Source of the DNA: Prostheceraeus crozeri | Taxonomy: Eukaryota; Platyhelminthes; Polycladida; Euryleptidae | NCBI GenBank assembly: GCA_907163375.1 | Contig: CAJQUW010011280.1 | Span: 186,001-250,000 of the forward strand | Length of the DNA stretch: 64,000 nt | Direction of reading: 5' to 3' | Part shown: positions 1-64,000 of the stretch, piece by piece | Numbering within the stretch: position 1 is the first letter of the stretch | Layout of the letters: every line of letters starts with the position of its first letter | Position numbers and translations under genes: made by a program | Notes under the pieces: model-generated | The model's input: the letters and a program-made list of their open reading frames with translations, nothing else | What the model was told of the DNA's origin: nothing | Databases searched by the model: none

Positions 1-96
1 AACTGAACTCTTTTCAACTCTAAGCACAATTTATGACTAGTCAGGGTATCTTCCAACATGACAAAGTTCATTTCAACTTAGCGGAATTGAACATAC

Positions 97-200
97 CTCT
101 TGACCGAGACACGAGAGACCAGTGATATGAATGCGCCATTGTCGCACTAGCCGACAATAACCAGTAGATTGGAATCGAATGATAATACTGACAACGAAAT
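97..200 (-). CDS. UVRAG-like exon 5 (end of C2 domain)
   Basis: A 104-nt exon: a pyrimidine-rich acceptor (CCTCTTCCTTTCAG on the minus strand) ends at 201 and a good donor (AAGAG then GTATGT) follows at 96. The first two bases complete an Asp codon begun in exon 4. The remaining 34 codons start FVV and end WRIHITGLSCLGQE, matching the end of the UVRAG C2 domain where a W...G-L-LGQ pattern is expected. The other two frames contain a stop or give no similarity. It ends in phase 0, so the next exon, outside the window, begins with a whole codon. Confidence 0.83.
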
Positions 201-3200
201 CTGAAAGGAAGAGGTAACTTCATTTTTTCAATAGTCAGGAATGACAGTTGGAGTGAAAATAGTGTGGAGATCTGGCGCAGTGATCAACACCACTTGCCAA
301 TGGGACAGTGAAGGTATCTGATTTTACAGACTTCAGCTTTCGATGGTGTAGGGCATAGGTTTGAATTTTAAAATCTAGACAGATTACTATATCAGTCAGT
401 ATTGATAAGTGATGATGATAGTTAGTTGTGAAGTTAACTGACTTCAAACCTCAGGTGAATGCTATTTTCAGTGCAGCCATCCAAGACTTTTAATTGTTGC
501 TTCTTGTCCAACAGACTTGCAAGATTAGATCACGTCGCACATGTTCAAAGATATCGAAAAATTTGAATATATAAAGCAGCTTCTAAGAAATATTTAGATT
601 AAATTACTGATGACTTGAATCATCAAAGCTTCACTAATAGATTCTCTTCAATTCAGAAGTCAATCGAATCGATCGTTTAGCGAGTTCATTGCGTTTCACA
701 TGTTGTACATAGGTACCTATCAGTTCATTTAAAGACTCACTGACCTCGAGTACACTTTAATGCAATCAAGCAGTAGGCATTAGATATAAAATGATAGCAT
801 ACATAATATTCTACTGTAGTCTGGTAATACAATTTGCATGAAGCCATTTCATTGTGCAAAAGTAGAAATATGCAACAACCGAATTACGGCAGAAATAAAG
901 ACGCTTAGAATCACTTTCACACAAGAACAGATAGAATTGTAGACTACTAATTTCGCGATTGCACTTCGAAAACGTCCATCCGCAGAGAACAAGCGAGTTG
1001 AACGATTTGCATATCTATCTTCACAGGATTGCGAGTAGAGCAGTAACATCTTTGAAGGCAGAGAGACGGTAACCTTCAGTTGACTGATAGCACACAACGA
1101 TCATGTGAGACAAATTGCAAGACATTCCATTAGTATATCGCGGAATAGACACACAATAAAACAATTATTTGAAACATTCTATAAATGATCAATTATGTGA
1201 AAATATTTATAAATAAATAGCTGCTTTCACTTATCAGGACACAAAATCAAAATATATCTTATCGGATATCCGTTAACGAATTGTTAATATTTTTGTCTTA
1301 TCTCACGTAAAATTAAATTCGGATATCTTCGCATCTGATGCATCGAGAATCGAGATGCATACAGAACACTAAATCTTATAATATAAAGAAATAAATAATT
1401 CTGTAGTAGTACTCATCGCAGGCACATAATGTAAAATTATACAGCTATTCCTTCCTTGTCTATCTTGCAGTCATCATTTGTGGGAAACCGGTACTTTTAC
1501 TTGTATTATACGACATAGTGCATGTAATCCACGACAGAATACTTCCCTTGCATCTTGCGTAAATTCTTGTTGTCAACAAGAGAATTTCGAGAGTACAAAG
1601 AATATTTCTTTGTTAGATTATTTATTCTTTAATTTAGCTTATTATTCAGATATATTATTTAGACTATTATTTGTGAATGCATTGTGCATTCACATAGCCA
1701 AAGAAAATTTCATTGAGAGAAAAGTCAATAATTGTTTAACTTGAAGAATAATTTTACTCATTATATTTGTCATACGAGGTTTTTGCATCTCAAAATAATG
1801 TACGTATAACATTCATCCTTGCACTAGTCACCTTGAGCATTATGCTTCTTCATTCAAAAAAGCAAAATGCCCGGGGTGACTAGTGCAAGGATGAATGTTA
1901 TACGTACATTATTTTGAGATACAAAAACCCCGTATCATTGTCATTACATCAAAACACACGATATGCTTGAAGCATATGATTGCTCAAGGACCATTTCATA
2001 GGGCAAATATAAAAACCATTCGAATAGATAGACGTATTCGATTCGAATCTTATGCAAACAATTTTTTTTCATGGAAAATAATTTTCTTAACCAACTGCAT
2101 CAGTAGAATATCTGATTATGCGAAAATTTGTCAATGTTTACCAATGATCTGATTTTCATATTCTCTCCAACTATTTTCCTACTGAAATTGGAATAATGGC
2201 ATCAATTGAAATGTTCCCTAGCTATGAGTCCATCCTTTTCAGGGATGAAGTAAATCAGATGACTGGTTCAACAGTCAGTGGGGGTTAAAGTGTACAAATG
2301 GAAGATTGTACTTCGTATAATTGCGGATTATCCGGTATCTGGCATCTCCTCTATGCGTTTTAATATTAACAATAATTATCAATGAAAGAAATACAATTAT
2401 AATAGTCAAAAAATGTGATATGCACGCATTATGCATTAAGTTAATAAAATATTCAATGTAATGAAGTTCTATACCAACATGAAGCCATGTAACATATTTG
2501 ACTTAATATTTCTGAGTAATATCATCATAAACACAGGCCAGTTGTATGCAGCATGTGTTCGTGAAGCAATAATTTGCGGTTGTGAATCTTGGCCCTTGCT
2601 TTCCAATCATGAGAGGATGCTGCAGTCTGCGGAGATGCGCATGATACGGTGGATGTGTGCATTGAGAAGACCAGAGAGGAGGCCTAATGAAGAACTGCGA
2701 CGGGAAATGGGGCTAGAGAACATCTTGGATTCCATCACAAGACAGGGGTTGCGTTGGTATGTTCACGTGCGGAAAAAGAGCCAGTCAGGTTGGGTCAAGA
2801 AAGTCACGGAGATCAAAGTTGCAGGAAAGCGTGCTGTAAGACGTCAAAGAAAGACCTGGCGCAATGTGATAGATGAAGATCTGAGAAGTCTTATTGCTTA
2901 GGAAGCTGATTTATGCAATCGCCAGAAGTAGAGGAAAATCATCAAGCGGAAATCGTCAAACCAGCTTCTTCTGGACCACAAGGACGTAAAAAGGATGAGT
3001 AAGTGACACAAATGAAATCATCAAGAGCTCGAAAAATGGATGCAAATAAGTATCACCCAAACATACATACATTCGCATTTTGAGCAAGTTAATCAGATGA
3101 ATGAAAATGCAGAGAATTTGGAAACCTACAATGTATTGAAGTCATCTAATCCTGAAATTCCGATATTTATTCACGATGAAGCCCCTCGTAAATAATGATG

Positions 3201-6200
3201 ATCATTTGATGATCATCATTTTTAAGAAAAATGTTTGTTAGTACTATAGGTATACTTCACTGACGACAGACATTTGACTATCTACCAGATTCAAGGCATG
3301 TCTTGCGAGAAGCTGTGTTTCTGCATGGTTAACACGGACTTAATGCAGTAAAATGAGGCCAAACACAATTTTATTTGTAAGAAACGGTCGGATGCAAAGT
3401 GACCAACACTAAAGCGTTGCTTCAGGAAATGATTGCTTCTGGTCTCTCAGGTGACTCACACTATTCTTATTCTTTCCCGAGCAGAGAGCTCCAGCGTCAT
3501 GGGCCCATGGCTCCCGAGAGTCTCCATCGCAAAGGACAAAAGCAAAAATCATGAGCTAGACTCTCATATTCCTTCGCTTCTTATCTCTTGCTTTCGATGC
3601 TGCCGTCGATTCCTATCTTCTGCTTTTTTGTACTTGTTTGGCTAGTGGCGAGTGTATCCGCATGTGAAATCCCGCCCAAATTTAAAGCTAGCTCGGACTT
3701 CCAAGGTAAGTCTCACACCGCCAAGTCTTTTGCCGTCATCACTACTAAGGTAGTGTGAGGTTCAAGGAAAGCAGGTATCCGGCGGTGGCAATGATAATGA
3801 TGATAATGTATTTGACTTTCACTATGTGGTTCGTCCATTCGAGGGTTGTTCTGTTCCACAACACTAAAGTAGATCGAATTGTTTGAATGTCTTAATTACG
3901 CATGCGTGGCTGTCGAGCCCATTTTTATCAAGAAGGAATACAATTAAATAAATGAGCACGAGGGAAAGAGTATTTTATCTTTGTTATCATTTTTCGTGTT
4001 TAGTAACCTTCTCATAGTCTCCAAAGAAATTTTATTCTCCAAGCGATGTGGTGCTTTTTTGGAAATATTGTCACACGAACTTTTGCACTGCCGCAATATT
4101 TACCCTCTTTATTTAATGTGTTTATTATATATGCTACGTGAAAAAAGATTTCTCGGCACTTAGTGGTAAGATAAGGGTCCTACTTATCTCATAAACCCAA
4201 CATGAAGCATTCTCACAGGTGGATGATTACACTGATAGATATCTATAAATTTTGCATAATTTGCATTTCAAAGTTGTATTTAAAATCAAATGTACTTTAC
4301 GATGCTTGTAAATACCAAGTGAATGAGACTTTCAGAACGTCGTGCAATACAACATTTCATATCTATATTTATACAATAACATTTAAATATAATAATAACT
4401 TAATCGCAATTAACTTTTGATAACCCTGGCCTGGACATCATGGTGGTTCATGCAATTTCACTAACTGAAAGTGTTTTAAATATGTGTGATCCATGCTGGC
4501 TCAAAAATGACAGAAACATTAATCTAAAAATATTACAAGAAGCTTAATGACTCAATACCATTTTCTAACACAATGACGAACTTTGAGTTATCATAAGCTT
4601 CATTTAGAAGTGCAGTTTTTACCAGAAAAATCGATGATATTCTCATGATATACATGTACATCAAAATGATGCCCATTGAAGAAATAAAGCTCAAAACAAA
4701 TTCAGTAATCCGATTGGTTTTTGCTTGTGGAGTCAGATCTTGAAAGAGTAAATATGTGCATCAGCCATTACTCATTGGACTATTCTTAACCCTCTTCATT
4801 GACTTTATTTCAGACATTTTTTTGAAGTATTATGATTTTGTAATGCAATTTCGATCAGAAAACGAGAAAATAGAATAAAAAGTGTATCTTGTATTCAATA
4901 ATTAGCACCGTCCAAGGCCCCAGTAGGGGTAAAAAGTGACGTAAAATCCGAAAAAAAATCTTTAGTGGAGAAATCCACTGTGGTCTCGCGTCCTAATCGA
5001 GCCTATTCAGAGAAACGTACTAGAGAAATCCAATAGCACGTCTTATGTTGTCATGAAATGCAACATGATTAAATAACTGAAGCGCAAGTATACGATTAGG
5101 AGAGGCAATAAGCTTGCTGTCACAATTCAATCAAAAAATATTTGCCGTTAAATCTCAGGAATCGGATGACACTTGCATTGTCGATAATCCATCGAATACT
5201 TCGCTTCAGTTCAGGTTTACTTGTGTCGCATCACAGAAAAATCGAATTGATAATATGACTTGCGTTATCAGCAGAATGAAAATTTGAGATAGAAAAATCA
5301 CAGAATGGACGCAGGGCGCAAGTTTTTAAAACTGAACTGATGTTCGTTGCATTTTTTCTAGATTCTCTTATCATAATTTGTTGTAACAAGCGCAAGAGCA
5401 CTAACTGCATCCTAAAAGTGAAACCATTTGGAAGTCAAAGAACTATAATGACCTAGTCGTTTCAAAAACCTTCAATATTATTTCTACACACCCAACTTAC
5501 ACATAATAGTTATGCTTTCAAATAGCATTCATTTTTGATCCGATAATACAAACAATTGACAGGCTTTACCGACTTGTCTGTAGATGTAGACCAAGTGGCA
5601 ACCCTGAATGCATAGCAGTTATGTTATAAACAAAAACTAATTTTTGATCCAATTATACAAACAATTAACAGACTTCACAGACTTGTCTGTAAATAATCCG
5701 GCAACTCTGAATTCATGCATGGTCCCTAAGGTATTAGGCAAGGTTATATACGGAGCCCTAACATTTTCCAAACTGGAGCCTGTAAAATAAATGAAAGAAT
5801 CTCTGGGAATGAGAATCGATTTCATGATCAAGATTCTTCAGTGCATTCTTGAGATTTTTATAATTTAAGTAATTCATTAGTTTAACGGCATGCACTGTAT
5901 TTATGCGCCAGTACTGTATTTCATCAGGTCATGTTACAACAGAAATGATTGTCCACAAATTTGTATGAAATTTCACGACATTGTTTTCATACAGCATGAG
6001 CGATTATTGATCTGATCAGCGATTGACGTTTGTGATATCGTAAAGAAGCCATGAGCGTTGATTGTTGAAATGAATTTCTCCACACTTCTGTTGAAATTAT
6101 GTGAATGATTCGAAAATCTTGAGACATTTGATCTGGATTCGGTACTGAGTTATCAATTCCATTTGAAAAGTCAGTCACCTCTTGTCATTTCTGCTTTAGC

Positions 6201-9200
6201 TAATACGCTGTAGGTCTTCCAAAATACATTTTATAGAAGCAGGTTTGAAACATGATTTTTCAAAGCTTGAAAGGAAGAAGTAAGTGAAGGAGAAGAAGAA
6301 ATATTTCAGCACAGAATCAACATCCTTGATAATTGGGGCTATGAAAAATTAGTCAGAAAATCAAAAGGCTAAAACTGTGATAACAGGAATAGATGAACAC
6401 TTGACCAAAGAATCGAGCTAAAGACACCAACCGTTTTTGCTTCATGAGATGAAATTGACATCGAAAATAGTTTGGAAGAACAATAATGCCAACAGGGCTA
6501 AAAGGGAAAAACTCTGGCACAACAGAACCGGAGAAAATGGGAACCCTGCAATCTGTATCAATGTGCTATTTAGAGTATTCATATACTACGAGTATTATCT
6601 CAAATTAGAGCTTTGTAAATTTACATCGGATCGATTTTCAATATTGCAGTATGTTAGGCCAAATTTTATTATAATCAGGCTGCGTTGAACGTCCAGAGAC
6701 AGCATCTCACATCATTCACCGTGTTTCTGATTTAAACTACCAACCTGAAGTCACCATTAAATGATGTCTCTATTAACTACTGTCATTGTCATAAATGATG
6801 ATCAACTTTCTCTTTTTTCTCGATTTCCAGGGATTTGACTGGTTAGGAATTACAGAAAGTTTTACTCGAGCAATATCCTTTATGATACAGTTGCAAATAC
6901 GCTAAATTTCCAAAATATTCTCACCTTTAGCTGCCTTATGCACATGGCTGCAGTTTGTAATGTCGATGAATTTCCAGTCTGGGTGCTACAAGAGAAAAAG
7001 AGTATAAGATAATATCTAACAACATTTGCCATTCCTCCTTATGAATATTCACATGGGGATGTCAAAATTAATGGGAGTGGAAAATTCTGCAAAACTATAT
7101 TTCCTTCTGTGTCAAAACTGATTCTGAAAAATGTTCTGGAGACATCACAAAATACGAATCATCATAGCAAAACCCCAAACTCCTATTCCCATTTTGCAAC
7201 CTGGATTACAAAGTTAAAACAGTGACAAAGCTGAAGTTCACAATAAACTCCTAGTCCTAAGAATAATTTACACTGACCATTCGCTAAATATAATTTCTCC
7301 TCTAATTTATGCGGTTGTCAGACAATCTTTTGAATGACATGATCGGAAGGTACCCTCTGCTGTTTGTAGCAAATCTTCATGTTTGAGTTCGCGCGAGCGC
7401 TTTCTAGGTCCTTCGGACATCACAATCATGCTTTTAATCATAATATGATGCCCGAAGGACCTCGAAAGCGCTCGCGCTAACAAATATTAAGTTTTGCTAC
7501 CAACAGCAGAGGGGACCTTCCGATCATGTCATATACATATTGTCCCTCACACTTCAGTGAAATAGTTTGAATATTTTAAGATATTTGTGGTTGCATGGAA
7601 TTTTGGTTTCTTCCAAATCCGACATAAATCCGGCCGTTTTATTCAATTACAAAAAATGTTGTTAATTTACTAGTACCGTTATTCATTGCAAAACATTGAG
7701 CATACAAAGCTAGTTTATTAATGAAATTCTTAATTTCCTATTACATTATTGCATAAAATTCATTTTACACCTAATGAAAGCGTCGAAGTTACCTAATGCA
7801 CATGTATCAGAGAATAGACTGAAAATATGTTGGATATGCTTCATTTTCCTCTAATAACCACACCTCAATGTTCCTACCGAATGTCTTACATTTTTGATTG
7901 GCACTTGTGATAAGCACATAACCATGAAGTGAACGTTTCACAGACAGGTAGAATGTTGTCTTGGATTAATTAATAGAGAAATATCTTATGAAATCGCCAT
8001 CGATCGAGTCAAGTTGCGTAGGGTGTTCGTCTATCCTCACTGATTTATGGTAATGCTAAGAAGAGTGAAACATCAGAAAGTTCATTCTAATTGAAAATCA
8101 ATTATGTTGCTACGAGTTCTGAGTTAAGCACTTCCCGATTAAACTTAAGGCACTTAAGTGAGACCAATCTAAATTTCTGCAACATGTGTGACTTTCTTCG
8201 TGAGGATAAAATCCAATGGACCCTGTTGAGGAACACGATTGAAGTATAAATCGAAGTTACACATATAAATTCGATTAAATCAAATACGGCCGGATCTTCG
8301 TGAAAATCCGGTTCCTTTTGGAATGTTAAAATCCGAAGCATCTTAGAAATGATTGCCAAAAATCAATTTGATCGCTTCAATTAAAGTATTGATTTCCTCA
8401 CTTCATTAAATAAAATTATTTATTTATCTCCTCATGGCTCCCAACACATTGGGGTGGGCAGAACCATTGCACATAACGAAATACAATGTCAATAGCACTA
8501 ATTGGTCACATTTGGTATTACAGACAATTCGTCTAGATTCCTCTCTTTTCAGCGCAATCTTCTTCCACTCGGTGATGTCCCTTCTCTCTCCTGCACGTCA
8601 TTGACTACACAGCCCTTCCATCCCATCCTTGGACACCTGCGTAGATTAGAGAAAATAATTTACGAAAATGAGAGAACCAAAATACATCAACTTCATTTTC
8701 ATTGAATTATTGCCGTATATCTTCACTAATTTCATGAACTAGGAATTATTAAGAGCTCATGATTTTATTGACCCTGCATTAGCAAATATTCACGAGAATG
8801 ATCTTATCGTTCTTGAATGGTTGTTGCCAATTACCAGAGGACATTATCAACATTCTAACAATTATTTTGAAATTGCTATTATGCTTCATCATGAGACCTT
8901 GATGAGGTTTGAAATTGTTATTAGCATGATTTTGCACCTGCTTACGACACTACAGTGCAGATCAGCATACTTGCACATCGTGTAAGGGTTGTTGTATAAT
9001 AAAAATGACATTTTGATCACATTTTCTATGTTTTAAATATTTAAACACACCGTTTTTATCATGTCTTTCAAATGAATAGTTATGACATTTGTGAAACATT
9101 TGTAACTGAAATGTCTCATACATAGACCAATGTGCGCTGTGTGACTATTGTATGTATTTTTCATTTTATGACTGTTCTTGAATCGTGAAGTCTTATATTG

Positions 9201-12200
9201 CTTTACCCTATTAACAATACAAAATATCAATATAACATACCAAAGAATTCCATTCATCATAGCTCCGATAAAAGACTGTAAAGAAAACAACAAATGCATC
9301 AAAAATCGCACGTATCTAGGTTTTATGAGGTAGGAAAAACAACTAATTGATGTTTTACAAAAAACGTTAAGAAATATACAGGAACCGGTAATTCAATTCA
9401 AGAACTCGCGCAAATTCCATTGTTGGTCATGTCATCTCAATTACATTTTGAGTAGGAGGATAAAGTAATCTTCTGTCTCTATTAGACTTTATTTTATTAG
9501 TTCATATTTTTGAATTCGTCATTTTCAAGTATCAAAATAGAATATCAAATAATCAGCATCATTGCAAACATTCGAAGATATCGCCGAAGAATAGAAATAA
9601 TTGGGAATAGGTTCTTGAAAGTGTTTCTTGAAGGAAATATGCGAAGATGCTTGAACACTCCGATGCGCATTTCTTTGACCACCGGTCAATATCATCAGGA
9701 ATTAAATTATTCACTTTCGGATAATATTGGCCGAAGGTCTTCCTAGGAGTATGGAAGCATCTTTACATTTTCCATCAATCTAAATTTGACCTATTCCCGT
9801 GCTTATTAAACTTGGCCTATTACCTTGGCACATTGTAAAAATGTTTATGGCAAGAATTGAACCCTTTGCCTTTGATCGTGATTACAAAAATATAACTGAC
9901 TAATGTACTGTATGTTGAGACCGTCTTTATATTTTAAATCTGAAAGAAACTACATTTTACGGTCATCATAGCACGAGTGTTTCGATATTTTATCTGAAAC
10001 TCAATTTTAATGAGCTTGAATAATTACGACTATCTTGTTAAACGCAATCGCAATAATCTAGTAGCAAAATAATCTACCATATGGTACATAAAGCTCATAC
10101 TTACAATCGAGATAATCGCCATGAGGAAGACTGAGTGCAAAACAGATCGAGAAGGGAGGTTTTTCATCTTCTTTTAAGACTAGATTATGAACACTGAGTC
10201 CACTGAGGTGTCTTAATCGATGCTGTAAATAGAAAAGAAGACCACCTGCACTTGCAATAATAGATATATTTGCATTAATACAATTTTAGGTTAATTGTCT
10301 TGGAGACTTGCACACAACTTACTACAATATCTCGTAAATACTGGCAAACCTGATGAAAAATGAATTGAGAGGTATGAGAATCAAACCTGAGTAACAGTTC
10401 CAGCCATCTATGACATGCCTATTAGCTACCATTAATTGCGGAGAGACATGCATATGTAAAGATGAATAATTAGCTATCAGTTTCCTACCTTGAACGTATT
10501 ACATACTTACATGTATATATACATTATTGACATTAATATCAATTATACAATGTGACTTGCTTAACAATTTCAGACGCAGCCCGGTTTCGTTGTGAGTATG
10601 GGAAGTTTGGTTCATTTCTTGCTCACACTTATTGACAAGAATTCATAAAGATATTAATAGGTAAAATAAACAAAGAAATATGAAAATCCATCAATTAATA
10701 AACACATATAGATAAATGTATTGTAAAAGAGATCTTAAAACAATATAATCACTATGAGCAAGTTTTAGATGTAAAATGCAAAGAGCAATTCTTCAGATTA
10801 ACTAATTACAAAAACAGAAATCAAATTGAGACCTACTACAAACAGAATGACTAATGATTACAACAGTTAATACATCCCCGTTAGATACTTAGCAGTTTCC
10901 AATTATAATACAGGGTGGCGCACGTAAACCGCCAGATTTTAAACTTTTATTACTCCTCAAATATTCATACGATCGTCATGAAATTTCGACTCATGCTAGT
11001 TTGGAGTATAGGATTTATGATGATTATACCTGTTGTATTGAGAATTGTCAGAAAATTCTGATTCTATTGACCGAATGACATGTACTCATTTTGTTGACAT
11101 CGAAAATCTAGATCAAGTTAATTAACTTAACATGAATCGTATTCTGCACAATGAATTGTGCGCAGTCCAGCGTTGTGTGGCCAGCGGTGCAGTCGGACAG
11201 AAGAGGCAGGAGCATCATATTCATGCAGGATGGTGCACCTCCACACTGGGGACTTCCTGTGCGTGAGTGGTTGAACAAGAAGATGCCTAACAGATGGATG
11301 GGACGTGGATCTCGTAACATGCCCTGGCCACCGCGTTCACCTGACCTGACGCCTTGCGATTTCTTCTTGTGGGGTTTTGTCAAGTCCAAGGTTTACCATA
11401 CACGGCCAACATCCATGCAAGACCTGGAGGACCGCATCATACAAGCATTTCAAGACGTGACAACTGAGATGTGTCGAGAAACTGATCTGGCCTACTAAAA
11501 GCGACTCGAATCCGTCCTCGAGAATGGAGGAGGACACGTTGAAGTTCGATGACTACTAACACTTTTTTCTGTTTTTCATTTAATAAATGTTTTCTATGAC
11601 ATTTACCTTAATTCGTTCTGGTCATTATTGATAAGAACGTGGGGGAAATAAAGGGAAAAGCTTATCATTAAATTTTACATGTTAAGATACATTGTTGGTA
11701 TGTCAATTTTACTACAGTTTACTAAAGTTTATCATTAAATTTTACATGTTAAGATACATTGTTGGTATGTCAATTTTACTACATGTCATTCGGTCAGTAG
11801 AATCAAAATTTTCTGACAATTCTCAGTACAACAGGTATAATCATCATAAATCCTATACTCCAAACTAGTATGAGTCGAAATTTCATGACGATCGGATGAA
11901 TATTTGAGGAGTAATAAAAGTTTAAAATCCGGCGGTTTACGTGCACCACCCTGTATAATATCAATATAATTTGCCACATACTGCCATCAGACCGGAGCGA
12001 CGATTGTCGACGTCCAACACTCGAAACACGGGGGAAAATGGAGATAAATCGTGGAGTGAGTGATTATATATTTATGTAATTAATGCAATAACGTGATAAC
12101 TTGCAAAAAATTTACATTTAAAAGGAAGATTCAATGAAAAAAAGCAATAACTCAAATGCCTGTCATCAAGAGTAAACAGGAAATTAAAAACACTCAGCTT

Positions 12201-15200
12201 CATATAGTCATCTGCAGTTTTATTGCTTTTGAAACATATTTCACTTACACTCTTTGCAAGGAACTCGAAGACGAAGATTTTGAGAGCGCAACCAATCACT
12301 AAATGAACCCTTTAAAATTGAACAATACTAATCAACCTTGTAAAACAGAATGCCGTACATCTTCTCAGCATGCTTCAATGACCAGATGGTTTAGTCACGG
12401 TTTTCACATTGACATTATATGTTAAGTATACAATACCATTGTATCGATTTGTAAAGTCAGAGTATAGGCTTACTTCCTTAATAGTCTGACAGTTCGTTGG
12501 ATTACTTCAATACCTCAGCGTGAGAAAATCTTATATCAGTTATATGATTAAACTTATCTACTTCAGTGTTTATCGAAATTTAAATACCTACTTCAGCAGT
12601 GCATTGAACTACATGAGTCAGCATGTATGCGTGTCATATGCGCAATTCAAAATGTAAGCCTGATCATCATTTACTTCCTAGATTTTGTATCGCAACTTGA
12701 ATATCTTGCATGTTACATAGCAGTTTTTGGAAGTTCTTAGAAATCCCAAAACTTCTGTACTGGAATATCTACAGTCACTTTGTAAGTCAAACTTGTGCGA
12801 TAAATTGATAAACTGTTTAATGTAACATAACCAATATTGAAATACAGAAAACCAAAGTCAAGTGTCCATCACATTGATATAACTGTCCTGCGGACGCTTA
12901 CATGAACTGTACGCCCGAACATCTAATAGTCCGGTTGGCAAATAAATCGCTTCACAACATCAGATCAGCTTAAATCGTTGGACTGTGGTCCATCAATGAA
13001 GTAACCTTGCTTGTGTTTGTGCTTGTTTGTGGAATCCTTTCTTCCATATGGCCGAGTTGTCATTTATCCACTCTCATTCTTTTTGTGCTCAATGTTTAGC
13101 AAGAATGCAGAGTGCACCTATCTTAAAAGTCTTAGGTTTGACCCAACCAATGTTTGAACCACGGTCGCCCGGACGCCGAGCGAACACTCTATCACAGGGA
13201 CACAGCAAGGTTACCTAGGGTGCTTTCGTTCAGCCTTGATGCGGCGTATTGCACTAAATCTGCGCTCAACTTTCGCACTGTTGACAGGAAGCAATAGGAT
13301 CTCCACCAGAGTTGCAAAGTAAGGGAACTAAATTTGAGTAGTCAGGGCTCCATGTGCCTTCAACTTAAGCTGCAGCAGCGCAATACTCCTTGAATGTCAT
13401 CCACTCATCACTGATATTGGCTACAAGCATGCCGCGTTTGAGGGGCATCGGCTTGAAATGGTCAATTAGACTTCACACTTCCTCAGTATTTGGGGAATCA
13501 TCAGAAGGCATATTGTACTGTTAAAATCTCTATCTCGGGATTTCGTAATCACAAATTTGAAAATCGCAAGGTTTTTCGCGTGCTTTCGAAATTGCATCGT
13601 AATTTGGTCAAATTGCATTTCAATACTGGTCAAATGATTCCTTGTATCCTGTTAATTCTTATCACAATTAACTCTTGGAAACACGAGAAGATTCCAACAA
13701 TTATATTAATTGTACTTTAGATGTCTTCAGTTGAGATGATGACTTATTTACGTAATAGCCACTTATTTACAACAAGGGTCTGTCGCGGTTCATTGAATAT
13801 CTAAAAAGAATGACAAATATGTATTAAGTCAATGAAGGACACCAACACCGTTGATTCCCCGACAGCACTCGCCTGACCAAGGAATCGAACCGAAGTCCGT
13901 GGTGTAGACGAGCTCGCACCTTCTTCACTAGGCCACGCTGACAGTAGCTAGCTATAACAATGGAAAAAGAGATGGGCTGCTATAGATACAAAATGTGACG
14001 CTGTGACAAAACTTAGGTCGTTTTTGTCAAAAAAAGCGAATTAGCATTTATGACATCGACTTAGCGACTGCTGATGATTCTCACAGCACTTTTAGTGTGA
14101 TGTCACGCCCTTAGTCTCAATGCGACCGAACTTCTCCGACAACGCAATGCCACTGATATTGCGATCAAAGCGGATATAAAATCGTGGAGATCCACGGGTT
14201 ATCGGAAATTCTGAAATGGCGGACATTGCTAGGCGTCAATGGTTTTTCGAGAACAGCTTACCGGGAAATCTAATTGATGATGTTTTTACATAAATGGTGT
14301 TAATAGCCTACACGGAACGGATGCTCTCTGAGGCTGGAAAACTCTGGGAGGGCAGTCGCTCTCGTTTACCACTAGCGAAAAGAGAGATGCTCCTATTCTT
14401 TCGCCATAGTTCGTAGCGAAATTCCTTCTGTCAACATATCAATTAGCTTTCTATTTTGTTAATATTTACGTAAAGCATTTTGATCATTCGTTTTCGTCTC
14501 TCTAAACCTCATTACTACGTAGGTTAATATGGCCCACTTAGTGAGAATTAAAGATATTTCTATAATTGCAAAATAGATTTTCCCTTATGTACTTTGAGCT
14601 CAAAATTATACTAGATTGTAGACTCACAAATGTAATTAACGTAGAGAATTGCATATGTTTAAAAATCCATCAGTGAGAATAGTTCTTGAAAACTTATTTA
14701 ACCACCGAACGTATAGAACATCGAGGTTCAGTCGGACTGAATGTAAATTCTACAAGCGGACATGGATATGAAGTTTTAGCACTAGGTCAACGAATGTATT
14801 TTAGTGAAGATTTTAAATGATAATTGTCTCACTAATGCGGAGATTACATAATGCACATTTTGTCAATTTAACTATTTTAGCTGACTGTTAGTTACAGTGA
14901 TGACCAGTCACTGTTTTTTAAGAAGTATTATACCAATAAATAATTGTGCTAAATATATATAGGAAACAATGGCTGTCAAAACTACATGTTTTGTGCATTT
15001 ATTGTTATGACCTCGATCATGGACATAGTCTTGTCTCATTACATGACCGAATCCAATTTCATCAAAGCTACTATTTTATCTAGACGTAGCTATTTTGCTT
15101 ACTTTATTGCAAATCAACATTATTATTATTAGATTGAACATTATATCATCATCACAAGACATTTTCGCAAGAAGTGATAGAAAAAGTGGTATCACTTACA

Positions 15201-15232
15201 TTGAGCAGCATGTCAATACCCGCTGTTCCCAT
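97..15232 (-). CDS. UVRAG-like gene, 5' part (start codon plus C2 domain), continues past the left edge
   Basis: Five minus-strand exons (15200-15232 coding, 10105-10222, 9241-9275, 6925-6985, 97-200) join in one frame with matching phases (0, 1, 0, 1, 0) and give 117 codons starting at the ATG at 15232. The product has the landmarks of the UVRAG C2 domain: RLRHL near the start, then FYRS, NSL-P-W-D, and a closing F-V-V ... W-I ... G-L-LGQ block. In animals UVRAG joins Beclin-1 and VPS34 (PI3K complex II) on endosomes and autophagosomes; the C2 domain comes first and a coiled coil follows, which here must lie left of base 97. The human N-terminus has a longer proline-rich leader, absent here. 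The introns carry many repeats but the exons are clean, which argues for a live gene. Identity is recalled, not searched. The exon structure is seen directly. Confidence 0.83.
1771..1937. repeat. Foldback (MITE-like) hairpin
   Basis: Two arms of about 75 bp (1771-1850 and 1859-1937) are inverted copies with only a few mismatches. The core CTTGCACTAGTCACC on the left is matched by its complement on the right, with a loop of about 10-40 bp. The ends read TA-CGAGG and CCCCG-TA, compatible with a TA target duplication. There is no coding capacity. It lies within an intron of the UVRAG-like gene. Confidence 0.75.
2461..2960 (+). pseudogene. RTE-type LINE reverse transcriptase, C-terminal fragment
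   Basis: A 146-codon frame (2461-2901) resembles the C-terminal end of RTE-clade endonuclease/reverse transcriptase proteins from about residue 35 on: CGCESW, then AEMRMIRWMC, a basic RRP-RRPNEELRR segment, LRWYVHV and a KTWRNVIDEDL tail. After the stop, similarity continues weakly to about 2960 (a W-K-I-type tail). The polymerase core with the catalytic YADD lies upstream and is missing. The initial Met and first residues are probably flank. This is a 5'-truncated dead copy, antisense within intron 4 of the UVRAG-like gene. Confidence 0.75.
5528..5722. repeat. Diverged tandem duplication, period about 109 bp
   Basis: The block beginning TTTTTGATCC at 5532 recurs at 5641 and both run through ACAAACAATT, GACTTGTCTGT and AACYCTGAATKCAT. 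The two units differ at many positions, so the duplication is old. Fewer than two full copies are present. No known element recognised. Confidence 0.6.
6925..6985 (-). CDS. UVRAG-like exon 4
   Basis: A 61-nt exon between a pyrimidine-rich acceptor (TTTTTCTCTTGTAG) and a strong donor (AAAG then GTGAGA). In phase 0 it reads HPDWKFIDITNCSHVHKAAK plus one base. The P-W-x-x-x-D pattern after the preceding NSL fits the UVRAG C2 domain (NSL-P-W-D). A second frame is also open, but only phase 0 agrees with both neighbouring exons. Confidence 0.82.
7334..7532. repeat. 199-bp foldback (MITE-like) element
   Basis: Inverted arms of about 85 bp: ATGACATGATCGGAAGG at 7334 is matched by CCTTCCGATCATGTCAT ending at 7532. 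The inner blocks GAGCGCTTTC-AGGTCCTTCGG and their complement flank a short AT loop. The arms are GC-richer than the surroundings and only mildly diverged. Noncoding; sits in intron 3. Confidence 0.78.
8510..8645 (-). pseudogene. Short RTE-type LINE 3' tail
   Basis: On the minus strand a frame-broken stretch reads CPRMGWKGCV, then after a frameshift RDITEWKKIALKREESRR. This is the kind of K/R-rich W-motif and D-x-x-EW-K-I tail that ends RTE-clade proteins. Only about 45 codons remain and no catalytic part is present. Assignment rests on pattern alone. Confidence 0.42.
9241..9275 (-). CDS. UVRAG-like exon 3, 35-nt microexon
   Basis: Only 35 nt, between an excellent acceptor (TTGTTGTTTTCTTTACAG) and the donor TTTG then GTATGT. 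Two bases complete a Phe codon begun in exon 2 and eleven codons follow, FYRSYDEWNSL. FYRS and NSL are hallmark positions of the UVRAG C2 domain. Phases on both sides match. Gene predictors would probably miss it. Confidence 0.83.
9276..10104 (-). other. Intron 2 of the UVRAG-like gene
   Basis: An 829-bp intron with standard ends. I see no repeat or gene in it. Confidence 0.7.
10105..10222 (-). CDS. UVRAG-like exon 2 (start of C2 domain)
   Basis: A 118-nt exon with acceptor TTCTATTTACAG and donor GATT then GTAAGT. It encodes 39 codons plus one base, beginning HRLRHLSGLSVHNLVL and ending LSLPHGDYLD. RLRHL followed by a hydrophobic beta-strand pattern is the start of the UVRAG C2 domain. It is fully open in this frame. 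Confidence 0.85.
11151..11550 (+). pseudogene. Mariner-like DDE transposase, C-terminal remnant
   Basis: The frame carries FMQDGAPPHW (second catalytic Asp) and SPDLTPCDFFLWG (third Asp, 42 residues between the two), with the WPPRSPDLTP context typical of a widespread insect and invertebrate IS630/Tc1/mariner branch. The N-terminal DNA-binding region and the first catalytic Asp are absent. A TAA stop at about 11496 breaks the frame, and the same frame then continues 17 codons to 11550. It cannot encode an active enzyme. Confidence 0.82.
11664..11790. repeat. 67-bp tandem duplication inside the mariner-like element
   Basis: The block starting ATCATTAAATTTTACATG at 11664 recurs at 11731 almost without change. 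Two copies are present. It lies between the transposase remnant and the right inverted repeat. Confidence 0.8.
13130..13215 (-). repeat. tRNA-derived SINE fragment
   Basis: Read on the minus strand, this stretch has a tRNA-like order: a TGTTCGCTCGGCG block, then GGTTCAAAC resembling a pol III B box. It resembles the segment at 58895-58985 (shared GACCC-AC and GAGCGAACACT on the plus strand), so the two look like diverged copies of one family. Confidence 0.55.
13869..13945 (-). repeat. tRNA-derived SINE head with A and B boxes
   Basis: On the minus strand TGGCCTAGTGAAG (A-box like, 13923-13935) is followed about 32 nt later by GGTTCGATTCC (perfect B box, 13881-13891). The acceptor arms do not pair as in a working tRNA, so a SINE head is more likely than a tRNA gene. 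The body probably runs toward lower coordinates (to about 13790), but its end is unclear. Confidence 0.65.
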
Positions 15233-15249
15233 GTTATCCAACGAGATCT
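15200..15249 (-). CDS. UVRAG-like exon 1 with start codon
   Basis: A 50-nt exon with acceptor ACTTTTCAG and donor CAAT then GTAAGT. It contains ATG at 15232 followed by GTAGIDMLLN and ends in phase 0, which joins directly to HRLRHL of exon 2. If exon 1 is spliced to the GC-rich island donor at 16250, an in-frame TGA lies just upstream in that leader, so the ATG at 15232 is the natural start. The human protein has a longer leader before RLRHL. Confidence 0.72.
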
Positions 15250-15911
15250 CTGAAAAGTAATTTAAAAACGGATGCATTTACGTTTTCCTGAAAGACATTC
15301 AAAACAAAGCCATACATTTAATAATTAATGCACTACCTGTGCACCACGCAAATTAGCATATCTAAATCAGATAAGTGCTGCAGATGCACCCATAGGCATC
15401 ATTTAACTATCTTTCACGAATTAGCTTACTTGAGTATTTCACTAACGATCATAATGGTCAAATATATTTTAATACTGAGGCCATCATCAACAAAACCCAG
15501 CCATTAAGAACGAAATCGTGTCCGAAATAGTCACTCTGAACACAATCGCAAATTATTATATCGATAAAGAAGTATTTTCATTCTAAACGTCCAGCTTGTA
15601 TCACTTGAATCCAGCTGTACATACATTCTCTGTATTAGACGCAAACTTTATGGAAGAATTAATATTCATTTTCAATGTAATGATCATAATTATATAGTGC
15701 TTGCAGTTTGTCTTCGAGTTGGAGTCATACTCCGAAAATTCTTCTTTTCCCAAAACAAATAAACATTGATCATAAATGTTGTTTATTGAAAAAGTTATCA
15801 CAACATCAATTTAAGTATTAAAATCTTTATTGGAAGAATTTTTACGTTAGGTGGATGACCCTCAAGTCGCCATTAGTCTAATTATTGTGTAGTCGAAGCA
15901 AATCACAAAAT

Positions 15912-16401
15912 TGTTACGACCTCCCCAAGGTACGAACAGAAAAAAGGCCAAATCCCTGTGAGTGAATGTATTTATTAGGTGCAAGGCAAGTAGTGGCCCT
16001 TAAGAGAGCCGATTTGGCGTTCGCAGAGAATGTGAGTGTGCGTACAGTCGTCAACTTGGCAATGACTGCGGTCGTGAGCCGAAGGGTCGCAGCAGCGTCG
16101 TTGATTCCCAACAAGAGAACGTGCGTACTGTAGGCGGGAGAGAGTGCGAGAGAGAGCGTTTGGTCCGTCGGCAGGGAGTTTTGATGTCTCTCCGAATTGT
16201 GTGGGATCGATCATCCACCTGGAGCGTATGATTGGCGCCCAGCCACTCACCGACTCCCTGTCAATGGGCATCGCTTCGCCCTCCCGTCAGCGAAAGGAAG
16301 GAGAGTCTGCGCCGATCAATGGCTCATACAAGCGACTCCATTGGTCGTCGCTGACTTGAAGGTTAATTGACGCTCAGTATCACTTCTGCCTGAATCGAGG
16401 T
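15912..16401. promoter_or_regulatory. GC/CpG-rich island, probable promoter of the UVRAG-like gene, possibly bidirectional
   Basis: About 490 bp are much richer in G, C and CpG than the surroundings. On the minus strand there are two CCAAT boxes (ACCAATGG near 16338 and GCCAATCA near 16230) and a strong donor, GAGTCG then GTGAGT, at 16250, which could end a 5' untranslated exon spliced to 15249. On the plus strand another strong donor, CGAG then GTGAGT, lies at about 16401. The position, about 0.7 kb upstream of the start exon, fits a promoter. Alternative: a solo LTR on the minus strand, since an AATAAA near 15971 and a GTAACA end at 15912 are LTR-like; no matching 5' end or target duplication was found. 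Confidence 0.5.
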
Positions 16402-16797
16402 GAGTCATGATGCGGAAAGAGAGAGAGAGAAGTCTGCATTTTCGTCACAAGATGCATTACTCCTTTAATCGCTAGTTGGTAGTCTCTGAAACTTTAGCTA
16501 AAAATATCGGTTAGCCATTCAGCTTATTCAGCCATCCTATAGATTTTAAGCCAGCTTGGGGCATTAGGAGCCCTTGTAGGACGAAATGCAGCGTCTACGG
16601 CTGCCAAGGTATTTGTGTGCTAAAATTGTTCAAGTCTAAGGACATCTTTCCATACTATGTCCAGGTGAACTGGTAATCTTTATGATATGACATAAGTCAT
16701 AGCATTTTCATTGGTACACACTGTTGACAATTCGGTGAACACGAATATGATTGAAAATGTAAATGGATGAATAAAAATGAAATCTAGTGATCAAAAG

Positions 16798-19122
16798 TTA
16801 AAAAGAGAGTGCAAACTTTACAAATGAGTGACAATACCGCCTGGTTCCAACAATTGATGGCTTCAAGCTGAAGCGATCCCGGGACTTTCCATTTCTTTCA
16901 TAAAACATAACACGCAACAGAAGGTCATTATTTCTCTCAACACTGTTAAAAAGGCGCTCACAAATAGCATCAGTAACATTTAAGGTGGTGGACCTGGGTT
17001 CTGCAACAATAATTCGTTTCTCGATACGCAAAAGTTTGTTTTTTGGATGCGAAGGAGCATTGGATAAGAGGAAAATTGTGCAGTAGAACAGATCGAATTT
17101 GTGCCTGCAGCAACACATCCGTTGGACAACCGGATCTGACCAAATTGTACATGAAATAAATGCGTTTAGATACTTTCTTTACAATGTAGTGAATGTGTGA
17201 GTTCCATTTCAGATTGGTGGAGAATTTAACACCTAAAATCGTGACAACATTGACAGAAGTTAAAACATGATCTCCGTGATGTACATCGGAAAGCGGCAAT
17301 GAAGATTCCGTAACAATGTCCATTGCACACGATTTGATTCGTTGATAGGGAGACAATGAGTGTTAGACGAAGTGATAACATTATCCTATTCACTTTGTAA
17401 CTAACCATCAGAAGACTGTCGCATAAAATGCAAAATATTTACATCGTCCGCTCATTTAATACATAGGGAGTTTAGGCAGACACAAGATAGGATATCAGCA
17501 ACCGCACAAAAAAGAATGGGGCCTTCCCTCTGGCACTCCACTGCGAACATTTGTCAACTCAGAAAATAATCCACAGATTGGACACGATCACAAAAATAAC
17601 TAAAAAGCATTGAGACAATAAAAGGCAAAAAGGCGGCAGATCAAAATTGATCGGAGTCTGAATAACAAGAGTGTTGGATCCTATCAAAAGCCTTAGAAAA
17701 GTCGATCGACATGACCCTGAATGCACCAGGATTATCTAGATGAGACACACTAAGATCTAACAATGATGTTACTGAAAAGCAAGCATTAGATCCTGGACCT
17801 GGCATGTAGGCAAACTGAAGAGTTTTAAGCTTTTGTCTGACAACTGGAAGGATGTAGAATTTTAAAACAAGCCGTTTAAACACTTTAGACAAAATGGGGA
17901 ACAATGATATAGGGCGAAAATCGCTAACTCTGACAGCATGTAGAAGCTTTGGCACTGGTGTGACGGTTGTCTTCAGACAATGGGGTACATGTGATTCCCG
18001 TGACAAAAGATTGAAAATGATTGAAAAATAAGGTGATCAGTGTAGACAGGTTGAACCTGGAGTTACAAAAAATCCAGTGTGGTAGTCCATCATGTCCACA
18101 GATTTTACGTTCTAATGCGGAGAGCATGCGATGAAAATCGCAGACATTAAAAAAGTGTCTGTAAAAGACATGCTTGAAATCGATAGATTAGGAAGTTGCA
18201 TATCCTAATGATCAGGTATACAAATAGAAGAAAAATAGGCACTGAATTCCTCGGGGGGGGGGGGGAGAACTTATCTAAATCGTAGGATCGTCTCTCACTA
18301 CCAGATAACAAATAAACACCGTAAAGCCTTCCAGATATTCCGTTTGTCGCTGGTTCATGTTATTACCTTGAGATACTTGGTTTTCAACCATTTGATATGG
18401 TGAGTTACTTCGGCTCTCAATTCAAGGCATTTTGCTCTTTTCCCACATGATAAAGGTCAGTCTCGTACTTTTATAAGCAGCTTCAAAGATAGAGGAAACC
18501 CACGGTTTGTCATTTGGTCTCATTCCAACGGTCTTGAAGGAAAATAGATATCGAATAGAGACTATAATATATCCAGAAATAATTGGAAAGCCTCGTCAAA
18601 ATCACCAATTTGATTAATGATAGACATCCAATCAACAATATCGATGTAATGATGACAGGATGAAATCGCTGACCTTGAATATTGAAGTACCATTGTTTTC
18701 ACTGACTCGCTGTCAGACAAAGAAACAGTTGGACTCCATGAGGTACAAGCATGATCCGATTTACCAACGGCGACCATACATACAGGGCCTTGAGAAGTTG
18801 TAATATTCGTGAAAATCACATCCAATGTATTCTCCCCGAGTGTGGGGAAATTTAGAACTTGAGTGAGATTGAATACGTCGGAAAAACAAAGAATGGCCTC
18901 TTCATGTCTTTGTCGGCTGTTCCTAAATGGATGGTAAATAAGCACAACTAGAAGGTGCAATTCAGGTAACACAAATGGAAGAATCTCAGACTGACAAGAT
19001 TCGATAGAAGGAGCAGACCTTACAGACGAGTCAGGAATGATGATAGCTGTGTCAGGAATATCATCATTGAGCCACGTTTTACAAAGCACGACAATACTTG
19101 ATGGATGACCAAGTACGCGCAT
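16798..19122 (-). pseudogene. Decayed CR1/L2-like LINE (endonuclease and reverse transcriptase)
   Basis: Broken minus-strand frames appear in the order of a Jockey-group LINE. At 19122-18562 is an endonuclease part (CKTWLNDDIPD, LLVVLIYHP, VIFTNI). At 18006-17641 is the RT start (DFRPISLFPILSKVFKRL, QFAYMPGPGSNACF, SIDFSKAFDRI). Near 17450 the catalytic box is visible as A-D-D-V-N preceded by a stop instead of Tyr. At 17356-16800 are C-terminal parts (LGVKFSTNLKWNSHI, VKKVSKRIYFMYNLVRSG). Many stops and frameshifts make it inactive. A run of about 13 G lies at 18253. The closest clade is inferred. Confidence 0.8.
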
Positions 19123-21024
19123 AATGAGTTCACATCAATTTTATTCCGGATGCATCTTACATTAGTCATAAAAACAGTTGGAAAAGACGTAATGTTCATT
19201 CTTCGATTTATTGTGGTGTTTGATGAAGGAATTGGTACGATGGATCATTGTACACCTATATTACTTCGGCATCGAGGATCATTAAAATCACGTCGCTGAG
19301 ATATTCTAAATGGATAGCAGAAGTATGATCACATTTATGACGCTGGCGATTCCAAGATAAAATTATCTCCGTCTCAGACACTGAGGACACAAGCAAGCAT
19401 ATTTCTCAGAGTCACACTGGAATAGTGTAAGTCAGCTAACATGGAAGACATTCAGTTAGCACATGCGGACGAGTGCTCGATGACAACAACGACACGCACT
19501 GCAAAAGGTGCAGGCGTCACTGAAACCGACCGTCTACCAAGGTGACAAGAGACAGTCTATAGTGCTAGCATAACAATCTATGTGTTTAAAAAACAGAGAA
19601 TGCTCAAATGGTTACTTGTTCGCCATCACATTTGATAAAGCTTTGCTTAAGTCTGACGTCATGTGCCTGCCATTTTAGCATAGTTTGTCGGAGCTGTTTA
19701 CCGAGAAGCATCAAAGAGTTTGTAGAAAACGCAAGTAGCACATCTTCCGCTCAATTAAAATGCTTGACAAGTTGAACACCTGCTTAACAACCAATCAGGC
19801 GATGCATCTGGATCCCTCGATTGATCTCGACGAAAAGAACTGCCGATTCATGAATATTAATTTGTCATCCATTGGGAAGCATGAATGAAGGGTAATCAAG
19901 TAATTAAAATCAAATAGTGAGACATTTCATAATTCGAGATTCAGTGTCCTCAGATCAAAAACCCAAAACCCAATCCAAAAACCCGGGTAGGTTTTGGGGC
20001 GCACAAAACGCCGTTTTGTGACAAAACATTTGAGCACTTGTAATAGTATTGCAAAAACCGCATCCTCATGCAAACAAAATTTCGTGAGCGCACATAGCAA
20101 GCAGGTAAGTATTGCATCATCATCCCTACATAACAATGTGCAGTTCCGATGATGATGCACAATAGCAAATAACAAAAACAAAACATAGATTTGCCAAGTG
20201 TTTCACTTGTCTAAATTATTTATCGTTGCTGATAGCCATAACTTAGTCTCAGTCTACTACTAAATTCTACTTCATGAACTCACACAGATATAAACAGTGT
20301 ACACATTAGTCCTCAACACAAATTAGAAACAACCATTTGATAAGTGGATAAGTTGAAACCTCAAATTCAAGAAAAGGTAGAATAGGAATTCAGAAATTTG
20401 TTTCTGAAATTCTATAAAAGGGCATTTGCAGCTATTTTACTTTGCACTATCACCCTATGATTAGGCTACAACATTATCCGCACAATCTCCAAGGATTTAA
20501 TATGTATATTAAATGCACATCTTTGGAGCTGTAACAAATTCTCATATTACTTCAAATGATAATAAAATATTGAATGTTCGAAAGTCATGATCAAACAAAT
20601 TTTCTAGGATTGCAGATATGTGCGTGAAATTCAGGTTTCTTTTTCTGCTTTGAAGTACGAAGATTTAAAAGAAACACAATACGTGAAAATCTTCTATCTG
20701 TTTAAAGAGAAAGTTCCCTTTTAAAATATATAATATTTCCGTCTGATTAGATGATGCTGCTTTTATGATTGAAGTCGACCATTTCCTTCAAGTCGCTGTA
20801 TACCAGTAGGTCGACTAAGGTTTCTCAATACTTAGTTTCATTAGTTAGAATACTCAGTTACATTAGGAAATTATTGACGTCAGGTGTTCGAGCAAGAACA
20901 GCTTTATGAAACTATTTTTTAAATAACTCTTTACAGTAAACAAAATTTTAATAATGAGGTCAAACAAATTCAACACTTTCAGAATGATGGCGAAGTGAGT
21001 GGATTGCCAATGGATGTCCATCAC
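19123..21024. other. Intergenic stretch without recognised feature
   Basis: About 1.9 kb of AT-rich DNA. Short imperfect hairpins occur near 20400 and 20490. I see no coding or mobile element signature that I can support. Confidence 0.4.
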
Positions 21025-21447
21025 TTCTTCATTTCTTGAATTTGAATAGTGATATGGACCCATTTGCATCTTTAATGTAAATTATGACCATTGTCTTTGA
21101 TTGTGTTGTTTTGCTCTACCAGTGGCAGGTTGCTTATGACATGATCACGATCAAGAAAATACTTTTGAAGCTGAGCATGAAAGTAATAGCAACCCATCGG
21201 ATTGCCAATTCAACAAATATTGCCTCTCCAAGGCTGTCGGGACATAGAGGATTTGTAAAATACTATCATTCCGTCTGCATTACTGTCATGATCAGTCAAT
21301 TCCGTTGTAATTTCTTCAAAACTGCAATACTTTGCTTATCTCACATTTGGCAAGAATAGCCAACAGTGTTCAAATCGAGTTCATTTAATAAAATCGAAGC
21401 TGCATATACATTGGGGATTCAATAAATGCTAAGTTGCTACCTCTATG
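21025..21447 (+). mobile_element. GAGTA-family TA element, copy A (3' part)
   Basis: Shares with copies C, E and F the blocks GAATAGTGATRTGGACCCA, CATTGTCTTTGATT, CCAGTGGCAGGTTGC and TCATGATCAGTCAATTCCG, and the terminal GGGGATT-AATAAATGC. The 5' half is missing. No coding capacity. Confidence 0.75.
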
Positions 21448-21460
21448 GAGACATAACATA

Positions 21461-21924
21461 GAGTGTATGCGAAGGTAGAGTTTCAACTCAAAAGGTTTCT
21501 GTGTGCAGTGAACATTTTTATATGAAAGATTCAGTTTTTTCGGAGATTACGCTCTTGCGGTCCAAAAAATTATTTGAGCAGTTTTTAAAAAGCTAAATTT
21601 TTGCAAATTTATATACTATCAACATGAAGCCCCTTTATGAGTAGCATGAAACATATGCTGGATATCAAAAGGAATGGATATTTGATAGCAAGCATCCTGA
21701 TTATGCGGAAGTTATCCGGAAATTGTGCTGATGATCAAAGAAATTTCATTAATCGCAATAATGCATGTCTTCATCAAAAAATTTCGAGATCTATTGTTAT
21801 TTCTTGGCTGAAATTCATAGTTTTTACTTCAATCTTCATGGACATTTACTTACTTACTTACATGATTTTATGATTCACAAAATTTATGTTTTATTTCTTG
21901 AATTTAAATAGTGATGTGGACCCA
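21461..21924 (+). mobile_element. GAGTA-family TA element, copy B (5' part)
   Basis: Begins TA-GAGTGTATGC and carries the 5' half of the family (TATATGAAAGATTCAG, ATGGATATTTG, TTCTTGAATTTAAATAG), then stops where copy C begins. Either C inserted into it or they were joined by rearrangement. Confidence 0.7.
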
Positions 21925-22562
21925 TAGAGTAGGGATGTATATGCAGTGTGTCGACTCAAAAAGTATATGTATACAGTGAAAATTTTTATATGAAAAGACT
22001 CAGTTTTCTGCGGAGATCACGTTACCGTGGTCCAAAAAATTATCTGAGCACTTTTGAAAAAAGTCAAATTTGCCAATATACAGTGTATACTCTACCGAGA
22101 TGACACTCCTAATTGAAACAATTAAGTTGGATATCAAAAGGAATGAATATTTGCTAATAAGCATCCTAGCAAAGATGAAATCAAGCTGATTATCAGGGGA
22201 ATTTCATGATCCGCATTGGTATGGAAGTCTTCATGAAAAAGTCACGATATTATTCGTGCTCTCTTGACTGAAATTTCAAGTTTTAATTCAATTTTTACCG
22301 GCATGATTTTATGATTCACTAAATTCATGTTTCATTTCTTGAATCTGAATAGTGATGTGGACCATCTTTCGAAGTCAATAAAAATCATTGTCTTTGATTC
22401 TGTTATTTTGCTGTGCCAGTGGCAGGTTGCTTTTCATATGATCACGCTTAAGAAGATTCTCTTGAGATTCAGCATAAAAGCAATAGCAGGTCAGTTGATA
22501 ATTTAATAAACACTACCTCTCCAAGGCTGTCATGACACGGACTATCTGTAAAATAAAATTGT

Positions 22563-23151
22563 AGCGGTGTCATCAATCCAACAACTCCTTACAACATCCA
22601 ACATCCATTACAACTCCTTTCGGTCTTTTCGAGTTTACCAGGATGCCCTTCGGTCTACGCAACGCAGCACAGACATTTCAACGCTTCATCGACGAAATTT
22701 TACGTGGTTTTAACTTCATTTGCCTACGCCCTACGTTGATGACCTGCTAGTCGCTAGCTCCTCACCGGAAGAGCACCAGTCCCATCTCAGAATGCTGTTT
22801 CGACGCCTTGATGAGTACGGACTCATACTGAACCCGTCTAAGTGTGTTTTCGGTGTCTCATCAATTACCTTTCTCGGACACAAGATCGACTGTCATGGAA
22901 TGGCGCCCGTCGAAGACAAGGTCTCGAACTTTCCCCAGCCGAACTCGATAGCTGAACTCCGTCGATTCCTCGGCATGATCAATTTTTACCGCCGCTTTAT
23001 CGCTCGATGTGCAAGTCTTCTACAGCTCCTAACCAATCTGCTCAAAGGCGCATCCAAGTCCCTGAGTTGGTCCTCCGAAGCTGAACAATCCTTCAACGAC
23101 GCCAAGCGTGCCCTCACCAGCGCTGCTTGTCTGGCTTTTCCAGAATCGTAT
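22563..23151 (+). pseudogene. Ty3/gypsy pol fragment: reverse transcriptase
   Basis: An LTR-retrotransposon RT: TPFGLFEFTRMPFGLRNAAQ and FQRFIDEILRGF, then a frameshift right at the catalytic box, after which YVDDLLVASSSPEEH, NPSKCVFGVSSITFLGHKI and LRRFLGMINFYRRFI follow. It runs to ACLAFPES, where the palindromic unit begins. No LTR, gag or integrase is visible on either side, so it is an internal fragment. The RNase H start follows at 39791, beyond the palindrome. Confidence 0.9.
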
Positions 23152-23204
23152 TCATTTAGGCCCCAGTACATTTAGGCCCCACAAGAAATGGTCATTTAGG
23201 CCCC
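23152..23204. repeat. Terminal iterons, left end
   Basis: CATTTAGGCCCC occurs at 23153, 23169 and 23193 within the first 53 bp. Iterated motifs at transposon ends often bind the transposase. The same set is mirrored at the right end. Confidence 0.85.
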
Positions 23205-25985
23205 ATGTTCTTATGTTATTTTAACTACAAGATTACAATCAAAACCAAGAAAATGTTATGATACATAGGAGCCATACATTACAGAAATATGCTTGGTTTT
23301 ATCAAAGATGCCGCAGAATTGTCTGGGGAGTGGTATGTGGATTGTTCGAGAATGTCAAAAACACCGGTTTATGATGTTATTTTAACCACGGCGAGTTGCA
23401 GCGTGTATGAGGTATCAAAAGACTGCAAATTTTCTGAAACCAGAAATGTCAATGGTTTTACAAGAAATTGTAGTAGTTGTATTTAAATAGCAATAATTCA
23501 AAATTGGACATATTTCATTCACGTGATCATGATGTTATTTCTATCCTGCAAAAACATACAACAAACTTGATATCATTGGATAGAAAATTGTTCACTCTAT
23601 CTAGAAATATCAACGCTTTTGCAGAAAATGCTGACACAAGAAAACGCATTTCTAAACGCACCAGCTGGACGTGGAATTTTGTGGTCTGCCGCTATTAACG
23701 AAGCTATCAGCCTATATCTACGCACACGGCATGTTTCAAGGCAGCAGGGAAAGTAATTAGCTTTTATTTCATTGCAATGAATGCTTAGTCTTATTGCAGG
23801 AGGTTAGATCAGTGGAATCGGCTTGCAGACTGATGAACGGAGCTTATGATTGCTTGGCTTAGTTAGGAACAACCCTATATAGATAACTAAAGAATAGAAG
23901 GGAGTGCTATGTACAGGACACTGTGCATATGCAGCAGATGAATAATGAGTAATGAATAAGCAGATGTTGGTGGAATGGCTATTGGCTACTGCATAGGTTG
24001 AGTCGGCAAATATTTGGTCTCGCATCTATTACACCGGCTATCTGGTGCAGCAATCTTCCATTTTTGTTGTCGTGTCTAGTTGCTCAGAAATTTCTGACTC
24101 CAAATCTCTCAATGAAATAAGTGTGTGTCTTGATTTGTTTGTTTGTCTTGCTTCACCTTGGTCCTGCTTTGCATCCTACAGGCACGCGTGAACAGGGGAC
24201 CACTGAAAGCTCAGCCCGCCTAATCTTCAGCCAGACACATTGATCTCGGACTTTTGATTGCACATGAATGATATAGAACTACATATAGATGAGCTGGCAG
24301 TGGATGCCAATGCAACTATCGCTTGCACTTATCTAATTCATGAATACCAGAGTGTTCAAACTGTCATGATTCCATCAAATTTTAGGAAATCCAATCCACA
24401 TGTCAGACTCTTTTTGCATGCATCATATACTGTGACCGATTTCTACCACCATGACAACTAGATCATTAGATTCTAAGAACATCTCCACGACAACTTCGCA
24501 AGCCGGGTCGACCAGAGAAATTCGATTTGTGCCTCGAAACAACCCTGAGATACATGGCTACTAAGACAGAGATTCTAACAATCAGGCATGATGATTGCAG
24601 CAATCCTCGAAGCCTAGTTCGTCAATACAAGAGGCTTCGGCTCTCTTTTGAAATAATATCTCGGGATGAATTTCAGCGATGGAGCTGCGATTATATTAAA
24701 AACTTCTAAAATCATTCTTCACATTTGGAATATCTAGGAATATCGGTGAAAAAGTAAAAAGTTATAGCATGATGGTGTGTATATCAGTGATGAAACTGGT
24801 TCAAAGGCACCATTCGGTGACCGACTCAATGACTCGGGTTCTTTTTGGGTTCTTATGCTTTTGTAGTCATAGAGCAAGCTTGTAGCTCAATTGTGGTCGA
24901 AGTGAATAATCCGTTAGCCTATACTAAGTCTATCACTGGGCGACTGGAAATGCAATTAGTCATTGTTCAATGGCGAAAGACAAGTAAAGATTCAGTGCAA
25001 GTCGCTTGTTGCTGTCGCTTGGATTATCACTAGCCGACACAGCTCTGAAAGAGGCGCCATGAGGCTATGATGTAAATTCACTGATAATTTTACAGGAAAT
25101 AAGTAACCATGAGTAACCATAAGGGAATGATTTTCCAATATTTAGTAGTTTAAAATTGAAATATTACAGATGAAGCTCTTATTTGCTGTATCACAGGAAT
25201 TCTATGTGCATGTGATCGAGTTTGACGATTCGTGCTATCAGTATTTAAAATTTTTTCGCGGTTGCGCGGTACGGTATAGAGGCGAATAATGAAGGTGAGG
25301 AACAATTCGAAAGCACTTCCGCAAATTTTGGAAAGTTGAATTTTATGTGCAACTTATCACTTAGAGTTTAATTACTTCAGTACGAGTAGAGCAATCTGAT
25401 TTCATTCAGATGCTTATACATATAAAAATCTGACTGAGTCATTAATATGTTTGCATGTTTTTCAGGAAATTTTTTTAAAAGTATGATCCTAAAGGCCAAC
25501 TTCGATACAAAGTCACATCATTGGTCGTCTAGCCTGCTAGCAATTGACGACAATCATTTGAAAAAATCCTCTCGCAAAAGTATGGCAATTTTGATATCAA
25601 AAGACTGACTATATGCATGTTCAAAATTGTAATTCTTTTGTATGTTTAGGTCCATTTTTCGCTTATATAATTTAAATGTATGTAGTCCCATTTTTTCGAT
25701 GGGGCACTGTCAGAGGATTTTGGCTCGATGTGGCCTGATCTGTAATATAGCTTGTGCGGGACATGTTCAAATTAATTTCATTTCCCCTGAACGAACTGCG
25801 TTGCTCGTGATAGGCATTGCAAATTGTTACAGCCACAAAAATAATGAATGACAGCATTAGTAGCTGAGTAGTTAATTGTAAAACGCCTTCAATTTCAGGC
25901 AAATGACTTGATATACAATGATAATGACCTTAATACTTGTATATTACAAAATAAATTCCAGAGAAGCATGGCATAATTACATGTA

Positions 25986-27420
25986 CAGTTATGGCCAATG
26001 ATATCCGACCACTAATGATATGGCCATTGATTTCCGACCACTAATATTTTCATGCTGACAAATTTAATTTACTTGTATAACCACACGTTATGCTTGCAAT
26101 AATTCATTGATTTATCTATCAGGCATTAGCCAATCACAATAGAGTATAGAGTATGCATAAAATCGGTAGAATTCTCAGAATTGCACGAATTCTAGGAATT
26201 GTCTGTCATAGTTAATTTGTGTGTCACATTGTAATCATGCCTACAAATCCTGCTGCTGGCGCTAATATTAAACTTTTATCTGAAGATGGATGGAGTGAAC
26301 GTCAGCTCGCAGTAAGATTAAATTTGTCAAAGACAACAGTTCATGATATGAGGCCTATCCATGTTTTCAAGCAGACTGGATCCACAGGTCCCAAAAAATG
26401 TAACCAGGCAGAACAAGAATCACCAGCCGTCAAACTGATAACATGATACGGCGTGCTGCTGTGAGGAATCCTTCTATATCCAGTTCTAAAATTAGAGCAC
26501 AATTACCTGAAAATGTTGTAATCAGCACTCGAACCATAAGAAGACGTCTCCTTATCGATGCAGGTCTTCACTCTTACCGTCCAGCTGTAAAACCTCGACT
26601 TTCTCCAAAGAATATTAAAGATCGACTAATCTTGTGCAGAACTCACAAAGACTGGACAGTTGACCAGTGGTGAGAGTACTCTTCATCGACGGAACACAAA
26701 TAAAGCAGTTTCAACCACACAGGGCATTGGCTCGACGTCCTTCAAATCAGTGATTCAATCCAAGGTTTAATGTCCCAGCTGTGAAAAAATGTCCCTCAAT
26801 CATGGCATGGGGCTATACATCTGCATTTGGTCGCGGAAGTATTTACTTTGTGCAGCAAGGGAAGACGGTCAATTCCGCTGAGTATTTAAAAATCATTCAA
26901 GAAAAGGTGCCACAATGGATGGAACTTCATAGGTACGATGTGTTCCAACATGACGGTGCACCATGCCACCAATTCCGTGCTGTAAAATCTTGGCTTCATT
27001 GTAATGATATTGAAGTACCCACTTACCCAGTCCTTGACCAGGACCGTCCCCAGGAAAAGTTGAAGTTGTCAGTGTCAAAATCCAATCCATCTTCACTGAT
27101 AGATCTCAAAGCTGCTATTCTTCATGCCTGGACCCATGAGATATCTCCTGCGTATTGTCAATCTGTCGTGGATTCAATGCCACGACGACTCAATGCAATT
27201 CTAGCGGCTCATGATACTGCAACTAAGTATTAAATGTTTTATGAAACATTGACATTTTGCACCTAAAATGACCAGTGACATTTAGATGCATGTGCAATTG
27301 CTCACGTGTATTAATTATACATGCTTTTGTTTATAATTTAAATACTACTTATTAACTAATACTTTGAACTCGTTTTATTCTAAAAACATATGGGTGGTCG
27401 GATATCATTGGCCATAACTG
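25986..27420 (+). mobile_element. Tc1-like element in the left arm
   Basis: Starts CAGTTATGGCCAATGATATC and ends with its complement at 27420, each flanked by TA. The left end repeats the motif once more (a GGCCATTGATTTCCGACCAC variant about 30 bp in). The CAGT end and TA flanks are typical of Tc1. Its transposase is broken (26219-27233). The same element lies at the mirrored place in the right arm. Confidence 0.9.
26219..27233 (+). pseudogene. Tc1-like transposase, broken
   Basis: Three frames are needed. First a paired-type helix-turn-helix (LSEDGWSERQLAVRLNLSKT with TVHD). Then a second DNA-binding part (NVVISTRTIRRRLLIDAGL, SPKNIKDRLILC, DWTVDQW) and a first catalytic Asp in an altered FIDGT box. 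Finally IMAWGYTSAFGRGSIYF and FQHDGAPCH with the second Asp. The third acidic position, normally in an SPDLNPIEN box, is lost in an altered stretch near 27040-27060. The protein is dead. Confidence 0.88.
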
Positions 27421-30400
27421 TAAGTGCAGATGCTTTATGCCAATTGTGATCGTTGCTATAAACTTACATGCGCTATTAAAGATTGGACATAAGTGAGCAT
27501 GTTTGATATGCATATGTAATATTTGAATGCTTGATGCATATGCCCTATGTCAATTTGACGTTTTTTGCATCAACTATCTTCAACTTCATCAATAATAATT
27601 TTTATTGCAGTTCATCGGTCTCATTTGATAGTGATACTTTATCTCTTTACATTTTTATAGAGAACTTTAGTTGCCTCACACTTGCTTTGCTGCCATTGCT
27701 TGAAGCGCAACTTCTTTTCTTTGTCAGCGCTTTCCACTTCCGAATTCCACCATCAGGTCTCTCTTATGCCTGCCCAGCCTTTGCTGCGACCACACTCTTT
27801 TTCAGCACCAAGCTGTCTTCATCCTGTTCCACTCCAAGTCAAATGTATTTTGGTCTGCAATATATCCTTCGTGGTTCATAACTTCCTCGTTAAAGTGTAT
27901 GGTTAAAGTGCAACTCCACAATGAACTCAGAATGCCAACGCATGTACAATGGGCCATATATTTACATCGTGCTGAAAACGAAAGATAAAACGTCTAGAAG
28001 GCTATTCCTTTTATTATCTAGTTCAATCACTGCATGATGACGATTGACGCTGTTGGAGATTCGTGCGCAACATTTTTTGCTTCATCTCTGAAATATAAAA
28101 GATTAATTGGATTGAATGATAAATTGATTATAACATTTATTTCGTGTTTCCATGATTGCATGTATTCATTGACTAAGGAGACATCGAAACCTTGCTCTTT
28201 AATTCATCCAGGGTAGTTTGATTGATTTGTTTAAGTATCTGTATGTGCATTATAAATGGCTGCTGGGATGATTTTCATCATCGTAAAAAATAAAAAAAAA
28301 ATAAAATCAAATATCAGCATGCCGATGGTGAGAAACGAAGGAAATCGTTATTCGCACGCATAAATTCTTGCGAATTTTTTGCGTCGAAATAACCGCGCCA
28401 CAGTGGCCTGGTAAGGAGCAGGAATCTGAGACAAAACTATTTACAACCCATGAATGCGTCAATGGATCAGGAACGTGATCATTTTCATTTTCTATGTAAG
28501 ACACAGTCAACAATGACCCAATTTCATTTCGCAGAAAATACGTGATCTAGCTAGACGTGTTTACTTGCTTCTGCTCGTGAATATCAATGTCGATCGTGAT
28601 TTGTGGATCTGACTGTGACAGTCAGTCATTAGTTCTACTGTTACAAGTAAACAGTTAACATCTTGTAAATATTATTCCTTTTTTCTTCAACAGGTCGTCT
28701 ACGCTAACCCAAAGGATTTTCAGAAACCGTCAACGATGTGTCTTAGTGTTGGTCAGTGCAATGAATCAAATTTCAAAGCTGTTCAATGAGCAGAAGATTG
28801 TGGATTAATCAGCTGGAAAATGAAGTGCACTTCTCTTCTGTTTCACTTCAGTGTCCTGAAGTCTTCAATATAGTGGAAATTAGTGTAACTCGTTGTGCAG
28901 AACGAGTTTCAGCATGATATGGCATTTTTGGTGAATTGTGATATTCCTGTGTATGATAGTGGTATGTAGACTGGGACAGTGTCACGACTTTGTTGACATA
29001 CTATGTTTTGGTAAAGTTGGATAAATTGTATCTTTCATGTGAAAATCAGTCTGTTTTTGAAACTTGTCAGTGTTGTGAATTCCTATATGAATAAAATGTG
29101 AAGTTAATGACTTGCTCTTATAATGTACTAAGTGTATGGAAGGTAGTAGGCGAATGGGCAAGGCAAGGGAAGCGCAAATCCAATAACAGTTAAATTTGTG
29201 TTTGAATATGCAATCGGCTAGTGTTAGGGTAAGGTTTGGCGAACGGGCTAGTTTCCAGGGATGAGGGCTTCGAATCTGGATTGTAGGTGAATAGAGGATC
29301 AATACGAGTATAAGTTTGCCTAGGTTTCGGTGTTGGGTCGTGTCTTAAGAAAGAGTTGAAGTTTCGCAAAGATGACTTGTATATTTCATGCGCATAGGCC
29401 TGCATGTCATAGTGGTGGTAGTTGGCATGTGTCAGGTAAGTTTGCATAGGTGATAGAGCATGCTCATATTACCCACAGGCATTGCTAGGAATGTTTGACA
29501 ACAGATTAGGACAGTAGAAATATGCTACGAAGGAGGCATGGTTATGGCTATAGGCCGTAATTGCAGTTGAACATAAATTTTAGTAATGAGTTGTATTGTA
29601 AGTGATGGATAAGCGCTAGGACTTCATGAAGGGAAGACACTAAAGAGGTCTAAATATGTCCTTAAAAACTGTGACAGTCACGGAACTAAGTTATGCAAAT
29701 TACATGTACTTGCAATTGTTATGCAGGCCTATACCCACATGTAGCTACATGTGCCAATTGCAGCATGTAAGAGGGGGCGCGTGAATTCAGCAGGAATGGA
29801 TTGAGGAAGGAATTCTAGTTGGCATATGCACGAAAAGATCCCGAGAGGAAAAAAGTTGGCTGTCAAGTTATATCAATTGTTGTAGAAATGTAAGCCACGA
29901 ATTTCAATTGGATAGAGTTTCGACCTACACCTTTTCCATCCCCGGAATTCAACTCTGAAATTCAACAACTGCAATCTCAGATCAAAAATAGAAATATGCA
30001 CTATTCAATTCAAATAATGGGAAATCTCAGAATATCTTTCTTTTTTTTCAGTTCAACATCTCAAATCAATTGACGCAGTTTTGAATAAAACAAATTCAAG
30101 TTTCTTTGGAATGATGGGTTACATCCAGCTGATTCACTATGATATCTTAATGAACATTCGTTCATTTAATAAGGCCAAGGTTTATGGCTCAATTACTTAT
30201 ATTCTTTCTGGCTCCGCCTGAGTTGTGAAAGAATGCTTATAATTATTGCATTTTTAAGTATAATAATCATTATTTGACATAATTTCAAAATAAAACTGTT
30301 AATACATTAGTTAAACATATTATTTTTATGCATTTGATATACGAGACATGTAAATGTATTTAAACTTAGTTTGTTCCGGGGATGTGCACACAGCGTGTTT

Positions 30401-30618
30401 ATTTTTTAAAGAATTCGTATTGTTCAACACCTAAATGAGTTCAAGTCATCTGCAAGCGCTCACATTTCGATATATTGCTCATTTGGAACAAGCGGTGGAC
30501 TGTACCACGTGTTATGTCTGATGAATGCTAATTCCTCAAAGTATATCTTCTAGGTATATCTTCATATCTAAATATTTCTTCAAAATATATCTTCTCCGCA
30601 TGACACCATCATACACTA

Positions 30619-31036
30619 GGTGACATGCCACGCGTAATTACGGAACACCCCAAACATCCGTGGTTAAGGGCATTCTATTCTTCTACCCGCGTACATACGC
30701 GCTGCACTAAGAGTCAGAAATCACTTGATCTGATGCTGTTAAAACATGGGAAATGTTTATGAATACGCGCGGGCGAGCGTTTATAGTTTGCGCGTCGTCC
30801 ACGGTTGTCTGCGCTGCCGCTTGAACCACGGATGAACCGCTAAGCATGTTCTGTCTTCCCTGAGCATGAAATTGAGGTCCTATCACATTGTTCAGCCTCT
30901 GATACATGCAGACACATGAGACGCAAAGTCTATGTAACAGGACTGCCAACTATACTAACTTATATTGCAGCAATATCCCGCATAGCCACGGATGTTTGGG
31001 GTCATAATTACGCGTGATTGAGTGTGGCATGTCACC
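30619..31036. mobile_element. 418-bp TA-flanked MITE-like foldback in the spacer
   Basis: Starts GGTGACATGCCACGCG and ends with GGCATGTCACC, flanked by TA on both sides (30617-30618, 31037-31038). The inner blocks CACCCCAAACATCCGTGG and its complement are also inverted. Arms of about 60 bp. No coding capacity. Confidence 0.82.
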
Positions 31037-31113
31037 TATTGTACTAAGCTCCAACGGTTTATTCAATGTGTTTAGGCTGGACACTATTTGAGATTTTTAG
31101 ATGCTCACCTTGC

Positions 31114-33045
31114 TCACCTTGTCGACCCTTGTCCCGCGTATCCCAGGGTAGGTCCAGTCCTCTTTTTCCATTCCTTCCGGTTATGGACCAGGGAGGCATC
31201 CACTCCTTTTGTCTTCATGTCGGCGGCTATTGTCGCTGTCCAGGTCTTCTTCGGGCGGCCTCTACCTCTTCTTCCTTCCACTTGCAGACGTGATGCTTTC
31301 TTAAGGGGATGGCTCTCTCCGCGACGCTGCACATGACCAAACCATGACAGCCTTCTTGCTCTTGCCACTTCTTGAATAGGGGCTATCTCCACATTAGATC
31401 TTATTTCTTCATTGGTCTTCCGGTCCAAGCGTGTGTAGCCCTGCATCCACCTTAGCATCCGCATCTCCGCCACGTGCAGCTTCTGCTCATCTGTATTGAG
31501 AGGGGCCCAGCACTCAGAACCATAAAGGATTGCTGGCCTGATCATAGAGGAGTATACTTTGCTCTTTATCTTCATTGGCATCCTTCTGTCACATAGCACT
31601 GGAGTCAGTCTCTTCCATGTGTTCCAGCCGCAACGTACTCGATGTGCAACATCACCTGCGCTGGTCACCTCAGTATTGACCATGGACCCCAGATATTTAA
31701 AGCAGTCCACACTCTTCACCGGCTGACTCTGAATCTCCACAGTTGTTCTTCTTGGGTCGGACGACAGATATTCGGTCTTGGAACGGCTTACCCTCAGGCC
31801 CTTACTCTCAAATGCTCTCCTCCATGCTTCCAACCTTCGCTCTACATCTTGATGACTGCTTCCAAATATTACGAGATCGTCGGCGTATAATATATCCCAG
31901 GGACCACCTCTTCTGCAATCCTTGGAAATTTCATCCATTATTACGATGAAGAGAAAAGGGCTTAAAGCTGATCCTTGATGTAGCCCAACAGAGACAGGAA
32001 AGGCACGACTTTCACCTTGTCTACATCTCACTGCAGTTGTGCTGTCCCTGTACATGTCCTGTATTAAACGGATGTAGCACTCCGGTACTTCCCGTGTGCG
32101 GAGACAATTCCATATCAGCTTCCTTGGGACTGTATCGTAGGCCTTTTCGAGATCAACGAACACTGCGTGGAAAGGCTTATTTTTCTCTCTGAATGCCTCC
32201 ATCGCCATTCTCAGACAAAATTGTGGGTCTGTTGTGCCAACTCCTAGTCTGAAGCCAAATTGATTGATATCCACCTCAATAAGATCACGAAGACGCTTCT
32301 CCAAAATCTTCTCCAGAATCTTCATGGTGTGACTGAGAAGCTTGATACCGCGATAGTTGCCAACATCTTGATGGTCTCCTTTACCCTTGAAGATAGGTGT
32401 AATAACACTTTTCCGCCACGCGTCCGGTATCCTTCCCGATGTCAGTATCTCATTGAAGAGGTACACCAGAAGGTCCAAGCCGTAGTCCCCAAGCACCTTG
32501 AAAACTTCAATAGGAATGTCATCCGGTCCACAACTTTTACCCGATCTCACTTTTTTCAGTTGGTCAGCCACTTCATCCCTTGTAATCATCTCCACTGGAC
32601 CCTCAACAGCAGCTCCAGCAGGGATCTCTTCATGCGGCCTTGCTTGATTCAACAGGGCTTCGTAGTAGTTTGCCCAGCGCTGCCTGTTCCCACTTGCCGT
32701 TGTGATAATGTGACCCGACTCATCCTTGACGAAGAAACCTTCATAATTGTCCTTTCTCGCTTTATCTCTCGCAGTTGCAATACGGTACACCATCTTTTCC
32801 GTTGCATCATATTTAGCCTTGGCCACCGCTGCTTTAGCCTGTCTCTTTGCGAGCCTGTAAGCTTCCTTGTCCTCTGATGTACGGGACCTCTGCCATTTCT
32901 TAAAGGCTTCATTCTTGTGCCTGACGGTCTGATAGATTTTTAGATGTTGATCAATAAATTCCAAGACACCTGGCGTAAAATTGACTTGACTATGTTCGCA
33001 TGGCGTCTGAGTTATCATCAACTTGCGGGTAATGAATTGGAACAC
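31114..33045 (-). CDS. RTE-type LINE reverse transcriptase, 643-codon open frame, 5'-truncated
   Basis: A long uninterrupted frame with the RT motif series: SCGPDDIPIEVFK, NYRGIKLLSHTMKILEKILE, NQFGFRLGVGTTD, VFVDLEKAYDTVPR, GLHQGSALSPFLFIVIMDE and the catalytic ILYADDLVIFG. It is followed by the C-terminal YGSECWAPL, AEMRMLRWMQGYTR and RLSWFGHVQRRGESHPLKKA parts and a KKTW tail. This is the RTE clade layout. The upstream endonuclease domain is missing: the frame begins about 45 bp from the right arm boundary. The ATG used is simply the first in the frame. It is the least decayed LINE in the window. It spans the symmetry centre, so it joined after or during the event that made the palindrome. 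Confidence 0.9.
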   Translation of the reverse strand: MFQFITRKLMITQTPCEHSQVNFTPGVLEFIDQHLKIYQTVRHKNEAFKKWQRSRTSEDKEAYRLAKRQAKAAVAKAKYDATEKMVYRIATARDKARKDNYEGFFVKDESGHIITTASGNRQRWANYYEALLNQARPHEEIPAGAAVEGPVEMITRDEVADQLKKVRSGKSCGPDDIPIEVFKVLGDYGLDLLVYLFNEILTSGRIPDAWRKSVITPIFKGKGDHQDVGNYRGIKLLSHTMKILEKILEKRLRDLIEVDINQFGFRLGVGTTDPQFCLRMAMEAFREKNKPFHAVFVDLEKAYDTVPRKLIWNCLRTREVPECYIRLIQDMYRDSTTAVRCRQGESRAFPVSVGLHQGSALSPFLFIVIMDEISKDCRRGGPWDILYADDLVIFGSSHQDVERRLEAWRRAFESKGLRVSRSKTEYLSSDPRRTTVEIQSQPVKSVDCFKYLGSMVNTEVTSAGDVAHRVRCGWNTWKRLTPVLCDRRMPMKIKSKVYSSMIRPAILYGSECWAPLNTDEQKLHVAEMRMLRWMQGYTRLDRKTNEEIRSNVEIAPIQEVARARRLSWFGHVQRRGESHPLKKASRLQVEGRRGRGRPKKTWTATIAADMKTKGVDASLVHNRKEWKKRTGPTLGYAGQGSTR

Positions 33046-35520
33046 AACGGAATGTTCAGCAATTCACGGAATGTCCAACTGCATTTCAATTTTCCTCTCG
33101 GGATCTTTTCGTGCATATGCCAACTAGAATTCCTTCCTCAATCCATTCCTGCTGAATTCACGCGCCCCCTCTTACATGCTGCAATTGGCACATGTAGCTA
33201 CATGTGGGTATAGGCCTGCATAACAATTGCAAGTACATGTAATTTGCATAACTTAGTTCCGTGACTGTCACAGTTTTTAAGGACATATTTAGACCTCTTT
33301 AGTGTCTTCCCTTCATGAAGTCCTAGCGCTTATCCATCACTTACAATACAACTCATTACTAAAATTTATGTTCAACTGCAATTACGGCCTATAGCCATAA
33401 CCATGCCTCCTTCGTAGCATATTTCTACTGTCCTAATCTGTTGTCAAACATTCCTAGCAATGCCTGTGGGTAATATAAGCATGCTCTATCACCTATGCAA
33501 ACTTACCTGACACATGCCAACTACCACCACTATGACATGCAGGCCTATGCGCATGAAATATACAAGTCATCTTTGCGAAACTTCAACTCTTTCTTAAGAC
33601 ACGACCCAACACCGAAACCTAGGCAAACTTATACTCGTATTGATCCTCTATTCACCTACAATCCAGATTCGAAGCCCTCATCCCTGGAAACTAGCCCGTT
33701 CGCCAAACCTTACCCTAACACTAGCCGATTGCATATTCAAACACAAATTTAACTGTTATTGGATTTGCGCTTCCCTTGCCTTGCCCATTCGCCTACTACC
33801 TTCCATACACTTAGTACATTATAAGAGCAAGTCATTAACTTCACATTTTATTCATATAGGAATTCACAACACTGACAAGTTTCAAAAACAGACTGATTTT
33901 CACATGAAAGATACAATTTGTCCAACTTTACCAAAACATAGTATGTCAACAAAGTCGTGACACTGTCCCAGTCTACATACCACTATCATACACAGGAATA
34001 TCACAATTCACCAAAAATGCCATATCATGCTGAAACTCGTTCTGCACAACGAGTTACACTAATTTCCACTATATTGAAGACTTCAGGACACTGAAGTGAA
34101 ACAGAAGAGAAGTGCACTTCATTTTCCAGCTGATTAATCCACAATCTTCTGCTCATTGAACAGCTTTGAAATTTGATTCATTGCACTGACCAACACTAAG
34201 ACACATCGTTGACGGTTTCTGAAAATCCTTTGGGTTAGCGTAGACGACCTGTTGAAGAAAAAAGGAATAATATTTACAAGATGTTAACTGTTTACTTGTA
34301 ACAGTAGAACTAATGACTGACTGTCACAGTCAGATCCACAAATCACGATCGACATTGATATTCACGAGCAGAAGCAAGTAAACACGTCTAGCTAGATCAC
34401 GTATTTTCTGCGAAATGAAATTGGGTCATTGTTGACTGTGTCTTACATAGAAAATGAAAATGATCACGTTCCTGATCCATTGTCGCATTCATGGGTTGTA
34501 AATAGTTTTGTCTCAGATTCCTGCTCCTTACCAGGCCACTGTGGCGCGGTTATTTCGACGCAAAAAATTCGCAAGAATTTATGCGTGCGAATAACGATTT
34601 CCTTCGTTTCTCACCATCGGCATGCTGATATTTGATTTTATTTTTTTTTTATTTTTACGATGATGAAAATCATCCCAGCAGCCATTTATAATGCACATAC
34701 AGATACTTAAACAAATCAATCAAACTACCCTGGATGAATTAAAGAGCAAGGTTTCGATGTCTCCTTAGTCAATGAATACATGCAATCATGGAAACACGAA
34801 ATAAATGTTATAATCAATTTATCATTCAATCCAATTAATCTTTTATATTTCAGAGATGAAGCAAAAAATGTTGCGCACGAATCTCCAACAGCGTCAATCG
34901 TCATCATGCAGTGATTGAACTAGATAATAAAAGGAATAGCCTTCTAGACGTTTTATCTTTCGTTTTCAGCACGATGTAAATATATGGCCCATTGTACATG
35001 CGTTGGCATTCTGAGTTCATTGTGGAGTTGCACTTTAACCATACACTTTAACGAGGAAGTTATGAACCACGAAGGATATATTGCAGACCAAAATACATTT
35101 GACTTGGAGTGGAACAGGATGAAGACAGCTTGGTGCTGAAAAAGAGTGTGGTCGCAGCAAAGGCTGGGCAGGCATAAGAGAGACCTGATGGTGGAATTCG
35201 GAAGTGGAAAGCGCTGACAAAGAAAAGAAGTTGCGCTTCAAGCAATGGCAGCAAAGCAAGTGTGAGGCAACTAAAGTTCTCTATAAAAATGTAAAGAGAT
35301 AAAGTATCACTATCAAATGAGACCGATGAACTGCAATAAAAATTATTATTGATGAAGTTGAAGATAGTTGATGCAAAAAACGTCAAATTGACATAGGGCA
35401 TATGCATCAAGCATTCAAATATTACATATGCATATCAAACATGCTCACTTATGTCCAATCTTTAATAGCGCATGTAAGTTTATAGCAACGATCACAATTG
35501 GCATAAAGCATCTGCACTTA

Positions 35521-36956
35521 CAGTTATGGCCAATGATATCCGACCACCCATATGTTTTTAGAATAAAACGAGTTCAAAGTATTAGTTAATAAGTAGTATT
35601 TGAATTATAAACAAAAGCATGTATAATTAATACACGTGAGCAATTGCACATGCATCTAAATGTCACTGGTCATTTTAGGTGCAAAATGTCAATGTTTCAT
35701 AAAACATTTAATACTTAGTTGCAGTATCATGAGCCGCTAGAATTGCATTGAGTCGTCGTGGCATTGAATCCACGACAGATTGACAATACGCAGGAGATAT
35801 CTCATGGGTCCAGGCATGAAGAATAGCAGCTTTGAGATCTATCAGTGAAGATGGATTGGATTTTGACACTGACAACTTCAACTTTTCCTGGGGACGGTCC
35901 TGGTCAAGGACTGGGTAAGTGGGTACTTCAATATCATTACAATGAAGCCAAGATTTTTACAGCACGGAATTGGTGGCATGGTGCACCGTCATGTTGGAAC
36001 ACATCGTACCTATGAAGTTCCATCCATTGTGGCACCTTTTCTTGAATGATTTTTAAATACTCAGCGGAATTGACCGTCTTCCCTTGCTGCACAAAGTAAA
36101 TACTTCCGCGACCAAATGCAGATGTATAGCCCCATGCCATGATTGAGGGACATTTTTTCACAGCTGGGACATTAAACCTTGGATTGAATCACTGATTTGA
36201 AGGACGTCGAGCCAATGCCCTGTGTGGTTGAAACTGCTTTATTTGTGTTCCGTCGATGAAGAGTACTCTCACCACTGGTCAACTGTCCAGTCTTTGTGAG
36301 TTCTGCACAAGATTAGTCGATCTTTAATATTCTTTGGAGAAAGTCGAGGTTTTACAGCTGGACGGTAAGAGTGAAGACCTGCATCGATAAGGAGACGTCT
36401 TCTTATGGTTCGAGTGCTGATTACAACATTTTCAGGTAATTGTGCTCTAATTTTAGAACTGGATATAGAAGGATTCCTCACAGCAGCACGCCGTATCATG
36501 TTATCAGTTTGACGGCTGGTGATTCTTGTTCTGCCTGGTTACATTTTTTGGGACCTGTGGATCCAGTCTGCTTGAAAACATGGATAGGCCTCATATCATG
36601 AACTGTTGTCTTTGACAAATTTAATCTTACTGCGAGCTGACGTTCACTCCATCCATCTTCAGATAAAAGTTTAATATTAGCGCCAGCAGCAGGATTTGTA
36701 GGCATGATTACAATGTGACGCACAAATTAACTATGACAGACAATTCCTAGAATTCGTGCAATTCTGAGAATTCTACCGATTTTATGCATACTCTATACTC
36801 TATTGTGATTGGCTAATGCCTGATAGATAAATCAATGAATTATTGCAAGCATAACGTGTGGTTATACAAGTAAATTAAATTTGTCAGCATGAAAATATTA
36901 GTGGTCGGAAATCAATGGCCATATCATTAGTGGTCGGATATCATTGGCCATAACTG
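35521..36956 (-). mobile_element. Tc1-like element in the right arm
   Basis: Mirror copy of the element at 25986-27420, with the same ends, TA flanks and internal faults. It was therefore present before the arm was duplicated, or was copied across by gene conversion. Confidence 0.9.
35708..36723 (-). pseudogene. Tc1-like transposase, broken (right-arm copy)
   Basis: Same domain remnants as the left-arm copy (helix-turn-helix, FIDGT box, FQHDGAPCH). One additional base near 35953 truncates the last frame after FRAVK, so this copy is one step more decayed than the left one. Confidence 0.85.
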
Positions 36957-39737
36957 TACATGTAATTATGCCATGCTTCTCTGGAATTTATTTTGTAATA
37001 TACAAGTATTAAGGTCATTATCATTGTATATCAAGTCATTTGCCTGAAATTGAAGGCGTTTTACAATTAACTACTCAGCTACTAATGCTGTCATTCATTA
37101 TTTTTGTGGCTGTAACAATTTGCAATGCCTATCACGAGCAACGCAGTTCGTTCAGGGGAAATGAAATTAATTTGAACATGTCCCGCACAAGCTATATTAC
37201 AGATCAGGCCACATCAAGCAAAATCCTCTGACAGTGCCCCATCGAAAAAATGGGACTACATACATTTAAATTATATAAGCGAAAAATGGACCTAAACATA
37301 CAAAAGAATTACAATTTTGAACATGCATATAGTCAGTCTTTTGATATCAAAATTGCCATACTTTTGCGAGAGGATTTTTTCAAATGATTGTCGTCAATTG
37401 CTAGCAGGCTAGACGACCAATGATGTGACTTTGTATCGAAGTTGGCCTTTAGGATCATACTTTTAAAAAAATTTCCTGAAAAACATGCAAACATATTAAT
37501 GACTCAGTCAGATTTTTATATGTATAGCATCTGAATGAAATCAGATTGCTCTACTCGTACTGAAGTAATTAAACTCTAAGTGATAAGTTGCACATAAAAT
37601 TCAACTTTCCAAAATTTGCGGAAGTGCTTTCGAATTGTTCCTCACCTTCATTATTCGCCTCTATACCGTACCGCGCAACCGCGAAAAAATTTTAAATACT
37701 GATAGCACGAATCGTCAAACTCGATCACATGCACATAGAATTCCTGTGATACAGCAAATAAGAGCTTCATCTGTAATATTTCAATTTTAAACTACTAAAT
37801 ATTGGAAAATCATTCCCTTATGGTTACTCATGGTTACTTATTTCCTGTAAAATTATCAGTGAATTTACATCATAGCCTCATGGCGCCTCTTTCAGAGCTG
37901 TGTCGGCTAGTGATAATCCAAGCGACAGCAACAAGCGACTTGCACTGAATCTTTACTTGTCTTTCGCCATTGAACAATGACTAATTGCATTTCCAGTCGC
38001 CCAGTGATAGACTTAGTATAGGCTAACGGATTATTCACTTCGACCACAATTGAGCTACAAGCTTGCTCTATGACTACAAAAGCATAAGAACCCAAAAAGA
38101 ACCCGAGTCATTGAGTCGGTCACCGAATGGTGCCTTTGAACCAGTTTCATCACTGATATACACACCATCATGCTATAACTTTTTACTTTTTCACCGATAT
38201 TCCTAGACATTCCAAATGTGAAGAATGATTTTAGAAGTTTTTAATATAATCGCAGCTCCATCGCTGAAATTCATCCCCGGAGATATTATTTCAAAAGAGA
38301 GCCGAAGCCTCTTGTATTGACGAACTAGGCTTCGAGGATTGCTGCAATCATCATGCCTGATTGTTAGAATCTCTGTCTTAGTAGCCATGTATCTCAGGGT
38401 TGTTTCGAGGCACAAATCGAATTTCTCTGGTCGACCCGGCTTGCGAAGTTGTCGTGGAGATGTTCTTAGAATCTAATGATCTAGTTGTCATGGTGGTAGA
38501 AATCGATCACAGTATATGATGCATGCAAAAAGAGTCTGACATGTGGATTGGATTTCCTAAAATTTGATGGAATCATGACAATTTGAACACTCTGGTATTC
38601 ATGAATTAGATAAGTGCAAGCGATAGTTGCATTGGCATCCACTGCCAGCTCATCTATATGTAGTTCTATATCATTCATGTGCAATCAAAAGTCCGAGATC
38701 AATGTGTCTGGCTGAAGATTAGGCGGGCTGAGCTTTCAGTGGTCCCCTGTTCACGCGTGCCTGTAGGATGCAAAGCAGGACCAAGGTGAAGCAAGACAAA
38801 CAAACAAATCAAGACACACACTTATTTCATTGAGAGATTTGGAGTCAGAAATTTCTGAGCAACTAGACACGACAACAAAAATGGAAGATTGCTGCACCAG
38901 ATAGCCGGTGTAATAGATGCGAGACCAAATATTTGCCGACTCAACCTATGCAGTAGCCAATAGCCATTCCACCAACATCTGCTTATTCATTACTCATTAT
39001 TCATCTGCTGCATATGCACAGTGTCCTGTACATAGCACTCCCTTCTATTCTTTAGTTATCTATATAGGGTTGTTCCTAACTAAGCCAAGCAATCATAAGC
39101 TCCGTTCATCAGTCTGCAAGCCGATTCCACTGATCTAACCTCCTGCAATAAGACTAAGCATTCATTGCAATGAAATAAAAGCTAATTACTTTCCCTGCTG
39201 CCTTGAAACATGCCGTGTGCGTAGATATAGGCTGATAGCTTCGTTAATAGCGGCAGACCACAAAATTCCACGTCCAGCTGGTGCGTTTAGAAATGCGTTT
39301 TCTTGTGTCAGCATTTTCTGCAAAAGCGTTGATATTTCTAGATAGAGTGAACAATTTTCTATCCAATGATATCAAGTTTGTTGTATGTTTTTGCAGGATA
39401 GAAATAACATCATGATCACGTGAATGAAATATGTCCAATTTTGAATTATTGCTATTTAAATACAACTACTACAATTTCTTGTAAAACCATTGACATTTCT
39501 GGTTTCAGAAAATTTGCAGTCTTTTGATACCTCATACACGCTGCAACTCGCCGTGGTTAAAATAACATCATAAACCGGTGTTTTTGACATTCTCGAACAA
39601 TCCACATACCACTCCCCAGACAATTCTGCGGCATCTTTGATAAAACCAAGCATATTTCTGTAATGTATGGCTCCTATGTATCATAACATTTTCTTGGTTT
39701 TGATTGTAATCTTGTAGTTAAAATAACATAAGAACAT

Positions 39738-39790
39738 GGGGCCTAAATGACCATTTCTTGTGGGGCCTAAATGTACTGGGGCCTAAATGA
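39738..39790. repeat. Terminal iterons, right end
   Basis: Three copies of GGGGCCTAAATG, the exact inverted counterpart of the left-end set. The unit ends ...CCTAAATGA at 39790, after which gypsy sequence resumes. Confidence 0.85.
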
Positions 39791-39975
39791 CTGGGCACCC
39801 TTTTCCCGATCAATCTTCACAGTTGGTACTCGCCGTCGACGCGTCTAACTTCGCTGTTCGTGCGTCTCTGCAACAGTTGACAGACACTGAACTTCAACCG
39901 CTTGCATTCTTTTCACGGAAACTTACTTTGGTGATTTACCTTACTACAATCATCATAGACATTACCCAAAACCTC
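39791..39975 (+). pseudogene. Ty3/gypsy pol fragment: RNase H start
   Basis: HPFPDQSSQLVLAVDASNFA and LQPLAFFSRKLT are the opening of the gypsy RNase H domain, with the first catalytic Asp in VDAS. It continues the RT fragment that ends at 23151, so both pieces were one before the palindromic unit arrived. It breaks off after about 50 codons at the return to copy C of the GAGTA family. Confidence 0.88.
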
Positions 39976-40097
39976 TACAATATCATTTCCTTCTGCCTTA
40001 TACTATCATGATCAGTCAATTCCGTTGTAATTTCTTCAAACTGCATAAATATGCACATCTCACATTTGGTAACAATTCCGAATGTATCTCCCTCGAG

Positions 40098-41171
40098 AAG
40101 TGATGCAAATGGAAAATTTTTCAGATGATTTTTCGGAAGATTTTCCAATTTTGCAAAATTTTCCAATGGAAAATTTTGAAATTTATTTTTCGGTGATTGA
40201 CGTTTTTTCCTTTGTTTTGGAGACTTGTTATAGTCGCCTGAAAAGACTTTAATTCTTCAAAGACCGAAAACTTCTCTATCATCCCTGTATGTTACCTTTT
40301 GGAACCAACTGCACCCTCTCCACGTATTTCAGATTTTTCCATATGAATTTTAGACATTAGAAAGATTTCAGATTTCTGTAATTGAATTTCAGATATCTGC
40401 TAGAAGCCCAACTTTGAAAGGATCTTAAATTCAATTGGAGAATCTCCAATTTATCTGGAAATATCTGAAATTCATTTGGGCAGATCTGAAATCGATTTGG
40501 AACATATCTGAACCATCTGAGCTAGAAATGGAAGATGTGCAGTTTGTCCTCATCGAAGATCGGACAATACGCCAGAAGTTAGAAACTGTCATTCTTATAC
40601 TCATCACAGATATTTTCAGTTTCCAAATATCTCACGAGTTTATACAGTCCTTATATATATTCCAATATGGTCGCTTATGCATAATGCTGTGGTGGACTGT
40701 GTGCTTATGCTTCACATATTCATCAACACGGAGAATTTGTATCATTATAATCAAGGTTGCATAATTAAGCCTAACTTTCAAGCTTTAAGCAAGCTCACAA
40801 AACAAGTGCATTATTTTTGCTCCAGATCTTTCACATTGCATGATATTATACCCCCATTGTAATGGAAAGAAGTCCCGTTATCCCAAACGGTGTCTGTGAT
40901 AATCAAAAATGCTAACAAATTACCACAAGCCATTGGTGGTAAAGGAATGCTGAAAATCCGCCGACGGGAGTCGTATTGCTACGATCGTTTTAATCGAAAT
41001 AATATGATGAAATCAAGAGTTTTAGAACAATTTTATTAATGTGTCCATGCCTCGGCTGTGGAAGCGGTCAAATTATAGGGCCTATATCACAAAAAATCAA
41101 AACTTTCAAAATTTTCCAAAATTTTCCAATATTTTCTACGGAAAAAATTTTCCGGAAAATTTTCATCACTA
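40098..41171. mobile_element. Nonautonomous hAT-like element, copy 1
   Basis: Ends AAGTGATG and CATCACTA with subterminal GAAAATTTT-rich repeats. Flanks CCCTCGAG (40090-40097) and CCCATGAG (41172-41179) agree at 6 of 8 positions, as expected for an old 8-bp target duplication. It interrupts copy C of the GAGTA family. No transposase. The second copy is at 42967-45187. Confidence 0.75.
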
Positions 41172-41263
41172 CCCATGAGTTCCTTTAATGAAATCGAAAG
41201 TGTATACAGATTGGGGAATTAATAAATTCGGAGTCACCACTCTACCTAACATATTTACTCTAT

Positions 41264-41394
41264 GGTTGGCAATTTTTGGCAAGAATGCCCAACTGTGTTC
41301 ACCTCGAGTTCACTGAATGAAATCTAAACTGTATACACATTTCGTGGGGATTTAATAAATGCTGAGTTGCCACTCTACCTAAATATACTTACTC
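41264..41394 (+). mobile_element. GAGTA-family TA element, copy D (3' end only)
   Basis: Matches the last 130 bp of the family (TTGGCAAGAATGCCCAAC, GTATACACATT, TTGCCACTCTACCTAA) and ends TACTC. It directly follows copy C. Confidence 0.7.
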
Positions 41395-41462
41395 ATGCTA
41401 TATGCTCACTCTATGATGCAAGCAACGCATGAAAAATGGAAAGACAACAACCATCTGGCATA

Positions 41463-42279
41463 GAGTAAGTATATTAGGTAGAGTGGTAACCCCGCATTTA
41501 TTAAATCCCCAATGTGTATACACCTTCGATTTTATTAAATGAACTCAAAGGAGATACAGTCGGAATTGTTACCAAATGTGAGATATGCTCATTTATACAG
41601 TTTTGAAGAAATTTCAACGGAATTGACTGATCATGACAGCAAAGCAGAAGGAAATGATATTATTTTACAGATAGTCCGTGTCATGACAGCCTTGGTGAGG
41701 TAATGTTTGTTGAATTGGCAACTCGATGACCTGCGCTATTGCTTTCATGCTGAATCTCAAGAGAATCTTCTTAAGCGTGATCAGGCATCAGCTGACACTG
41801 GCATGGCAAAATCACAGTGATTTCAATCAACTTTGAAAGATGCAAATGGGTCCACATCACTATTCAGATTCAAGAAATGAAACATGAATTTAGTGAATCA
41901 TAAAATCATGCCGGTGAAAACTCTATTGAAAACTTGAAATTTCAGCCAAGAAAGCAAGAATAATATCGTGACTTTTTCATAATGACTTTCATTATAATAC
42001 AATTCATGAAATTCCCCTGATAATCAGCTTGATTTCAGCTTTGTTGGGATTCTTATTAGCACATGTTCATTCCCTTTGCTATCCAACTTGTTTCATACTA
42101 CTTATATGGGAGAGTCATCTCGGTAGTATATAAATTGGCAAATTTTTAATTATTTTCAAAAGTGCTCAAATAATTTTTTGGACCACGGGAACGTATCTCC
42201 TCAAAAAACCGAATCTTTTGATATAAAAATTTTCACTGTATACAGATGCTTATTTGAGTCGACACTCTAGCTCCTACTC
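41463..42279 (-). mobile_element. GAGTA-family TA element, copy E, full length
   Basis: 817 bp, ends GAGTAAGTATATTAGGTAG and CTAGCTCCTACTC, flanked by TA at 41461-41462 and 42280-42281. It is uninterrupted and in opposite orientation to C. It serves as the reference for reading the split copy C. No open frame. Confidence 0.8.
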
Positions 42280-42389
42280 TATACATACAATCGAGTGCTA
42301 AGAGAGCTGGTATTCTGGTGCCTTAGACGGAGATAAGTGCATCAACCATATTACCATATTTCGGCTGCCCATTTCTATGACATGCAAGC

Positions 42390-42958
42390 AACCAAAAACG
42401 TAGAACCGACTATGGCAAAACGGAGAAGTTTGACATCAAAGTGGGAATACACCAAGGATCAGCTCTTTGTCCGTTCTTGTTCATAGTTATGCTGGATGTT
42501 GTTGCTGAGACGTGCAGTAGCAAAGATTATGTATTATATTATCCATTGTCTTTGTGCAGTAGTGGAGCGCCATGGGATTTGTTGTTGCGAAAACCTGATA
42601 GTGTCTGCGAGATCGGAAGAGGAACTGCAACGTTAAGATGGTTATATTGGTAAGAAGAGGCGGAGAAGAAAGTACTCAAGGTTAACATACAAACACAGAC
42701 GTCGTGACCAGCAGTATATTAGCCTCACGAATAGACATAAGAGATCGACAGGTGCACCATTGCAACAATTGGGAAAGTTCAAATATCTAGGAGTCGCTCT
42801 GCACGAAAAGGGCGGCTCGAGCAGTCTGCAGTACAAGCAAGAATCACTGCAGATTGGGCCATGTGATAGGAGCTGGTACCAATCATGTGTGATAAACGGA
42901 TGAGTTATAAAGTTGAAGACTAAAATATACAAGACGCTGAGAAGACGCGTATATAGAT
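42390..42958 (+). pseudogene. RTE-type LINE fragment, RT core part
   Basis: VGIHQGSALCPFLFIVMLDV is an RT motif. The following GAPWDLL should lead into YADD but reads LLRKPDSV, so the catalytic box is destroyed. After frame changes, remnants of the C-terminal part continue (FKYLGVALHEKGG near 42777) up to RYGA, where the hAT-like copy 2 begins. Continues at 45196. Confidence 0.8.
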
Positions 42959-42966
42959 ATGGAGCC

Positions 42967-45187
42967 TATTGATGCAAATGGAAATTTTGAAAATATGGTG
43001 ATTGATGTTTTTTGCTCATCAATGTTTGTACAGACTTCATTGTCATTTGCTAGGTCTATGTAATATTCAAAGATCGAAAACTTTCCTCTCTGATGTTAAA
43101 CTTTTTCTCTGCATGTCTGTTTTAGATCTTTCCTTATGAATTTCAGACATTTCCATGAATTTCAGATTTGTACAATTGAATTACAGATATCAATCAGAAA
43201 CTCAACTGTATACCAAGTATATGAAATTCAATTGTTGAAATCATAAATCCATCTGGAAATGTCTGAAAAAAGAAGATAGGAACTGTCATAAGTATTCTTG
43301 TACTCATCACAGATGAAAACTTCTCACTAGTTTCTCATAGTTTTCATATCCTCAACTGTCTTTGGTCGTTCGAGCATAATCGTTCGTGTCCAGGGTCTCG
43401 GAGCTGGAACCGACAGGAAATATCACGGCTCCGGCTTAAAGTTTGATATCCATTAAGAATTCAGTCACTTTGCGAAATATAGTGATCTTTGACAGAGCAG
43501 CTGAAGCGAATGCAAGCGTAGGTTATCGCTGTAGACCTCCCAAAACCGGCTTGCCTTTATCTCCTCTCAATACATAGCCTTTAAAAGGACATTGCAGACT
43601 TCCTTAAGACTGTGTTCCACCTGAAAAAGGAGTTCTCGGGCGAAAGGCTTTTGTCGAAAAACATGCACATCTCGCCTCAAATTTAATGCACTTATTATTG
43701 AAGCACATTATTGATTCTTAATAATTATTCCCTAAAAACTGTATGGTTTTGTAGGTGTCTCATTCGCAATAAAATACCTAGATGAAGTATCGAAATACTT
43801 CTGAAGAAGCATTTTCGATATGAAAGGATTTTTAGTTCAACGTAGAAATATGTTTCACTTGATTGTTGACTACTAGAGCCCTGACAACTAAGTGGTTGAA
43901 TCGTCCGACGGGCAGTACACTGTTTCTGCAGGGAATGTGGCTGAAAACTGGACTATCAGGGAATACAGTATACCCAATCCATGGCTGCTACGAATCTGCG
44001 CGTCTACCTGGTTCCCGTTTTCAAGGAAACAATAAAAAAATAGTGCACATGCATGTCCAACAGTGTGCGGATTGAAGCTTTTGAAAGCCCCTTCACTGAA
44101 TAGAATACCTCTTTTCAATCAATGATGCCTCACTCTGGAAGAATGAAATATTTGTTCTCACCTCTGATGAAGCTCTATGAGTAGTAGTGCTAGGGAGACT
44201 TCTATCAGTCCTATGTAAATAGAGAAAATTTTCATGGCACCCTCTGTGACTCATGTTTCAAAAACAGTTTTAAGCAGGAAGCACTTAGCTAAGTCACATT
44301 AGTCATAATTTTTAGCATGGTATGCATTTTTCCATCATGCATGTGCTTATGTCTCCGATCAGTGATTATGTACGAAAATGTATTGAAGGACTCAATGTAT
44401 TTCAGCTCAAACTTAATCAGGATGCTGTGTTTTACTACAAAATAACGATTTGATAAATCTAGATGTGTTTATATAGCTTCTTAAACAGGCATATGGACTG
44501 CATGACCTAGAGATGGTTCTACACGCCGTAGTACTTCTCAATTAATCACAGAAAACACAGGCAAATGTTTTTTTACCGAAAATCTCAGTCTTCTCCCACT
44601 AGATGTATATGTGCTTCCTGTGATCTTGTCTGACAAGAGGAGGTACCAGATAGAACCCGGCGACAGATGTGCAGCTTCGCAGTAGCCATCGGGTGTACAT
44701 CGTTGTGTGAAAGTCTCTTGTTTGGTTTCGTGTTGGGGGTCCGACAATACATGTATGTCGAAGGGTCTGGGGTCGTAGTCAGAGCCGGAGCCGTGGTAGC
44801 TGGACCACGTCTCCGAAACCTTGTGTATAACTGCTGCATGGATTGTAAACTTCACAGAATGTGTGATTCATTTTTCTCTACATTTTTCTCATTGCATGAA
44901 AATATGGCCTATTGTGAACCAAGATTCACGTCATCTCATTAGCGGAGTAAGCCCATACAGGTATGATATAGAGATACTTTGATTAAGCCACTGGCAGAAA
45001 AGGAATGCTCTAACATCCTGCGGCCGGAATTCCCATCGCTGCGATTGTTTTTATCGAAATAAAGATAAAATCAAGATTTTTGTAGGCCAATTCTATTGGT
45101 GCATAGCTGCCTCGGCTGTGGTGGTAGCGGACACATTACATCACAAACATTCAAAATTTTCCATATTTCGGAAAATTTTCATCACTA
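42967..45187. mobile_element. Nonautonomous hAT-like element, copy 2 (long form)
   Basis: Related to copy 1 at both ends (TATTGATGCAAATGG at the left, GGAAAATTTTCATCACTA at the right) and in the subterminal parts: TTTCAGATTTTT-type blocks on the left, CCTCGGCTGTGG on the right. Flanks ATGGAGCC and ATGGACTA share their first five of eight bases. It carries about 1.2 kb absent from copy 1 (roughly 43380-44980), including a GC-richer part near 44640-44830. It split an RTE LINE. Confidence 0.72.
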
Positions 45188-45585
45188 ATGGACTAACTGG
45201 AGGAGAACATGCTGGAGAAGACGGAAATGCAGATGTGTGACATTCCGAAACCGCCCAACGAGCGAAAATTTTCGAAACCAGCTGGCTGTGGAAAGGATCA
45301 TGGAGAGGATGAGGAAGACAAGATTGCACTGGTTTGGTCATGTGAACGATTCCATGGACGATTCCAACCTGGTCAAGAAGGTGATGGAGTCCCAGGTGGA
45401 AGGTAGAAGACCAAGAGACAGACCAAGGAAGAGGTGGACGGACAACGTCAGGAAGGACATGGAGAAGTTACAGCTGAAGGAAACCGACGCGAAAAACCGG
45501 ACCTTTTGTGGAGCGAAAATTCGGAGGATGACCTTGTCTAGCGGGAAATGGCACGAGGAGAAAAAAAAGTTCAAACAAATGTAGA
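45188..45585 (+). pseudogene. RTE-type LINE fragment, C-terminal part
   Basis: LEKTEMQMCD in one frame, then after a frameshift RMRKTRLHWFGHVN and LVKKVMESQVEGRRPRDRPR, then RWTDNVRKDM. This is the same family layout as the frame at 31114-33045, and it continues the fragment ending at 42958. Dead copy. Confidence 0.82.
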
Positions 45586-46310
45586 AACCAATCCTATTTC
45601 CTCGACAAATCAAAAATTGAATCCTTGCTAATTATATAGCATCTTTGAAAAAATGGAGGTGTCCTGATCAGTCCAATGTAATGTCCAATACTAGGAGTCC
45701 CAAGCATGCCTAATCCACATCTCTCTTGCAAGTTCATCGACAATATTTAAGAGTTTCATATTTCTAGAAGTGCAGACCAATTATAAATGATGGCAGACGA
45801 AGCACCTTTGTAAGTGGACAAAAAGAATTTTTTGATGCCTCATACAAATAGGAAAGACAGCCGTTCACCTCAAAAAATGCAAAGACTATCTTTAACAATG
45901 AGGAAGAAACGGACACTGCTTATTGATTTGCAAAATATCTGAAGACATTCAATAATTAACAACAATAACCAACATTTTAATCATGTCACAGGCTTTGTTA
46001 TAGTTTTGTAAATTTAAAGAAACGTTAGCTCATTTAAACTGGTTAGATTGAATACAATGTATTTTTATGAGGCTAGCATGCAAACACACTACCAAAGGCC
46101 ACATTTTCGTCGGTTGGCGATAAATCAGATCAGATTTGTAGGAAAGGAGCAGCTTATTCGCCATCTACCGTTTTTCAATTTTAGATGTATTTCGAAAAAG
46201 ACAAATTCGATTTTCACATCTGCCGATAGTTTTATCACGAAAATGAATGAAAAATAAATTTAGCCAAACTCACCATAATTCCCGAAAATAATGGACTAAA
46301 TAGTGCCATA
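45586..46310. other. Stretch without recognised feature
   Basis: AT-rich DNA of about 0.7 kb between a LINE fragment and copy F. The 69-codon frame at 46048-46257 resembles nothing I know. Confidence 0.4.
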
Positions 46311-47141
46311 CAGTAAGTATATTATGTAACGTATCGACTCGAAAAGTATCTGCATACAGCGAAAATATTTATAAGAAAATATTCAGTTTTTTGCGGGGAT
46401 TACATTCCTGCGATCCAATAAATTATTTGCGCAGTTTTTAAAAACTAAATTTTTGCAAATTATTCTTGTGTTTATATACTACCGACGTGAAGCCACTAAG
46501 TAGTACGCAGCATATTAGATATCAAAAGGTATGAACCTTTGCTAAAGGTATCTTAATTAGGCGGAAATTGAGCTGATTATCAGGGAAGCTTCATAAACCA
46601 AATTATAATGCACAAGTCTCCATTGAAGAATTCAGATCTTATTGTGCTTCATGACTGAAATTTCAAGCTTTTGATTCAATTTTCATCGGCATAATTTTAT
46701 GATTCACTAAATTTATGTTTCATTTTTGAATCTCAATAGTAATGAGGACCCACGTACATCTTTTAAAATAACTTGTGATCATTGTCTTTGATTATGATAT
46801 TCTGCTCTTTCAGTGGCAGGTAGTTTGTGATATGAACACAATTAAAATATTCTTAGGCTGAGCATTAGAGTAAGCACATGTAACTCATCGAATTGCCAAT
46901 TTAACAAACTATGCTACCTCTCCAAGGGTGTCACGACACAGAGGATTTTCAAAATACTATTTTTCTTTCTATATTGTATCATGACCAGTCAAATCCTTGT
47001 AAGTTTCTTTAAAAGTGTAAAAATTTGCATGTCTCACATCGTAATGGGTCTCAATTCAAGTTCATTTAATGAAATCGAAACTGTATACACAATGGGGATT
47101 TAATTAATGCTAAGTTGCCACTCTACCTTATATACTTACTC
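46311..47141 (+). mobile_element. GAGTA-family TA element, copy F, full length
   Basis: 831 bp, ends CAGTAAGTATATTATG and CCTTATATACTTACTC. It aligns along its length with copies C and E but is more diverged. Left flank TA; the right flank is mutated (CA). Noncoding. Confidence 0.76.
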
Positions 47142-47450
47142 CATGGATAGAGTGATTTATTTCAATTGAGAGAAGCCCCAAAACTAGATGTTGGCTAAAT
47201 GATTGACCGTCTAGGCGTCCACACATCAGACTGGTCATGGACAGGTGTAAAACATGATTCACCAGATTATCTTCTGATATTAGCACGCGACGTTCCTACA
47301 GGGTGAACACGTTCACTGCCGGGGCTAAAAACCATGCTCACCGCCCATTGCCAAAGAAAAGTACCATATCAAATTGATTAAAAATACTTGCAAAATATGT
47401 ATTTGGACATTCTAATGACAGATCAAATGTTTTGTTGCAATTTGAAAAGT

Positions 47451-47519
47451 GCGAGTTAACTCATGATTGGCAATGGAAGTAGATTGCGTGTCCCCATTGC
47501 CAGTGACGAGTTAACTCGC
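47451..47519. repeat. TTAA-containing inverted repeat
   Basis: GCGAGTTAACTC followed by GGCAATGG recurs inverted (CCATTGCC ... GAGTTAACTCGC), about 70 bp in all. TTAA is the target of piggyBac elements, and a piggyBac-like N-terminus begins about 240 bp downstream. It may be the remains of a piggyBac end; this is inference. Confidence 0.5.
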
Positions 47520-47756
47520 AGTTAGTGTAACCACGTCTTACAGCAAAGTATCGACGTTTCACGACTCGATAACAGCTCAAGCTACTTTTGAGAGCTTTCT
47601 GAGGTTACGGTAGATAGGACAACAACCATCGTGACTCACGCTCAAGAAATTGAGTATCGGTGCTGCAAGAGTCACTGATCGGAAAGGGAATATCGATTGT
47701 TACGCCAACTGAAAGCTACAGTCAGTTGAAAGTCATTTACACTACCAACGCCGGCA

Positions 47757-47924
47757 ATGAAGCGACGATATACACTAGAATACGCAACTGAGCTTTGCGA
47801 AAGCGACGATTCTGATTTCGAATACGACAATCCATTATCAAATGAAGAAAGTCTTGATGAATTGAGTGACAGCGATTTAGACAGCAATGCCAATAACCGG
47901 CATGAGCTCGACTTCAAATATTGA
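47757..47924 (+). pseudogene. piggyBac-like transposase, N-terminal remnant
   Basis: ATG then KRRYTLEYATELCESDDSDF, followed by a Ser/Asp-rich SLDELSDSDLDS stretch and a stop after 55 codons. A short basic start followed by an acidic SDDSDF region is typical of piggyBac-derived transposase N-termini. The DDD catalytic domain is not found downstream. A real short acidic protein cannot be excluded. Confidence 0.55.
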
Positions 47925-48292
47925 TCATACCGACGATTGTGGACACAGATGGACAACATAGAGAAAACTGGAACCTTCCAACTGACGTTTTTTGTACATC
48001 ACGCGCATTTGTAGACTACATGTATGACTGCACATTATTGAGAATATATCTCATGAAATATCTCATGGTATGCGTAAGCTAGACAATGTATAAACACATG
48101 TGCACAATTGTATGTTATGAGTTAGCCATTAAAGCTCAAAATTATTGAATAAATGTTTGCATGCACAAATGCACATACATGTAAACGTGTAGGTCTACAA
48201 TAAATGTACAGTACATGCATGTTTTGCATACAGGTATACAGGTACAACAATGTAGTATAATGTATATGTTAGGTGTATGTGGCACCTATATA

Positions 48293-49487
48293 CAGACCGT
48301 TTCAAAAGTAATTGCACAAAAAAGCTAGGTCATTTTCAAATGAAATTTTCGTGTTAAAGTCCTGGATCAATTTTGACAAACGATATACCATATGAAACCT
48401 TGTGTTCCATAGATTGTTTTGACATATATTTCGTTTTCATGTGTGGTCAGCTGTGGTCAGTAGGCCTTATGAAAAAATTGAGCGCTGTCTTTGATGCAGG
48501 ATTTAAACATGAAGACGACAGAATTTTTTATGAAAGTTGGCAGACAGCATGAACTGTCAGTCAGCTTCATCATGATACACGGTTTTTAGGATTGGTTGTA
48601 TGTACAAAAAGATACAATAATAACAAGTCTTACCAAAAAAATGTTGCTAAGAAAATCTCACAAGATTTTCTCATTCATGATGATGTTCAATTTCAATAAC
48701 CTTTGTACCATGTGAAAGGTTTTGTCAAGCACTTTAATTTGGCAAAGCGTTTAGCTTATGTCTGGTCAGCTGTGGTCAGCAGACTTAAAAGTATGAATGT
48801 TTGGTCAATTCGTTCACCGACACCTACAGACGAAACTATGCAATACAGAAAATTGAGATTATCACCATTGAATCAGGCTCGTGTTAAGCTTTCAGATGAT
48901 ATATTGTTTTTCGAATTCAGACATCAATTTGTGCAACTTCATTCAATTTACCCTTTAACCTAATTTTACTCCACTTTCGCGTTAACAATGTTCACCAACG
49001 GTCAACTGCACACAACTTAACAACTTCTGTTGTATTAGCGCTGGTGCTTTTGAGTTTGGGTTTGATGCTGGTGTTATCAGCTCCAAGAATATGTTCATCA
49101 ATTTTTATCAAAATCGGCCCATCCGTTCACTGACAAACTTCAAATTTGTATTATTCCCATAGTCCTTCACGCCGTAGGAATGCTAACACTTGCATGGCGT
49201 CCCATTAATGGAGCAGCACATCAATGATGAAAAGGAGAATAAGTGACACTTGGGCCAACATGATATTTATATCTGAAATAGCATCGTGAAAGTAACAAAG
49301 CAGACAATCACTAATTACTTCATTTAATTAGGCAAACCACACCACTATGTTTCCTGAACCAAGTGTCTCAGCTGACCAAGTAAATAAGTTTATTGATCGA
49401 TTATCAGCATGTGATTAAATTTGATGAGAATATATACAAAAGATATAAGAATTTTTTGTGCTGTGCAACGATTTATGAAACGGTCTG
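48293..49487. mobile_element. TA-flanked Tc1/mariner-like element, noncoding
   Basis: Ends CAGACCGTTTCA at 48293 and ...GAAACGGTCTG at 49487, each flanked by TA. The inverted similarity continues about 30 bp (TTGCACA). The 1,195-bp interior has no transposase that I can read, only an 86-codon frame resembling nothing. Probably a deletion derivative. Confidence 0.8.
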
Positions 49488-49489
49488 TA

Positions 49490-50371
49490 TGCTGCTAAGT
49501 TCATAATGAAATGAATCGCAAGTGATCAGAACCTTTCAATTGCATTACCTATTCTCCATTCATGTTTGAATGATAAGCAGATCGACAGCATCCGTTATGA
49601 CTGCTTGTGATGACGGCGCTCTGATTCGATGTCCTAAATACCGTTTATCTATTATTCCTATGGTATAAATAGAACAGTGCACACAATATCGGTCCAAAAA
49701 TCACAGTGCGTCTAATACCAGTCTCTTAACTATGATATTGCAAATTGATCGTTCTCCTTCACCATCTGTGTAAGTTTGCTTCATTCAAATCTTAAATATT
49801 TCTTTAAAGACTTCACATGATTTTAAAGTGTAACTGAATCACCAGTCAAATAATATTAGGTAAAAATCAATTGCAACTGTTCTCCAAAAGTGCAGAAATT
49901 GTTTACTTGGCAGTTATAAGACGTGAGAATTATATTAGACCGATGTACTTTTTCTGGAAGAGAAGATAATTATAGCAAATTAAATGATGTTTTTCAAATA
50001 TGATAAAGCATCAATATCAACTTTTAATTCATCAACACCTATCCGCAACAGCAATTGGATCAAATTTTCTTCTTAAGGTCTACAGCCCTCCGACTTATCA
50101 ATTATTCTCTATAGAAAGCAGATATCTCTTTAGTAGGAAGCATTCTGATTTGAAATTATTGACCCACGTGAGCAGTATGTATTTTTTGTAATTTTCATAC
50201 TAGTAGTATTTATATTCATTATTATTGTCACTATGCTTATATAATTATTTTTTGATTTCATTTGAGGATGTAGTTTCTACTGTAGCATTTGCGGACCATG
50301 TTTGCAAACATTTGAACGCGATTAACAGATTTGCCAACCTCCAACATTAGAATAGCAGAAAAATTATATGA
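49490..50371. other. Stretch with one possible exon
   Basis: AT-rich DNA. One candidate plus-strand exon (49707-49769) lies in it and is listed separately; nothing else is visible. Confidence 0.4.
49707..49769 (+). CDS. Possible upstream exon of the Rubicon-like gene
   Basis: 63 nt between ATCACAG and GTAAGT, open as one base, then 20 codons (rich in Ser: NTSLLTMILQ, RSPSPS), then two bases. Its end phase would fit the start phase of the exon at 56061, and a Ser-rich stretch before the RH domain is normal for Rubicon. The acceptor lacks a clear pyrimidine tract and the peptide has no recognised motif, so this is weak. Confidence 0.25.
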
Positions 50372-50394
50372 ATATATATATATATATATATATA
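50372..50394. repeat. TA microsatellite
   Basis: About 11 TA units, 56 bp before the left end of the Penelope-like element. Confidence 0.9.
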
Positions 50395-50450
50395 ATTTCG
50401 AGGAATTGAATCAATTTCCGTCAAAGTGCTCAACTGTGAAAGGAGCAACG

Positions 50451-51745
50451 TATACCCAAAGTTAGGAGGAAAAACTCAGAACTCGGTACTCAGAGTTTCA
50501 TGTTAACACAATCATCAGCCAAAGCTAAGGAACGAATTTTACAAAGTTAAAATATTGAAGTAAATATGTAATCGGAGTAACCGTGACCTTTACAATTTAA
50601 AGAAATATGCACAGTTACAATAGAAGAATATACAATCGGTGTTTATCGTGACCTTTGCAAAGCAGGACACAAAGAAAGTTAATGTCTTGATAGCAAATAC
50701 TTATTTCGGTGCCTGCATTTGGAGACAAGTTCATTCCGCTTGTTGAGTAGGTTATCACCGTCGTGGTCCAAAATGAAAAACTTCTCGCTGAGACAGAGGT
50801 CGCACCTTTTCGTTACTTGGTTGAAGGGTTTGCAAACTTTTTTTATCCTCCACTTTACTATTGGGCTGGAACCTGCTTCCTTCCAGGTTCAATCCACCTT
50901 ACAGCAGAACCGTGGCAACAAATGTGGGTCAACGCTTTTTGGAACTCGTTGACAGACACTTCAGAGATGGCACCAGATTTCAAAGGGTCTTTAATAGAAA
51001 CACCCTCAAAGTGAGCTATAGCTGTATGCCCAACATCAAATCAATCATAAACGCCCATAACCGGAGAATGTTGAGCAAAGAAGAGAATAACAAAGATCGG
51101 AGGGAATGCAATTGCATGAACAAAGAAAAATGCCCTTTGCAAAATAAATGTATGGCAAGCAACATTGTGTATGAGGCCCAAATTACTTGTAATGGTCAGA
51201 ATAGAAGATATCTGGGTATTTGCGAAAGTTCATTCAAGCTCAGATACGCTAATCACAAGAAGTCGTTTTCCCATGAAAAATACAAGCATGAAACTGAACT
51301 GTCTAAGGAATATTGGAGGCTGAAGGAAGCAGGTTCCAGCCCAATAGTAAAGTGGAGGATAAAAAAGTTTGCAAACCCTTCAACCAAGTAACGAAAAGGT
51401 GCGACCTCTGTCTCAGCGAGAAGTTTTCATTTTGGACCACGACGGTGATAACCTACTCAACAAGCGGAATGAACTTGTCTCCAAATGCAGGCACCGAAAT
51501 AAGTATTTGCTATCAAGACATTAACTTTCTTTGTGTCCTGCTTTGCAAAGGTCACGATAAACACGAATGCATATTCTTCTATTGTAACTGTGCATATTTC
51601 TTTAAATTGTAAAGGTCACGGTTACTCCGATTACATATTTACTTCAATATTTTAACTTTGTAAAATTCGTTCCTCAGCTTTGGCTGATGATTGTGTTAAC
51701 ATGAAACTCTGAGTACCGAGTTCTGAGTTTTTCCTCCTAACTTTG

Positions 51746-51750
<5 letters not shown>
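50451..51750 (+). mobile_element. Penelope-like element with inverted terminal arms
   Basis: The 3' part of the element, from the last codons of its ORF to its 3' end (51321-51750), is present inverted at the left end (50451-50884), giving arms of about 430 bp with little divergence. Terminal sequence ACCCAAAGTTAGGAGG and its complement. Penelope elements are known for 5' truncation, terminal repeats in either orientation, and a liking for AT-rich targets. TA microsatellites lie on both sides here. The RT domain is absent. Confidence 0.82.
50888..51391 (+). pseudogene. Penelope-like protein, C-terminal GIY-YIG endonuclease part
   Basis: Reads FNPPYSRTVATNVGQRFLEL, then FNRNTLKVSYSCMPN, a Cys cluster (CNCMNKEKCPLQNKC), and the GIY-YIG-type part VYEAQIT ... 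RRYLGICESSFKLRYANHKK ... ETELSKEYWRLKE. This order is typical of the Penelope family. The whole reverse transcriptase upstream is gone, so it cannot move on its own. The frame can be read backwards into the inverted left arm, but residues before FNPPYS are chance sequence. Confidence 0.85.
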
Positions 51751-51792
<42 letters not shown>

Positions 51793-51813
51793 CTATATAT
51801 ATATATATATACA
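51748..51813. repeat. TA microsatellite
   Basis: Two TA runs separated by TTATC, directly abutting the right end of the Penelope-like element. Confidence 0.9.
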
Positions 51814-53057
51814 TAAATGTAATTTTTAGTTTTTAAGGGGAAGTTGTGGCTTGCAGCTTTCGTAGGGGCAGTTTTCCACATATTATTGCATCATCATTCA
51901 TTTGTAGTATATTCTTCAATATTTGAGTTTATTTATTTCTTGCTGCTTCATTTGTAAAATGGATTGCAAGTCAAACATATTCCTAAAACCTTTTAAAGGC
52001 CCTATGGAGCAAATTAGCACGAAAACATTTTGAATATCTAACTCATAATGTCACTGTTCTATGTGGAAAATACAGTTGTGATGGCCGATAAACCTGTTGT
52101 ACAATGAATAGTAGTCTACTCTACATTTATAAGGGATCTCTACTTGAGTGTCTATAACAAAGTGCTTGAATGTAATTTATTTACTTTGGTCTATAACGAT
52201 TCCACAATAGATGAATCTAGGCCTATAGGTCGGCCGAGTACGTGGATGTTGTCCCAAACCTAAATTTGAAGTTTAGTATAACGAATAATGGCAAATAAGC
52301 TCATGGATGCTGCGTTGCTTTTCCTTACTTAAAGAGTTTAACTTCACGGGTCGCCTATTCTTTTGCCCCTTGACCAGATGAGCCGATGACCTAGAGCAAA
52401 AGAACTGTCGTAAGTACCCGTGACTCGCAAGCACCCAAAGTATACCCGTGATTATTTCGATTGTTGTTAGACTTATCCTTCTTCAGAACACCACAAAACG
52501 TTTCGACATTTCGATGTTTTGCATCGGATATTCAGATGATGTACACGTGGAAATAATAAATAATTCATCAAAACCTGAAATGACTGAAACTGCCGATTGA
52601 CTGCAGCGCAGGCCAACATACGTCTACCAAAACAACATATAAAAGACTGAAAATATGGCAGATGGAGAAGAACTTTAAAGTGTTTCGATTACTAATTTTC
52701 GCAATTGCACAATATTCACACTTCACCCTGCTAAATGAAATCAACTGAAGGAATTATGTGAAGGATCTGTCATCTGTGTATAAAGTTCATCAACTAATGC
52801 AAAAGGAAAAAATCAAATAAATGGCATCAGAAAGTGATCTTTATGTCTCAAGTCAACTGCCTGTATACCTTCAATGAAAAGTAATTTAATAAGACACTTA
52901 TAAAAATAACTTGTGGAGCTAGCTTGAGGGATGCCTCTGAAGTTAATGCGAATTTTCAATTTGGCGAATTTTTCAGAATGACAGATGTCAAAACGAGTGC
53001 GGATAATGTGTTACAGTCATCCGCAGATGGTAGTTGAGAGCAAACCAGTCTTCTGCA
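51814..53057. other. Stretch without recognised feature
   Basis: 1.2 kb of AT-rich DNA between the TA microsatellite and the hAT element at 53058. No gene or element seen. Confidence 0.4.
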
Positions 53058-54128
53058 CAGGGATTGCAAATACATGGGTTTTTGCAAGCACCCAGATCCC
53101 TAATCCGGATCCTAAACCCAGGTACCCGGGCGGATCCCGGATCCTATTATCAAAAGTGATCAAATTGCATGTAATTCACTTTCATTATCATGAAACATTG
53201 AATAGTCTGGTTTCCGAGATAAAGTTTCATAAGCATAAAAGCATACTAATGAAGTGACTTTGAAATCCTAGGATTTTGCTATCGTCAACTTTAGTTGTCA
53301 TTCTGGTTATCAGTTGTTATAATCTTTTTTGCAAATTATCATTACTAAATATCAATAGATGATTACAAGTATTTAAAATATCGGTATTACAATTAATGCC
53401 GAGCTTAGAGAAATGTGTGCTCTTTGTAAGTACATGATAGCTGAAACTGAATTTCTGAATTAATTTTAGTTCTGAATCTAAGTTTAGGCCTATATTAACC
53501 ATGATTGTCAATCAAAAAACAAATTCAATAGCGATAAACAAGGGCATTAAATTGAAATAAAGAAAAGACAGCAAGCCTTCTTTTATTTGTGTTTATTTAA
53601 CTAATATACAAATATCCAACTATTGGACTTATTGATAGCTATTGTTCATTGTAAGTACAAGGTAGTCGGATCAATTCCGTATGTCTGGAGAAGCACAATG
53701 GATATTTCTTTATGTTATTACCTTTGGAGTTCATGGATGTCCATTCATTCCTTGGTGTGGAATAGTAAAGCGGGTACAGTGGTTACAAGTCTACAACGGC
53801 AACATGACAATTAGAATGAACGAAGCATGAAAAAACTGCATATTTTTTGCACTCGCACATTAATAGATGGTCATTTAATACCGAGCTACAGACATTCCTG
53901 GATAAAACATTTCTATTAAGATTTATATTCGCATTCCTGGCTGCCACTCCCAACTCTAAGTGATTAACGAGAAAAACGAGTTTGAGGCTCTATAACTTTT
54001 ATAACTTCTATCGTTAAATAGGATTTTCCACAGCATTAATGACCATCAACATATTATCATAACGCTCATCGCTGGATATGGAATCCGTGCGGATCTCATA
54101 CCGGATCCCGGATCCGGTGCAATCCCTG
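53058..54128. mobile_element. Nonautonomous hAT element, 1.07 kb
   Basis: Ends CAGGGATTGCA and TGCAATCCCTG. Flanks CTTCTGCA (53050-53057) and TCTCTGCA (54129-54136) agree at 6 of 8 positions. Both subterminal regions carry GC-rich GGATCC repeats (CGGATCCCGGATCC near 53130, CCGGATCCCGGATCCGG near 54100) that could bind a transposase. No transposase frame inside. A CAGGG end and an 8-bp duplication are standard for hAT. Confidence 0.82.
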
Positions 54129-54715
54129 TCTCTGCATCACACTCATAAATTAGGATTCAGTTGTCCGGTGTCCCTCAAATTGCAAAATCCTGGTGACACA
54201 TTTGACATCTTTTGACATTTCGAGTCATTGCTGCTGCCATAAAACATATTTCCCAGTTAATTGGTTAGTTTGGTTAATTTGCTAATGACTGGAGTTAAAA
54301 AGAAATATATCTCAAAACTTTTACAAGTTCTGCACACACAAGGCTTCCCTCAAGTTACAAAATTAGACAATTTTTGAACATCGTTTCTAGGAGACAATCG
54401 CAAATGTCCATCGTTTGAAGAATCCAAACTTAAAAACGACAACCTTTTTCCAATGCCATGCAGTACTGATCAACAGATATCCCAGAAAGTGAAATTTGTA
54501 TTTGAAAGATTCCAGCAGGGACATCTATGATTAATATGAATTTTATATGAATATGATTTCCAGCATGATATTGCAGTTCTTTGCATTTTTATCAGTGCAT
54601 TTAAAAAGTGGTTGTTGCACGGACAATCTGTCTATTGAATGTATTGAGATATCATTGCAGTTACTCGCACTAGTGCAAAGAACTCTATTATCATGCAGGA
54701 AATATAATGCCACAT

Positions 54716-55742
54716 AGCTTATCGTGCTTCCACCTATAATTGAATTCACTGTCTATGTTACTTAAAGCACTCGACGCTTCGCGTCTCGCATAGAAATTAA
54801 CAATACCATAGAAAGTCCTAGAATGGAATTTGCATGAAAATTATGGCACACGCCTGGGGAACTTAGTTGGGGCAAAATGCAACTTGTGTGATCTGGTTTC
54901 CATGTTTTCTGATTGGCATTTATATTTATCAAGCCAATTTGTTATCTGGATTGTTGCCCAGTGTCCTAAGATCATTTAAGCAAAAGCAATAATGAATTTA
55001 CAAAATACTGCGGCGACAGGATGACAAAGAAGGAAATCTTTTCAAACGTTCTATACGTTCATCATTTTGAAAAATCGCTCCTATAATCTATCAATAGCAT
55101 AATAAGACATCTAATTATATTAATAGCATAATAATATATCTGAGTGATGATTGTAGGTAAAGAAGCTTTCAGTGTGTTTATTGCAGAATAGCTCTAGGTT
55201 TCTATATCGCTTGAAGGAGAAATTTTCCAATAATTGGATTTTCATCTGTGAATTCTTGAGATGCTCTTACAGCCGGTATACCGACCACTTTCAATTGTGA
55301 TTATGTGAGTCAATTTTTAATTCGTTTTCCAGCATTGAAAAATTGGATGATAGTTGTCAATGACTGCTACAAATAGACACAGTATGATAATCCGTGGAAT
55401 AGTAGGCTATTTTGCATGAAACAATGCCATATCTCACTTGCAATTATCTTCATGAAAATTCTGTAATTTGCTGTCAACAACTTCCACAACTAATTTGGCA
55501 AATACCTTGACCATGATGCAATGTTTTAGATCGAATCTAATCTATGTACAAACCATAGATTTTCCATGTGCCATCATTGTGCATAAGCAAGATATCAAAC
55601 TTCCATTCTAGTGTACCATTATCTACTTCTATGGCGTCTCGTGATTCAGATAACATAGACAGTTCGTTCAATTATGGTCATAGAAGTAGATATGGTATTG
55701 TTAATTTCTATGATCATGGTGGAAGCACTGAAAGCTATGCGG
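54716..55742. repeat. Inverted-repeat element with rearranged ends
   Basis: The segment starting CATAGCTTATCGTGCTTCC near 54716 has inverted counterparts at 55612-55742, but the shared blocks (GTGCTTCCACC, CTGTCTATGTTA, ATAGAAATTAACAATACCAT, CGAGACGC) come in a different order on the right. This looks like an old foldback-type element. Interior noncoding. Confidence 0.45.
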
Positions 55743-56060
55743 TAATAAACATATAAATCATAGATGTCCGTGATGCCAGTGATAAAATATCAAAAAAACT
55801 GACAGTCGCTAGACAGCCTTTTACATTTTTGCGACCGTTTTTGAATATGATTACAGAGAAATGCAACTAAATAGAGGTTTACCAAGGGCCCAACAAATCT
55901 AGCACACTAGTAGACCAATCACGCAAAAAACTTTCTTCCTGAAACCCTGATTATGGCTGAGGAAGACACAGATAGGAGAGCAGGGGAATGTTAGAATAGG
56001 TTCAGTTTGTTGATAACACCGAATATAACGTGGAACTAATTTCTTTGCAATTCATTACAG

Positions 56061-56352
56061 TTTCCATAAAGGAGACCAATCTTCTTTTGGAATGTCAGAT
56101 CTGGAGAGTGTGAATACACCAGAGGACAAAGAAGAAAACTCCCGAAAACTGTTTTTAAATTCACCATCATTACACGGTCGGTTTCAAAGTGACCAAACGG
56201 CACAATCCGAATGTCACCAATGCGGCACATCGATCGGAACAGAATTCTGCTTCTTTTCTGGTCAACTATTTTGTACGGCCTGCTTTGATGGAGGGTATCT
56301 ACATATGATTCCTTCTCATGTAATGAAGAATGGCGATTTCAGAGAGAAACCG
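56061..56352 (+). CDS. Rubicon-like exon A (first zinc cluster)
   Basis: 292 nt; acceptor GCAATTCATTACAG, donor AAACCG then GTAAGA. One base completes a codon from an upstream exon. The frame is then open: an acidic/Ser-rich linker (NTPEDKEENS), then Cys pairs CHQC and CTAC around FCFFSGQLF, then IPSHVMKNGDF. The ATG at 56092 is internal. The expected Trp of the WDF motif is Gly here. Confidence 0.82.
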
Positions 56353-59300
56353 GTAAGATTTGAAAATTTGAAATCACATGTAGATTTTGTTAAGAATTGA
56401 ATTGACGCAATTCATATCAGATTATTAATAAGTTAGGATGTGAGAACGTCAGAAAGCGTCCGTGGAACTTGCAAATCTCACAGCAATTTAATGAAAAGGA
56501 ATAATATATTTTATTATAAGGAAATGAAATTAATTTATCTTTCGACGCACAGACAATTTGTTTTTATTTCGTAACAAATATTTCAGCGAACCGCTCTTCT
56601 CAATCAGAATTTTAATTTACAGTATAAAATTCTGTAATCTAAAATTCTGATTGAGAAGAGCGGTTCGCCGAAATATATAGTAAGAAATAAAAACAAATTT
56701 TCTGTGCGTCGAAAGATAAATTAATTTCATTTCCTTTTATATAAATGCTATCTAAATATTTCTTTATAAGTTCAGTTAATGTTGCTAGAAATTGAATAAT
56801 ATATTTGAGATATATTACTTTTGAAATCTGAGAACATTACATATACATTTATTTTGAAAATGAATTAATGATATTATATTTAAGAAAACAGGCTGAAATA
56901 TTGCAGAAATAAACCCTCAGAAGTCAGAAACTAAATTTGATGACTGAACTGCTACAAATTTCGTTTGAAACGAGTTAAAATGCCGCAAAAACTGAGCGAT
57001 ATTTTCCAAGATCTTTCAAGTTGTTAAACGATTATCAATTTAACAACATGTGTACATCCCAGTATGTGAATGTTACATTTGCTCGAAAATTACAACAAAG
57101 CACGAAGCGGTGCTGCAATAATGAGACAAGGAATGTTGATGCACAATTGTACAGTACAAAAAGTCAACCTGCTCAAAGCCTAAGACCAAAATAAAATTAC
57201 AGTGCTATGTACACTTCAAACAATAATATAATGCAGTGCAACAATAATAACTCAATTTACTGTATGCAATTATTATGGGGTACAAATACAATTTCCCTTG
57301 CCTCGGATATAACGCACCATTTTTGTACGTCCTTTCAAGTACGCTATAAGCAGGTTTTACTGCAATTGAAAATGCTCAGTTCAATCAAAGGCCTCTAATT
57401 GACAAATTTGTTATAATTAGACGCTTAACAATGAACATTATGACAAAAATAGAAAAAGTTTCTGGAATAACCTGGTAATTTATCTCACTTCATGTTTACT
57501 TAGTTCATATCTGGTTCAATTCACATGCCGTTGGCACTGATCGATTGGTAAATGAATAGATTAACATGAATATACATGTTATTATCTATTAATAGCAAGA
57601 TCGTTGCTATCTTCAACTGTTATACCCTCTCAGTGTCATTGAATAAGAAATGATTGAATGTGTCGAACAGTCGCATACAGTTAATGCTAAATTTAGTGGC
57701 TATCTATTCTAAACTCCGGAATTGCAACATTGAATTGGTCAAATGACGCTGATGATTAAGACAGCTAAACTGGCGTATTAATTAATTAATCGTCGCAAAA
57801 AAGAACAATTCATTCACAACAACTCTTTCGCAAGAAATTCAGGTGCATCAACATCTAAGGCCATAACAAATATATCCATTACTTAAGCGATGAAAGTGTC
57901 TCTACTTGAATTTTGAATTCAAAATTAAATAATACTTAATAATAAATCAAGCAATCTTGAAAAATTGTCATTGCCATGTGCAGACTAAGATAAAGCAATT
58001 TTATATTTTTCAAAAATCAATTTATGTTCAATCATTTACTGTTCACGATTAGAAACTGAGAGGCATCGCCGAATTCAATAATGATATTCTTTGCATTGAC
58101 TGACTGGTTTGTCTGTGCAAGTAATGTTTTTGTGGGAGCTACTATACAATTCTGAGGGATCGCACGGTGGGTGCATTCGACCGCATTTCAGAAATCTTTG
58201 AGTCTGAATTTGACCGAATTTCATAGATTAACAATGCGCACAGGTAATTGATACCATTCATCTTCCTTTGATTCTCTCCATATGATGTACATTAATAATG
58301 CACTGGAAGATGTGTGTGCAATGCAAATAGCAAGGAGTTCTGTATCTTTTTCTGTTTTAATTTCGGTCATTAAACAGACACTTTTAAATGGGATAGTGAT
58401 AAGAAATGTAATTTTAGATAATATGATTGCGTATTTTGCAGTGTGAAATGTCTCCTCACAACCTATGACAAAAATGTAAACGAAGCAAGTTCTTGTAACC
58501 TATCTCCGAAAGAAGCTGTATATGGCAATACCTGTCGATTGGAAGCACCCTGCAGCACGTCATTGGAAATAATAGATCCAGTGATATGACTCCAGTTTTC
58601 AGTGAATTGCATCCAGACAATGTGTAATTCGGGATATAATTCACAGGATGAAGAAGGAATAATTATGATTTTTATTAATAAATCGGAATGCTTGTGCAGT
58701 GTCTGAATACAATAGCATTCTTTCTTCTTATGCTATACTAACCATGCAAGAGGTAACTGGAAGTGGGAAGATAGCCGATAGTTGTAGGTAGAATGTTGGC
58801 AAGCCAGTCACGGCAAATGGTTTGAAGGTGCTGAGACTGACATTGAACAGTTTTGCTCAATGGTGAACAAGAAAAAAGAGTGCACTTATTTTTTAAATGT
58901 CTCAGGTGTGACCCGACTTAAGTTTTAGGCCCTCCTAGTCGCTGAGCGAACACTGCGACCAGGCCACTCTGCTGCCACAGTAGTAACTCTGCAAAACATT
59001 GTGCAATTTGGTACCGGTATTTCTGTACGAGCAGGAGGTGGGTTAACCGGTTTCGCAATTACCCAATTGAAAATTCATTTGTATTTCAGGTTTCTAATGT
59101 GTATATTGAAGAATTGAAGAAACTCTGGAATACTCATTCAATTCAAGTTACCCCTCAGTTGATAAGAATTTACCCTATCATTGGAAAGTACACGATTGTC
59201 AAAAGGCGATATCTTATTCTACGTCATGTCAGTACGCATGAAAGCTCAAGTGGAAGTCAGTCCACGCAAGTGAATGTCGAGTCAGAGAGCAAAGCGATGC

Positions 59301-62300
59301 AAATTTTCACGAGGTTGCAAGAGATTCCTGAAGAAACGGATCATCCGAATTCCTTGTCTCCTGATTGCAAACATGATGAGCCCTTGAAGGTAAATAACAA
59401 GCATATCACGTTGATTGATGAATTCCATTTATCATCCAGAATATCAAGGAATGCAGAATAAAATCAGTTAAATATTGAAATGTCAATTAATACCGTTACC
59501 CCTGCAATGATGTCATGTGCTTACTGTTATATGTCTTTCAGGATAAACAGATCATAGAGTGAAACAGACATACATGTTCACATAAAAAATTTTTCTGGCA
59601 GCAGTAGAGACTGCGTTTTCTTTCAAGGACTCATCTGTGTTGATCGAGAAGACCCAAAACTAACTAATTATAAAAGATTGCTGAGTGTACTAAGTAATAA
59701 AGCGTATGGTTTCATACTGTCTAATCTAACAGTTGATGCCGTTCCAGTACTGATGAGTCTTTGTAGGAAAAAGTGGCTGTTGAATAATTTTGTGCTTAAA
59801 TTGTCTGAATCTGAGGATATCTTTCTATTATGCGTCCATGCGAACTGGCATTCTGCAGTATTTTATGATTATCAGCCGCACGGCAAGGTCAGGATAAATA
59901 AACGCATGGCAGACTGCTTGGCATTTTTCTGCTACTTTTGAGTTATTCTGAGCCGTTCTGATGAGTCCATGTAACACAGGCATAAACACAGCGTCTGCAG
60001 CTGCTGAGGAAATTTGTGCTAAATTTTTTCACGTCCGATGATATCTTTTATGCGCTGTTGAGCTTGCGCTGTTTTATCTACTGTGATTACATTGGATCTT
60101 CTTCTAGTCGTTTCTGAATCATAACAACATTCCCTTGCTACGCGTTCTTTATCAAGTCTTCTGCTTGCAGCTTCTTCGGTCTTCAGACCAATGTCAAATA
60201 AAATACGACCAATTTTATTACCAGTGCTAAGTAAAATGTGCATGTATAGGTCTATCGATATAGAAAATCTGTCATATAAACTGTTTTTGATAAGTAAGTG
60301 CAGCTTTCACTATAGTTGCCAATTGCACCTGTGGTAGTAAGATTTGTTCATCTTTGCGGCTGCATAGCGTGCTTGTGATTGATATTCTACACCAGAGGAA
60401 GGCGACAAATTATATTGATTTTCATTGTATCGCTGCTAGGATTGGTGCAACACTAGATGATTAAGTTATTTGCCACCTGCATGCATTACACGTCATTCAT
60501 AAAGAAAGAGTATGCCACTAATTGAGACTACGTCAGTAAAACATGTATAGAGAAATTGAACGTGGTAGTAGTGTGCAATTCAACTTTATTCAACAATTCA
60601 AAAATTTTGTAGTGTACAATTGTACACAACCAAATAGTGTACAATTCTTCATCAAACAAAAAAATGATTCTCTCTCTAACATAGAATTGTTGTCAATATT
60701 TCAGCATTTAGCCAATGTAGATTCAAGCTTTAGATTATTCTTTTGTAGTAGGTCTTACCTACCTTTATTATTTACAAATAGGAAATGCTTGAATAGATGG
60801 ATGCTTGTTCTACACGAATTCATCATTGAGTATAAAAATCTTGAATTCGTCGCTTTTTGTCATTTCACCATGACAAACGCGCAGGAGCGTTGCTTTTCGG
60901 AAACACTTAAAAGCCTACGCGCATCTACATGATGGTTAGCATGACTAAATTATGTCAATGCACTTCAGTTGATTTCTTGGTAAACCAAAAACGGATGCTT
61001 AATCTAAATATAGTTTCTTTTTGCAATTGTCCACCTCGTGCATCACCACCTGAATGCCTGGAATATAAAAACATTAACAATGGAAGTTATCACAATAGTT
61101 GCTGTCATCTGACAACACCATCAGTAGATGTGGTACTTTATACTTCACTTTTATGAGGATCATAAATTTGAAGATCGAACGTGAGGAAGCAAATGCAAAG
61201 TGGACAAAATCTATAAACTCATTACTTATTCAGATCAGACTTGGGTTGTAATCGTAATTGCAATTACAAGTACTGTAATTAGTATTTGTAATCAATTACA
61301 TCTTTAGCCATGGAACTGAGATGCAGTTTCAGTTACTTTACCGTCAACTCTGTTCATCAGCACGCGGTTTGAATTACCTTGCTCTCCTCGTCGATGATGC
61401 GTTAAAATACTTACATGTAGATGTGCACCTGGTGTACAACTACCACAAATTTTTCGATGAAATTTAGTACGATAGATACTATTGCTTATTACTTACTATT
61501 ACTTATTTACTTGTGATATTCTTTCCCCCTCTAGTTGCTGATTGGAAATGTGAATTAGAAAACTTGTACTATTAACGTCCCTTCGGAAATTGAGAGGCAC
61601 ATAAATTCTTCAAGAAGCCACAGTTTAAGTCATTTTAAATCAATTCAAACTTTAATGGAGATGCAATTGCAATCATTATGAAGTATCTTAGCAGCCATAA
61701 GTCTCGATATCACAGCACTGAATCTTCAGTTTGAATGTAGTAGAGATAGGAGGCGAAAGCACTTGGGGGGGATTAAATGGTGGCGATTTTACATCAAAGC
61801 TACAAGTGTGGTTTGTATTCCGCGAAGCAGAAGTGATTGACCTTTGCATATCCACTCAGAAAGATAAATGTTGGGAAAACGATTAGTGCAATGCCGGCAA
61901 TTATCTAAAGTAAGCGCAAAGTAATTGAAATGTAATTGAAGAAAAACGGAGTAATTTGATAAATGTAATCAATTACATTGATAAAGATGTAATTAGTAAT
62001 TGTAATCAATAACAATGTTAGATAAGCAATTTGTAATAGCACAATTACATTTCATAAATAATTGACACAAGTCTGATTCAGATACACAAATAAATGTGAA
62101 AACAGCACCAGGGCGGGGAGAAACTTGACAACATATTGAAACATTGTCAACATTGTGCAACATTATCAGCATTGCGAAATATTGTCAAAATAGAGTTAGT
62201 GTATTTCACGAAAGCCTGTCTCTGGCACTGTCTTGTCTTTCTACGACTTCTGAACTATTACCGTTCTCAGATATCAGCGTATATAGTTTCCTGATAACAC

Positions 62301-62794
62301 TTCGGATAACGGCATCTAAACTCCTGTATCATATATTGAATATTTAGATGATTGATAACTCGGTATATAGGCAACAGGGTTGAACAATGAGCTTAGTCAT
62401 CAATATCAAGAAAATGGCATGGAAAATGATCATTATTATTTGAAAAGAGCTCCAATTAAATATCATTCAACATTGCATTATTATCAATAAAGATCTAAAA
62501 TACACTGTCTTGATAAAAGATAAAAGTAGGCATAATTCATCCTATTTGCAACTTATAATGAACAGCTTCACTATGAATAAAATCGCAGCAGTTATCCATT
62601 GTCATTTATTTCTGATTTCAGAAGTTTGACAGACTTTCGTGGATGAGGAAGAAAGACGATTCCTATACAATGGCAGAGATTTATCATGCCGCATTATCGC
62701 CTGATTTTGTTAATGATCTTGATGCTGCATGCAAAAAGGTTTACCGATCATTGAAAGCGTGCTGTCTTGAAGAGCGGAGACGTGTTTTCGGAGA
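56061..62794 (+). CDS. Rubicon-like gene (Rubicon-homology domain), internal exons
   Basis: Exons 56061-56352, 59090-59389 and 62622-62794 join in phases 0 and 0 and give 254 codons plus partial ones. Exon A ends with a zinc-binding part (CHQCG, FCFFSGQLFCTAC) then IPSHVMKNGDFREKP. Exon B starts VSN-x5-L-x2-LWN, which in Rubicon follows the IP...WDF motif directly, so the exon joint falls inside a conserved string. Exon C has an SYTMAEI...F...L pattern like the YSLNDL part of the domain. Rubicon restrains the UVRAG/VPS34 complex and binds Rab7 through this domain; the relative Pacer (RUBCNL) also binds UVRAG. The N-terminal (RUN-type) and last zinc exons are not seen. DEF8/PLEKHM proteins share the domain but fit less well at P-VSN. 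Confidence 0.78.
56518..56736. repeat. 219-bp foldback (MITE-like) element
   Basis: Arms of about 105 bp (AAGGAAATGAAATTAATTTA at the left, its complement at the right) around a short AT-rich loop. The inner blocks GAACCGCTCTTCTCAATCAG and its complement are nearly perfect. Noncoding, 165 bp downstream of a Rubicon-like exon. Confidence 0.8.
58895..58985 (-). repeat. tRNA-derived SINE fragment
   Basis: Minus strand: GTGGCCTGGTCGCAG (A-box like), then TGTTCGCTCAGCG, then a decayed B-box region and GGGTCACACC. Shares blocks with 13130-13215, so it is probably the same family. Confidence 0.5.
59090..59389 (+). CDS. Rubicon-like exon B
   Basis: Exactly 100 codons in phase 0 between acceptor TTGTATTTCAG and donor TTGAAG then GTAAAT. 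It begins VSNVYIEELKKLWNTHSIQV, where Rubicon has VSN-F...L..IWN. A KRRYLILRHV helix follows, then a Ser/Glu-rich linker (ESSSGSQSTQ, EIPEETDHPN) that is longer than in vertebrate Rubicon. Confidence 0.82.
59390..62621 (+). other. Intron of the Rubicon-like gene
   Basis: 3.2 kb. Contains a hAT element (61236-62075). Open frames at 59678-59941, 60543-60932 and 60929-61156 have no splice support or recognised similarity, so I leave them unannotated. Confidence 0.6.
61236..62075. mobile_element. Nonautonomous hAT element with perfect 8-bp target duplication
   Basis: Begins CAGACTTGGGT and ends ACACAAGTCTG. ATTCAGAT flanks it on both sides (61228-61235 and 62076-62083), an exact 8-bp duplication as made by hAT transposases. 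Subterminal regions are full of GTAATT/AATTAC repeats. 840 bp without coding capacity. The perfect duplication suggests it is younger than the other hAT-like elements here. Confidence 0.88.
62622..62794 (+). CDS. Rubicon-like exon C
   Basis: 173 nt; acceptor TTTATTTCTGATTTCAG, donor GGAGA then GTGAGT. It reads KFDRLSWMRKKDDSYTMAEI, a helix-rich part, then SLKACCLEERRRVFGE, ending in phase 2. The Y-T-M-x-E-I part matches the Y-S-x-x-D-L segment of the domain. The CxxC expected next in Rubicon appears only as adjacent Cys, so the second zinc site may be altered. Confidence 0.7.
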
Positions 62795-64000
62795 GTGAGT
62801 AATTGAAATTCTGTATATAATCACGTCTTACATTCAACAGCACATTTTATTCAATTTTAGTCCTATAGACACCATCGATAAGTTGATGCTCACTGCTTTT
62901 TGAAAGTTGGAGTTGTGTATACTTGTGGATGGGCTTCTGCAGATATCGTCGTCTACCGATATGAAATAACCGCGACCTTTTTTCACATCTTCCAGAGTAG
63001 GCAGAAATGTGATATTCCAAGATACGGTTCCAATAACTTGATTCTTCTCAAAATCTAGTAACATTTGCCTGATCGGTATCTCACAGAGCAGTTGAAATTG
63101 CCATAAACGAACACCAATTGTCCATTCTATTCCCACTCATTTACGCAAAGCGAAAGGCGGATTTCTATGGATAAGTCTGTCAGTTGAAATAAATGTTGAA
63201 CCGATTCATAGCAGATCATAATTAGCGAAGATATGACGAGATGAAACGGCTGGCTAGAAACTAAAACAATCAACAGTTGTCGGAATACAATTGAAGTAAG
63301 AAGTCGATTTGAAGAAGAAAAAAGAATAGTGTATCTCAATTCTCAATATTCTGCTAAACAAATTCTGTGAATATCATTTTGTGATCAGGACAGTCTGTTT
63401 TTTTCACGTGCAACAATGACATTGGTTGTCATGACGTTTTCTTTATCTTTAACAGCAAACCGAGGAATATCACATTTCAGTCTACTCTGGAAGACATCTG
63501 TCTTAAAATTGCAATCATTATCATAAAAATGACTAATCTCATTTTTGGTGAATAGATGAGTGTTAGATCATTGCGCTATTAAGTGCACCAAACTCGGAAG
63601 CACGTGGATCTACATAAACAATTGGAATTTTGCAATATTTGACCTTCGCAACTTGGAAGACGATTGGAAGTGCAATAGTCCTGCAATCAGAACGAGTTTC
63701 TGTAGGGAATGAGGCCGAAAATGAGACTTTTACAGAATGATGTACGTCTGCCAAGTTCTATTTAGTTCCTCTTCTTGCCAGACATAATCACAGAGAAACA
63801 CATGTCAGTCCAATTGGACGCAGGTTGCAGTTTTTTGGCAAAAATGAAACTTGCTATGTTTTCTCTTATCAACTGAAAAGTACTAAATCTAGAACCATAA
63901 TTTTTGACATGGAATGTCTTTAGGTCATTTTCTATCATGCTTAAGAACATTTATCTATGAAGCTACACACATTCAGATTTGGCAAACCTCCTACTGTCAG
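62795..64000. other. Unassigned end of the window
   Basis: I cannot find the expected last zinc-binding exon of the Rubicon-like gene here. A plus-strand stretch at 63455-63549, with a good acceptor (TTTCTTTATCTTTAACAG) and matching phase, is open but lacks cysteines. Minus-strand frames at 62834-63136, 63563-63754 and 63762-63950 look protein-like but are unknown to me. Confidence 0.4.
62834..63136 (-). CDS. Unknown 100-codon open frame
   Basis: Reads MGIEWTIGVRLWQFQLLCEI and further on VIGTVSWNITFLPTLEDVKK. No family recognised, no clear splice sites, no signal peptide. A 32-bp part of it recurs inverted near 63465-63497, where it can be read as NITFQSTLEDI on the plus strand. It may be part of an unrecognised repeat rather than a gene. 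Confidence 0.25.
   Translation of the reverse strand: MGIEWTIGVRLWQFQLLCEIPIRQMLLDFEKNQVIGTVSWNITFLPTLEDVKKGRGYFISVDDDICRSPSTSIHNSNFQKAVSINLSMVSIGLKLNKMCC

Follow-up and report, generated by a model that had tools for sequence, protein, structure and literature searches.

A candidate giant foldback transposon with 6.7-kb terminal inverted repeats in a flatworm genome

What is a stretch of DNA that begins and ends with the same 6.7 kb in opposite orientation and has no recognisable transposase of its own, and how did it come to lie where it does? The question arises in the window analysed here, a 64-kb stretch of the Prostheceraeus crozeri genome with 37% GC that contains Ty3/gypsy-type, non-LTR and Tc1-like fragments.

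The inverted arms and their tips

BLAST comparison of the 64-kb window with itself aligned 23152-29852 with 33090-39790 as one inverted pair of 6704 columns at 99.776% identity. The left arm (forward strand) and the right arm (reverse strand) each measure 6701 bp and enclose a single-copy spacer of 3237 bp (29853-33089). Together with a global alignment of the arms, this result confirmed the palindromic unit that a first-pass annotation had placed at 23152-39790; the inner arm ends, which it had put at 29851 and 33091 for arms of 6,700 bp, proved near-exact, lying one base further in at 29852 and 33090. In the global alignment the arms differ at 14 places, comprising nine substitutions and five indel events (6 indel bases), in agreement with the annotated divergence of well under 1%. 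The constant sum of complementary positions (62942) given at the same time is right for the outer ends but does not hold along the whole of the arms, as indels shift the register at about 24663-25722 and 26984-28285. Because these 1- and 2-base indels put whole stretches out of register, counting at the constant sum yields 1743 mismatches between arms that are near-identical once aligned.

A 6.7-kb repeat at 99.8% identity cannot have arisen by chance and, judging from substitutions at only 0.13% of positions, the arms became alike recently. Eight of the nine substitutions are transitions (P about 0.001 for at least 8 of 9 if types were random), and the 14 differences are evenly spread (clustering p = 0.82). 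Recent formation or ongoing gene conversion had been proposed to account for the similarity. The data fit one recent doubling or homogenisation, whereas the unclustered differences lend ongoing conversion no support, even if an even spread is compatible with conversion too. At E 0.01 the arm matches nothing in the window other than its partner, and we accordingly rejected the idea that it is composed of local repeats. Among the inverted pairs of at least 150 bp listed in the window, the next one above 98% alike spans 433 bp, and the other pairs longer than 433 bp are 73-83% alike.

That 433-bp alignment (98.6% alike) belongs to a near-identical inverted repeat at 50451-51751 with arms about 439 bp apart and an adjoining TA microsatellite. 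An ORF at 50825-51388 has no Pfam match; we presume that it resembles the GIY-YIG region encoded by Penelope-like elements. Short self-complementary palindromes also occur at 56510-56745, 7334-7532 and 1772-1935, with alignments of 165-237 columns that are 85-89% alike.

Both arms of the giant unit have sharp outer ends and start with TCATTTAGGCCCC. Within the left tip (23152-23205, forward strand), the 12-bp motif CATTTAGGCCCC occurs three times, starting at 23153, 23169 and 23193 with spacings of 16 and 24, and mirror copies stand at 39738, 39762 and 39778 in the right tip. When up to two mismatches were allowed, the window contained these six exact sites and one 2-mismatch match at 61768. 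Three motif copies mark each outer end and none occurs at the inner arm ends, and a single arm is therefore an incomplete element; for the same reason we discarded the view of the arms as two complete transposons in inverted orientation. The copies are candidate transposase-binding sites. A literature search with the motif letters returned papers that, by title and abstract, concern other subjects. Apart from the three motif copies, the only tandem array in the arm is a 29-bp doublet at 25990, which is part of a nested Tc1-like element. Internal tandem repeats are common in the terminal inverted repeats of foldback elements, but not universal.

The interrupted target

On either side of the unit lie sequences that, by their profile matches, look like the two halves of one Ty3/gypsy-type fragment (22560-39979). 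The left part (22560-23151, forward strand, including 10 extra bp next to the arm) starts with TGTAG and encodes reverse transcriptase and the start of RNase H, while the right part (39791-39979, forward strand, including 9 extra bp) encodes RNase H and ends with CTACA. Positions 22714-23151 first match RVT_1 (E 2.6e-13), followed by a weak match, below the curated cut-off, to positions 1-26 of RT_RNaseH_2 (E 0.011); positions 39793-39930 match positions 24-66 of the same profile above the cut-off (E 5.3e-9). Because the RNase H profile resumes in register across the unit, within a fragment that is itself nested in a repeat, a real insertion is favoured over an assembly palindrome.

The outer repeat, which we call R, is an older dispersed sequence whose left piece occupies 21945-22559 (forward strand), directly left of the gypsy fragment, and which resumes at about 39979-40097. 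Compared with an uninterrupted copy at 41400-42300 (reverse strand), the left piece corresponds to positions 33-644 (81.8% identity) and the right piece to positions 640-757 (88.3%). The gypsy fragment, with its TG...CA ends, thus splits R at adjoining coordinates. The bases adjoining the fragment, AAAT and ATAT, are not identical and represent at best a 4-bp duplication with one change. Since each element nests inside the earlier one, the likely order of events is R first, then the gypsy fragment and then the giant unit. Several diverged copies of R are found in both orientations around the unit (21028-22559, 39979-42268 and 46306-47145).

Our first idea was of a unit without a target duplication, but this was abandoned when examination of the flanks revealed CTTTTCC at 23135-23141 and again at 39800-39806 (both forward strand). 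Judged from the flanking sequence, this is a probable 7-bp target duplication, and the two copies bound a probable inserted unit of 16,658 bp (23142-39799). The heptamer was first seen by reading the flanks, and a script then searched 40 bp per side. In random-pair controls, a shared 7-mer arose by chance in 346 of 20,000 pairs (1.7%) with 20 bp per end, and in 1884 of 20,000 (9.4%) with 40 bp per end, the span actually searched, which weakens the case. The two copies stand in the same codon phase, at RNase H profile positions common to both halves, and this adds weight to the duplication; two of the codons encode conserved residues, however, so it is probable rather than certain. The repeat extends to 10 bp if one mismatch is accepted.

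Between the heptamers and the arms lie 10 bp on the left (23142-23151) and 9 bp on the right (39791-39799), outside the inverted repeat and not mirror images of each other. Thus the ends described as exact in the first-pass annotation do share their start, yet the probable insertion boundary lies beyond them, by 10 bp on the left and 9 bp on the right. Plain transposition would require the duplication to touch the arm ends. The extra bases probably represent filler that error-prone repair introduced when the unit inserted; alternatively, they may mark where the element really ends. In flies, transposition followed by error-prone repair is described, and so are short extra bases at duplication ends (PMC11226609).

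Passenger elements and the search for a transposase

A decayed Tc1-like element (25986-27420, forward strand) lies in the left arm and is mirrored in the right; its terminal repeats are perfect over 27 bp and bordered by TA (a perfect inverted repeat of 29 nt with the TA included). Its label is based on one Pfam helix-turn-helix match (HTH_Tnp_Tc3_2, E 1.5e-14) and the TA-flanked ends. An ORF at 26754-27230 has no Pfam match and looks like a Tc1-type C-terminus by eye; it stands in a different frame from the helix-turn-helix, and so the gene is broken. The copies in the two arms differ at three positions (26222, 26983 and 27339). As the broken copy is present in both arms, its entry and decay preceded the doubling or homogenisation of the arms. 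We considered this gene as the mover of the unit and rejected it, because the element that carries it is a nested insertion with a TA and termini of its own. Nor do the flanks of the whole unit have the common TA next to the arms that marks Tc1/mariner insertions. Elsewhere in the window, at 10904-11960, 181-bp inverted repeats (95.6%) flank a Tc1/mariner-like ORF (11136-11495) with a weak DDE_3 match (E 0.099).

In the spacer, a MITE-like small inverted-repeat element with TA at both ends (30612-31043) is followed by a non-LTR reverse transcriptase ORF of 643 codons (31114-33045, reverse strand; RVT_1, E 1.6e-34). No endonuclease family was matched in this ORF, which we take to be RTE-like and which appears to be 5'-truncated. 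Its protein is 28-39% identical to three older fragments in the window. The ORF was also rejected as the unit's own gene, being a non-LTR-type reverse transcriptase in a single-copy spacer; like the Tc1-like copy, it is a nested passenger.

We then read all six frames of the left arm and spacer (23152-33090) against Pfam, the right arm being a 99.8% mirror. Above the curated cut-offs this yielded only the Tc1-like and reverse transcriptase genes, and nothing recognisable as a transposase belonging to the unit itself, as the first-pass annotation had reported. Below cut-off were matches to HTH_32 (E 0.14), HTH_23 (E 0.075), RalF_SCD (E 0.29) and OCD_Mu_crystall (E 0.082), which we attribute to chance or to segments of the nested genes. 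In the same six frames there was no match to a MULE transposase, nor to a P-type (THAP-domain) transposase, as expected of a non-autonomous copy. Weak or unknown transposases escape Pfam.

In a blastn search with the first kilobase of the arm, no relatives were found in plasmids, which says little for an animal element. Likewise, and as expected for such an element, viral contigs contained no second copy with the unit's ends. A scan of viral contigs for close relatives of the reverse transcriptase protein and the gypsy protein confirmed none. Within the window no Rfam family reached threshold and no tRNA was found.

Origin and known relatives

Foldback elements are characterised by a middle domain between long terminal inverted repeats, and here arms of 6701 bp surround a middle of 3237 bp. 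With two equal ends, a passenger-bearing middle and no gene of its own, the unit has the anatomy of a foldback transposon. The first-pass annotation suggested a giant foldback transposon or an inverted duplication of a transposon end, and of the readings considered this has the most support, with added weight from the split gypsy target and the probable duplication of 7 bp. The unit most likely belongs to the foldback class already known, as an extreme case.

The closest precedent we have seen is copy 112, in D. willistoni, of the Drosophila P superfamily element Galileo, which is described as lacking a transposase-coding segment, with identical target duplications and with terminal inverted repeats of 4246 and 4680 bp that include pieces of other transposons (PMC4168063). 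By that description, it has kilobase terminal inverted repeats, nested elements and the lack of a transposase segment in common with our unit. The unit differs from Galileo in its equal 6.7-kb arms and 3.2-kb spacer and in lacking tandem repeats of ~140 bp; it also gave no P-type transposase match, which a non-autonomous copy would not be expected to give. The target duplication reported for Galileo is 7 bp with the consensus GTAGTAC (PMC2775673), whereas the probable one of the unit is CTTTTCC and lies 9-10 bp away from the arms. In D. mojavensis, according to PMC3573991, the longest terminal repeats belong to Galileo copies without a transposase ORF, and one copy recruited internal sequence. 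The THAP domain of Galileo is reported to bind several sites within the long repeat (PMC3688188), and by analogy the three motif copies of the unit could play the role of such sites.

Tetris, a foldback element of D. virilis, is likewise described as non-autonomous, with a variable middle domain between terminal inverted repeats that reach 1735 bp and no autonomous partner reported as found (PMC4079207). In contrast to the unit, its repeats can include tandem repeats of ~220 bp, its duplications are 8-10 bp and three structurally complete copies are given (PMC4079207). The Mutator/Foldback element Tm1 of Meloidogyne is multicopy in the account of PMC3169594, with duplications of 8-10 bp in 45 of 53 complete elements; unlike the unit, some copies have a putative transposase, and the copies whose size is given are far shorter (1080 bp). 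For MULEs in other groups, duplications of about 9-11 bp are stated (PMC6446971). The unit had been called unusual, and this holds for its length: the arms exceed the longest transposon repeats that we found described, 4.7 kb (PMC4168063), although we claim no record and repeats of about 100 kb are reported from giant virus genomes (PMC12747079). It does not hold for the design, since kilobase terminal inverted repeats with nested elements and no transposase are already described (PMC4168063).

How might the arms have reached this size? The explanation we lean towards, with a little more confidence than doubt and from one copy in one window, is that of a non-autonomous foldback-type DNA transposon in which inverted duplication extended the terminal repeat inwards. 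The starting point would be a transposon end with three copies of the 12-bp motif and the previously acquired Tc1-like copy. Copying of that end in inverted orientation would generate the order arm, spacer, arm with 6.7-kb terminal repeats, and a transposase supplied in trans would then bind to both ends, which are identical, through their CATTTAGGCCCC clusters. The unit would have inserted into the gypsy fragment with a 7-bp target duplication, with error-prone repair adding the 9-10 bp of filler.

It is possible, if rather doubtful, that the doubling took place on the spot: a transposon with short terminal repeats would have inserted in the gypsy copy, and its left arm would later have been copied into the right end when a break or failed excision was repaired via the common short repeat, so that the giant repeat never moved as such. 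This would yield exact outer ends, a single target and near-identical arms without an inner motif cluster, and the broken Tc1-like copy with its three differences again places the doubling or homogenisation after the decay; the price is a repair tract of 6.7 kb. A single copy fits doubling before insertion and doubling in place alike, and cannot decide between them.

Quite unlikely, in our view, is an origin without any transposase, in which end joining at a staggered break captured palindromic DNA that was linear or broken. The 10 and 9 extra bases do resemble end-joining filler, and the fly study reports short de novo insertions at duplication ends alongside transposition with error-prone repair (PMC11226609). 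Both arms, however, begin at one and the same base of the motif cluster, which random ends would not do. Highly improbable is an artefact in which the assembler, or a chimeric or hairpin read, duplicated the arm in inverted orientation: no other repeat in the window comes near the giant one in length, but a read-through palindrome would mirror its flanks, which are instead different parts of one gypsy-type fragment, and the excess of transitions among the substitutions is typical of mutation rather than random error.

As an extension of the foldback-type reading, we regard as very doubtful a giant-foldback family with arms above 6 kb whose unknown transposase would recognise the CATTTAGGCCCC cluster and cut at a distance of about 10 bp from it on the outer side, leaving every insertion with a few bases beyond the repeat.

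To our knowledge, it is unsettled how the terminal repeats of foldback elements grow, and a young example whose arms reach 6.7 kb within a clean target bears on how far such growth can go. If transcribed, the arms would be expected to yield kilobases of double-stranded RNA. Foldback elements are reported to cause inversions and other rearrangements (PMC2775673). Lastly, the window includes a likely host gene, an exon-like ORF at 56029-56397 that matches the Rubicon Homology Domain (E 5e-6), just under the curated cut-off.
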